Source: Ehretia macrophylla
Lineage: Eukaryota; Streptophyta; Magnoliopsida; Boraginales; Ehretiaceae
NCBI GenBank assembly: GCA_037974665.1
Contig: CM075766.1
Span: 52,212,569-52,276,568, forward strand
Length of the DNA: 64,000 nt
Reading direction: 5' to 3'
Below are positions 1-64,000 of this stretch, in pieces (position 1 is the stretch's first letter; the number at the start of each line of letters is the position of its first letter). Both the position numbers and the translations under genes were made by a program. The notes below the pieces were generated by a model. It worked only from the letters and a program-made list of their open reading frames with translations, ran no database searches and was not told the DNA's origin.

Positions 1-1385
1 TCTTAAATGTTAGCATTGAATTTCGTGTTTATTTTTAGTTAACATACATTTCTATAATTATTTCTTATTTCTTTTAGAAGTAATTAAATAATACTTGAGC
101 TAATTATTTTAACGGAATATCAACTACTTTCATATTTATGTTAATCGGTTTTATTTTTTTTCTTTTTTTTTTCTTGCATCTTAATGCTCGTATTTCAATT
201 GAATGAAAAGTAGCTTCGAGCCGGAGTAGATTTTGAACTACGTTACTTTTTAAAAATTATATTTTCTTAAATTCCTTGGGATTTAATTGTTATTCTTTTA
301 TTATCGCAAAGTGCATTGCATTTCGAGAGCGATAGTTAGGAAATGATTTCTAGTCCTTAGCAAATAGTGAAAACTAGTATTTTGGTGTCTTAAATTTTAT
401 ATTTTATTTGTTGCTAGCTAGAATTAATTTGGTGATGGTTGTTATAGCTTTAAAATGCATAAAAATAGGCAAATTGACCAACTTAAGTTAGTTTGACCAA
501 GGGGCTTGACCTTTGACCTAAGCTTGTCATCTTTTAATAGTTATAACATAGCAAAAAAAAAAAAAAAAACAAGCACAAAACAGAAATGAAAGGGCCGAAA
601 CCAAGAGAGGAGAAAAAAAAAAGATTTTCAAGCCAAATCATCAAATCTTTGCGTGGGCTTGCAGGTTTTCGAGGCATCCTACGAGGTTTTCCTAGCATCT
701 AGTAGCGTCTAAGGTGAGGGTTTCATCGTTATTTGCGTATTTGAAAATATTATGTCTAAACTTTAATTTTTAAAAATTATGCGTAGATTGTTATTTTATC
801 TGTTTTGTTGCTTAAAGAATGTTCCTTGTTGATTGTAGAACATGTATTTATAGCTTTTTAGCATTTTCTGCAGTTGAATATCGAATTTGAAATTTAAATT
901 GATAGTTGAATAGTAAATTATGAATAGTAAACCCTCGTTTCGATGAAGTTATTCCGTTATGCATTCTGTTGATGTAGGAAGGTGCTAGATATGCTAGAAT
1001 GCCTAAATGTATAGTTTAATTGGATTATGTAATGGAAAAACGGAGAAAAATGGCTTAGTGAAAGTTGGGGTCGTTTAGGTCAAGTTTGGCATTTTATCGT
1101 TTTGCATGATGGCATTGTCTCAGGTGGCCATGGAAGCACTTTTGGTATGGTTATGGTGTTGGTTGGGTGTTTGGTTAGGGTAGCAGTAGTTCAAATGAGC
1201 AAAGAGGGAAATCGGGGCTTTGCGTGAATTCTAGGGTTAAGTAGGATTTCGGGGTCTTAAGTCGTGCCTTATGATGACCTGGGAGGATTGGTGAAGTCGG
1301 TTTCCAAAACTCGTGGCTCGTTTGAAAGTAGTAGTGTTTTGAAAGTTGGGGTCATTTTTGTGATTTTGTGTGTTTTCATAGTATA

Positions 1386-1465
1386 TTGCCTATAGAATGT
1401 TTATAATGCCTATAGAATGCTTATAATGCCTATAGAATACTTATAATGCCTATAGAATACTTATT
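1386..1465 (+). repeat. 4 x 20-bp tandem repeat in E2 left LTR
   Basis: Four consecutive 20-base units of the form ATGCCTATAGAATGCTTATA lie at 1386-1405, 1406-1425, 1426-1445 and 1446-1465, with small differences. The E4 LTRs and the solo LTR near 58685 hold only one copy of the core CCTATAGAATGCTTA, so this is a local expansion. Confidence 0.9.
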
Positions 1466-2034
1466 ATTGCTTGATAATGTTTGTTGGTGTTGTTCTTGTT
1501 ACTTATTTGATTATAAATGCTTGTTATCTTGTTTATCACCTCTAATCTGTATTGTTGTGCTATCGCTCATTTATCACCTTGTATCGTGTCTTGCATTGCA
1601 TAATGTGATGCACGTGAGTGATGGGCCTCTCTAGGTAGTCTCTGGCTGCCAATGTTGGTTGCTCTAGCTCCGTGTCCTATTCCCTTTTTTCGCTTGGGTT
1701 GCCTCCCAGGGAGATTTGGGTCGTAGAATTGATGGGATACTTCCGGGGTATTCCAAGCTGAAGTTATAAGGTGGTTGCGCGCTTATTGTCATCGTTGTCA
1801 ACATCAAGCTCGAGATTGATGTATCGCTCGTGAAATGGTACATTGCTTGTATGAGTGAACCATAGCCTTCAGAGTGTGGTATAGCTTTGAATGGTTGTGT
1901 TAATGCTTTCTTTGATTGTTTATTGTATTGTCGTTTGTATTGAATGCTTGCTTGTCAAATATATTGCTTAGCTATACCTATTTGCATTGCACGGAATTCT
2001 TTCTCTCCACCTCGATATATGTCTCGCCCTCACT

Positions 2035-2057
2035 GAGTATACGTGTTGTGTATACTC
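2035..2057 (+). promoter_or_regulatory. Conserved LTR inverted repeat (E2 left)
   Basis: Arms GAGTATAC and GTATACTC are separated by 7 bases, inside the context CCTCACT...ACTCC. The same element is found in all complete LTRs of the window. Its role is unknown; it could act as an RNA hairpin or as a DNA site. Confidence 0.7.
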
Positions 2058-2585
2058 ACTCCTCACCACCACATTTCAAGAAATGCCATGTTAGCTGGAA
2101 AGTTCGTGGTTACGTGAAAGTTCATGTTTGAAGAGTTGTCTTGCGTGCTATGTGGCTTGAGTTGTCAAAGATGCAAGGATGTATGTTTCATGTATTGTAT
2201 GTATTTAAAGTCGAAAGGAATGTAATATAAGCTTTATTGGATTGTTGAAGGGGTGTGATATGTTAGTGAGAGTATCTAGTTAGTATAGCTTAACTTTAAT
2301 GCATGTTTGTATTGTTTAAAAAAAGAGTTAGAATAGTCTAGTACTTGGAAATGTATGTATACTTGCTGTGTTTAATTGTTGCGAACCGAGGCTCGGATGG
2401 CTTTGAGGTGGTTGAATGTTTGGACATGGTATTGGTCCACTTATATGTTGTCGCAGGTTGCATTTTGCCTAGAAACAGGGGAGACTCCGTCCGTCTTTCC
2501 CTAAAATTTTGCCCAGTTTTAGAATTGGGTTGTGATTAGATCGATTGATAGAACTCCCAGTCTCAAGAGGGAATAGGGTGTTACA

Positions 2586-3021
2586 GGGACTCAGTGATTG
2601 GAGGATTTCATTTAGAGATTGGCCTTTGGTATTCTTCTCTATATTCTTTTACAGAACTTTCCGCTAGGTCTACTTAAGGTAATCAGCACTGCATGAGGTG
2701 CATCTACTCTGGCTATCTTTTAATTTTCTTATTTGGTACTTGTTAGACTTCTATTGGAGATTCGTAAGTAGGGCATTCCTTCGGAATTCTTCTTGCCATC
2801 AATATGTGGTATTGCTATCATCTACAGTATCTTTGCTTCAGTCTTTAGTTGGTATTTTCTCGGCATTCTTGGTTGGGATTTCTATTCGAGTTTTCCTACG
2901 TGCTTCTTTATTCACTACTTGCTCAGCAGCCGAAGAAGATTAGTCAGAGTTGGATTGTAGTGGATGCAGAGTTCTATTGGAAGAAGAATTGCGAGGACGC
3001 AATTGTTTTAAGGGGGAAGGA
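2586..3021 (+). mobile_element. Internal remnant of E2 (non-autonomous)
   Basis: These 436 bases match the last part of the internal region of E3 (about 10795-11226). The shared signs are the CAGTGATTGGA start, the T-rich GGTATTCTT text, and the end GAATTGCGAGGACGCAATTGT before a polypurine tract. No primer binding site, gag or pol is present. The piece joins a mosaic left LTR to a right LTR of the E1/E3 family, so recombination between elements or internal loss is likely. Confidence 0.75.
3010..3021 (+). other. Polypurine tract of E2
   Basis: AAGGGGGAAGGA lies directly before the LTR start TGTGATAACC. This is the usual place of the plus-strand primer in LTR retrotransposons. Confidence 0.8.
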
Positions 3022-5864
3022 TGTGATAACCTGAACCCGGCATGCATTTAAAAGCATTTGACTGCATTTAATTAAATGTTTAATTAGTTAAATCAACCAA
3101 TTTGCACTATTTTAATATATCTCTTGGAAGCATTTAGTAATTGTATAATGAATAATTAAAAGATTATTATCTATTTCTATTAATTATAGCAATTGAATTT
3201 ATTCTCTTGTATTTAATTAAGTGTCATCTTAAATGTTAATATTTAATTGCACTTGATTACATGTTTATATTTATTTGTTCATTCGTATTTTGATATTAAC
3301 TTCATAATTCTTTAAAATATTCTAGGAATAGTTAAATTAATTATTTTTAAATGAATATTGATTATTTTGATTGTTTTGATTATTTTAATAATCGGTTTTA
3401 ATTGTCTTGCATTAAAATCACTCGGTTTTCAAATAAACGAAAAAAGTAACGCCGATCCGGAGTGAATTTTAAACTATTCTACTAGTCTACTTTTCAAAAA
3501 AAAATTAAAGTTTTCTATTATTGCTTATCACTTTATTAGCGATCGTTTATTGACCGTTCGATCGTAGTATTTCGAAAATGAGAGTTAGAGAAATATTCTT
3601 CAGACTTAGTGGAAAATATTTTTAGCTTAATTTAACTAGTTTTAGTTGTTTTTCATTTAATTGCATTGTTTTAACTTGAATTAGATTTAATGGCATCAAA
3701 ATAAGCTTATTTGACCATTTTTAACTAAAGTTTGATTTTACAAAAGACCAAAATGCCCTTTGTCACCTTTTAAATAATAAAACAAGGCTAAAATTAAAAA
3801 AAAAAAAAAACAAACTTCAAAATGCCCTTTGAGTCCTTCTCATGGCCGAATGGTCTTAAGGAGAAAAAGAAAAGATTTTTCTTGCATTTTCTTCTACAAT
3901 TGCGTGTGGAATTGCTCGGGGGTCGTGGCTCGGGTCCTTGCGGGTCTTGGTCTTCAATCTCTGTGAGGGGTTTCACGCTTTTGTGCATATTATATGAAAT
4001 TTGATTTTTGATTCAAATTTTTAGATTTTATATTTAATGCGTTATAATGCTTGAAATTGATTGGAAATGCTTGTTTAGGGTTTGTAGAGCATTGCTTGAT
4101 AGTTATTTAGCAATTTTTACAGTTGAAACTGCGTATTTGAAATTGGGAAAGAATAATGAATAGTGAATTATGAATAGTAAATCCTAGAATTTCGGATTTC
4201 AATCCGAATTGCGATTGCTTGATTTGGATAGGTTCCATTAGTGATAGAAAGATAAAATGTGCAATAAAAATGGTCCGGCCTTTGATAAAATTGGAAATTA
4301 GACAAAGAAACGTAAAGGGGCCGTTTGACCAAAAGTTGACTGTGCTCAAATTGAGTTAGGGGTTTTGTAATTGAGGGCATGGAAGTACTTTTGGCGCTAT
4401 TGTGGAGTTGATTGAATAACCGGTTAGCATAGCTATAGTTCAAACGCAGTAGGTGGACTTTCGGGCCTCGGGTGAGAAAGTGAAGTTTAGTGACATAGAA
4501 ACGTACCTTGTAGTGCCTGAGTGAATGTTGTGAAATCGATTTCCTAACCCCGTAGCTCGTTTGCTCGTAATTGCCTTTGGAAGTTAGGGATTGAATAGTT
4601 ATATTTGTCCTTTTCTTGTTTGAACTGCTGTTACTTGTTTAATTGGTATTATTATTGCTATTAAAGATAGTTATGCTTTAAAAGTTAATTGAATACTAGT
4701 ATTGGTTGTAAATGCTTGATATCTCATTTATCGCCTCTAATCTGTATTGTTGTGCTATCGCTCGTTATCGCCTTGTGTCGTGTCTTGTATTGCATAGTGT
4801 CAGGTGCGTGAGTGATGGGCCTCTCTGGGTAGTCTCGGGCTGCCAGTGTTGGTTGCTCTAGCTCCGTGTCCTATTCCCATTCTCGCTTGGGTTGCCTCCC
4901 AATGAGATTTGGGTCGTAGAATTGATGGATACTTCCGGGGTATTCCAAACTGAAGTTATAAGGTGGTTGCGCACTTATTGTCATCGTTGTCAACATCAAG
5001 CTCGAGATTGATGTATCGCTCGTGAAATGGTACATTGCTCGTATGAGTGAACCATAGCCTTCAGAGTGTGGTATAGCTTTGAATGGGTGTGTTAATGCTT
5101 TCAGTAATTGCTTATTGTATTGATTGTTTGTCTTGATCGCTTACTTATCAGTTATATTGCTTAACTGTCTTATTTGCATTGCATGACTTTCTTTCTCTCC
5201 AATTCGATATCTGTCTTGCCCTCACTGAGTATACGTGTTGTGTATACTCACTCCTCACCACCACATTTCAAGAAATGCCATGTTAGCTGGAAAGTTCATG
5301 ATTACGTGAAAGTTCGTGCTTGAAGAGTTGTCTTGCGTGCTATGTGGCTTGAGTTGTCAAAGATGCAAAGATGTATGTCCATGTGTTGTTTGTATTTAAT
5401 GTTAAAAAGGAATGTAATATAAGTTTTATTAGATTATTGAAGTGGTTTGATAAGTTAGATTATGTATCTAGTTAGTATAGCTTAACTTTAATGCATGTTT
5501 GTAATGTCCAAAGGAAAAGAGTTAGAATGGTATGATAGTCTATTTTATGTAATGGGTTAGTGTAGCTTAATTGCCTAGCATGAATGTTATTGTCAAAGAT
5601 GAAAAGAGATAGGTTAGCTTTAAATTGGAAATGTATATTTGGTTGTGTTCGCTTGTTGAGAACCAAGGCTCGGATGGCCTTGAGGTGTTTGTATGGTTGG
5701 ACACGGTGCTGGTCCACTTATATGCTATTACAGGTTTTACATTTCGCCTAAAAACAGGGGAGACTCCGTCCGTCTTTCCCTAAAATTTTGCCCGAGTTTG
5801 GAATTGGGTTGTAATTAGATTGATTGATAGAACTCCCGGTCTCGAGAGGGATCGGGGTGCTACA
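3022..5864 (+). repeat. E2 right LTR (E1/E3 family)
   Basis: This 2.84-kb LTR starts TGTGATAACCTGAACCCGG and ends GGGATCGGGGTGCTACA. It carries the family blocks in order: the A/T-rich start, a purine-rich leader near 3845-3880, the donor-like CTGTGAGGGG near 3970, the block GGGCCTCTCTGGG near 4818, the inverted repeat at 5227-5249 and the end block. The next base, 5865, is inside a minus-strand LTR of E1, so E2 was inserted into E1. If so, TAGGC (5865-5869) should be its target duplication, with the other copy before the window. Confidence 0.88.
5227..5249 (+). promoter_or_regulatory. Conserved LTR inverted repeat (E2 right)
   Basis: GAGTATAC and GTATACTC flank a 7-base loop, followed by CACTCCTCACCACC. 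Same position and context as in the other LTRs of the family. Confidence 0.7.
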
Positions 5865-6479
5865 TAGGCAAAATGCAAAACCTGTAATAGCATATAAGTG
5901 GACCAGCACCGTATCCAACCATACAAACACCTCAAGGCCATCTGAGCCTTGGTTCTTAACAAGCAATCACAAGCAAATATACATTTTCAGTATACAGGCT
6001 AAGCTATCTTTTCTCATCTTTTACAAGTACATTCATGCTTGGCAATTAAACTACACTAACTGAATACATAAACTAGCTTTTCAAACCGCTTCAATAACCT
6101 AGTAAAACTTAAATTACATTCCTTTTTAACATTAAAAACATACAACACATGAAACATGCATCTTTGCATCTTTGACAACTCAAGCCACATAGCACGCAAG
6201 GCAACTCCTCAAGCACGATCTACCACATATCCACGAACTTTTCGGCTAACATGATATTTCCTGAAATGTGGTGGTGAGGAGTGAGTATACACAACACGTA
6301 TACTCAGTGAGGGCGAGACAGATATCGAGGTGGAGAGAAAGAAAGTCGTGCAATGCAAATAAGGCAGTTAAGCAATATAACTGACAAGTAAGTAATCAAT
6401 ATAAACAATCAATACATTAAACAATTAAATAAAGCATTAACACAACCATTCAAAGCTATACCACACTCTGAAGGCTATG
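5865..6479 (-). repeat. E1 3' LTR, end-proximal piece
   Basis: This is the reverse-complement text of the E1/E3-type LTR. It matches 27434-28039 in the other E1 LTR: the AAAATGCAAAACCTG start, the inverted repeat at 6283-6305 and CACACTCTGAAGGCTATG at the right edge. It continues across E3 at 14044, with CTATG present on both sides. Confidence 0.9.
6283..6305 (-). promoter_or_regulatory. Conserved LTR inverted repeat (E1 left piece)
   Basis: GAGTATAC and GTATACTC arms around a 7-base loop, read on the minus strand, in the same GGTGAGGAGT context as the other family members. Confidence 0.7.
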
Positions 6480-9297
6480 TGTGATAACCCGAACCCGGCA
6501 TGCATTTATTAGCACTTGACTGCATTTGATTAAATGTTTAATTAGTTAAATCATCTAATTTTCACTATTTTGCTATTTCTTTTAGAAGAATTCGAAAAGG
6601 ATTTATATTAATTGATTAAAAGATTATTACCTATTTCTAATAATTGTAGTAATTGAATTTATTCTCTTGCGATTAATTAAGTGTCGTTTTAAATGTTAAT
6701 ATTTAATTGCACTTGATTACATGTTTATATCTATTTGTTCATTTGTAGCTTAACATTAACTTCATAATTCTTTAAAATATTCTAGGAATAGTTAAATTAA
6801 TTGATTTTAAATGAATATTGATTACTTTGACTATTTTGATTATTTTAAAAATCGATTTTAATTTTCTTTCATTAAATTACTCGGTTTTCAATTTAATAAG
6901 AAAAGTAACTCCGAGCCGGAGTTAATTTTAAACTATTCTACTTTTCAAAGAATTAGAGTTTTATATTATTGTTCATCACTTTATTAGCGATCGATTAGTG
7001 ACCGTTCGATTGTAGAATTTCAAAATAAGAGTTAGAGAAATATTTTTTGGATTTAGTGAAAAATGTTTTTAGCTTAATTTAACTAGTTTTAGTTGTTTTT
7101 CATTTAATTGCATTGTTTTAACATGAATGGGAATTAATGGCATCAAAATAAGCTTATTTGACTATTTTTAATTAAAGTTTGATTTTGTAAAAGACCAAAA
7201 TGCCCCTTGTCACCTAATAAATAATAAAACAATGCAAAAATCAAACAAAACAAAATGCCAAATGACCATTTTGTCCTAGCCATGGCCGAAGCTTCAAGGG
7301 GAGAAAAAGAAAAAGATTTTCTTGCATTTTCTTCTACAATTGCGCGTGGAATTGCTCGGGGGTCGTGGCTCGGGTCCTTGCGAGTCTTGGTCTTCAATCT
7401 CTGTGAAGGTTTTCACGCTTTTGTGCATTTTATTACGAATTTGATTTTTGAGTCAATTTTTCAGATACGATATTTATCGCGTTATAATGCCTGTTGTTGC
7501 TTGAAATAGCTTGCTTAAGGTTCGTAGAGCATTGTTTGATAGTTATTTAGCAAATTTTACGGTTGAAAACATGTATTTGAAATTGGGGAAAAATATAAAT
7601 AGTGAATTATGAATAGTAAACCCTAGAATTTTAGATTTCGATCCGAATTGCGATTGATTGATTTGGATAGGTGCCATTAGTGATAGAAAGATAAAATGTG
7701 AAATAAAAATGGATCGGCCTTTGTTAAAATTGGAAATTAGACAAAGATACGTAAAGGGGCAGTTTGACCAAAAGTTGACCGAGCTCGAATTGAGTTGGGG
7801 ATTTCGTAATTGAGGGCATGGAAGTACTTTTGGCGCTGTTGTGGCGTTGATTGAATGACCGGTTAGCATAGCTATAGTTCAAACGCAGTAGGTGGACTTT
7901 CGGGTCTCGGGTGAGAAAGTGAAGTTTAGAGACATAGAAACGTGCCTTGTAGTGCCTGAGTAAATATAGTGAAATCGATTTCCTAATCCCGTAGCTCGTT
8001 TGCTCGTAATTGTCCTTGGAAGTTGGGGTTGAATAGTGATATTTGTTGTTTTCGTGTTTGAACTGCCGTTACTTGTTTAAATGTTGTTATTGTTGCTTAT
8101 TATTGCTTGTTATGCTTGAAAGGTTAGTTGAATGCTAGTATGGATTGTGATTGCTTGTTATCTCGTTTGTTGTCACTAGTTTGTATTATTGTGCTATCGC
8201 TCGTTTATTGCCTTTTATCGAGTCTTGCATTGCATAGTGTCTCGCGCGTGAGTGATGGGCCTCTCTGGGTAGCCTTGGGTTGCCAGTGTTGGTTGCTCTA
8301 GCTCCGCTGCTATTCCCTTTCTCGCTTGGGTTGCCTCCCAGGGAGATTTGGGTCGTAGATTGATGGATACTTCCGGGGTATTCCAAACTGGTGTTATAAG
8401 GTGGATGCGCGCTTATTGTCATCGTTGTCAACATCAAGCTCGAGGTTGATGTATCCCTCGTGAAATGGTACATTGCTCGTATGAGTGAACCACAGCCTTC
8501 ATAGTGTGGTATAGCTTTAAAGGGCTATGTTAATGCTTTCTTGGTTGTTTATAGTATTGTTGTTTGTATTGAATGTTTCCTTATTGTCTTTATTGCTTAA
8601 CTGTGTTTATTTGCATTGCACGATTTTCTTTCTCTCCAACTCGATATCTGTCTCGCCCTCACTCAGTATACATGTTGTGTATACTCACTCCTCACCACCA
8701 CATTTCAGGAAATGCCATGTTAGCTGGAAAGTTCGTGATTATGTGTTAGTTCGGGCCTGAAGAGTTGTCTTGCGTGCTTTGTGGCTTGAGCTGTCAAAGA
8801 TGTAAATGTGTATGTTCATATGTTGTATGTAATTATTGTTAAAAGAAATGTAATTTAATCTAGCTAAGTAGTTGAGGTAGATTGATAAGTTAGATATGTA
8901 TTCAGTAGTGTAGTTAACCTCGATGCATGTTGTAATTGTCTAAAGAAAAGAGTGAGAATGGTATGATAGTATATTTTGTGCAGTAGATTAGTATGGATTA
9001 AGTGTCAAGCTTGAATGTTCTTGTAAAAGATGTAAAGAGATAGGTTAGTTTTGAACTGAAAATGTATATTATATGTTGTGTTAGTTGTTGAGAACCAAGG
9101 CTCGGATGGCCTTGAGGTGGTTGAATGTTTGGACATGGTATTGGTCTACTTATATGTTGTCGCAGGTTTTTACATTTCGCCTAGAAACAGGGGAGACTCC
9201 GTCCGTTTTCCCTGAAAATTTATGCCCGGGTTTGGTTTGGGTTCTGATTAGATGGATTGTTAGAACTCCCGGTCTCGAGAGGGATCGGGGTGTTACA
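6480..9297 (+). repeat. E3 5' LTR
   Basis: Starts TGTGATAACCCGAACCCGG and ends GATCGGGGTGTTACA. Length is 2818 bp against 2817 for its partner, with a few scattered differences. The purine-rich leader is near 7300-7320, a donor-like GTGAAGG near 7401 and the inverted repeat at 8664-8686. Two open frames in it (7255-7509 and 8527-8760) recur in the other LTR but match no protein I know. Confidence 0.93.
8664..8686 (+). promoter_or_regulatory. Conserved LTR inverted repeat (E3 left)
   Basis: AGTATAC (8665-8671) and GTATACT (8679-8685) pair perfectly. The outermost pair seen in the other copies is not kept here. Confidence 0.65.
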
Positions 9298-9299
9298 GG

Positions 9300-9311
9300 T
9301 GGTATCAGAGC
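9300..9311 (+). other. Primer binding site of E3 (tRNA-iMet)
   Basis: TGGTATCAGAGC lies two bases after the 5' LTR end. It is the complement of the 3' end of plant initiator methionine tRNA, the common primer of plant Ty3/gypsy elements. Confidence 0.9.
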
Positions 9312-11226
9312 TTGTTTAGCTCATAAGCCGGGACAGGGTCCTCGGTCTGGTGGGTAGTGACCCTTGAATGTGTGCTTGTTAACTGTGTCTTGAAAGTGTA
9401 TGCTTGAATGTGAGAATGTGTGTCTTGACTTGAATGTATGCACTTATATGATAAAGTTATGTGTTATGTGTTAAATGTTTCTCAAGAAAGGTGAAATGTC
9501 TAGTTGTCTATCGAATTGACTTATTGAATTGGCATCGTGAATTGAATTGATCTTGTGAATTGTTAATTGCTTGAAGTATTACTTGTAATGTGTGTATAGA
9601 ATGTCTTGAATTAGCTATGCCATGATTTGAATTGATTATGTTGTGCTTCAATTGATTGTCATGTTTGAATGACCTTGATGATTAAATGGTTTTGTGAACT
9701 TTTGTGTAAACTTGCTTACATAATAGTTTAAGGCATGTGTATAAATGTGATATCTTGGCATTCATACATGTCCCGTGGAAATGGTAAGAAAGACTTCTTC
9801 CTCCCCTGAAGAAGTGGTTCACAGCTGGCCTTCCAAGGTGTATGGATTGGCAAGAAATGAATGGCATTTAACTAGCCTTGATTTGGAAGTTGGTGTTTGC
9901 TTTTGGAGCTCGGTTATTGGCAAATCTCTATGGTCCTTTTCTGTGCTTAACAGTTGTGAAAAAGATAACTTTCTTTGGGGTTTCGGTATGATGGCTCTTG
10001 GTAGCATTCTTTGGCTTCGTTATTGGGTATTCTTTGGAACTTCTGATGGCACTTCTTGGTAGACTTGGCTGTTGGGGTTCCTCTATGATTATCTCCTATG
10101 CTTAGTAAAAAAAGACTTTCTTTTGATTTCTTATTGGACTTGCTGCTTAATATTGTCTACAATATCTTTGTTCTGGTCCTTCTTGATATTTTATTGGCAA
10201 TCGTGATTGGAAATCTTCAATAGCATATGGTGTACCTGCACGGCATTTCCTCTGGTATTTTACCCAATATTCGATAGCAATATTATTTTGGGAATCTACT
10301 TGGTTATTCAGCTTGGTGTTCATTCATGGACTTTTGATAAGTATATATATGTTGGCGTACATTTTGGATTTCCTAATCAGATGCTTCTTGAGCTATATAT
10401 TGAAAGACTTGAAACTTCTGTAATATGATTGACTGGGTTTCTTGTTTGGAGTCTTCCTGAGTGGTACTTGGGATTCTTGGTTAGACTCTACCTCAGATTG
10501 TTTATTTGTATGTTCTTGGTACTTTTAGTTGGGATTCTATTATGGCATTCTCTAGGATCCTTAGTGGCCATTTATTTAGCATTTACTTATTGGGTAAACT
10601 TGGCTACATTCTTACCGGAGCATTGTTCAGTGGGCATTCTACTAGTATTTTCCTTATTGGCATTTATTGGAAGATCCTACACTTGGAATTCTGTTTGGAC
10701 ATATTATCTTGTACTGTTTACGGCTTCTCCATCGGCCTTTCCACTCAGGGGAAATCTATATTTGCTGTTTGACTAAGATGTTGCGGTAGGAACACAGTGA
10801 TTGGAAGATTTCATTTAGAGGTTGGCCTTTGGTATTCTTCTCTATATTCCTTTACAGAATTTTCAGCTGGGTCTATTTATGGTAGTCAGTACTGCATGAG
10901 GTGCATCTACTCTGGCTATCTCTTAACTTTCTTATTTGGTACTTGTTAGACTTCTATTGAAGAATCTGAAATAGGGTATTCCTTCGGTACTCTTCCTGCC
11001 ATTAGTATGTGGTATTGATAATATCTACAGTATCTTTGCTTCAGTCTTTAGTTGGTATTTCCTCGGCATTCTTGATTGGAATTTCTATTCGGGATTTCCT
11101 ACGAGCATTCTTATATATTATCTTGCTCAGCAACCGATGAAGATTTATCAGAGTTGGATTTTAGATGATGCAGAGTCCTATTGGAAGAAGAATTGCGAGG
11201 ACGCAATTGTTTTAAGGGGGGAAGGA
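9312..11226 (+). mobile_element. E3 internal region, non-coding, degenerate repeats
   Basis: The first 450 bases are a G/T-rich leader with loose repeats of TTGAATGTG and CTTGAATG. From about 9900 to 11100 the text is built from loose repeats around TTGGG(T/C)ATTCTTTGG and GGTACTTGG. Open frames here (such as 10207-10428 and 10429-10776) translate to strings of F, L, I, W and Y because of T-richness; I do not take them as genes. The end (11180-11213) reads like the last codons of the E4 pol gene, R-I-A-x-x-Q-L-F and stop. E1 holds a related body at 25578-27312. Confidence 0.8.
11214..11226 (+). other. Polypurine tract of E3
   Basis: AAGGGGGGAAGGA directly precedes the 3' LTR. The sequence just upstream, ACGCAATTGTTTT, is also found next to the polypurine tracts of E1, E2 and, with one change, E4. 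Confidence 0.85.
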
Positions 11227-14043
11227 TGTGATAACCCGAACCCGGCATGCATTTATTAGCACTTGACTGCATTTGATTAAATGTTTAATTAGTTAAATCA
11301 TCTAATTTTCACTGTTTTGCTATTTCTTTTAGAAGAATTCGAAAATGATTTATATTAATTGATTAAAAGATTATTACCTATTTCTAATAATTGTAGTAAT
11401 TGAATTTATTCTCTTGTGATTAATTAAGTGTCATCTTAAATGTTAATATTTAATTGCACTTGATTACATGTTTACATTTATTTGTTCATTTGTAACTTAA
11501 CATTAACTTTATAATTCTTTAAAATATTCTAGGAATAGTTAAATTAATTGATTTTAAATGAATATTGATTACTTTGACTATTTTGATTATTTTAAAAATC
11601 GGTTTTAATTTTCTTGCATTAAATTACTCGGTTTTCAATTTAATGAGAAAAGTAAATCCGAGCCGGAGTTAATTTTAAACTATTCTACTTTTCAAAGAAT
11701 TAGAGTTTTATATTATTGTTCATCACTTTATTAGCGATCGATTAGTGACCGTTCGATCGTAGAATTTCAAAATAAGAGTTAGAGAAATATTTTTCGGATT
11801 TAGTGAAAAATGTTTTTAGCTTAATTTAACTAGTTTTAGTTGTTTTTCATTTAATTGCATTGTTTTAACATGGATTGGAATTAATGGCATCAAAATAAGT
11901 TTATTTGACTATTTTTAATTAAAGTTTGATTTTGTAAAAGATCAAAATGCCCCTTGTCACCTAATAAATAATAAAACAATGCAAAAATCAAACAAAACAA
12001 AATGCCAAATGACCATTTTGTCCTAGCCTTGGCCGAAGCTTCAAGGGGAGAAAAAGAAAAAGATTTTCTTGCATTTTCTTCTACAATTGCGCGTGGAATT
12101 GCTCGGGGGTCGTGGCTCGGGTCCTTGCGGGTCTTGGTCTTCAATCTCTGTGAGGGTTTTCACGCTTTTGTGCATTTTATTACGAATTTGATTTTTGAGT
12201 CAATTTTTCAGATACGATATTTATCGGGTTATAATGCCTGTTGTTGCTTGAAATAGCTTGCTTAAGGTTCGTAGAGCATTGTTTGATAGTTATTTAGTAA
12301 ATTTTACGATTGAAAACGCGTATTTGAAATTGGGGAAAAAATGAATAGTGAATTATGAATAGTAAACCCTAGAATTTCGGATTTCGATCCGAATTGCGAT
12401 TGATTAATTTGGATAGGTGCCATTAGTGATAGAAAGATAAAATATGAAATAAAAATGGATTGGCCTTTGTTAAAATTGGAAATTAGACAAAGATACGTAA
12501 AGGGGCCGTTTGACCAAAAGTTGACTGAGCTCAAATTGAGTTGGGGGTTTCGTAATTGAGGGCATGGAAGTACTTTTGGCGTTGTTGTGGCGTTGATTGA
12601 ATGACCGGTTAGCATAGCTGCAGTTCAAACGCAGTAGGTGGACTTTCCGGTCTCGGGTGAGAAAGTGAAGTTTAGAGACATAGAAACGTGCCTTGTAGTG
12701 CCTGAGTAAATGTAGTGAAATCGGTTTCCTAATCCTGTAGCTCGTTTGCTTGTAATTGTCCTTGGAAGTTGGGGTTGAATAGTGATATTTGTTGTTTTCG
12801 TGTTTGAACTGCCGTTACTTATTTAAATGTTGTTATTGTTACTTATTATTGCTTGTTATGCTTGAAAAGTTAGTTGAATGCTAGTATGGATTGTGATTGC
12901 TTGTTATCTCGTTTGTTGTCACTAGTTTGTATTGTTGTGCTATCGCTCGTTTATTGCCTTGTATCGAGTCTTGTATTGCATAGTATCTCGCGTGTGAGTG
13001 ATGGGCCTCTCTGGGTAGCCTCGGGTTGCCAGTGTTGGTTGCTCTAGCTCTGCTGCTATTCCCTTTCTCGCTTGGGTTGCCTCCCAGGGAGATTTGGGTC
13101 GTAGATTGATGTATACTTCCGGGGTATTCCAAACTGGTGTTATAAGGTGGATGCGCGCTTATTGTCATCGTTGTCAACATCAAGCTCGAGGTTGATGTAT
13201 AACTCGTGAAATGGTACATTGCTCGTATGAGTGAACCACAGCCTTCATAGTGTGGTATAGCTTTAAAGGGCTGTGTTAATGCTTTCTTGGTTGTTTATAG
13301 TATTGTTGTTTGTATTGAATGTTTCCTTATTGTCTTTATTGCTTAACTGTGTTTATTTGCATTGCACGATTTTCTTTCTCTCCAACTCGATATCTGTCTC
13401 GCCCTCACTGAGTATACGTGTTGTGTATACTCACTCCTCACCACCACATTTCAGGAAATGCCATGTTAGCTGGAAAGTTCGTGATTATGTGTTAGTTCGG
13501 GCCTGAAGAGTTGTCTTGCGTGCTTTGTGGCTTGAGCTGTCAAAGATGTAAATGTGTATGTTCATATGTTGTATGTAATTATTGTTAAAAGAAATGTAAT
13601 TTAATCTAGCTAAGTAGTTGAGGTAGATTGATAAGTTAGATATGTATTCAGTAGTGTAGTTAACCTCGATGCATGTTGTAATTGTCTAAAGAAAAGAGTG
13701 AGAATGGTATGATAGTATATTTTGTGCAGTAGATTAGTATGGATTAAGTGTCAAGCTTGAATATTCTTGTAAAAGATGTAAATAGATAGGTTAGTTTTGA
13801 ATTGAAAATGTATAATATATGTTGTGTTAGTTGTTGAGAACCAAGGCTCGGATGGCCTTGATGTGGTTGAATGTTTGGACATTGTACTGGTCCACTTATA
13901 TGTTGTCTCAGGTTTTTACATTTCGCCTAGAAACAGGGGAGACTCCGTCCGTTTTCCCTGAAAATTTATGCCCGGGTTTGGTTTGGGTTGTGATTAGATG
14001 GATCGTTAGAACTCCCGGTCTCGAGAGGGATCGGGGTGTTACA
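11227..14043 (+). repeat. E3 3' LTR
   Basis: 2817 bp, TGTGATAACC to GTGTTACA, nearly identical to 6480-9297. The donor-like CTCTGTGAGGG is near 12145-12155, the inverted repeat at 13410-13432 and the acceptor-like TTTCAG at 13449-13454. The frame 13273-13506 (77 codons) runs through the inverted repeat and ends in ...YVLVRA; its counterpart in E3's other LTR has the same length. Confidence 0.93.
13410..13432 (+). promoter_or_regulatory. Conserved LTR inverted repeat (E3 right)
   Basis: Perfect 8-base arms GAGTATAC and GTATACTC with a 7-base loop, 17 bases before the acceptor-like TTTCAG. Confidence 0.7.
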
Positions 14044-16041
14044 CTATGGTTCACTCATACGAGCAATGTACCATGCGATTCGATTCCACGAGCATTACAT
14101 CAATCTCGAGCTTGATGTTGACAACGATGACAATAAGCGCGCAACCACCTTATAACATCCACTGGTGTACTCCGGAAGTACCCCGACACATCTACGACCC
14201 AAACCTCCCAGGGTGGTACCCCTAGCGAGAATGGGAATAGGACACGGAGCTAGAGCAACCAACCCTGGCAGCCTGAGACTGCCTAGAGAGGCCCATCACT
14301 CACATGCCTGACACTATGCAATGTAATACGAGATACAAGCAATAAATGAGCAATAGCACGAAAGTGCAGATTAATGGCAATAAACAAGATATCAAGCATT
14401 TACAATCAACTTTAGCATTCAATTAACTTTTCAAGCATGATTATCATTAACTTCATCCAGAACATCAACTAGACACGTAATAGCAGTTCAAGCACGAAAA
14501 TGTCAAATATCACTATTCAATCCCTAACTTTCAAAGGCAATTACGGACAAACGAGCTACAGGATTAGGAAACCGATTTCACTACATTCACTTAGGCGCTA
14601 CAAGACACATTTCTATATCATTAAACTTCACTTTTTCACCCGAAGCCCGAAAGCCCACCTACTGCGTTTGAACTACAGCTATGCTAACCGGTTATTCAAT
14701 CAATGCCACAACAGCACCAAAAGTGCTTCCATGCCTTCAATAGCGAAACCCCTAACTCAATTCGAGCACGGTCAACTTTTGGTCAAACGGCCCCTTTCTG
14801 TTTCTTTGTCTAATTTTCAATTTTAACAAAGGTCGGTCCGTTTTTATTGCACATTTTATCTTTCTATTATTAATGTCACCCATCCAAATCAAGAAATCGC
14901 AATTCAGATCAAAAATCCAAAATTCTAGGGTTTTACTATTCATATTCTTGCCTAAATTCAATTTGCATTTCTAATTGTAAAAATCGCTAAATAACTAACA
15001 AGCAATGCTCTACGAACCCTAAAGAGGCAATTCCAAGTAATTTCAAGCATTATAACGCATTAAATATCAAATCTAAGAAATTGAATCAAAAATCAAATTT
15101 GAATATAAATGCACAAAAATGTGAAAACCCTCACAGAGATTGACGAGGAAAACCCGCAAGGACCCGAGCCACGACCCCCGAGCAATTCCACGCATGATTG
15201 TAGAAGAAAATTGAAGCAAAAATATTTTTTTTCTCTCTTGGATGCATTCGGCCAAGCAAGGGACAAAATGGGCATTTTTAGATTTGTTTTGTTTTGATTT
15301 TTGCCTTGTTTTATTTATAAAAGATGACAAAGGACATTTTGGTCATTTTGCAAGATCAAGCTTAAGTGAAAATATGGTCAACAAGCTCATTTCGATGACA
15401 TTTAATCTATTCCAAGTTAAAACAATGCAATTAAATGAAAAACAACTCAAACTACTTAAATTAAGCTAAAAACATTTTTCACTAAATCCGATGAATATTT
15501 TTCTAACTCTCATTTTCGAAATGCTACGATCGAACGGTCAATAAGCGATCGCTAATCAAATGATGAGCAATAATATAAAACTATAATTTTTGAAAAGTAG
15601 AATAGTAGAATAATTTAAAATTCACTCCGCCTCAGAGTTACTTTTCTCATTTAATTTAAAACCGAGTAATTTAACGCAAGAAAATAAAACCGATTATTAA
15701 AATAATCAAAACAATCAAAATAATCAATATTCATTTAAAAATAAATAATTTAACTAGTTCTAGAATATTTTCAAGAATTATGATATTAATGCTAAGATAT
15801 GAATAAACAAGTTAATATAAACACGTAATCAAATGTAATTAAAGATTAACATTTAAGATGATACTTAATTAAATACAAGAGAATAAATCCATTTACTATA
15901 ATTAATAGAAATAGGTAATAATCTTTTAATTGATCAATATAAAACTTATTAAATGCTTCCAAAAGAAATACCAAAATAGTGCAAAATGGTTGATTTAACT
16001 AATTAAACATTTAATTAAATGCAGTCAAATGCTATTAAATG
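14044..16041 (-). repeat. E1 3' LTR, middle piece
   Basis: Reverse-complement LTR text matching 28025-30020 in the E1 5' LTR. It begins with the CTATG duplication made by E3 and ends at AAATG (16037-16041), the duplication made by E4. The remaining 28 bases of the LTR lie across E4 at 25550-25577. Open frames in this piece, such as 14500-14826, are antisense to the LTR and not supported as genes. Confidence 0.92.
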
Positions 16042-18329
16042 TGTCACGCCCCGACCCGACCCAGCAAAAGGCCAAGCCCGGACCCGACACACGGACGGAG
16101 TCTACTCTGTACCGCGGACGATCCGAAAACCCTAAAATCAATATAATACTTGCGAAAGCCATATAATAATCAAAACAAGCCAACTTTCTTTAAAAACATA
16201 CATTTCTTATTATCCAACTTTCCAAACCAAAAATGATATGCATACTACACAAGTATTTATGCCACTAATCAATTCCATTAGCATGCATTTTCTTACTAGT
16301 CACAAGAGTATAAGTTATAACTTTACATTCTTCCAACTTATACAACATAAGACCGTAGAGGCCTCAAACTAGAAAATACATACAAGGCTACAAGCCTCAA
16401 AATTAAGCGACATCCAAGCAATATACATAACAAGCAAGGCTCGCACAAAATCTGGTAACCAACCACCAGCAAAGTAGAGAAGTGCTATCACGGAAACACC
16501 TCCACCTGCTCCTCCTCCTCCTCCTCTATTACCTCGATAGGGTCTGCTTCAACTACTCTTATAAAAATATAGTATAGAGAGGAATGAGCAAAAACTATTG
16601 CTTAGCGAGGGCAATTGGTCTCAAGGACGGAGATAAGAGGAGTATGCAATGCAATTAGCCAAGCAATGCATACAATTATCATTTAAAGACACAAACAAGT
16701 CAATATTATAACAAGGCAAGCATTAAAGACTATAAACATTCATTCAAAGGATACGGTACTCTTTTCACGAGCAACTTTCATTCAAGAATTCGATGACGAC
16801 GCGCCGGCCCAAACCACCTTATAACACCAGTTTGGAATACCCCGGAAGTATCCATCAACCTACGACCCAAAACTCCCTGGGAGGCAACCCAAGTGAGAAA
16901 AGGGAATAGTAGCGGAGCTAGAGCAACCAACACTGGCAACCCAAGGCTACCCAGAGAGGCCCATCACTCACACGCGAGACACTATGCAATGCAAGACTCG
17001 ATACAAGGCGATAAACACGCGATAAAGCCACACGTGGGAGAATAACAAAGTAGGTTACTCTCGCACGCAATAGCAGCAATTGATAAGCAATTCAATCCAA
17101 AACAACTCAAACAAGTATTTCAAGCAACCCTAAGCATTCTATAGGCATAAAGTCAAGAAAACAAGCAAAAACACAAATCGGCCCCAACTATCAAAACACT
17201 ACCATTTCCAAACGAGCCACGAGTTCTAGAAACCGACTTCGCCAACCCTCCTAGGTCACCATAAGGCACGTCTAAAGACCCCGGAACCTTACTTTACCCT
17301 AGAATTCGCACAAAGACCCGATTTCCCCCTTTCTCGTTTGAACTACAACTATACCAACCAAACACCCAACCAACACCATAATCGCACCAAAAGTGCTTCC
17401 ATGGCCTCCTGATACAATGCCAACACGCAAAATGAGAAAACGCTAAAGTCGACCTAAACGACCCCGACTTTCCAAAAGGCATAATTCTCATTTTTTTCCA
17501 TTACGCAACCCAAACAAACCATGCATTTAGGCATTCTAGCACACCTAGTATAATTCTACATCAACGGACAGCATAACGGAACAACTTCATCGTTCCAAGG
17601 GTTTACTATTCATAAAACACTATTCAACACCCAAATTTAATTGCAATCTCAACATTTAACTGCAGAAAATGTTAAAAAGCTATAAATACACGTTCTACAA
17701 TAGCCAAGGAACATTCTAGAAGCATCAAAACGCTTTAAACAATAATCTACGGATAAAATCTAAAAATTGCAAAGTTGATACACTAAACATTTAAATGCGC
17801 AAATAGCATGCTTCCCTCACCTCAGGTACTCCTAGTCGCTAGGAAAACAACGCTAGTCACCTCGGAAACCACCCCGCACGAGCTCACGCGAAGATTGATC
17901 GATTGAAAGGTTGAAATCTTTTTTTTTCTTCTTGGAAGCTCACGGCCTGGGCTGCTGTTTAGCTGCTATTTTTTTTCTTTATTTCCAAAGTTAAAAGCTT
18001 ATTTAAATGCTAAGTGGTCAAATGGTCAAAAGCCTAGGTCAAACCACTTAAAACTTGGTCAAAGGCCCTTATTTTGTGCATTTTAAAGCCATTTTAGTTA
18101 AGAAAAGATTAATTAAAGCTAGCAACAATTAAAATATAAAATTTAAGTCATCTAAATACTAGTTTCACTATTTGCTGAGGACTAGAAACCGTTCTCTAGC
18201 TATCGCTCCCTAAATGCAATGCACGTTGCGATAGCGAGAAAGTAACAATTAATTCACAAAGAATTTAAGGAAATATAAATTTCAAAATAATAAACAAGGC
18301 ATTTTCACATTCCGGGCTCGGGTATTACA
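16042..18329 (-). repeat. E4 3' LTR
   Basis: 2288 bp. On the minus strand it begins TGTAATACCCGAGCCCGG and ends GGGTCGGGGCGTGACA. It shares the E1/E3 block with AGAGAGGCCCATCACTCAC (about 16954-16972). The inverted repeat is at 16586-16603 and an acidic open-frame tail at 16488-16556. A donor-like GAGGTGAGGG (minus strand) is at 17814-17823. Confidence 0.93.
16488..16603 (-). other. LTR inverted repeat plus acidic frame tail (E4 3' LTR)
   Basis: On the minus strand, arms GAGCAA-type and TTGCTC-type (16586-16591 and 16598-16603, with one G-T pair) are followed by a frame reading VVEADPIEVI, then six E, then QVEVFP and stop at 16488-16490. The partner LTR has three E at the same place, a length change of whole codons. 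No ATG opens this frame nearby. It has the same position as the acidic frame in the E5/E6 LTRs. Confidence 0.55.
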
Positions 18330-18342
18330 CCCTCTCCCCCTT
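18330..18342 (-). other. Polypurine tract of E4
   Basis: On the minus strand AAGGGGGAGAGGG lies directly before the 3' LTR and overlaps the stop codon of pol (TTTTAA). Confidence 0.85.
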
Positions 18343-21300
18343 AAAACAATTGCGCCCACGCAATTCTTACCTGGTCAACAAACAACTCCGAATACTGATC
18401 TCGAACTTGGTCATCTCTTTCCCAAGTCGCTTCCTCAAACCCATGATGATTCCATAGAACCTTTACTAACAGAATACTCTTTCTGCGAAGCTCCTGAACT
18501 TTCCGATCCACAATTCGAATCGGTTTCTCTTCATAAGACAACTTCTCTTCAATCTGCAAAGGCTCTGGTTCAAGTACAGGTGAAGGGTCTGGATGGTACT
18601 TCTTCAACATAGACACATGGAACACATCGTGCTGTCTCGACAAGCTCGGAGGCAAAGCTAACCGATAAGCCAAAGGACCTACCTTTTCGGTGATCTCATA
18701 CGGACCCACATATCTGGGACTAAGCTTCCCGCTCTTACCGTGCCGAATCAATCCCTTCTGTGGAATAATCTTAAGAAACACCCAATCTCCCAAATCAAAC
18801 TCAAGATCCCGACGGTGCTTATCCGCATAACTCTTCTGACGACTCTGAGCTGTAAGCATACGTTGGCGAATAAGGTGAAAATTATCTACCATCTTAATCA
18901 TCTCAGGTAACACAGTCGGATTAATTGTTCTCATCTCTCCAACCTCTTCCCAATATAACGGGGATCTGCATTTCCGACCATACAACGCCTCGTAAGGAGC
19001 CATACCTATAGTAGATTGATAACTATTGTTGTAGGCGAACTCCGCTAAAGGCAAAAACTTATCCCAGTTCTTCCCAAAGTCAAGCACACATGCCCGAAGC
19101 ATGTCTTCCAAGATCCTGATAGTTCTCTCAGACTGGCCATCAGTTTGTGGATGATATGCAGTGCTGAAGCTCAACTTAGTTCCCATGGCCTCTTGCAACT
19201 TCTGCCAAAAACGAGATATGAATCTGGGATCCCTATCTGACACTATACTCTGTGGCACACCATGCAATCTCACAATATTAGCAACATAAAGCTCAGCTAG
19301 CTTATCAAGGCTATCCTGTTTGTTCACGAGAATAAAATGTGTAACTGTAGTCAAGCGGTCCACAACAACCTAAACAGAATCACATCCTCTCAGAGATCTA
19401 GGAAGATCGGTCACAAGGTCCATTGTTATATGTACCCAGTTCCATTGCGGAATCGACAACGGCTGTAGAAGTCCGGCTGGCCTCTGATGCTCAACTTTAA
19501 CCCTCTGACAAGTCAAACATCTGGATACATACCCAACAATCTCCCTCTTCATATTGTTCCACCAGAAGTGTTGTTTCAAATCTTTATACATTTTAGTACT
19601 GCCCGGGTGAATTGTATATCTCGAATTATGTGCCTCGGACAGAATCTCATTCTTCAAAGTCGGATCATCAGGAACACATACTCTATCCTTGAACCTGAAG
19701 ATACCATCTGCATGTAATTTAAACTCTGACTCTCCCCCTTTAGCTTTTTCTTGGATCTTCAAGAGGTGAGGATCAGTCTTCTGAGCCTCTCTGATCTGTG
19801 CTAGCAACCCTGACTGAATCTGCAAACTAGCAAATCGAATCCCTACCTCAGTAGCTTCTGGTTTCCATGAACAAATTTCTTCCAAAGTCTCCCAATCCTT
19901 GATAATCAAGCTTGCAACAGTAGCCTTTCGGCTCAAAGCATCAGCAACAACATTTGCCTTACCTGGCACGTAGTTAATAGAACAGTTGTAACCACTCAAT
20001 AGCTCTAGCCACCTCCGCTGCCTCATATTAAGATCCTTCTGTGAAAACAAATACTTGAGACTCTTGTGGTCAGTAAAAATTTCAAATCTGCAACCCCACA
20101 AGTAGTGACGCCACTTCTTCAAAGCAAACACAACTGCAGCTAACTCAAGATCATGTGTAGGGTAATTGACTTCATAAGGTTTCAACTTCCTCGAAGCATA
20201 AGCAATCACCTTACCATTCTGCATTAAAACATAGCCCAATCCTTCCTTAAATGCATCACTGTAGACAACGAAGTTCTCTGTTCCCTCAGGTAAAGCTAGT
20301 ATAGGAGCTGTAGTTAGTCTCTTCTTCAATTCTTAGAAACTGGATTCACATTTAGCATCCCAGTTGTAAGCAACTTTCTTCCGAGTCAACTGGCTCAAAG
20401 GTCCAAAAATTTTGGAAAAGTCTTTAACAAATCTCCGGTAGTAACCTGCCAATCCAAGAAAACTCCGAATCTCAGACACCGACTCAGGTCTCTTCCAAGA
20501 TGAAACAACCTCAATCTTAGCTGGGTCCACTGAAATTCCTCGATCTGAAATGATATGGCCTAGAAAAGATATCTGATTCAACCAGAACTCGCACTTACTG
20601 AATTTAGCAAAAAGCTTGTTTTCCTGCAAAGTCTGTAGCACAATCCTCAAGTGTTGCTCATGTTCAGCCTCATTCTTCGAATACACTAAAATGTCGTCAA
20701 TAAAGATCACGACAAACTGATCAAGGTAAGGTCGAAAAACTCTCTGCATCAAGTCCATGAATGCGGCTGGTGCATTCGTCAAACCAAACGGCAAAACAAC
20801 AAATTCATAGTGACCATATCTAGTCCTGAAAGCCGTCTTCGGTATATCGTCACTCTGTATTCTAAGTTGATAGTAACCTTGCCTCAAGTCAAATTTGGTG
20901 TAAACACTTGCACCCTGCAACTGGTCAAACAATTCTTCAATCAACGGCAAGGGGTATTTGTTCTTAATCGTGACTTGATTAAGTCCCCTGTAATCAATGC
21001 ATAACCGTAGCGTGCCATCTTTCTTTCTCACAAACAACACAGGCGCACCCCACGGCGAAGAACTAGGTTGTATAAACCCTTTCTCAAGCAAGTTCTGAAG
21101 CTGAATTTTTAACTCCTGAAGTTCAGCCGATGCCATTCTATAAGGACTCCTAGAAATTGGCGCAGTGCCTGGCACAAGATCAATCACGAACTCAATCTCC
21201 CTATCCGGTGGTAAACCCGGTAAATCCTCGGGAAATACACCAGGGAAGTCTTTAACAATCGGAACCTCATTCAAACTCAACTTATCAGTAGGCTGATTGA

Positions 21301-22957
21301 TCAAATAGGCTAAGTAAGCTTCACAACCCCTATTCAACAATTTAGAAGTCTTGAACGCTGATAAAAGTGGAATTCGGGCAGCCCTGCAGTTCCCAACAAT
21401 CTCTAGTACTGGTAGGTCAGGAACCTGAAGATGAACGACCTTTGTTTTACAATCCAACTGAGCATAATACTTTCCCAACCAGTCCATTCCCAAAATGATT
21501 TCAAAGTCACGGAATGGCAATATAATTAAATCAGTAGGAAATTTACGATTCTCAATGCATATATCACAAGATTTGCAAATAGACTCAGTAACAAATTTTG
21601 CACCCAAAGGCATACTAACTTCAACTTCATGAGGCAATTTATCAATGCAAACATTCACAGATCGTGCACATGCAGGAGTTATAAACGAATGTGTAGCTCT
21701 GGGATCAATCAAAACTTTAACTGGCTGAGTATTGAGAAGAAAGGTACCTTCCACAATAGCTGTAGTATCGGGCAGCTCCTCCGCATCTAGTGCAAAGACC
21801 CTAGCCTGAACTCTCTGTGCTGGACGTGCACCTGCAGCCCTATTCTGAACACCTTGGCCTCCACCACGGCCCTGAACATTATTATACTTAGGGCAATCTC
21901 TCACCCTATGATCATCACTGCCACAACCTGTACATTTACCATTCTTCCTCCAACAGTTAGCCTCAATATGCCCTGATCGATTACAATAATTACACTGCTG
22001 ATTTTTCCTAACTGCAGTGTTTCCCGTAGGTGCTGGGGCTCTGGCGGTAGTTGGAACTGTAGCTCCCTGCTGGGGTCTAGTCACAACTGGCCTAGCCTGA
22101 ATCTGCTGCTGTGGCTGATACAGACGTTGCTGAGGAACCTGTGCAGAAGACTGATACTGCCTCGGCTGACTCTGGATGCTCTGGCCCAAATACTGCTTCT
22201 TACTCGGCTGACTGCTCTCAGCTATCATCTCAGCCTTCCATTTCTCAAACTTCGAGGCTGCCTGAAATGCCTCGGGAAAAGTAGTGTAGGTCTGCCCAGT
22301 CAAATGCAACTGTATGTCCATTCTTAGCCCACGGACAAACCTATGAATCATCCTCCTAGCCAGCCGTACCAACTCGGGCATATACCTCGACAGGCTAACA
22401 AACCTAGACTCGTACTGTGCAACAGTCATATTTCCCTGTTTCAGGGCCACAAACTCGTCTTCCCTCCTTTATATAGCCATCTCGGGAATATACTTGTCCC
22501 AAAACTCGCTTACAAAATCATCCAACAAATGTGGTACATCCTCACAATCCCACCTCGTCCTGACAGTATTCCACCACTGCTCTGCATCACCCTCAAATAA
22601 GAATGACGCATAGTCTATTCTTGCCTCATCGGTGTACCTCAAAGCGGTGAAAATCTTCTCAACTCGATTAATCCATCTCTCGGTCGCCTCATCATCCGGC
22701 TCTCCGAAGAACTTTCCCGGCTCGTGCCTCAGAAATTTCTTTAGCTGGTTATTCTCAACTCTGTACCCCTGTCCACCAGGATTAGCTTGATTTCCCTGGG
22801 GATTATTCTTGTCTTGCCTCTGCTCATGCAGTACCTGTGTGATCCGGTCTACTGCAGTAGTCATAGTAGCCATAAACTGCTCAGGCAACGGCTGTTGACC
22901 TTGTTCTGCTGCCTCTTCATCTGATCCTATACCTTGAGTACCACGACGTGGCGGCAT
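18341..22957 (-). pseudogene. E4 gag-pol region
   Basis: This region encodes the structural and replication proteins of E4. Gag starts at MPPRRGTQGIG (22957) and carries two zinc knuckles near 21890-22000 ([14 protein letters not shown] and [14 protein letters not shown]). The protease region follows near 21640-21740 (LID...[10 protein letters not shown]). Reverse transcriptase is about 20650-21150 with [27 protein letters not shown] and FIDDILVYS. RNase H is about 20000-20320 ([31 protein letters not shown]). The integrase zinc domain is near 19490-19620 and its core runs to about 18950 ([26 protein letters not shown]). A chromodomain-like end lies at 18400-18530 ([14 protein letters not shown]). 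The last codons R-I-A-W-A-Q-L-F meet the polypurine tract. It is broken in about three places and is not expected to make a full product. Confidence 0.92.
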
Positions 22958-23249
22958 AGTAGCAATTCACAATAGCTGGCAACATTTAAAAGCAGTTTAT
23001 AGACAGAAATATAGCACATAAGATTAGATAACACTCAAGTCAGTAACAATCCAATATTCTATCACACAATTCACATAAGACAAGTTTAACTTGCCAAACT
23101 ATTTCACATAAACACATAAACATTCCAAGTTCACAAAGTCATGCTAGAACATTTTCTTTTCATTTAGCAATCATACATAAACACTTTAGCATTTTAGACC
23201 TTTACCCCACATACCGAGAATCATATCCCGGCTCATGCAAGACTATCAT

Positions 23250-23261
23250 GCTCTGATACCA
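23250..23261 (-). other. Primer binding site of E4 (tRNA-iMet)
   Basis: TGGTATCAGAGC on the minus strand, eight bases after the 5' LTR end. Confidence 0.88.
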
Positions 23262-23269
23262 CCGAAAGA

Positions 23270-25549
23270 TGTCACGCCCCGACCCAACCCCGCAAAAGGC
23301 CAAGCCCGGACCCGACACACGGACGGAGTCTCCTCTGTACCGCGGACGATCCGAAAACCCTAAAATCAATATAATACTTGCGAAAGCCATATAATAATCA
23401 AAACAAGCCAACTTTCTTTAAAAACATACATTTCTTATTATCCAACTTTCCAAACCAAAAATGATATGCATACTACACAAGTATTTATGCCACTAATCAA
23501 TTCCATTAGCATGCATTTTCTTACTAGTTACAAGAGTATAAGTTACAACTTTACATTCTTCCAACTTATACAACATAAGACCGTAGAGGCCTCAAACCAG
23601 AAAATACATACAAGGCTACAAGCCTCAAAATTAAGCGACATCCAAGCAATATACATATCAAGAAAGGCTCACACAAAATCTAGCAACCAACCACCAGCAA
23701 AGCAGAGAAGTGCTATCACGGAAACACCTCCACCTGCTCCTCCTCCTCTATTACCTCGATAGGGTCTGCTTCAACTACTCCTGTAAAAATATAGTATAGA
23801 GAGGAATGAGCAAAAACTATTGCTCAGCGAGGGCAATTGGTCTCAAGGACGGAGATGAGAGGAGTATGCAATGCAATTAGCCAAGCAATGCATACAATTA
23901 TCATTTAAAGATACAAACAAGCCAATATTATAACAAGGCAAGCATTAAAGACTATAAACATTCATTCAAAGGATACAATACTCTTTTCACGAGCAACTTG
24001 CATTCAAGAATTCGATGACGACGCGCCGGCCCAAACCACCTTATAACACCAGTTTGGAATACGCCGGAAGTATCCATCAACCTACGATCCAAATCTCCCA
24101 GGGAGGCAACCCAAGAGAGAAAGGGAATAGCAGTGGAGCTAGAGCAACCAACACTGGCAACCCAAGGCTACCCAGAGAGGCCCATCACTCACGCGCGAGA
24201 CACAATGCAATGCAAGACTTGATACAAGGCGATAAACACGCGATAAAGCCACACGTGGGAGAATAACAAAGTAGGTTACTCTCGCATGCAATAGCAGCAA
24301 TTGATAAGCAATTCAATCCAAAACAACTCAAACAAGTATTTCAAGCAACCCTAAGCATTCTATAGGCATAAAGTCAAGAAAACAAGCAAAAACACAAATC
24401 GGCCCCAACTATCAAAACACTACCATTTCCAAACGAGCCACGAGTTCTGGAAATCGACTTCGCCAACCCTCCTAGGTCACCATAAGGCACGTCTAAAGAC
24501 CCCGGAACCTTACTTTACCCTATAACTCGCGCAAAGCCCCGATTTTCCCCTTTCTCATTTGAACTACAACTATACCAACCAAACACCCAACCAACGCCAT
24601 AATCGCACCAAAAGTGCTTCCATGGCCTCCCGATACAATGCCAACACGCAAAATGAGAAAACGCTAAAGTCGACCTAAACGACCCCAACTTTCCCAAAGG
24701 CATAATTCTCATTTTTTCTATTACGCAACCCAAACAAACTATGCATTTAGGCATTCTAGAACACCTAGCACAGTTCTACATCAACGGACAGCATAACGGA
24801 ACAACTTCATCGTTCCAAGGATTTACTATTCACAAAATACTATTCAACACCAAAATTTAATTGCAATCTCAACATTTAACCACAGAAAATGTTAAAAAGC
24901 TATAAATACACGTTCTACAATAGCCAAGGAACATTCTAGAAGCATCAAAACGCTTTAAACAACAATCTACGGATAAAATCTAAAAATTGCAAAGTTGATA
25001 CACTAAACATTTAAATACGTAAATAGCATGATTCCCTCACCTCAGGTACTCCTAGTCGCTAGGAAAACAACGCTAGTCACCTCGGAAACCACCCTGCACG
25101 AGCTCACGCGAAGATTGATCAATTGAAAGGTTGAAATCTTTTTTTTTCTTCTTGGAAGCTCACAGCCTGGGCTGCTGTTCAGCTGCTATTTTTTTTCTTT
25201 ATTTGCTAAGCTAAAAGCTTATTTAAATGCTAAGTGGTCAAATGGTCAAAGGCCTAGGTGAAACCACTTAAAACTTGGTCAAAGGCCCTTATTTTGTACA
25301 TTTTAAAGCCATTTTAGCTAAGGAAAGATTAATTAAAGCTAGCAACAATTAAAATATAAAATTTAAGTCATCTAAATACTAGTTTCACTATTTGCTGAGG
25401 ACTAGAAACCGTTCTCTAGCTATCGCTCCTTAAATGTAATGCACGTTGCGACAGCGAGAAAGTAACAATTAATTCACAAAGAATTTAAGGAAATATAAAT
25501 TTCAAAATAATAAACAAGGCATTTTCACACTCCGGGCTCGGGTATTACA
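23270..25549 (-). repeat. E4 5' LTR
   Basis: 2280 bp, close copy of 16042-18329. The inverted repeat is at 23808-23825, an acceptor-like TTTTTACAG at 23781-23789 (minus strand), and a frame tail reading TGVVEADPIEVIEEEQVEVF-P to a stop at 23716-23718. A donor-like GAGGTGAGGG lies at 25034-25043. Confidence 0.93.
23808..23825 (-). promoter_or_regulatory. Conserved LTR inverted repeat (E4 5' LTR)
   Basis: Arms GAGCAA and TTGCTC pair perfectly around six bases, in the context CCCTCGCT...ATTCCTCTC. The arm sequence differs wholly from the GAGTATAC type of E1-E3, but the place and flanks correspond. Confidence 0.65.
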
Positions 25550-25577
25550 AAATGCATGCCGGGTTCGGGTTATCACA
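25550..25577 (-). repeat. E1 3' LTR, first 28 bases
   Basis: On the minus strand TGTGATAACCCGAACCCGGC is followed by the AAATG target duplication (25550-25554) made by E4. It continues the LTR piece at 14044-16041. Confidence 0.9.
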
Positions 25578-27312
25578 TTCTCCCCCCCTTAAAACAATTG
25601 CATCCTCGCAATTCTTCTTCCAATAGAACTCAGCATCATCTGAAATCCAACTCCAACCACTCTTCATTGGTTGCTGAGCAGGACACCGATTAAGATACTC
25701 ATAGGAAAACCCCAATAGAAATACCAACCAAGAATGCCGAGAAAATACCAACTGAAGACTGAAGCAAAGATACTGTAGATAAAATTAATATCACATATTA
25801 ATGACAAGAAGGATGCTGAAGAAATACTCCACATATGAATCTCCAGTAGAAGTTCAACTATTATTGCCTGAGAATACCCAAGCAGGAGGCCAACTAAAGG
25901 CTCAAATAAAGGTTCCATCCAGAGGTCCAAAGAAGTACCCCACTGGTCATGAATTTCATAGAAGAATTCCCTATTAGGAGTGCTGAGGAAAATACTAAGA
26001 AAACCCAGTCAAATATACTTCAAAAGTTCTAGAGAAGTCTTCCAAATAATAACCCCATAGGATATCAAATGCTGAGAAGAATGTCAAAGGAAATAGCAGA
26101 GAAAATATAATGTGCCCAATAAGACAATCAAGTTGAATAACAAATATAGTTTCCCAGCTAGACGAAAACCCTAAGGGAAAATACCAAGCTGGTGCACAAT
26201 ATACAAAACCAAACTCCGAGGCCTCTTCACTGTTTGCCAAGTGAGAACTTTGTACATCCCTGCCAATAAGGAAAATACTAGTAGAATGCCCACTAAGAAT
26301 TCCAAAGAATACCGTAAGTAGTACTATACAATAAGTCTGATAGGAATTCCAAATACCAAACCTACTGAGGAACACTGAAGAAGATACACGAAATAATGCT
26401 CCAGTAAAAAAGTACCAAGGATTGCCCAATAAGTAAGTACTAGATAAATGGCCACTAAGAATTCTAGAGAAAGTCATTAAAGAATTTCCAATCAGGGATG
26501 CCAGTAACACACCAATAAGGACCGAGACACATATGCCATAGATAATACCATGCAGTAAGTCCAATTGAAAACCCAATAGCCAAGTCTACCGAGAAGTGCC
26601 AACAGAAGTTTCCAAAGAATACCCAATAAGAAAACCAAAGAATACTCCAGAGAACAGCCAAGTAGAACCTTAAAAGAAAGCTACTCTTTTACAACCGTTA
26701 AGCACAGATGAGGACGTTAGTGATTCACCAATAACCGAGCTCCAAAAGCAAACACCAACTCCCAAATAAAGGCCAGTCAAATACTGCTCATTCCCATCAA
26801 TCCACATAACTTGGAGGGCCTGCTACTAACCACTTCTCTTCAGGGGAAGGAAGAAGTCTTTCTTACCATTTCAACAGGACATGTATGAATGCCAAGCTAT
26901 CACATTTATACATATATGCCTTAATCTATTATGCAAGCATGTTTGTAAAATAGTTTATTCAACAAAGTCACTCAAGCACAACATAATCAATTCAAATCAC
27001 GACACAACAAATTCAAGACATTCCAATACACACATTACAAGCAATGCTTCAAGCAAATAACAATTCACGAGGTCGATTCGATTCATGATGCCAATTCGAT
27101 ACACGAGTAATCACTTCACTTTACTTGAGAAACATTTAACACATAATATATAACTATATCACATAGGTGCATACATTCAAGTCAAGACACACAATCTCAC
27201 ATACAGGCACACACTTTCAAGACACACTTAACAAGCACACATTCAAGGATCACTACCCACCAGACCGAGGACCCTATCCCGGCTTATGAGCTAACTAAGC
27301 TCTGATACCACC
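25578..27312 (-). mobile_element. E1 internal region, non-coding
   Basis: 1735 bp between the E1 LTRs. The primer site TGGTATCAGAGC is at 27299-27310, two bases from the LTR, and a polypurine tract (AAGGGGGGGAGAA on the minus strand) at 25578-25590. The body is a diverged relative of 9312-11226 in E3, with the same leader (GCTCATAAGCCGGGATAGGG) and loose TATTCTTGG-type repeats. A 193-codon open frame at 25995-26576 is rich in F, L, S, I and W and looks like a by-product of T-rich repeats. No gag or pol domain is present except the last few pol codons next to the tract. Confidence 0.82.
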
Positions 27313-30044
27313 TGTAACACCCCAATCCCTCTCGAGACCGGGAGTTCTATCAATCAATCTAATCGCAACCTAATTCCAAACCGGGCAAAATTTTAGGGAA
27401 AGACGGACGGAGACTCCCTTGTTTCTAGGAAAAATGCAAAACCTGCAATAGCATATAAGTGGACTAGCACCGTGTCCAACCATACAAACACCTCAAGGCC
27501 ATTCGAGCATTGGTTCTCAACAAGCAATCACAAGCAAATATACATTTCCAGTATACATGCTAACCTATCTCTTATCATCTTTTTCAAGTACATTCATGCT
27601 TGGCAATTAAACTATACTAACTGAATACATAAACTAGTTTTTCAAACCGCTTCAATAACCTAGTAAAACTTAAATTACATTCATTTTTAACATTAAATGC
27701 ATACAACACATGAAACATGCATCTTTGCATCTTTGACAACTCAAGCCACATAGCACGCAAGGCAACTCCTCAAGCACGATCTACCACATATCCACGAATT
27801 TTTCGGCTAACATGATATTTCCTGAAATGTGGTGGTGAGGAGTGAGTATACACAACACGTATACTCAATGAGGGCGAGACAGATATCGAGGTGGAGAGAA
27901 AGAAAGTTGTGCAATGCAAATAAGGCAGTTAAGCAATATAACTGACAAGTAAGCAATCAATATAAACAATCAATACATTAAACAATTAAATAAAGCATTA
28001 ACACAACGATTCAAAGCTATACCACACTTTGAAGGCTATGGTTCACTCATACGAGAAATGTACCATGCGATTCGATTCCACGAGTATTACATCAATCTCG
28101 AGCTTGATGTTGACAACGATGACAATAAGTGCGCAACCACCTCACAACATCCACTGGGTGTACTCCGGAAGTGCACCGACACATCTACAACCCAAACCTC
28201 CCAGGGCGGCACCCCTAGCAAGAATGGGAATAGGACACGGAGCTAGAGCAACCAACCCTAGCAGCCCGAGACTGCCCAGAGAGGCCCATCACTCACGCGC
28301 CTGACACTATGCAATGCAATACAAGATACAAGCAATAAACGAGCAATAGCACGAAAGTGCAGATTAGTGGCGATAAATGAAATATCAAGCATTTACAATC
28401 AACATTAGCATTCAATTAACTTTTAAATCATGATTATCATTAACTTCAACAAGAACATCAACTAGACACGTAATAGCAGTGCAAGCACGAAAAGGTCAAA
28501 TATCACTATTCAATCCCTAACTTCCAAAGGCAATTACGAACAAACAAGCTACAGTATTAGGGAACCGATTTCGCTACATTCACTTAGGCACTACAAGGCA
28601 CATTTTTATATCACTAAACTTCACTTTCTCACTCGAAGCCCGAAAGCCCACCTACTGCGTTTGAACTACAACTATGCTAACCGGTCATTCAATCAATGCC
28701 ACAACAGCGCCAAAAGTGATTCCATGCCCTCAATAGCAAAACCCCCAACTCAATTCAAGCACGGTCAACTTTTGGTCAAACGGCCCCTTACCGTTTCTTT
28801 GTCTAATTTCTAATTTTAACAAAGGCCGGTCCGTTTTTATTGCACATTTTATCTTTCTATCATTAATGGCACCTATCCAAATCAAGAAATTGCAATTCAG
28901 ATAATATTCATTTTTACTATTTACATTCTTGCCTAAATTCAATTTGCATTTATAACCGTAAAAATCGCTAAATAACTAACAAGTAATGCTCTACGAACCC
29001 TAAAGAGGCAATTCTAAGCAATTTCAAGCACTATAACGCATTAAATATCAAATCTAAGAAATTGAATCAAAAATCAAATTTGAATATAAATGCACAAAAA
29101 CGTGAAAACCCTCACAGAGATTGACGAGGAAGACCCGCAAGGACCCGAGCCGCGACCCCCGAGCAATTCCACGCATGATTGTAGAAGAAAATTGAAGCAA
29201 AATTATTATTTTTCTCTCTTGGATGCATTCAGCCAAGCAAGGGACAAAATGGGCATTTTTAGATTTGTTTTGTTTTGATTTTTGCCTTGTTTTATTTATA
29301 AAAGATGACAAAGGGCATTTTGGTCATTTTGTAAGATAAAGCTTAAATGAAAATATGGTTAACAAGCTCATTTCGATGACATTTAATCTATTTCAAGTTA
29401 AAATAATGCAATTAAATGAAAAACAACTCAAACTACTTAAATTAAGCTAAAAACATTTTTCACTAAATCCGAGGAATCTTTCTCTAACTCTCATTTTTGA
29501 AATGCTACGATCGAACGGTCAATAAACGATCGCTAATCAAATGATGAGCAATAATATAAAACTATAATTTTTGAAAAGTAGAATAGTAGAATAATTTAAA
29601 ATTCACTCCGGCTCAGAGTTACTTTTCTCATTTAATTGAAAACCGAGTAATTTAATGCAAGAAAATAAAATCGATTATTAAAATAATCAAAACAATCAAA
29701 ATAATCAATATTCATTTAAAAATAAATAATTTAACTATTTCTAGAATATTTCAAGAATTATGATATTAATGCTAATATATGAATAAACAAGTTAATATAA
29801 ACACGTAATCAAATGCAATTAAACACTAACATTTAATATGACACTTAATTAAATACAAGAGAATAAATCCATTTACTATAATTAATAGAAATAGATAATA
29901 ATCTTTTAATTGATCAATATAAAAATTATTAAATGCTTCCAAAATAAATACCAAAATAGTGCAAAATGGTTGATTTAACTAATTAAACATTTAATTAAAT
30001 GCAGTCAAATGCTATTAAATGCATGCTGGGTTCGGGTTATCACA
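27313..30044 (-). repeat. E1 5' LTR
   Basis: 2732 bp; on the minus strand TGTGATAACCCGAACCCAGC to TTGGGGTGTTACA. It contains the inverted repeat at 27844-27866, the donor-like CTGTGAGGG near 29110-29118 and the purine-rich leader near 29200. Its outer end abuts unrelated organelle-like DNA at 30045, so E1 was inserted there; the predicted target duplication is CCTGG (30045-30049). Confidence 0.92.
27844..27866 (-). promoter_or_regulatory. Conserved LTR inverted repeat (E1 right)
   Basis: GAGTATAC and GTATACTC arms around seven bases, as in E2 and E3. Confidence 0.7.
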
Positions 30045-33000
30045 CCTGGTGTAGCTGTATCTAACAGGTGAAAGTGAGTATGAGCAACCCTTCATCTTCT
30101 TCTTTTCAATCTCCTGATCCCCCCTCAGCCTCTAACTCTAACTCCTTCTCTCGGGAAGGATAACCTTAGGTCCCCCCTAATTGGCCGGAACCAGATGTAT
30201 TGGGCTTAGAAGCTCCTGTTTTACTTCTATGCCCATCTATTGTCCAATCCATGGAACCAATGCTTGAAAGTATGTGTACTAAAAGAAATAGGAAAGGGAC
30301 GATTCAATTCATCAAAGGCTTGGCCATCTCACTTCCATCCGACAAACTCTCAAGTCTTCTCCCTCCAAATAAGCAGGCAAGAATCGCATTCATGATTGAT
30401 TAACATTTTCCATCAGCCAGAACCGAATTTATAGTTTCAGCAGCGTAGCCTATTCTCTTATTTATGCAAATTCAAGTTGGATTGGTCTTGTTAGAAGAAG
30501 ATTGGGCCCTACAGTGGTTGTCTTGCCTCATTAACCGATCGGTAGTAGTTAAACGCTCAGAAGCGAGATCAAAAAAGCATCTCTGAAGAAATTTCACTTT
30601 ATTGAGTAACGAGATCAGTCTCTAGTCTAGGAAAACCTGCTCTTCGATATTGTACTATATATTTGACAATCTCTCTTTGTCCCAAGATCAAAGCAAGAAA
30701 CAGAGCTAATGATAGCTACCCTTTTCAGGCCGATGTGGTTGACGGCAATCAATGGTATACGGGGTGGAAAACAAAGTCAACGGCATTTGAGGGAATCGTT
30801 TCAACAGAGAAACGAAAAAGGAAAAGATTCCAACCATAGGGATTGAAAACTGCTTTTAGGGAAGCAACAATAAAGATAACAAGAAAATTATGCATCAACT
30901 TAGCTTAGTGTTTGATCGTTTTCTACCTGAGTCTACAATTGTGAAATTGGACCATCTATCTTTGTCCCAGCCGGTAGAATGACATAAAAAACACAGATAG
31001 GGCCAAAGCAGTTCAGAATCTTCCTTTTCAGGTGGAAGGCACACAAGAAGGAAAGGCTTCCCCAAGAGCCCCATCTAGTGAAAGATGGGAAGGAGTGCCG
31101 GCTTGATTCTAAGTACGAGAGAGTATTAACAATGTACCAGTAGTCATGATAGCAAACAAGATACCCCTCAGCCTTAGAGGGAGAGGGAGGGAGGAGGCCC
31201 TTTCAGGGGCAGTTTATCAGACTCACCTCAAAGAAAACCATACCGAACTTAGCTGAAGAATGGATAATTGCCACATTCTATACTTGTATCCGAAGGTGGT
31301 TTGGAAGGTGTATCTCAAGCACCGGGGAACAAAGCTTTGGGGATAAGGCGCCGACTATTGAAATCCACATCAACTACAACCAAGATTCATTATTCATCTG
31401 AAAGACAGAAACACCGGTTAGCAAAAAGTCAAAGGGGTCAAGAAGTTGGTCTTATAAAAAAATAGGGAAATGGGGGTTATCATTGAGCATCTTTCGATGA
31501 AGCATAGACCCTTTCATACTTAACAACCAGCTGAGCCTTTCTTTATTGAACTTTTTGATCATACCGCTCAAAAAGCCAAAAGTAAGAAAGAAGCAAACTG
31601 AGAATGAATGGGAAGTTTCTAGTTATGATGCCTTTAAAACGCACCGACGGTCAATTCCTCATTCATAGATCTTTGGGCTGGAGCGCCAACAATTTGGTGA
31701 TTATAATAAGGAGTGCGATTATACAACATGGCCACTACTAATGATTAGTAAGGAGAAAAAGAAAACTACGATACTATAAAGAGAACTCCTTTCTTCAACA
31801 TCGTCCCTAGAGCAAGAAAAGAATGACCTCTATCTGAGGAAGTGTTTCAATGAATTAAAAGAAACGAACTTATTGAAAGGGGACACCCCTTGGGAAATCT
31901 CTAAGGGAAGAGAATTGTGGCAACTAAAGCTAGGTCCTCTGGGTGGCCGTTCTAATTAGGATATGTTAAATGGACATTGGTTTGAGAACGACTAATGCCC
32001 TTAGCTCAATTGTGGTGCTTTCATTTCGGATTGCATTGGGCATTCTTATTGGACTACTAGACTCGCGTGTGATCCAACAATAAAATCTATTCCATTAGCG
32101 CGCGTTAACTATTCAATAGTTTACTGACTTGGGATTTTATTTCACGACAGAGGGAATTGTGCATTAACGCAATGACTCACGGTGGGGACTATTCAAATAG
32201 AAAAGTGCGGACCTATAAGGGACAGTATACAAAAGTATACATCGGTGTAAACGTCAACATCAAAAATAGTCTATTCATGAGTTAGGATAGGATCTCAGAT
32301 ATCTTCTGGCTTATTGATTCAATTCTCTCATCAATTTGGTATCACCTTCTTAGTCATCAAGAAGCTCCATAGCCCGAGTTAGACTTCGAGGAGCAACCCC
32401 TTCTGAATCAGATAAGCAAATGGAAAGAAGCCAGCTCAGATTCAAAATCTCAATTGTCTATCGGCCGCTTTTCGGCAATTCAAAAGGGGCAGGCGCTTCA
32501 TTCACACTTGGATTCGTATGACGCTTCGGATCTAGAGGGACATGAATAGATGTTGGAACGGGTCCCGAGTCAACTGGATGCGCTACTACTGCCTCCTTTG
32601 TAGTCACCTCTGCCTCCTCCATTCAATTTCTAGTAAAATAGGGGAAAGATCAAGTGAACCATGGAAAACGCGTTTTGAAAATGCCTTTCTCCCGCTAGGT
32701 TCAATCAAATCAATGAATCTTCCGGCAGGTAGGGTTTTTGCCCGAACAACTTTAGAACTACAGCTTCACCCTTGCAAGTAGATAACGAGTTATATAAAGA
32801 TAAAGATAACTTACTGATTATCTATCTCTGAATTTGATATTCTATATAGATTCAAGTTATTATATCTCTATTCAAATACTTCTTTTGTATTGTTTGTTAG
32901 TTATTATTAACTATTAGAAATCTATTAACTTGTTTTGGAGCACACTATTGTGCTATTGGTCTCTCTAGTTCACGACTTCCGGAAGATGGGTCCCCACAAT

Positions 33001-36000
33001 AAAAGATTCAACTCATCCAAGACATGAGAAAATTTGCAAAGAAATCGAAAAGCCGAAAAGACTCGTTAAGCAATGAATTTATCCCCTTTACATGTATGTT
33101 TCATTTACTTCTTTATACGCGTCAGTGATAAAGGGTCTAAACACTCAAGGCTTTGCCGATCAACTGTTCGATGCTATCCTCACCTATTTTATCCACTTGT
33201 TCCTACTTGATATGCTTGCTGCGGAGAAAGACTCAATAAATGGTAAAAGAATTCCATTTTCCAGTCAGGCGGAATGAAAAAGAAAATATTGATTGAGATC
33301 AATTGAAGGAAGACCTGCTCATGAACTTTGCCAGTCGAATGGGCGGAACCTGACTCATCAAGCAAACAAAAAAGTAGCCTTCATTAGTCATAATGGGTTG
33401 GGCCCTTGTATCCGCATATGAAGCGTCACGTAGTATTTTTAGTTCGTGACGTGAGCTCTTCAGTTCGTGAGTTCTAGAGCAGCTATGCTTTAGCGTATCA
33501 ATAGGGCAAAGCTGACTAATCGGTTCAATCTTTATTGTAATTGTATAAAGAGGAACTGGCCTCGCGTCAGATATTGATTGGACTGATTGGTGCAACATCA
33601 CATCTGGAACGACCGATATATGAATCTAGAGCTTTCTGCGTAGAAAGACGTCAAGAAAGCTTGAATAAGATTTTGAAAATGTTTGCGCATAAAGAAAGAA
33701 TTGCAACTGAAAGAGTCTTTTGCTTATGCATATCCTTTAGGCAGGAATAAGTGGTGAAGGCTACTTGTTCCTTGGCGAGCTATAAAGGAAAGGGGTGAAA
33801 TTGAACTTTGTATTTATAGTAATTTCATTATTAGTAGTTATCTAGCGAAGGGCAATCGCAGTTTCAAGCGTAGTGCATAGTGGAAAGCGAATAGTTCTTC
33901 TAGTTCCAAGCGTGGGACTGCAAGAGAAAAGTTCAATGCCAGTGAATAGGGTAGGAAGTAAATAGGTGTTAATGGTAGAAAGCCCGCAAAGGAAAAAAGC
34001 ATTAGAAAAAGTGAACGAAGTGAAGAAGAAATAATATTTTTGACATTGGAAAGCAACTCCCCCTTGGGGAACTTAATTACCTCGATCCTCATCTCGTTCA
34101 CTTATAGAAGACCTTGCCTAGCTCTACTTTCTTTCTTATACCAGGAACCCTAGCTTAAATCCTGAGGCCGAGGTACGTAGCGAGGTCTTTGGCTGGGCGA
34201 TAAGGAATGGTCAGTTTTTTAGTCTTCATCCAGCAGTTGGCCTTACTCTGAACGATATTTAAAGTATGGTTCGCTTAGCCATTTTAGCGGGATCTTATTT
34301 GACAACTTCACCCATGGCTTCCAGTAGGCTTGAAGAAAAGAGTATGCTTTTGGATGGCCACTATCTTAGACTGTTCACCCCAACTTCCAAGTCAAGGTCC
34401 ACAACTTACAGCTTTTGTTGGCCTGCAGGGAGTTCTTTCTTAACTTCAATCCGCTTAGATCCCAGACTCTCCCCATTTATTACCTTAAATGACAATGGGT
34501 AAAGATGAGGTGATAATAGGCGAAGGATATTCATTGTGGTTAGTCATGTATTCTTTATCAATGTCCTACCCTTTTTTTGATCCTTGTCAATGATCGAACC
34601 ACCACCGGAGTTCCATCAGGGGTTGGTGAAGCTTTTTCCCGGTGTATACCCCCCGATCCACTCAACAAAAAATCAAAGTCAGCCTACCTTCTTTCTTTTC
34701 GGTCCGCTGCCCCTCAACCGCCTTAGGGGTCTTTCTGGTAGTTTGAAAGAGATCTTAGTGCCTTAGACGGCCTAGAAATGGATTGCTTCTCTCACCCGTA
34801 GCAAGGTAGCCCAAGATTATTTTGAGCTGAATGAATATCGATGAAAGGAAGGCTTGAGAGCTTACTCCGCTGTTCGTGGTGGAGTACGCCCTTAGGTGTA
34901 GTTAGTAGGGATAAAGGAATACCTTAAGGCAGCTCGTGACCTAAGGTGGGCACATTAGACTAAATGAATTAGTGTTAGTTTTGGCATTTCTCGCAGGAAA
35001 ATAGGAAGAATTTTAAATGATAAAGCGAGATTCTCTTATTAAATAAAAAAGTGGACTAGGAGCAGAAGGCGAAAGGGCGTTTCTTTAGTAAGTAAGGAAC
35101 GCAAGTTAGTGTCATCTATCTTAAAGTCTGTTTCGGGTTCTGCTCTCGCTGTTCTCAAGGTAGCAAAGTTACCAAAAAGGGAAGCTATGATTCCTCTTGT
35201 TGAATCCACTTTTCACAACGTATCGTATTACTTAAAATAAAGCAAATACATTAAGTAAGGGCACAATAAAAGAGACACCAACTGTTTACTAGCAAGCATT
35301 GAAAGCAGATGCCATAATGACTCTTTGAACTTAATGATGTAATAAATAAATAAACTAGCTGCCATCAAGACTGAACAAGATGAGAATTAAAGAAAATCGA
35401 AATGTGATAACGTTTGTTTTTAACAAAAAAGCAAAAAGAAAGAGAACAGATGAAAGTTCGCCCCAAAGACTCTCTCTAAGAAAGCATACAAAGCTGCAAG
35501 AAAGCCCAATCCCTAGTATGGTGCCGACGTCGGAGTAAGAATCACTGCCCCTAGTTCTGCCCGAAAACTATCTTGCAGATTGAATAGTTCACGCCTTCCC
35601 GGTAAGAGCACCTTATCTAGAGCCGTTCAAAGACATGGCCCCTGGATCTGTTGTGGGCAATTAGATCTGTAGCAGGATCTTCCCTTTAGGCTTGTAAATG
35701 GTAAATGAGAGAAGGCTGGCTTGTCGGCTAAGAAAGCTTACCTTAGAATGGAACTATCATTTATTACAATTGAACATCACTAGCGAGACTTACGTTACTC
35801 TCATTAGTAGCCTACTAGCCTTACTAACTTATCCTATCCGCTACTTTTAGATGGAGGTGAAAAGACTAGACTAGCGATCGTTAGCTTACTATATTATACT
35901 ATCCTATCTAAAGAAGACTGACTTAGATGACTAGCCTAGACTAGCCTTATAGAATCAAAAGGGAACTATGTCTGGGCTATCCTTGCCTTCTTCAGAGAAA

Positions 36001-36256
36001 TTCTTAGGCAAGTGAAGCAATAAGCTAGTATTTTGTTTTTCTTCTTCTGAAGCTGCATCCTTATCAGTTAGTGAGGTAGCTGTTACTAACCTTTTTAAGG
36101 CCTTTTTTATAGGCTTGTACTTGTTGAATTAGTGGAGCGTGAACTCACACAAAGTGCACAGTGAGTCAAGTGATCCGAGGGTCTAAGCCGCTAAAGCCCA
36201 ATCTAATCCCGGTTGTCTTGCTGTTCTCGCCCTATTGCCTAGTGAATATTTTCTTT
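30045..36256. other. Organelle-like (mitochondrial-type) DNA, no gene recognised
   Basis: From the E1 edge the composition changes sharply: less A/T, many GAAAG and CTTTC purine/pyrimidine strings, and short open frames only. The style is that of plant mitochondrial intergenic DNA, and the plastid 16S piece that follows supports an organelle origin. I recognise no protein gene in these 6.2 kb. Open frames such as 32542-32781, 33299-33601, 33838-34101 and 34266-34502 show no family motif. It is probably a nuclear insertion of mitochondrial DNA; the origin is inference from style and context. Confidence 0.55.
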
Positions 36257-36509
36257 AATAAGCATCGGCTAACTTTGTGCCAGCTGCCGCAGTAATACAG
36301 AGGATGCAAGCCTTATTCGGAATGATTGGGCCTAAAGCATCTATAGGTGGCTTTTTAAATCAAATCCCAGGGCTCAACCCTAGATAGGCAGTAGAAACTA
36401 CCAAGCTGGAGTACGGTAGGGGCAGAGGGATTTTCAGGTGGAGCGGTGAAATGCATAGAGATCGAAAAGAAGAGCAACGGCGAAAGCACTCTGCTGGGCC
36501 GACACTAAG
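36257..36509 (+). pseudogene. rrn16: Decayed plastid-type 16S rRNA fragment
   Basis: About 250 bases read like the central part of plastid (cyanobacterial-type) 16S rRNA. AATAAGCATCGGCTAACT is followed by the 530-loop region (GTGCCAGCTGCCGCAGTAAT), GGAATGATTGGGC, CAAATCCCAGGGCTCAACCC, CTACCAAGCTGGAGTACGG, GGTGGAGCGGTGAAATGC and CGAAAGCACTCTGCTGGGCC. Relative to the plastid gene as I know it there are scattered, mostly C-to-T and G-to-A type changes and a small gap. The plant mitochondrial 18S gene is different in this part, so the source is plastid. Neither the rest of 16S nor flanking plastid genes are seen. It is non-functional. Confidence 0.88.
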
Positions 36510-37417
36510 ACAAAGACGGGCTATCAAGAATATAGAGGATGTAGGATGGTCAGTTGGTTAGATCTATTATGGATCGTAGATGGATGGTAGTTGGAGTCTC
36601 AGTTGCCAATTATTCAGTGCCAGTAGGATAAGGAGTAGTTGCCTATGCTTCAAGATGAAAGAGTAGTTGCCCAGCCAATTTCTTTTCACCTCCAAAGTCA
36701 GAACTCTTTCGCTAATAATAGAGTTGCTTCGTTGCAATGGCGGACTAGGAAATATAGAAAAAGAAAGCCAGTAAGGTGTTTACAAGCTTGTTTGATAGAA
36801 TAGGTCAAGGGTAAACTTTAAGTTCCACCAATCCGCTTACTAAGGAGCTTAAGGTGTCAAAGAAAAGGAGCTAAGGAGTTGATAGATAAAGTTCCAAGTT
36901 GATGAGATCAAAAACAAATTTGTCCCAAAGAAAAAAGCCTAGTTGTAGTAGACAAAGATGGTCACCTAGGATAGGCAGACAAACCTGAACCTTAGAAAGT
37001 AACCGGTAGAGACGCTACGGGAGAACCGCCTAGGATGGCATAAGAGACTCGATCATCTCTTTCTTCAATGTGGGTTTATGCATTTGTGTTTTGAATCGGT
37101 CAAAGGTTCAAATAGGAGATGTTTAGCCAGTACAAGCAGTGTTTGGATCACCCATTCAGACTTGGAGTGGAGTAGCCAGGAAGAGGCACCGACGAGGGAC
37201 AGATTGAATAGAAGCTGAGAGATTCACCTGCAGGGACGCGCTTCGGTCAAAGGCCTTGGCTGACTTACGATCTACGCGAAGCTCCACCTTCTGAGGGGAA
37301 CTAGGTAGACAGATTTTGTGGTATTTACTTTCGTGTTTGGAGTAGGTGATAATGAGGAACAACAAGGAGATGGATTTTTAGCCAAAATAGTGTGGTGTGG
37401 GTAGCCTCCCCCAATCA
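36510..37417. other. Organelle-like DNA between 16S piece and tandem duplication
   Basis: About 0.9 kb of the same mitochondrial-like style. No gene recognised; the open frame 37156-37365 (minus) has no known motif. Confidence 0.5.
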
Positions 37418-37619
37418 AGCGTAGTGATCACTGAACGATTTCTTCCAATGCTTATTATAAATATTCTTGGATGATATAGATGGTAGGAACAATGTAGCGG
37501 ATTCTTCATCTGCACTGGAAAACTGGCATCTTAGAAAGAAAAGAAACTGAAAAGGTTCGCCATCGTGGCAGAAACTAAAGAGGTTGGGTAGTCACTAATA
37601 ATAATAGTATGCCTGCAAA

Positions 37620-37707
37620 GTTATGAAGTAAGTTGACTGATAAGGAGAGGTGTGAAATAAGTCGACTGATAAGGAAAGGTATGAAGTAAGTCGACCGATA
37701 GGGAGAG
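37620..37707 (+). repeat. 3 x 29-30-bp tandem repeat, copy 1
   Basis: Three units of the form GTATGAAGTAAGTCGACTGA + TAAGGAGAG lie at 37620-37649, 37650-37678 and 37679-37707. The same triple repeat is in copy 2 of the large duplication. Confidence 0.9.
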
Positions 37708-37806
37708 GTTCGAATTCGCGTAAGTATTGGTCAGATATCGTCGTTGTAGCGCTAGTTCGAGGAGAAGTGCTATCGTCCCCACAAGGGAGGTTAGAAAGAT
37801 GGTCAA

Positions 37807-38010
37807 TTGGCCTCTTCGTATATGTACGATAAGAACACTACCTTTAGTTATGTTGGCGAGGTGGGGAACATCTATTTCAGGAAAAGAAGGGCAAGAAGAA
37901 AGCGGCCATTTCCCGGGGTAAGACTCAGAAAGAAGTTACTGCCTCGGGAACCCTACATAAGACGAATACACTATTACAGGGGGTGGGATCCTAAATCTAC
38001 TTTAGACTAG
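37807..38010 (+). CDS. Hypothetical 67-codon basic open frame
   Basis: An ATG-started frame of 67 codons with a strongly basic middle (FRKRRARRKRPF, VRLRKKLLP) and the end RGWDPKSTLD. The counterpart at 50965-51168 in the duplicated copy has the same length with about nine amino-acid changes. That many replacements argue against strong selection on the protein. I do not recognise the product; the basic character would suit a nucleic-acid or ribosome-binding fragment, but nothing else supports that. Confidence 0.25.
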   Translation: MASSYMYDKNTTFSYVGEVGNIYFRKRRARRKRPFPGVRLRKKLLPREPYIRRIHYYRGWDPKSTLD

Positions 38011-39762
38011 CTTTACATTACGAAACACCACTCATGGAGTTCGAGGGAAGAACCCACAACCCGATCTATGGCCGAATAGTAACACGTACGTAAGCATACA
38101 CACTTCAAGCAGAACTCAAAGCAATCATAGCGTTGATCCCCTTACCTATATAGCCATTCTTGTAGATCCGGGCGTTGCGTGGGTGTTTTGCAAGATCTCA
38201 ATTTCAGTTTGTATAGTGGATCAAACAAACATGTGTTCAGCTTGATTCGTTGGTGCAGTCGCTTCGTCATCTTATGATTTGAAACTCGATTCCACCTACA
38301 CAAACAACGTGGTTGTTGCTTGGTGAGTCCTTTCGTTTGCTTTATGTGCTCCTTCAGTTTTTTAGTAGTAAGATCTGGCCTTTGGTTTTAAGATTGAATA
38401 AGTAGTCAGCCTGTGCTTTAACGACAGCATTCCAAGAAGAAACCTCTGATTCCGAAAAGGTTTACTTTATAGGCTAGTGAATGAGCTAAGTAGTTCGGAA
38501 CCTTCCTAATTATGTATTATACCAGGAGACTCTATAATCTTCCCTTTTCTTCATTTCGGGACACAGGGAAAAGAAAGCCTTTTTCCCTATTCCTTTCTAG
38601 ATGACATAGGGAGCTACTTTAATGGAATTTCTTTATTTAGGGGGTACGGATGATCCTTTCCCCGCTTATTCCCTTATGTAATTGTTGTGACTGATCTTGC
38701 TGCATTCGAGAGTTTAGAAGTTGAGATTGAATCCACTGACTTCAAGACCCGATCATACGAATTTTCCTATTTCCAAGTCGATACGACCAGACTCTGATCC
38801 CTCTACCGAAGCCAAAAGTGGAAAAGAAAAAGAGGCTTGAAGACCTAAAGTCGATCTGCGATATAGGAGTACTCCGCCGGGGAGCTGCACCAAGGGAATG
38901 ACCGGGCAAGTGCTATGATCAGAGCCAAGCAATCGCGGGACTGTTGCATGTATTCCTTTTTCTCTATACCCAAGGTTCTTAAATAAATATTAAGCCATGA
39001 TTCATAAGAAACATCTAAACTTCCAGTCTCAAGAGAGGGGGCAGCTTCATACCCTCAAACTGAACCCCGTGTGACTCTCTAGCTTGCGTTTGCTAACTGA
39101 AATGATCTGTCATCCAAGCTAACTTCACTTCTTTCCTAATCAGATTCTAGGGTGCTAGGATGTCCACGTAGGGTCATCTGTCCTATCCCCACTTTCTGTC
39201 ATACCAGTGCACCATACTCTCTTACCAAACTATGTTCTAAAGAGAGTATTTTCTGGCAACATAGTCTGTTTTGAGCGCCCATAGATGTCGAACCTCTTGA
39301 ACAACTTCCAATAAATGATTTAGAGGTCACCCGGGCTAGCCCGGATCCGTCTCAAATGCTTACGAAGAAGAAAAAGTCTCCGCTCACTCAGTGGCTAAAC
39401 CCGAAGTAGTGTAGCAAGACCTTCTATCCCTCAATTGAGGTCAAACTTCTCCATTTACCTATTGTTTGTTGGACCCGATTTCGTAGACAATTGTTTGTCT
39501 GCCATTTCCCAAAAGAACTAGCCATTGGATATCTTGAATAGGAGACAGAAGGAAGTGACATCGTGCCCTAAGGCTTGACCGGCTAACCCGAACAAAGCAC
39601 CCTAATAAAGGAAAAAGGCATTTAGGACATCAATCCTAAGAGGGAAGAAATCTGGCACGAGTGAGATGTCACTTATTAAAGCTAAAGCCAGAAGAAAAGA
39701 TGCCAAGATCCATAAGCACTCCTAAGGCTTGGTGAGCTAGGTTTAGTGACTGGGGTGGACTT

Positions 39763-39954
39763 CTATTCTATACGATAGCACCAGTCCCCTTCCTCTTCCG
39801 ATTGATTGATGGAGATGGGGTTAAGGAAAGATAAGAGGAGCGCACGCCTTTGATAGTCAAATAAGGAAGTTGATGTAATAGGATTGATTTTTTGGGATTT
39901 CCAAAAAATGCCGCACCCGCTTTTGTTCAATTGCACCCTTCTCTCGCGAACCAT
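39763..39954 (-). CDS. Hypothetical 63-codon open frame
   Basis: Minus-strand frame starting MVRERRVQLNKSGCGIFWKS and ending EEEGDWCYRIE. The same frame exists at 52947-53138 in copy 2 at equal length. No known domain is seen. It could be a piece of an unrecognised mitochondrial reading frame or chance. Confidence 0.2.
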   Translation of the reverse strand: MVRERRVQLNKSGCGIFWKSQKINPITSTSLFDYQRRALLLSFLNPISINQSEEEGDWCYRIE

Positions 39955-42192
39955 ACTATCCTGGTAGGTGTAACGTATGGTCCTAGAATAAAGGACCTTC
40001 CCTCATAGGACGAAAAGCTTGCTTTTTTACCCCCACTCATTACCTTGGCTATTATAGCTTCAATTCAAAATAGAACTCTTTCCCTCTGTCCATCCCTTTA
40101 TCTAATAAGGGGCAGCCAACATTCGTTTTGTTGTCATGATCGTTAGTGCATTCATAAGGCGGCTCAAACAAAAGCAGGATTGGCTCATCGAACACAAACC
40201 ATGTCATAACTATATTCCTTGCCGACCGATCTTCTCTAAAGCATGCCTATCTGGGCACACTGATTGGGATTACCTTATCGTAAGTAAATCATTACCTTTC
40301 TTATAGAATGCTTGTGAAACCCCACTTTCCTGCTTATCTCGTTTTACGTGCTACACCTCATTTTGCGTGCATATGATCTGTTTATGTCCTATAGGACCTA
40401 GAAAGTTATAATTTTGATGTCAATACTCCTAATACGTGCTAAATGTGCATTCATGAAATTTTTATCAAAAACGGAGTCAGAAATTTTATCGTCGATTTTT
40501 AGTGAATAGTATTTTCAAAACACGTCCGCTAAAATTTTGAAACTGGTCTTTTTAACCCTTCTAGACCTAGTCAACGGACTTTAATAGACCTGTGTTTGAT
40601 GAAAACGGTTTTAAAACCGGCTTAAGAATTTATTAGGGTTTTTACACCGACTTTTGCAAAAATCGAGTTTTAAGCCGATTCGGGTGAAATTGTTGGATTG
40701 TAAAACTTCTTGTCACCTAAAAATAATCCACTTGAGCTATCTTAGGAGTTGCATTTTTGTTTTGAGCAAGAAGATAGTTAAAATGCATTTAAAAGACAAG
40801 ATAATGATTTAAAGGACTAAATATTACTTTGACTTTGCATTTTATTTATTTGACCAAACTTTAAATTGCATATAGTCATCAACACACACTAAGCAAAGCA
40901 CAAAACACACTCCAATTGCACACACAAGGCCGAGAGAAAGAAGGAGAAAAAGCCAAAGAGATTTTCAAGGTTTTTCAATCAATTTTTCAAAGAAAAACTT
41001 GGTTTTTTGTCCGTAGAACTTCACACCAACTTGGATTCTTCTTGTTGGGCACGCATAGCACGCATTCCTAGGCTTATATCGCATCAAAGGTGAGAGAAAA
41101 ATTATGGATCTCAAAATGTCATTTTTATACTTTTGCTCATAAATGAAAATTTAACCGTTAGAATTGAAATCTGATGATAGATTATTTCTCCTTGCATGCT
41201 AGGGATCATTTTGATGCAATACTACGAATTTCTGTCGGATGTAGCATAATATTTATTTTTCGGGTATTTAATTTTGATTAAAATGTTCAAAGTTGAATTA
41301 AATGAGTTGTGTTGATCGAAATTGATTGCCGTCGATTTTTAAATACTTGATAATTACGTGTTAGCGCTGTTGTAATGCCGAATTTTCGATTACATTGTTC
41401 GTGTGAAAATCCGGAAAATCCAGCCAATACATCCTAGGGTTTTAGGGTTATCGGGCATGATTTGGAGGTGTTCTGGTGGATTTCCGAGAGGGCTAATGTA
41501 GTAGGTTGAATGGGTGAGTGATAGAAACTGATTTGGCAATGTTTGGATTAGTATATTGTAAGTTATGAATTTTAGAAGTTTAGGTTGTCATTCTTTAATT
41601 TCTTGAACGATGCCTTTAGACGATTGGGTTGTGTTTGAGTGTTGAATGGTGAGTTGTTGATGAGTAATTTAGGGTTTAATTGCGTATATAATGCATGTCC
41701 AGTTAGATGGCCTACTTTGTCATCTAACTTCGTTGTTTGTTGTTTAATTAAATATTGATGTTATATTGATATTATTGATTGATTATTATTGAGTTCGGGA
41801 ATCGGGCACTTTCGTTGCTGATCTCCCAATTGATTGATTGATGATTGATGATGATTATGGAGTCTTGGTATGTGTGTGCCACCTCTCGGGCAGCGTTGGG
41901 CTGTCGGGTTAATAACGGCATGACTGCCATAGGCTACCCCAGCTCGCATGACGGAGGTGTCATGGAGGGAGGGGCTAGTGAGGTACCTCGGGTGCGTGAG
42001 TAATGGGGAGTTATAAGAAGAACGGTTGAGATCGTGATGGCGTTTGGAGCTACACCAAATAGAGTATCCTTTATTGATTGGTTATATAGCTATGTGATGA
42101 TAGTATTATTTGTGTTATTGTGTGTTTACTGACTCAAAGGATTATTCCAAGGAGTTTAGTAGACCTTGCTCGAGATCTATCGGATCCTCACT

Positions 42193-42212
42193 GGGCTTAT
42201 GTATATAAGCTC
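42193..42212 (+). promoter_or_regulatory. Conserved LTR inverted repeat (E5 5' LTR)
   Basis: Arms GGGCTTAT and ATAAGCTC around four bases; one G-T pair, the rest Watson-Crick. TATATAAG overlaps the right arm, so a TATA-box role is an alternative. Confidence 0.65.
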
Positions 42213-42227
42213 ACTCTCTATTATTGC

Positions 42228-42329
42228 ATGCTTACAGGTGTTGCAGAGCCGGATTACGGGTACGTTCCTCCTTAGGAGGAAAATGTGCCTTACGTGGACG
42301 AGTCATATGTTCCTGAGTCTTATCCATGA
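42228..42329 (+). other. Acidic LTR frame, E5 5' LTR copy
   Basis: Counterpart of 49634-49735, with the same 102-base extent from ATG to TGA and the same conserved centre (VPYVDES). This copy is not whole. See the 3' LTR copy for the description. Confidence 0.5.
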
Positions 42330-42756
42330 TTTTATGTTGTTTAATATCATGTACATTAGCTTAGTAGACTTTTATATGCTTTATGGTTCTTATTGTAATA
42401 GATGTAGAAAAGATGATGATCCAAATGATGTTAACTTAGTGGCTTTCTTTTGTCTATGGTTAAGTTGTTAGATGGGTCTCAACTTATTTTTGAAATGTAT
42501 GATAAGGTTGAGGTATTATATGTTATGTTGGAGCGGAGGCAGATAACGAAGACTGATTATTGTATATTACGGTTATGTTGTGTGTTGTTATGCTATTGAG
42601 GAGTTGTTGTTTGTATGGTTATAGAATTGGATGTTTAATGTTATTAATGAGGTTGGTTTAGAACCTCAGAAATCTATTTACTGTCGTTATGCTGCCGAAA
42701 TTCCGTTGCGTCCTGACTGATTGTAGGTGGGGTCGAGTTGGGACGTGACATTTAAG

Positions 42757-42770
42757 TAGTATCACAGCGC
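42757..42770 (+). other. Primer-site-like sequence of E5
   Basis: GTAGTATCACAGCG, six bases after the 5' LTR, resembles the plant initiator-Met tRNA primer site imperfectly. Position fits; the match is weaker than in E1, E3 and E4. Confidence 0.6.
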
Positions 42771-42849
42771 ATGTTAGTTGTTAGCCGGGGTATTCTCGGA
42801 ATGTGGGTAAAGGTCTTAGCATGAAATATGTTTGAAAAGAAAGAAAAGT

Positions 42850-43015
42850 GAAATATGTATTGGTATGATTAAATGATTAAGTGATTATGTGATTTAAGTG
42901 CTTATGTGATTATGTGATCAATTTGCTTATGTGATTGAAACTTATGTGATCTATGTGCTTTATATGAGTTTGTTGTTTATGTGTTAAAAGTTGTATATAA
43001 TCTGTTTATGTGCTA
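42850..43015 (+). repeat. E5 leader with loose TTATGTGATT repeats
   Basis: Between primer site and gag the leader repeats the theme TTATGTGATT or CTTATGTGAT many times, loosely spaced by 0-10 bases. The leaders of E3 and E4 are also repeat-rich but with other motifs. No gene is seen. Confidence 0.7.
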
Positions 43016-43044
43016 TAAACTGTGCTAACTCTTTGATTAGTACG

Positions 43045-46000
43045 ATGGCCGGTAGACCGAGGACTCGTGGTAGGCCCGAGATTGTAGATGAGGTCCCTGG
43101 TAATGTGGCACAGGGCAGTGATGGGGGTGATGGCAGGTTAGGGGCAGCAATGGATCGGATTGCTGATTTGATGGCTAGGCAGGCCCAGTTGTTAGCAGGT
43201 CAGGCTGTTCAGACTCAGGCGTTGCAGGCTCAGATACAGAATGTACAGGGAGGTAATCACGGTCGAGATACTATGAAGGAGTTTCTGGGTACTATCCTCC
43301 TAGATTTTAGGGAGAGCCTGATGATAGGAAGGCCGAGTCGTGGATTAGTAAGTTAGAGAAAATTTTTGATTCTCTCGGGTACACTGATGAGAGGAAGGTG
43401 ACTTGTGCTGTCTATTTGCTTGATGATGAGGCAGAAGATACCTTTCTGACTGCTTTTAGGGATAAGTATGTCCCGAGGGTTGCACGGGAAAGGAGAAAGG
43501 CTGAGTTCTTGTCTTTGGTACAGGGGGATTCTACTGTGGCTCAGTATGAGGCTACATTCACTAGGTTGTCCCGATATGCACTGGAGTTTGTAGCTGTGGA
43601 GGAGAGGAAGACCCGTAGATTTATGTTGGGATTGAGGCCCGAGATTCAGGATGCAATGGCTCTGAATCGCTATGATATCTTTACTGAGGCTTTTGATGCA
43701 GCTTCTAGGTTAGAGAAGAGGAAAGTGGATCATATTGTCTCCAGTCAGCCTAGTAAGAGGCCGTATCAGCCACAGGGCCAGCAGGTTATATATAGGCCTC
43801 TAGTACAGCAGGTTGTCTACAGGCCACCAGCCCAGCAGAGTTCTTATAGGCCACAAGGTCAGCAGAGTTACTATTGGCCTCAGTTTCAGCAGAGGCCATA
43901 TCAGGTTCAGACTCAGTATAGGCCAGCCCAGTCTCAGGGTCAGTACAGGCCTAGTGTGGTGAGACCTCAGCAGCAGGCTGTATCAGCTGCTTCATCAGCT
44001 TCTGGTTCTTCTAGGGGCAGTGTTAGTGCCACATCATCGCAGTGTAATTACTGCAAGCGCCCAGGGCATGTGGAGTCCGACTGTAGGGTAAAGGCAAGGA
44101 CATGTTTAGGTTGTGGTAGCATCGAGCATAGGGCGAAGGATTGCCCTAGATATGCGAGGACTGAGGGTCGAGCAGCGACTCAGGGTTACCAGGGTAGGCC
44201 TACAGGCAGTGTACCACAGCAGCAGCGGGTTCAGGCTCGGGCTTATGCAGTTGATATGGAGGAGATGCCTGAGGAGACTGCAGTGGTGGAAGGTAACTTC
44301 CTTATACTTGATCAACTTGTTAAAGTGTTGATTGATTCTGGTGCTACGCATTCTTTCATTACTCCTGCTTGTGTGCAACGTGTTAAATTGCAACCTGAAA
44401 GATTGCCTTTTGTGGTTGAGATTAGTACATCTTTGACTGATAAGTATGTTACTGGCTTAGTATGTAAGGATTGTATAATACATGTTAAGGGAAATAATTT
44501 TCCTTCGGACCTTATTTTATTTCTTATCCGGGGGTATGATGTTATTCTGGGTATGGATTGGCTTTCTAAGTATGATGCCCAATTGAACTGTAGAACCAAG
44601 GTAGTACAGTTTTGATTGCCGGATCAGCCAGTAGTAGAAGTAGTGGGTAACCGGGGTGCTAAGACGAGTTTTGTTATCTCAGCAACTAAAGCCGTTAAGT
44701 TGGTGAGTAAGGGGTGTTCGGGTTATCTAGCTTATTTGATCAACAAGCCATCTGATAAGCTACAGCTAGAGGAAGTCCCTATTATCCGGGAATATCCTAA
44801 TGTATTTCCCAAGGAGTTGCCAGGGTTGCCGCCAGAGAGGGATATAGAGTTTGTGATTAATCTTGTTCCCAGTACTCAACCTATTTCTAAATCGGCGTAC
44901 CGGATGGCACCATCTGAGTTGAAGGAGTTGAAGACTCAGTTACAGGAGTTATTGAAGAAAGGATTCATTCAGCAGAGTTCTTCACCTTGGGGAGCTCCTG
45001 TTTTATTTGTGAAGAAGAAGGATGGTACTTTGAGATTGTGTATTGATTACCGTGGTTTGAATCAGGTGACCATCAAGAATAAATATCCTTTGCCACTGAT
45101 TGATGAGTTGTTTGATCAACTTCAGGGAGCCAAAGTCTATTCTAAATTTGATTTGAGGCAGGGGTATTATCAGCTTCGGATTCGTACGGAGGATGTTCCG
45201 AAGTCTGCCTTCAGGACTCGGTACGGGCATTATGAGTTTGTTGTTATGCCCTTTGGTTTGACTAATGCACCGGCAGCATTCATGGATCTTATGCATCGAG
45301 TCTTTTAGCCGTACTTGGACCAGTTCGTGGTGATTTTTATTGATGATATCTTGGTCTATTCTAAATCTGAATCGGAGCACGAGCAACATCCACGGCTTGT
45401 ATTAGAGAAGTTGCAGGAGTATCAGTTGTTTGCCAAGTTCAGCAAATGTGAATTTTGGCTGCAACGGATTTCTTTTCTTGGCCATGTTATTACACAGAGC
45501 GGTATTTCTATAGATCCCACTAAGATTGAATCGGTGATGTCTTGGAAGCGGCCAGAGAGTGTTACTAATGTCCGTAGCTTTCTTGGCTTGGCGGGTTATT
45601 ACCGTAGGTTTGTCAAGGACTTCTCGAAGATTGCGGGGCCACTGTCTAAGTTGACTCAGAAACAGACTATCTTTAATTGGGATGAGAAGTGTGAGAGTGG
45701 GTTTCAGGAGTTGAAAAAGAGGTTGACTACCGCTCCAGTACTTGCTCTACCAGAGGGGACCGATAATATGGTCATTTACAGCGATGCATCCAAGGAGGGC
45801 TTGGGATGTGTTCTTATGCAGGATGGCCGAGTTATTGCCTATGCTTCTCGAAAGTTGAAACCTTATGAAGAAAATTATTCAACTCATGATCTTGAGTTGG
45901 CAGCAGTTGTCTTTGCACTCAAGAAGTGGCGTCATTATATGTGGGGAAGTAAGTTTGAAATTTTCACTGATCATAAGAGTCTGAAGTACTTGTTCTCACA

Positions 46001-47774
46001 GAAGGAGTTGAATATGCGCCAGCGAAGGTGGATGGAGCTTCTTGGAGATTATAATTGTTCTATCAATTATCTGCCTGGAAAGGCAAATGTTGTGGCAGAT
46101 GCTCTCAGCCGGAAGGCTAGTATTTCTTGTTTGGCTGTCAAGAAGCGGGAGGTTCTTGAGGAGTTTAGTTATTGGAGACCAGAGTTGACTCAGGTTGGAG
46201 TGATGTGTTCACATCTCCGTATTCATCCTTTATTATTGTCTCAGATCAGGGAAGCTCAGCAACTTGATGTTAAACTTCAGAAGATCAAGGATCAGATCAC
46301 GGGTGATCAGTCTGACTTCAAACTGCATGAGGACGGTATTCTTCAGTTTCGGAACAGGGTTTGTATTCCCGATGAACCGGGCTTGAGGCGAGGTATTCTG
46401 GAGGAAGCTCATAATTCTAAATATACTATTAATCCCGGTGGAACCAAGATGTATCGGGATTTGAAGCAACATTACTGGTGGAACAACATGAAGAGAGAGG
46501 TTGCTCAGTTTGTGTCTAGATGTTTAACTTGTCAGAGAGTGAAAGCCGAGCATCAATGACCTGCAGGTTTGCTTCAGCCGTTGGCTATACCAGAGTGGAA
46601 ATGGGAGCATATTACGATGGACTTCGTCACTGGGTTGCCTAGATCACCGAGGGGTAATGATGCAGTTTGGGTTGTCGTGGATCGTTCGACGAAGACAGCT
46701 CATTTTATTGCAATGAGGATGGGAGATGAGGTTACAAAGTTGACGGACCTCTATCTGGATCAGATTGTTAGACTTCACGGTATTCCCTCTAGTATTGTCT
46801 CTGATCGAGATCCTCGATTTACTTCTCGTTTGTGGGAGAAACTTCAGGAGACCTTAGGTACTCAGTTGAACTTCAATACCGCGTATCATCCACAGACCAA
46901 CGGTCAGTCTGAGCGGACTATTCAGATTCTGGAAGATATTCTTAGGGCTTGTGTTCTGGACTTCGGGAAGAACTGGGAGAAACATCTATCACTTTCCGAG
47001 TTTGCCTATAACAATAGTTATCAAGCTACTATTGGGATGGCGCCTTTCGCAGCTCTTTACGGTCGTAAGTGCCGTTCACCTTTATATTGGGACGAGGTAG
47101 GAGAGATGAAGACTGTTGATCCGACTATTATGCTAGAACTTCTTGAGAAGATTGAGAATGTTCAGTTAATCAGGCAGAGAATGCTTACGGCGCAGAGTAG
47201 ATTCAAGAGTTATGCTGATAAGCGTCGTCGAGACTTGGAGTTTGCAGTTGGAGATTGGGTTTTATTGAGATTGTCTCCTCGAAAGGGGTTTGCTCGTTAT
47301 GGTAAAGGTGGAAAGCTGAGTCCGAGATTTGTTGGGCCGTTTGAGATTACTGGCAGGGTTGGTAAGTTGGCATATCGGTTGGCTTTACCGGAGAACTTCT
47401 CTAATGTCCACGATATGTTTCACGTGTCTAATTTGCGGAAATATAATCCGGATCCTTCTCATATTCTTGAGCCAGAGCCGTTACAGCTTCGAGAGAATTT
47501 GACTTATGACGAGCGTCCGATTCGTATTCTAGATCAGATGGACCGAGAGTTGAGGTCGAAGAGGATTCCGATGGTTAAGGTGTTGTGGAAGCATCACGGC
47601 ATTGAGGAAGCTACGTGGGAGAGACGAGATCAGATGCAGCAGCAATACCCAGATCTATTCCGCACATCAAGTAAGAATTTCGAGGACGAAATTTCTATAA
47701 GGTGGGAGAATGTGAAACCCCACTTTCCTTCTTATCTCGTTTTACGTGCTATACCTCGTTTTACGTGCATATGA
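43045..47774 (+). pseudogene. E5 gag-pol region
   Basis: Gag begins MAGRPRTRGRPEIVDEVPGN. A Q/Y/P-rich linker (about 43750-43970) precedes two zinc knuckles (CNYCKRPGHVESDC, CLGCGSIEHRAKDC; 44040-44145). Protease is near 44320-44370 ([16 protein letters not shown]). Reverse transcriptase is about 44830-45400 ([25 protein letters not shown]). RNase H is about 45770-46120 ([35 protein letters not shown]). The integrase zinc domain is about 46400-46560 and its core 46600-46990 ([28 protein letters not shown]). The GPY/F-like part is near 47320-47440 and a chromodomain-like end near 47510-47660 (VLWKHHGIEEATWERR). The frame runs through the polypurine tract about 60 bases into the 3' LTR, as do the E6 frames. 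It is broken in about four places. It was probably a chromatin-targeting chromovirus when active. Confidence 0.93.
47699..47710 (+). other. Polypurine tract of E5
   Basis: AAGGTGGGAGAA directly before TGTGAAACC of the 3' LTR. Here the tract lies inside the pol reading frame. Confidence 0.75.
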
Positions 47775-49598
47775 TCTGTTTATGTGCTATAGGACCTATA
47801 AAGTTATAATTTTGATGTCAATACTCCTAATACGTGCTAAATGTGCATTCATGAAATTTTCATAAAAAACGGAGTCAGAAATTTTATCGTTGATTTTTAG
47901 TGAATAGTGTTTTCAAAACACGTCCGCTAAAATTTTGAAACTGGTCTTTTTAACCCTTCTAGACCTAGTCAACGGACTTTAATAGACCTGTGTTTGATGG
48001 AAACGGTTTTAAAATTGGCTTAAGAATTTATTACGGTTTTTACACCGACTTTTGCGAAAATCAAGTTTTAAGCCGATTCGGTTGAAATTGTTGGATTGTA
48101 AAACTTCTTGTCACCTAAACATAATCCACTTGAGCTATCTTAGGAGTTGCATTTTTGTTTTCAACAAGAAGATAATTAAAATCTATTTAAAAGACAAGAA
48201 AATGATTTAAAGGACTAAATATTACTTTGACTTTGCATTTTATTTATTTGACCAAACTTTAAATTGCATATAGTCATCAACACACACTAAGCAAAGCACA
48301 AAACATACTCCAATTGCACACACAAGGCCGAGAGAAAGAAGGAGAAAAAGCCAAAGAGATTTTCAAGGTTTTTCAATCAATTTTTCAAAGAAAAACTTGG
48401 TTTTTTGTCCGTAGAACTTTGCATCGACTTGGATTCTGCTTGTTGGGCACGCATAGCATGCATTCCTAGGCTTATATCGCATCAAAGGTGAGAGAAAAAT
48501 TATGGATCTCAAAATGTCATTTTTATACTTTTGCTCATAAATAAAAATTTAACCGTTAGAATTGAAATATGATGATAGATTATTGCTCCTTGCATGCTAG
48601 GGATCATTTTGATGCAATACTACAAATTTCTGTCGGATGTAGCATAATATTTATTTTCTGGGTATTTAATTTTGATTAAAATGTTCAAAGTTGAATTAAA
48701 TGAGTTGTGTTGATCGAAATCGATTGCCGTCGATTTCTAAATACTTGATAATTACGTGTTAGCGCTGGTGTAATGCTGAATTTTCGATTACATTGTTCGT
48801 GTGAAAATCCAGAAAATCCAGCCAAGACATCCTAGGGTTTTAGGGTTATCGGGCATGATTTGGAGGTGTTCTGGTGGATTTACGAGAGGGCTAATGTAGT
48901 AGGTTGAATGGGTGAGTGATAGGAACTGATTTGGCAATGTTTGGATTAGTAGATTGTAAGTTATGAATTTTAGAAGTTTAGGTTGTCATTCTTTAATTTC
49001 TTGAACGATGCCTTTAGACGATTGGGTTGTGTTTGAGTGTTGAATGGTGAGTTGTTGATGAGTAATTTAGGGTTTAATTGCGTATATAACGTATGTCCGG
49101 TTAGATGGCCTACTTTGTCATCTAACTTCGTTGTTTGTTGTTTAATTAAATATTGATGTTATATTGATGTTATTGATTGATTATTATTGAGTTCGGGAAT
49201 CGGGCACTTTCGTTGTTGATCTCCCAATTGATTGATTGATGATTGATGATTGATGATGATTATGGAGTCTTGGTATGTGTGTGCCACCTCTCGGGCAGCG
49301 TTGGGCTGTCGGGTTGATAACGGCATGACTGCCATAGGCTACCCCCAGCTCGCATGACGGAGGTGTCATGGAGGGAGGGGCTAGTAAGGTACCTCGGGTG
49401 CGTGAGTAATGGGGAGTTATAAGAAGAACGGTTGAGATCGTGATGGTGTTTGGAGCTACACCAAATAGAGTATCCTTTATTGATTGGTTATATAGCTATG
49501 TGATGATAGTATTATTTGTGTTATTGTGTGTTTACTGACTCAAAGGATTATTCCAAGGAGTTTAGTAGACCTTGCTCGAGATCTATCGGATCCTCACT

Positions 49599-49618
49599 GG
49601 GCTTATGTATATAAGCCC
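49599..49618 (+). promoter_or_regulatory. Conserved LTR inverted repeat (E5 3' LTR)
   Basis: Perfect arms GGGCTTAT and ATAAGCCC around GTAT. In the 5' LTR one base of the right arm differs and leaves a G-T pair, so pairing is kept in both. Confidence 0.7.
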
Positions 49619-49633
49619 ACTCTCTATTATTGC

Positions 49634-49735
49634 ATGCTTATAGGTGTTGTAGAGCCGGATTACGGGTACGTGCCTCCTGAGGAGGAAAATGTGCCTTACG
49701 TGGACGAGTCATATGTTCCTGAGTCTTATCCATGA
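49634..49735 (+). other. Acidic 33-codon frame inside LTR (unrecognised)
   Basis: From ATG at 49634 to TGA at 49735 the frame reads MLIGVVEPDYGYVPP, then EEEN, then VPYVDESYVPESYP. It is acidic and rich in Y, P and V. The same 102-base frame with ATG and TGA in register is found in the E5 5' LTR and in all three E6 LTRs (54559-54660, 60223-60324, 63461-63562, minus). Against 63461-63562, codons 9-33 differ at 13 codons, of which 10 are synonymous, a coding-like pattern. An upstream in-frame ATG at 49526 gives a 69-codon version. ATG lies 16 bases after the inverted repeat; the CTTATAG/CTTACAG just after it could also be a splice acceptor. I do not know this peptide family. Confidence 0.55.
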
Positions 49736-50156
49736 TTTTATGTTGTTTAATGTCATGTACATTAGCTTAGTAGACTTTTATATGCTTTATGGTTCTTATT
49801 GTAATAGATGTGGAAAAGATGATGATCCAAATGATGTTAACTTAGTGGCTTTCTTTTGTCTATGGTTAAGTTGTTAGATGGGTCTCAACTTATTTTTGAA
49901 ATGTATGATAAGGTTGAGGTATTGTATGTTATGTTGGAACGGAGGCAGATAACGAAGACTGATTATTGTATATTACGGTTATGTTGTGTGTTGTTATGCT
50001 GTTGAGGAGTTGTTGTTTGTATGGTTATAGAATTGGATGTTTAATGTTATTAATGAGGTTGGTTTAGAACCTCGGAAATCTATTTACTGTCGTTATGCTG
50101 CCAAAATTCCGTTGCGTCCTGACTGATTGTAGGTGGGGTCGAGTTGGGGCGTGACA

Positions 50157-50570
50157 ATGCCCAAGTGGGTACAACCCTTTCCCTTAAAGGAGACTATCTC
50201 GTAGAGCGCTAAGGGTCTTGAGAACGATTTCCACCAAACATTGCTTGAGCTCACTTAGCCTTGGTCGAGGGTACAGACCTCTGGAAAAGCACTTTTCTAG
50301 CTTAATGAGAGAATACTGTTTTCAACGCTGGCATGAGCCATTCAAGTTCAGACTTTCTCCCTTCCTCCCTACCATGGGAAGAAATAGCTAAGAAAAAGGT
50401 AAATGGGGGATCAACAACAAAACATCTTCTTTCTTTGAGTCGAGTTTACACCTACCAACATAAGAGTGCTTCTAAGCGCTAGTGAACATGTAGAGAGAGG
50501 TTCGGCAGAAAGTCATTCGTACTAGAATAAAATGCTTCAGAAAGTACATCAAATAGGGAATCCATTCCTC
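50157..50570 (+). repeat. 3.3-kb tandem duplication, copy 1 (right part)
   Basis: Begins ATGCCCAAGTGGGTACAACC right after E5 and matches 53494-53906. It ends at CCATTCCTC, where copy 2 begins after five unmatched bases (50571-50575). Confidence 0.9.
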
Positions 50571-50778
50571 TATCTAGCGTAGCGATCACTGAACGATTTC
50601 TTCCAATGCTTATTATAAATATTCTTGGATGATATAGATGGTAGGAACAATGAAGCCGATTCTTCATCTACACTGGAGAACCGGCATCTCAAAAAGAAAG
50701 GAAAGCGAAAAGGTTCGCTGTCTTGGCTGAAACTGAAGAGGTTGAGTAGTCACTAATAATAATAGTATGCTTGCAAAG

Positions 50779-50865
50779 GTATGAAGTAAGTCGACTGATA
50801 AGGAGAGGTATGAAGTAAGTCGACTGATAAGGAAAGGTATGAAGTAAGTTGACTGATAGGGAGAG
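50779..50865 (+). repeat. 3 x 29-bp tandem repeat, copy 2
   Basis: Units at 50779-50807, 50808-50836 and 50837-50865, form GTATGAAGTAAGTCGACTGA + TAAGGAGAG; the same repeat as at 37620-37707. Confidence 0.9.
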
Positions 50866-50964
50866 GTTTGAATCCGCGTAAGTATTGGTCAAATATCGTC
50901 ATTGTAGCTCTAGTTCGAGGAGAAGAGCTGTCGTCCCCACAAGGGAGGTTAAAAAGATGGTCAA

Positions 50965-51168
50965 TTGGCCTCTTGGTATATGTACGGTAAGAACACTGCC
51001 TTTACTTATGTTGGCGAGGCAGTGAACATCTATTTCAGGAAAAGAAGGGCAAGAAGAAAGCGGCCATTTCCCGGGGTCAGACTCAGAAAGAAGTTACTGC
51101 CTCGGGAGCCCTGCATATGCCGAATACACTATTACAGGGGGTGGGATCCTGAATCTACTTTAGACTAG
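50965..51168 (+). CDS. Hypothetical 67-codon basic open frame, copy 2
   Basis: Counterpart of 37807-38010 with equal length, ending RGWDPESTLD. The differences change amino acids often. Function not recognised. Confidence 0.25.
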   Translation: MASWYMYGKNTAFTYVGEAVNIYFRKRRARRKRPFPGVRLRKKLLPREPCICRIHYYRGWDPESTLD

Positions 51169-52946
51169 CTTTACATTACGAAATACCACTCAGGGAGTTC
51201 AAGGGAAGAACCCACAACCCAATCTACGGCCGAATAGTAACACGTACATAAGCATACACACTTCAAGCAGAACTCAAAGCAATCATAGCGTTGATCCCCT
51301 TACCTACATAGCCATTCTTGCAGATCCGGGCGTTGCGTGGTTGTTTTGCAAGATCTCGCTTTCAGTTTGTAGAGTGGATCAAACAAACATGTGTTTAGCT
51401 TGATTCGTTGGTGCAGTCACTTCGTCATCTTATGATTTGAAACTCGATTCCACCTACACAAACAACGTGGTTGTTGCTTGGTGGGTCATTTCATTTGCTT
51501 TATGTCCTCCTTCAGTTTTCTAGTAGTAAGATCTGGCCTTTGGTTTTAAGATTGAATAAGTAGTCAACCTGTGCTTCAACGACGACATTCCAAGAAGAAA
51601 CCTCTGATTCTTAAATGGTTTACTTTATAGGCTAGTGAATGAGCTAAGTAGTTCGGAACCTTCCTAATTATGTATTATACCGGGAGACTCTATAATCTTC
51701 CCTTTTCTTCATTTCGGGACACGGGGAAAAGAAAGCATTTTTCCCTATTCCTTTCTGGATGACATAGGGATCTATTTTAATGAATTTCTTTATTTAGGGG
51801 GTACGGATGATCCTTTCCCTGCTTATTCCCTTATGTAATTGTTGTGCTTGCTCTTGCCGCATTCAAGAGTTTAGAAGTTGAGATTGACACCACTGACTTC
51901 AAGACCCAATCCAATACCCGATCATACGGATTTTCTTGTTGCCAAGTCGATACGACCAGACTCTGAACCCTCCACCGAAGCCAAAAGTGGAAAAGAAAAA
52001 GAGGCTCGAAGACCTGAAGTCGATCTGCGATATAGGAGTACTCCGCCGGGGAGCTGCACCAATGGAGTGACCGAGCAAGGGCTATGATCAGAGCCAAACA
52101 ACCGCGGAACTTGTTGCATGTACTCCTTTTTCTCTATACCCAAGTTTCTTAAATAAATATTAAGCTATGATTCATAAGAAACATCCGAACTTCCAATCTG
52201 AAGAGAGGGGGTAGCTTCATACCCTCAAACTGAACCCCGTGTGACTCTCTAGCTTGCGTTCGCTAACTGAAATGATTTGTCATCCAAGCTAACTTCACTT
52301 CTTTCCTAATCAGATTCTAGGGTGCTAGGATGTCCCACGTGGGGTCATCTGTCCCATCCCCACTTTCTATCATACCAGTGCACCATACTCTCTTACCAAA
52401 CTATATTCTAAAGAGAGTGTTTTCTGGCAACATAGTCTATTTTGAGCGCCCATAGATGTCGAACCTCTTGAACAACTTCCCATTAATGATTTAGAGGTCA
52501 CCCGGGCTAGCCCGGATCCGTCTCAAATGCTTACGAAGAAGGAAAAGTCTCCGCTCACTTAAAGGCTAAACCCGAAGCAAGCCTGAAGCAGTGTAGCAAG
52601 ACCTTCTATCCCTCCATTGAGGTCAAAGTTCTCTATTTACCCGTTGTTTGTCGGACCCGATTTCGTAGACAAGTGTTTGTCTGCCATTTCACAAAGGAAC
52701 TAGCCATTGGATATCTTGAATAGGAGACAGAAGGAAGTGACATCGTGCCCTAAGGCTTGATTGGCTAACCCGAACAAAGCACCCTAATAAAGGAAAAAAA
52801 GGCATTTAGGACATCAATCCCAAGAGGGAAAAAAATTGGCACGAGTAAGATGTCACTTATTAAAGCTAAAGCCAGTAGAAAAGATGCCAAGATCCATAAG
52901 CACTCCTAAGGCTTGGCAAGCTAGGTTTAGTGACTGGGGTGGACTT

Positions 52947-53138
52947 CTATTCTATACGATAGCACCAGTCCCCTTCCTCTTCCGATTGATTGATGGAGAT
53001 GGGGTTAAGGAAGGATGAGAGGAGCGCACGCCTTCGATAGTCAAATAGGGAAGTTGATGTAATAGGATTGACTTTCCGGGATTTCCAAAAAATGCCGCAC
53101 CCGGTTTTGCTCAACGACACCTTTCTCTCGCGAACCAT
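52947..53138 (-). CDS. Hypothetical 63-codon open frame, copy 2
   Basis: Counterpart of 39763-39954, starting MVRERKVSLSKTGCGIFWKS and ending EEEGDWCYRIE. No recognised domain. Confidence 0.2.
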   Translation of the reverse strand: MVRERKVSLSKTGCGIFWKSRKVNPITSTSLFDYRRRALLSSFLNPISINQSEEEGDWCYRIE

Positions 53139-53906
53139 ACTATGCTGGAAGGTGTAACGTATGGTCCTAGAATAAAGGACCTTCCCTCACAAGACGAAAA
53201 GCTTGTTTTTTTACCCCCACTCACTACCCCGGCTATTATAGCTTCAGTTCAAAATAGAACTTTTTCCCTCTATCCATCCCTTTATCTAATAAAGGGGCAG
53301 CCAACATTCGTTTTGTCGTCGTGATCTTTAGTGCATTCATAAGGCGGCTCAAACAAAAGCTGGATTGGCTCACCGAACACAAATCAAGTCGTAACTATAT
53401 TCCTTGCTAACCGGTCTTCTTTGAAGCATGCCCATCTGGGTACACTGATAGGGATTACCTTATCGCAAGTGAATCATTACCTTTCTTATAGAATGCCCAA
53501 GTGGGTACAACCCTTTCCCTTAAAGGAGACTATCTCGTAGAGCGCTAAGGGTCTTGAGAACGATTTCCACCAAACATTGCTTGAGCTCACTTAGCCTTGG
53601 TCGAGGGTACAGACCTATGGAAAAGAACTTTTCCAGCTTAATGAGAGAAGACTGTTTTCAACGCTGGCATGAGCCATTCAAGTTCGGACTTTCTCCTTTT
53701 CTCCCTACCATGGGAAGAAATAGCTAAGAAAAAGGTAAATGGGGGATCAACAACCGAACATCTTCTTTCTTTGAGTCGATTATACACCTACCAACATAAG
53801 AATGCTTCTAAGCGCTAGTGAACATGTAGAGAGAGGTTCGGCAGAAAGTCATTCGTACTAGAATAAAATGCTTTAGAAAGTACATCAAATAGGGAATCCA
53901 TTCCTC

Positions 53907-54121
53907 CTTTGAGAGTGGGTTACACACCGGAGGCGCTATCTCCATCAGAAAGCGACGTCGTAGATACTTCCAGTTGTGATTCTTTAGTCGACACTGCCAA
54001 TTTCTTCCAAATAACGGCTGAAGCATTCTAAGTTTTCCCATGATGCAAGCGGATACTTACCCTTTTGTTTGGGTCATACGTAGTCTCTTGTATCGGATAA
54101 AGGATGAAATGAGATTCCCAA
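53907..54121. other. Organelle-like DNA right of the duplication
   Basis: About 215 bases of the same style between the end of copy 2 and the start of the E6 LTR. The last five bases, CCCAA, would be the target duplication of E6 if its right end, outside the window, shows the same. No gene seen. Confidence 0.5.
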
Positions 54122-54558
54122 TGTCACGCCCCAACTCGACCCCACTTACGATCAGTCAGGACGCAACGGAATTTCGGCAGTATAACGACAGCAATTAGGA
54201 CACGAGGCTCTAAACCAATCTCTTTAGAACGTCATACATCAAACTCCATAAACAATCCCGACAATCAACTTCTTAATTAAGTTAACAACATACAACACAT
54301 CCATATTAACAATAATCAATCTTCAACACTCCATTAATAGTTATACGCCTCTGTTCCAACATAATTCATTAATTGAACATACATTTCAAAATAGATTATA
54401 AACTAACTTAGTAACCTATCATAGTCAAAAGAAGAACCACTAAGTTAGCAACAACTAGTTCATGATCATTACTACAACTTATACATCATTAACTATAAAG
54501 TAAATAAAAGGCAACTAGAATAAAATACAAGACTATAAGGTATACAACATCTCTAACA

Positions 54559-54660
54559 TCAAGGACAAGACTCTGGCACAAAGGACTCGTCCACATACGG
54601 CACATTCTCAGCTTCTTGAGGCACGTACCCGTAATCTTGCTCAATAACACCTGTATGCAT
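54559..54660 (-). other. Acidic LTR frame, E6 left copy
   Basis: 102 bases from ATG to TGA in register with the E5 frame; reads MHTGVIEQDYGYVPQ, EAEN, VPYVDESFVPESCP. Differences from E5 are mostly at third codon positions (TAC/TAT, TCA/TCC, CCT/CCG). Confidence 0.55.
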
Positions 54661-54675
54661 GCAATAATATAGAGT

Positions 54676-54696
54676 GAGCTTATATAAAACAAGCTC
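54676..54696 (-). promoter_or_regulatory. Conserved LTR inverted repeat (E6 left)
   Basis: Arms GAGCTT and AAGCTC around nine bases that contain TTATATAA-like text, in the context CCTCACT...ACTCTA. Confidence 0.65.
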
Positions 54697-56579
54697 AGTG
54701 AGGATCCGATAGATCTCTAACAGTATTTACTATACTCCTTTGAAATGATCCTTTGAGCAAGTAAACACACAATAAAACATCAATAACAATATAAACACAT
54801 AACTATAATGACCAATCAATAAAAGATACTCTAGTTGGTGTAGCTCCAAACGCGATCACGATCTCAACCATTCTTCTTGTAATTCCTCATTACTCACGCA
54901 TCCGAGGTACCTCACTAGCCTCGCCCTCCATGACACCTCCGTCATGCGAGCTGGAGGTAGTCTCTGGTTGTCATGCCGTTATCAACCAGACAGCCCGACG
55001 CTACCCGAGATGTGGAACACACATACCAAGACTCAGTAATAATAATAAACATCATTCATAGAGGACAATCTAGAAGAATCGCCTATCTCCCGGTTCATCA
55101 ATCATCAATCAATAATCATCAATTATCATCAATATAACATCAAATAATCAATTAAACAACAAACAAAAAAGTTAGATGACAAAGTAAGCCATCCAACTTT
55201 ACATGCATTAAACACGTAATCTAACCCTAGTCTAACCATTAACAACTCACAATTCAATCACTCAAATACCACCCAATCAACTAAAGGCTCAATTTAACAA
55301 TTTAAAGAAAGACAACCTAAACTTCAAATAGTCATATCTTACATTTCACTAATCCAAACAACTCCAAATCAGTTTCTAATAACACTCACCCATTCAATCA
55401 ACTACATTAAGCCTCTTGGAAACCAACCAAGACACATCAAAATCAAGCCCAACAACCCTAAAACCTCAATGCACCTAGGCTGAAATTTCTGAATTTTCAC
55501 ACAAACATCGCAATCGAAAATTCGGCATTATAACGGTGCTACCACGTAATTAACAAACTTTTAGAAATCGATGGCAATCGATTCCAACTATTACAACTTA
55601 AAATATTCAACAAATGGCCAATCTATCAACTTTAGATACCTGAAAAGAAAAATTTATGCTACAACGGTTCAAATCTCACAAGAATACATATAAATTATCC
55701 CTAGCATGCACTGAGCATTAATATAACTTCAAATTAACATTCTAACAGTTCAAAATGCAATTATAACCAAAAACATAAAAAAATGACTTTTGAGATCTAG
55801 AATTTTTTCTCTCAACTTTGATGCAAAATAAGCCTAGATATGCATGCAATGCGTGCCCAACAAGCGGAATCCAACTCGGCACAAAAAACTACGGACAAAA
55901 ACTAGCTTTTTCTATGAAAATTTGTATTGAAAACCTTTGAAATTCCTTTCTCTTTTCTCCCTTGAACCTCTCGGTTATGTGTGTGTTTTTGAGGGTGTGT
56001 GTGGTTTGTTAGCAGGTGTTGATGTATAAATAAGCTAAGGTCAAATAAATTGAAAGAAAGTCAAAGTTAATTTTAGTCTTTTAATTCTATTTTTAGTCTT
56101 TTAATTCATTTCTTGACTTTTTCTTGCTCAACTAATAAATTAACACCTAAATTAATTCTAGACAATATATTTTAGGTGACAAAGAGTGTTACATTAAAAT
56201 AGTTTTACCCGAGTTGGCTTAAAACTCGTTTTCTTGCAAAAGAAAGTGTAAAAATCTTTAAAATTCCAAAACCGATTCGAAATCCGTTTTAATCAAACAC
56301 AGATCTATTAATACCCAAGAACTAGGTTTTAAAATGTTTAAAACACCCCCGTAAAAATTTTAGCGGATAGGTGTTGAAAAACACTATTTATCAAAACCGA
56401 CGATAAAATTTATGATTCTGTTTTTTGATGAAAATTTCATAAATGCACACTTAGCATGTATTAGGAGTATTAATCACATATTTAACACATTCTAAGTCAT
56501 ATAGCACATAAATAGGTCAATTCACGTAAAACGAGGTAAAGCATGCAAATCGAGATAAAGCAAAATATGGGGTCTCACA

Positions 56580-57305
56580 TTCTTCCCCCTTAAAGAAATT
56601 TTGTCCCCGAAATTCTTACTTGAAGAACGGAAAAGATCTGGATACTGATGCTGCATCTGATCTCGCCTTTCCCAGGTAGCTTCCTCGATACCGTGATGCT
56701 TCCACAACACCTTGACTATCGGAATCTTCTTCGACTTTAACTCTCGTTCCATCTGATCAAGAATACGAATCAGCCGCTCATCATAGGTCAGATTTTCACG
56801 AAGCTGTAGTGGCTCTGTCTCAAGAATATGAGAAGGATCCGGATTATATTTTTGCAAATTAGATACATGAAATACATTGTGGACATTAGAGAAATTCTCT
56901 GATAAAGCCAACCGATATGCCAACTTGCCCACTCTGCCGGTAATCTCAAACGGCCCCACAAACCTCGGACTCAGCTTACTACCTTTACCATAACGAGAAA
57001 ACCCCTTACGAGGAGACAATCTCAAGAAAACGCGATCCCCGACTGCAAACTCCAATTCCCGACGACGCTTATCAGCATAACTCTTGAATCTACTCAGCGC
57101 CGTAAGCATTCTCTGCATGATCAACTGAACATTCTCAATCTTTTCCAGAAGCTCTGGCATAATAGTCGTATCAATAGTCTTCATCTCCCTTACTTCATCC
57201 CAATACAAAGGTGAACGACACTTACGACCGTAAAGAGCTACAAAAGGTGCCATCCCAATAGTAGCTTGATAACTATTATTATAGGCAAACTCGGCAAGTG
57301 GTAGA
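56580..57305 (-). pseudogene. E6 integrase/chromodomain block 1
   Basis: Encodes the later part of integrase and the chromodomain-like end: [17 protein letters not shown]-like start near 57240, GPY/F-like RFVGPFEITGRVGKLAY, FHVSNLQKYNPDPSHIL, and VLWKHHGIEEATWERR near 56680. The frame continues through the polypurine tract (56580-56590) into the LTR. It is a remnant that cannot act as an integrase, since the catalytic core is not included. Confidence 0.9.
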
Positions 57306-57403
57306 TGTCACGCCCCAACTCGACCCCACCTAAAATCAGTCAGGACGCAACGGAATTTTGGCAGTATAATGACAGTAATTAAGACACCGAGGCTCTAAAC
57401 CAA

Positions 57404-59876
57404 TGTGATACCCTGAACCTGGCATGTATTCAATAGCATTTAAAGTTCATTTAAATTGCATTTTATTGACCTTTCACCTTCTTTGACCAAACTAGTTGAC
57501 TTTTCATCTACATTGACCAACTAGGACAAGGTGGGAATTTTTGAAATGTTTAATAAAAGGCAAACTTGGGATTAGAAATAAAAAAAATGCAATGTTAAGT
57601 TAGTCAAATTTTGGGTCAACTTTAGAATTAAATCTGAACCAATTGGGGAAGAGTTAGGTAGCAAATTATATATGGTTGGAAAGCTCTATGAGTCTAGTTT
57701 CTGAGGCTTCAAACCGTTCGTAAATTGGAGTTTTCTAGAAGAAGTTATGGCCGTTTTCGTAAGGTCGCGCATAGCTGTTTTGGTTTAGCGGGTTGACCGA
57801 ATTTTGACCTTTGACATCTTGTCATTTTTTTTTCTAAATAAGCAGAATGCACACGAAAAAAATAGACAAAAAAGGCTTGAAACCATGAGGAAAAGAAGGA
57901 GAAAAAAAAGAATAAAATCTCAACTTCAAATCTTCGATTCTTCGCGTGGGCTTGTGCGGGGTGGTTTTCGAGGCACTCTACAAGGTTTTCCTAGCGTCTA
58001 GGAGCTTCTAAGGTGAGGGTTTCATCGTTATTTGCGCATTTGAAATATTTGTATCTAAACTTTAATTTTTGGATTTTATGCGTAGATTGTTGTTTTAATC
58101 GTTTTGTTGCTTAAAGAATGTTCCTTGTTGATTGTAGAACATGTATTTATAGCTTTTTAACATTTTCTGCGGTTAAATATTGGAATTGAAATATAAATTG
58201 TGTGATGAATAGTAAATTATGAATAGTAAACCCCCGTTTCGATGAAGTTGCTCCGTTACGCGTTCTGTTGATGTAGGAAGATGCTAGATATGCTAGAATG
58301 CCTAAATGTATGGTTTAATTGGAATGTATAATGGAAAAATGGAGAAAAACGGCTTAGTGAAAGTCGGGGTCGTTTAGGTCGAGTTTGGAATTTTCTCGTT
58401 TTACGTGTTGGCATTGTTTCGGGAGGCCATGGAAGCACTTTTGGTGCGATTATGGCATTGGTTGGGTGTTTGGTTGGTATAGTTGTAGTTCAAACGAGCA
58501 AAGGGGAAAATCGGGGCTTTGCGCGAATTCTAGGGTAAAGTAGGGTTTCGGGGTCCTTGGACGTGCCTTATGGTGACCTAGGAGGATTGGCGAAGTCGGT
58601 TTCCAGAACTCGTGGCTCGTTTGGAAATGGTAGTGTTTTGATAGTTGGGGCCGATTTGTAATTTTGCTTGTTATCTTGATATTATGCCTATAGAATGCTT
58701 AGGGTTGCTTGATATACTTGTTTAATTGGTGTTATTGTTGCTTATTATTGCTTGTTATGCTTGAAAAGTTAGTTGAATGCTAGTATTAATTGTGATTGCT
58801 TGTTATCTCGTTTGTTGTCACTAGTTTGTATTGTTGTGCTATCGCTCGTTTATTGCCTTGTATCGAGTTTTGCATTGCATAGTGTCAGCACGTGAGTGAT
58901 GGGCCTCTCTGGGTAGCCTCGGGTTGCCAGTGTTGGTTGCTCTAGCTCCGTAGCTATTCCCTCTTCTCGCTTGGGCTGCCTCCCAGGGAGATTTGGGTCG
59001 TAGATTGATGGATACTTCCGGGGTATTCCAAACTGGTGTTATAAGGTGGATGCGCGCTTATTGTCATCGTTGTCAACATCAAGCTCGAGATTGATGTATC
59101 GCTCGTGAAATGGTACATTGCTCGTATGAGTGAACCATAGCCTTCAAAGTGTGGTATAGCTTTGAATGGTTGTGTTAATGCTTTCAGTAATTGCTTATTG
59201 TATTGATTATTTGTTTTGATTGCTTATTTATCAATTATATTGCTTAACTGTCTTATTTGCATTGCACGACTTTCTTTCTCTCCAATTCGATATCTGTCTC
59301 GCCTTCACTGAGTATACGTGTTGTGTATACTCACTCCTCACCACCACATTTCAGGAAATGCCATGTTAGCTGGAAAGTTCGTGATTTCGTGAAAGTCCGT
59401 GCTTGAAGAGTTGTCCTGCGTGACTATGTGACTTGAGTTGTCAAAGTTGTAAAGTTATATGCTTTTATGTATTATATGTATTTAATGTTAAAGGGGATGT
59501 AATTTAAGTTTCACTAGATTATGTATTTAGTTAATGTAGCTTAACTTCAATGTATATTTGTAATGATAAAGGAAAAGAGATAGAAAGGTATGATAGTCTA
59601 GCTTATGATATAGGTTGGTGTAGTTTAATTGCCAAGCTTGAATGTATATTTACTTGGGTTTTGCTGCTTGTGAACCAAGGCTCGGATGGCCTTGAGGTGG
59701 TTGAATGTTTGGACATGGTATTGGTCCACTTATATGTTGTCGCAGGTTTTACTTTTTGCCTAGGAACAGGGGAGACTCCGTCCGTTTTCCCTGAAAATTT
59801 ATGCCCGGGTTTGGTTTGGGTTGTGTTTAGATCGATTGATAGAACTCCCGGTCTCGAGAGGGATCGGGGTATTACA
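57404..59876 (+). mobile_element. Solo LTR, mosaic E4-like / E3-like
   Basis: A 2473-bp LTR starting TGTGATACCCTGAACCTGGC and ending GGGATCGGGGTATTACA, flanked by the 5-bp duplication ACCAA (57399-57403 and 59877-59881). No internal region, so it arose by recombination between the two LTRs of a lost element. Roughly up to 58700 it resembles the E4 LTR (block GGCCATGGAAGCAC near 58421); after that it matches the E3 LTR. The window-start LTR shows a similar switch. Donor-like AAGGTGAGGG at 58010-58019, inverted repeat 59310-59332, acceptor-like TTTCAG at 59349-59354. Confidence 0.93.
59310..59332 (+). promoter_or_regulatory. Conserved LTR inverted repeat (solo LTR)
   Basis: Perfect arms GAGTATAC and GTATACTC around seven bases. 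Confidence 0.7.
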
Positions 59877-60222
59877 ACCAACCTCTCAGAACATCATACA
59901 ATCAAACTCCTCAACCAAACAATAATCAATGCCTCAATACCATTAACAACATACAACATAACCATATTATACAATAATCATTCTTAGACGATCCATCCAT
60001 AGTTATATGCCTCCGTTCCAACATATTACCTTAACTTCAACATAAATATCAAAATGGATTCTAAACCAACTTAACAACCTAGATCATAACAAAAGAAAGA
60101 CTACTAAGTTAGCATCATTTAGTTCATTATCTTTACTACTACTTATACATCATAAACTACAAAGTAAATGAAAGACATCTAGTTTAATATACAAGATAAT
60201 AGAGTATACAACATCTCAAGCA

Positions 60223-60324
60223 TCAAGGAAAAGACTCAGGCACATAAGACTCATCCACGTAAGGCACAATTTCCCCTTCTGGAGGCATGTACCCGTAATC
60301 TTGCTCAAGGACACCTGTATGCAT
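60223..60324 (-). other. Acidic LTR frame, E6 middle copy
   Basis: 102 bases ATG to TGA; reads MHTGVLEQDYGYMPP, EGEI, VPYVDESYVPESFP. Confidence 0.55.
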
Positions 60325-60339
60325 TCAATAATAGAGAGT

Positions 60340-60360
60340 GAGCTTATATAAAACAAGATC
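60340..60360 (-). promoter_or_regulatory. LTR inverted repeat (E6 middle), imperfect
   Basis: Arms GAGCTT and AAGATC at the conserved place; one pair of the six does not match. Confidence 0.5.
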
Positions 60361-60797
60361 AGTGAGGATCCGATAGATCTCTAACAGTATTTACTATACT
60401 CCTTGGAAATGATCCTTTGAGCAAGTAAACACACAAATAAACATCAATACAATATAAACACATAACTATAATGACCAATCGATAAAGGATACTCAATTTG
60501 GTGTAGCTCCAAACACCATCACGATCTCAACCATTCTTCTTGTAACTCCCCATTACTCACGCACCCGAGGTACCTCACTAGCCCCTTCCTCCATGATACC
60601 TCCGTCATGTGAGCTGGAGGTAGTCTCTGGTAGTCATGTCGTTATCAACCCGACAGCCCGATGCTGCCCGAGAGGTGACATACACATACCAAGACTCAAC
60701 AATAATAATAAACATCATTCACAGGACGACAATCTAGCAAAATAGCCTATCTCCGTGTTTATCAATCATCAATCAATAATCATCCATTTCCATCAAT

Positions 60798-60856
60798 GTA
60801 ACATTAATATAATCATCAATATAATCATCAATATAACATCAATATAACATCAATAT
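60798..60856 (+). repeat. ATCAATATAA microsatellite-like run
   Basis: Imperfect tandem units of ATCAATATAATC and ACATCAATATA inside the E6 middle LTR. The left E6 LTR has a shorter, looser version near 55120-55150. Confidence 0.75.
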
Positions 60857-62294
60857 TTAATTAAAGAACAAACAACTAAGGTAGATGACAAAGTAGGCCA
60901 TCCAACTTAACGTGCATGAAACATGTAATCTAACCCTAGTCTAACCATTAACAACTCACAATTCAATCACTCAAATACCACCCAATCAACTAAAGGCTCA
61001 ATTCAACAATTTAAAGAAAGACAACCTAAACTTCAAATAATCATATCTTACATTCTTCTAATCCAAACAACTCCAAATCAGTTTCAAATACTCACCCATT
61101 CTATCAACTACATTGGCCCTCTCGGAAACCAACCAAGACACATCAAAATCAAGCCCAACAACCCTAAAACCTCAATGCACCTAGGCTGAAATTTCCAGAT
61201 TTTCGCCCAAACATCGCAATTGAAAATTCGGCATTATAACGGCGTTACCACGTAATTAACAAACTTTTAGAAATCAACGGCAATTGATTCCAACCTCAAC
61301 AACTCAAGATATTCATCAAATGGCCAACCTATCAACTTTAAATACAAGAAAATATATAATTTCGCTATAATGGTTCTAATGTCGTAGTAATACACATAAA
61401 CGATCCCTAGCATGCGCTGAGCAATAATATAACTTCAAATTAACATTCTAACGGTTCAAAATGAAGTTATGAGAAAAAACATAAAATATGACTTTTGAGA
61501 TCTAGAATTTTACTCTCACCTTTGATGTGTTTTGAAGCTACAAAGATGATCAATGGATGCTCAAGAGGTGGAATCAAGCCTTGGTTGATGGAAATTGGCC
61601 TTGAATTGCAACTTTTAATGAAAATTTACTTTGAAAAAATGTTGAAAATGCTCTCAAGAAAAGCTATGGATTTTTGGCCACTTGTGTGTGCTTTGAGTGT
61701 GTTTTGTGTTGTTTTGGTAGGTGTTGATGATATATTATGCATATAAAGGCTTGGTCAAATAAAAAAATGCAAAGTCGAAGTAGTTTATTTAGTCCTTTAA
61801 TTGTTTTTCTAGTCTATTAATTCATTTCTTGAGTATTTCTTGCTCAACTATTAATTTAACACTTAAACTAATTCTAGACATTATATTTTAGGTGACGAAG
61901 AATGTTACATTAAAATAGTTTCACCCGAATCGGCTTAAAACTCGTTTTCTTGCAAAAGAAAGTGTAAAAATCATTAAAATTCTAAAACTGATTCCAAATC
62001 CGTTTTAATCAAACACGGGTCTATTAATACTCGATGACTAGGTTTTAAGACGTTTAAAACACCCCTATAAATATTTTAGCGAATAGGTGTTCAAAAATAC
62101 TATTTACCAAAACCGACGATAAAATTTCTTATTTCGTTTTTTATAAAAATTTCATGAATGCACACTTAGCTTGTATTAGAAGTATTAATCACATATTTAA
62201 CACATTCTAAGTCATATAACACATAAATAGGTCAATTCACGCAAAACGAGGTAAAGCACACAAATCGAGATAAAGCAAAATATGGGGTCTCACA

Positions 62295-63021
62295 TTCTCC
62301 CCCGTTAAAGAAATTTCGTCCCCGAAATTCTTACTTGAAGAACGGAAAAGATCTGGATACTGATGCTGCATCTGATCTCGCCTTTCCCAGGTAGTTTCCT
62401 CGATACCGTGATGCTTCCACAATACCTTGACCATCGGAATCTTCTTCGACCTCAACTCTCGTACCATCTGATCAAGAATACGAATCGGCTGCTCGTCATA
62501 GAGTCAGATTCTCACGAAGCTGTAGTGGCTCTGGCTCAAGAATATGAGAAGGATCCGGATTATATTTCCGCAAATTAGACACATGAAATACATCGTGGAC
62601 ATTAGAGAAATTCTCCGGTAAAGCCAACCAATATGCCAACTTGCCCACTCTGCCGGTAATCACAAATGGCCGCACAAACCTCGGACTCAGCTTACTACCT
62701 TTACCATAACGAGCAAACCCCTTACGAGGAGACAATCTCAAGAAAACGCAATCCCAGACTGCAAACTCCAAATCCCGACGACGCTTATCAGCATAACTCT
62801 TGAATCTACTCTGCGCCGTAAGCATTCTATGCCTGATCAACTGAACATTCTCAATCTTCTCTAGAAGCTCTGGCATAATAGTCGTATCAATAGTTTTCAT
62901 CTCCCCTACTTCATCCAAATACAAAGGTGAACGACACTTACGACCGTAAAGAGCTGCAAAAGGTGCCATCCCAATAGTAGCTTGATAACTATTGTTATAA
63001 GCAAACTCGGCAAGTGGTAGA
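62295..63021 (-). pseudogene. E6 integrase/chromodomain block 2
   Basis: Same extent and content as block 1: [46 protein letters not shown], and VLWKHHGIEETTWERR near the polypurine tract (62295-62305). It is broken; a remnant of integrase and the chromodomain-like tail only. Confidence 0.9.
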
Positions 63022-64000
63022 TGTCACGCCCCAACTCGACCCCACCTAAAATCAGTCAGGATGCAACGGAATTTTGGCAGTATAATGACAGTAACTAAGA
63101 CACCGAGGCTCTAAACCAACCTCTTAGAACATCATACAACCAAACTCCTCAACCAAACAATAATCAATGCCTCAATACCATTAGCAACATACAACATAAC
63201 CATATTATACAATAATTATTCCTAGACGATCCATTCATAGTTAAACGCCTCCGTTCCAACATATTACCTTAACTTCAACATACATATCAAAATGGATTCT
63301 AAACCAACTTAACAACCTAGATCATAACAAAAGAAAGACTACTAAGTTAGCATCAATTAGTTCATTATCTTTACTACAACTTATACATCATAAACTACAA
63401 AGTAAATGAAAGACAACTAGTTTAATATACAAGATAATAGAGTATTCAACATCTCAAGAATCAAGGACAAGACTCTGGCACATAAGACTCATCCACGTAA
63501 GGCACAATCTCCCCTTCTGGGGGCACGTATCCGTAATCTTGCTCAAGGACATCTGTATGCATGCAATAATAGAGAGTGAGCTTATATAAAACGAGCTCAG
63601 CGAGGATCCGATTGATCTCTAACAGTATTTACTATACTTATTGGAAATGATCCTTTGAGCAAGTAAACACACAAATAAACATCAATACAATATAAACACA
63701 TAACTATAATGACCAATCAATAAAGGATACTCAATTTGGTATAGCTCCAAACGCCATCACGATCTCAACCATTCTTCTTGTAACTCCCTATTACTCACGC
63801 ACCCGAGGTACCTCACTAGCCCCTCCCTCCATGACACCTCTGTCATGCGAGCTGGGGGTAGTCTCTGGTAGTTATGCCGTTATCAACCCGACAGCTCGAT
63901 GCTGCCCGAGATGTGGCACACACATACCAAGACTCAACAATAATAATAAACATCATTCATAGGACGACAATCTAGCAAAATTGCCTATCTCCCGGTTCAT
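63022..64000 (-). repeat. E6 right LTR, cut by window end
   Basis: The end-proximal 979 bases of a third E6 LTR (GGGGCGTGACA at 63022 on the minus strand), with acidic frame 63461-63562 and inverted repeat 63578-63598 (arms GAGCT and AGCTC). Close to the middle LTR. Confidence 0.9.
63461..63562 (-). other. Acidic LTR frame, E6 right copy
   Basis: 102 bases ATG to TGA; reads MHTDVLEQDYGYVPP, EGEI, VPYVDESYVPESCP. Compared with the E5 3' LTR copy, 10 of the 13 differing codons in the last 25 are synonymous. Confidence 0.55.

What the first reader, a model, noticed from the sequence alone, without database searches (positions are those of the whole stretch)
49634..49735. A 33-codon acidic frame conserved inside the LTR with mostly synonymous changes
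All five LTRs of the E5/E6 family (42228-42329, 49634-49735, 54559-54660, 60223-60324, 63461-63562) hold a frame of exactly 102 bases with ATG and TGA in register; four of them are whole. Between the E5 3' LTR copy and the E6 right copy, 13 of the last 25 codons differ and 10 of these are synonymous (counted by hand). LTRs are normally taken as non-coding, so a coding-like pattern there is unexpected. The peptide is acidic and rich in Y, P and V, with the core VPYVDES. I know no family for it.
Basis: partly seen in the sequence, partly recalled or inferred. Interest (0 to 1): 0.78.

Follow-up and report, generated by a model that had tools for sequence, protein, structure and literature searches.

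The report
Protein-coding exon inside a retrotransposon LTR
A short stretch in the end-repeats of some plant jumping genes evolves like protein-coding DNA, and it looks like the last exon of the element's own polyprotein, joined by RNA splicing, rather than a free-standing mini-gene.

Summary
Five of five LTR copies carry the 102-base frame without indels, four are open, and the count of 13 differing codons (10 synonymous) is exact. dN/dS is 0.05-0.18 in nine of ten pairs, against 0.7-7 in the other two frames (three pairs).

A diverged relative in the window (E3) has a homologous frame at the same LTR place, with five of the first six residues shared, each in a different synonymous codon, but no ATG. 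The shared anatomy is a 3' splice site: covarying hairpin, branch-point-like stretch, AG. The 'TATA box' beside the ATG is a hairpin arm.

The best upstream partner is a GTAAG donor at the end of pol, in matching phase in three of four elements. For E5 against E6 and E6x, constraint stops at that donor (dN/dS 0.05-0.06 before, about 0.93 after) and resumes in the LTR (0.10-0.13). I conclude that the frame is the last coding exon of Gag-Pol, giving the integrase an acidic 29-residue tail. Against this: E3's donor is off in phase, and no RNA data could be had.

The parts
49644..49735 (+). E5 3' LTR: predicted terminal coding exon (2 bases of a split codon, then VVEPDYGYVPPEEENVPYVDESYVPESYP, stop TGA)
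   Evidence: dN/dS 0.05-0.13 of the 49634 copy against the E6 and E7 copies; homologous frame in E3
49592..49643 (+). Hairpin (GGGCTTA/TAAGCCC), branch-point-like CCCAC and 3' splice site TTATAG| in front of the exon; holds the ATG 49634-49636 and the 'TATATAAG' that is the hairpin's 3' arm
   Evidence: fold -12.4 kcal/mol, z -3.6; paired changes across families
47671..47676 (+). Splice donor A|GTAAGA at the end of pol, phase 1
   Evidence: reading frame of ORF 46560-47774; rank 7 of 356 GT sites with a rough matrix; present at the same place in E3, E6, E6x
47671..49643 (+). Predicted intron of 1973 bases: PPT, U3 and upstream part of the 3' LTR
   Evidence: no coding constraint in its first 33 codons of pol frame, dN/dS 0.93-0.94; borders printed
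43311..47670 (+). E5 gag-pol coding region, most of it (broken by in-frame stops, read only as separate pieces): gag, protease, RT, RNase H, integrase, chromodomain-like end
   Evidence: Pfam hits; ORFs
40313..42750 (+). E5 5' LTR
   Evidence: self-alignment, sequence
47711..50156 (+). E5 3' LTR; 5-bp flanking repeat ATGCT/ATGCC on the two sides of E5
42238..42329 (+). 5' LTR copy of the exon, with an internal TAG
40903..41089 (+). Predicted 5' non-coding exon in the 5' LTR (no ATG in 187 bases), ending CAAAG|GTGAGA; its start is a guess
   Evidence: similar layout in E3 and E1
54559..54650 (-). E6 3' LTR copy of the exon; acceptor ATACAG| ends at 54651
56614..56619 (-). E6 pol-end donor A|GTAAGA, phase 1
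60223..60314 (-). E7 element, 3' LTR (E6x) copy of the exon
62329..62334 (-). E7 element (E6x) pol-end donor A|GTAAGA, phase 1
63461..63552 (-). E7 element, 5' LTR copy of the exon
23716..23780 (-). E3 5' LTR homologous frame (VVEADPIEVIEEEEQVEVFP, TGA) after TTTTTACAG|; no ATG upstream in frame
16488..16558 (-). E3 3' LTR homologous frame with a 6-base in-frame insertion; the aligned AG has become AA, with another AG one base on
18365..18370 (-). E3 pol-end donor CAG|GTAAGA, best of 326 GT sites but phase 0

Best explanation
The frame is the coding part of a 3'-terminal exon of the retrotransposon's own gag-pol gene. In the 3' LTR a hairpin, branch point and AG form a 3' splice site. The pre-mRNA is spliced from a GTAAG donor just after the chromodomain-like end of pol, over the polypurine tract and U3, into this exon, so the integrase gains an acidic tail of about 29 residues with no Lys or Arg, and translation stops at TGA inside the LTR. 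Unspliced RNA stays as the genomic template. The copy in the 5' LTR is not translated and is only carried along by LTR duplication. Shown here: coding constraint in the tail, its absence between donor and LTR exon (first 33 codons), the phase match in three elements, and the hairpin with paired changes before the AG. Inferred: that splicing occurs, and that the tail works with the chromodomain in choosing the integration site or holding a host factor.
For: Constraint map E5-E6: last 40 pol codons before the donor 12 of 17 changes synonymous (dN/dS 0.06); next 33 codons in the same frame 4 of 18 (0.93); LTR tail 11 of 18 (0.10) (one-sided Fisher before/after donor P=0.005, tail/after P=0.02). 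Donor A|GT and acceptor |GT in the same phase in E5, E6 and E6x. The E3 5' LTR carries the frame without ATG behind TTTTTACAG|; 6 of 7 differences from E5 in the first six codons are at third positions (P=4e-4). The hairpin before the acceptor is kept across E5/E6/E7, E3 and E1 with two-sided changes at pairs 3, 5, 6 and 7. The pol-less E1 family has the same PPT-side hairpin but no GT at the donor place and no similar frame, as expected if donor and tail serve pol. All five open tails listed are free of K and R. The TAG lies in a 5' LTR copy, which the model leaves free to decay.
Against: E3's donor is in phase 0 and the acceptor of its 5' LTR in phase 1, so as written E3 would stop right after the junction; its 3' LTR has lost the aligned AG. 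Either that copy or the model is at fault. No RNA or cDNA evidence. Only three lineages plus E3. The three phase-matching elements share ancestry, so the match is one event with a chance of about 1 in 3. The stretch after the donor also holds the PPT and a hairpin, so its changes are not free of other constraint. E6 against E6x is uninformative to weak (0.34 before the donor on 5 changes, 0.18 in the tail). The donor A|GTAAG in E5 is only moderate (rank 7 of 356), and two of seven E1 copies have lost the AG.
Confidence: 0.68

Rival explanations
1. The exon is real and spliced, but is joined to another upstream exon (gag, leader or an internal donor) to make a separate small protein from a subgenomic RNA, as in Cer1 or EVD.
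For: E3's pol-end donor is in the wrong phase, while other good GTAAG donors in E3 exist (19962 and 18738 would be in phase 1 by my arithmetic on the positions). Subgenomic spliced RNAs are known in other LTR elements.
Against: Those E3 donors lie within conserved pol coding sequence, and no counterpart is among the 12 best listed for E5. It does not explain why constraint on pol stops at the GTAAG at the pol end.
Confidence: 0.17
2. One reading: an ATG-started 33-codon micropeptide or upstream ORF in the LTR transcript.
For: ATG and TGA are kept in five of five E5/E6/E7 copies; dN/dS is low.
Against: The E3 homologues have no ATG: no ATG-started ORF of 20 residues or more ends at their TGA. 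Codon 2 differs non-synonymously between E5 and E6/E7. The ATG starts 10 bases before the predicted exon, within a hairpin-branch point-AG layout also found in E3 and E1.
Confidence: 0.09
3. A two-exon gene wholly inside the LTR, spliced from the LTR's own GTGAG donor.
For: Donor-like GTGAG sites end an ATG-poor stretch in E5, E3 and E1 LTRs.
Against: Read in the tail frame, the 59 codons before the donor have no ATG in three of three E5/E6 LTRs read, and end in TGA at the junction in E3.
Confidence: 0.03
4. Non-coding constraint (RNA structure or regulatory DNA) that mimics a codon pattern.
For: The region sits next to a conserved hairpin and is functional DNA in any case.
Against: Strong third-position excess in one frame only, with the other frames at dN/dS 0.7-7 (three pairs), and synonymous replacement of shared residues between E3 and E5.
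Confidence: 0.03

Closest known systems
CRM-clade centromeric chromoviruses (Neumann et al. 2011, PMC3059260, passages seen) and Beetle7/Bingo1 of beet (PMC3605345, passages seen)
   Same: The C-terminal part of the integrase (CRM), or the end of the gag-pol ORF (Beetle7, Bingo1), lies inside the 3' LTR.
   Different: The passages seen describe an ORF that extends into the 3' LTR and do not speak of an intron there. Here the direct continuation is unconstrained and the coding part lies about 1.9 kb into the LTR behind a predicted intron.
Ogre (Tat lineage), a spliced plant Ty3/gypsy element (PMC6317226 and PMC12786077, passages seen)
   Same: Partial splicing lets one RNA serve as genome and as a polyprotein mRNA.
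   Different: [quoted passage not shown] here it runs from the pol end into the LTR.
EVADE/EVD of Arabidopsis (PMC12786077, passages seen)
   Same: Intron that yields a second RNA from an LTR element.
   Different: Ty1/copia; the details of its splice sites were not read here.
Cer1 CERV of C. elegans (PMC10309623, passages seen)
   Same: Ty3/gypsy element with a spliced mRNA of several exons, TTTCAG acceptor.
   Different: Makes a separate regulatory protein; its last ORF lies between pol and the LTR, not in the LTR.
Animal retrovirus genes in the 3' LTR: sag of mouse mammary tumour virus, nef of HIV (recalled, from no call)
   Same: Protein-coding sequence inside the 3' LTR read from spliced mRNA.
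   Different: Separate accessory proteins with their own start codon; here a C-terminal tail of Pol in a plant retrotransposon.
Tekay/Del chromoviruses of plants
   Same: gag-PR-RT-RH-IN order with a chromodomain-like integrase end and a primer site like the tRNA-Met one (labels recalled, no tree made).
   Different: No LTR exon is mentioned for this clade in the passages I read.

Membership tests
Plant Ty3/gypsy chromovirus (Tekay-like) | Domain order gag, protease, RT, RNase H, integrase | tested here: met
   Pfam hits in order on E5 and E3 pieces
Plant Ty3/gypsy chromovirus (Tekay-like) | Chromodomain at the integrase C-terminus | tested here: inconclusive
   Pfam gave SH3_Tf2-1 but no chromodomain hit at E 0.001; the end EEATWER..YPDLF looks like a chromodomain end, from memory
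Plant Ty3/gypsy chromovirus (Tekay-like) | Placement in the Tekay clade by RT tree | not tested
   No plant reference set on hand
LTR retrotransposon with integrase end in the 3' LTR (CRM, Beetle7, Bingo1) | Continuous gag-pol ORF that runs into the 3' LTR under constraint | tested here: not met
   The frame runs about 60 bases into the LTR, but dN/dS after the donor is 0.90-1.01 over 20 codons and 0.93-0.94 over 33 (E5 against E6 and E6x)
Intron-bearing LTR retrotransposon (Ogre, EVD type) | Conserved donor and acceptor with matching phase | tested here: inconclusive
   Matches in E5, E6, E6x; not in E3
Intron-bearing LTR retrotransposon (Ogre, EVD type) | Spliced RNA seen in cells | not testable with these tools
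   No RNA data; host genome not held
Upstream ORF / micropeptide | Start codon conserved with the frame | tested here: not met
   Kept in five of five E5/E6/E7 copies, absent in two of two E3 copies

The most novel reading that the evidence does not exclude
These elements are built like a three-exon plant gene whose first and last exons lie inside the LTRs. An ATG-free 5' exon in the 5' LTR is spliced over the ATG-rich R/U5/leader to gag, and pol is spliced into a coding last exon in the 3' LTR. One duplicated LTR thus serves as 5' non-coding exon, intron and C-terminal coding exon, and splicing separates the translated mRNA from the genome RNA.
Probability: 0.42. Interest if true: 0.85.

Novelty: new variant of a known kind. 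Interest (0 to 1): 0.72.

Why it matters
A 2025 review says that plant LTR elements generally lack introns, with Ogre and EVADE as notable exceptions (PMC12786077, passages). If a chromovirus group hides its last pol exon in the LTR, predicted integrase C-termini of such elements would be wrong by about 30 residues after the chromodomain, the part thought to guide integration. It would also give the element a means to split RNA between genome and mRNA, and solo LTRs would carry ready-made acceptors and a coding terminal exon near host genes. Long-read RNA from any plant with young copies would test it directly.

Tried and rejected
Host-genome copies: no genome is held for the window. Relatives outside the window: viral contigs by protein (7 pattern matches, none a relative) and by two DNA patterns (one and three loci), genome contigs by RNase H/integrase profile (55 pattern matches, none a relative) and one DNA pattern (one locus). 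None of these five loci shows a relative of pol by tblastn (best E 1.1); I take them for chance matches in bacterial or phage DNA, so every statistic rests on this window. Known families: no Pfam match for four of four open copies; PDB sequence search with a mixed peptide, best E 0.17, taken as noise. Rfam: only an rRNA fragment elsewhere. In-LTR two-exon gene: rejected, no ATG, and TGA at the E3 junction. TATA box and TSS at the ATG: rejected because the TATATAAG is a hairpin arm and is absent at that place in E3 and E1. Literature: nine searches were answered. Phrase searches for an LTR intron or an LTR-borne exon found no paper; in the other six listings I saw no title or abstract opening that describes such a case, and I looked at passages of six papers only. 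The library lacks most subscription journals, so novelty is not established.

Full report
What is there. The window is AT-rich eukaryotic, evidently plant, DNA with several LTR retrotransposons. E5 (40313-50156, + strand) has LTRs of about 2.44 kb (40313-42750 and 47711-50156), a 5-bp flanking repeat (ATGCT/ATGCC) and a gag-pol region with gag, protease, RT, RNase H and integrase hits. E6 (3' part, about 57350-54120, -) and a further element with 5' LTR from 64000 to 63018 and 3' LTR 62294-59876 (-, internally deleted; called E7 and E6x in my calls) are related: E5 and E6 are 77% alike over the LTR and 79% over pol end plus LTR. E3 (25549-16042, -) has pol 72% like E5, but its LTR gives no match in E5's at E 0.01.

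Observation. Five of five E5/E6/E7 LTR copies have the 102-base frame without indels; four of five are open. Nei-Gojobori dN/dS over codons 5-33 is 0.05-0.18 for nine of ten pairs and 0.29 for the E5 LTR pair with two differences; the same bases in the two other frames give 0.70-6.97 for three pairs. Along the LTR alignment no window outside the frame reaches its third-position excess in four of six pairs (0 of 1203, 265, 255, 208); in the two others 5 of 1161 and 19 of 886 do (windows overlap one another and had at least 40% as many differences). Substituting at random with the observed transition share, amino-acid-changing codons are fewer than expected in six of six pairs tested (P from below 0.0002 to 0.056). 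Since the copies are three lineages, these P values are not independent.

The frame is older than its ATG. In E3, at the matching place in the LTR (about 450 bases from the LTR end; 421 in E5), the 5' LTR reads TTTTTACAG|GA GTA GTT GAA GCA GAC ... TTT CCG TGA, that is (G)VVEADPIEVIEEEEQVEVFP*, against (G)VVEPDYGYVPP...YP* in E5. Five of the first six residues are shared, each in a different codon; of 7 base differences there 6 are at third positions (chance 4e-4). Beyond these six codons the two frames resemble each other only in make-up and in the final F/Y/C-P-stop. There is no ATG: no ATG-started ORF of 20 residues or more ends at this TGA in either E3 LTR. The E3 3' LTR keeps the frame with a 6-base in-frame insertion, but the aligned AG has become AA, with another AG one base on.

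Splice-site anatomy. What E5/E6/E7, E3 and the pol-less E1 family share upstream is CRCT, a hairpin, a branch-point-like stretch such as CTCAC or CTCAT, a pyrimidine- or T-rich run and an AG. The hairpin arms differ by family yet pair: GGGCTTA/TAAGCCC, GAGCTT/AAGCTC, GAGCAA/TTGCTC, GAGTATA/TATACTC. Over 13 copies counted (one of 14, E1 at 27870, fell out for lack of the anchor; the 3' arm was taken at the best-pairing offset), pairs 3, 5, 6 and 7 show two-sided changes; single mismatches occur in E6x, E7 and one E1 copy, E3_3 has one besides pair 8, and pair 8 is unpaired in both E3 copies. Folding energies are below the shuffle mean in six of six hairpins tested, weakly in E7 (z -1.4). The AG is present in five of five E5/E6/E7 copies, at the aligned place in one of two E3 copies, and in five of seven E1 copies. 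The TATATAAG next to the ATG is thus the 3' arm of the hairpin and not shown to be a promoter.

The upstream partner. At the end of pol, right after the chromodomain-like end, E5 (47671), E6 (56619-) and E6x (62334-) have TCA A|GTAAGA in phase 1, as the LTR acceptor requires. Constraint changes there. E5 against E6: 40 codons before the donor dN/dS 0.06 (12 of 17 changes synonymous); 33 codons after it in the same frame 0.93 (4 of 18); the LTR tail 0.10 (11 of 18). E5 against E6x: 0.05, 0.94, 0.13. E6 against E6x is less clear: 0.34 before on five changes, no synonymous and six non-synonymous changes after, 0.18 in the tail. Synonymous divergence of tail and pol is alike for E5-E6 (0.57 and 0.51). 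So the direct continuation of pol through the PPT into the LTR is not under selection as protein, and the LTR exon is.

Against. E3's donor is in phase 0, so in that copy the joined frame would stop at once. E3 is an old copy with in-frame stops, but its three long ORFs (18341-22468) abut in one frame, so I do not dismiss this as decay. E1 fits: without pol (0 tblastn hits in 9298-11226), it has the PPT-side hairpin but no GT at the donor place and no similar frame after its acceptor. The three matching elements are related, so phase agreement alone is weak.

Mechanism. Best reading: Gag-Pol mRNA is spliced from the pol-end donor to the 3' LTR acceptor (introns of 1973, 1969 and 2020 bases in E5, E6, E6x). 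The product ends in an acidic tail of 29 residues without K or R (20 in E3) after the chromodomain; unspliced RNA is the genome. The function of the tail is inferred only from its place next to the chromodomain: contact with chromatin or a host factor. A further inference is a 5' exon: LTR stretches with 0, 0 and 1 ATG in 187, 154 and 143 bases (starts chosen by me) end at GTGAG in E5, E3 and E1, while the E5 R/U5/leader that follows holds 36+25+16 ATGs and ends before a gag-like ATG at 43045 with CTAAC...ATTAG. This E5 copy is frame-shifted further on in gag.

Known work. Passages in PMC3059260 and PMC3605345 show integrase or gag-pol ends that lie in the 3' LTR in CRM-type and some beet chromoviruses; they do not speak of an intron there. 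PMC12786077 (passages) names Ogre and EVADE as exceptions among generally intron-less plant LTR elements; [quoted passage not shown] From memory, animal retroviruses have accessory genes in the 3' LTR read from spliced RNA (sag, nef). Phrase searches for an LTR intron or an LTR-borne C-terminal exon found nothing, in an open-access library only. I rate it a new variant of a known kind.

Noticed in passing
window 36091-36568 (+): Gapped match to bacterial-type SSU rRNA (RF00177, 122 bits), probably an organellar rRNA fragment in nuclear DNA.
   Followed up: no
37414-40311 with 50157-50570, and 50572-53906: A stretch of about 3.3 kb is present twice at 93-97% identity; E5 has inserted into the first copy.
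   Followed up: partly
6480-14043 and fragments at 248-2587, 3022-5864, 27607-30047, 57893-59876: E1: 2.8-kb LTRs around a 1.9-kb interior without a pol match, so probably non-autonomous; some copies have LTRs that look chimeric between E3-like and E1-like halves.
   Followed up: partly
E3 LTR 24245-24036 (-), E1 LTR 12941-13150 (+) and others: A block of about 210 bases in the predicted LTR intron is 78-94% identical between E3 and E1-type LTRs whose other parts match little; a structured or cis-acting element?
   Followed up: no
47676-47693 (+), 18365-18348 (-), 11191-11208 (+): A hairpin between pol end and PPT, AATTTCG/CGAAATT in E5 and AATTGCG/CGCAATT in E3 and E1, with paired changes; it abuts the predicted donor. 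In E6 it is disrupted (z +0.7).
   Followed up: partly
E6 54119-57350 and E7 element 59876-64000: E6 and E6x are close in the pol end (pS 0.09) but far apart in the LTR tail (pS 0.43), pointing to LTR exchange between lineages.
   Followed up: no
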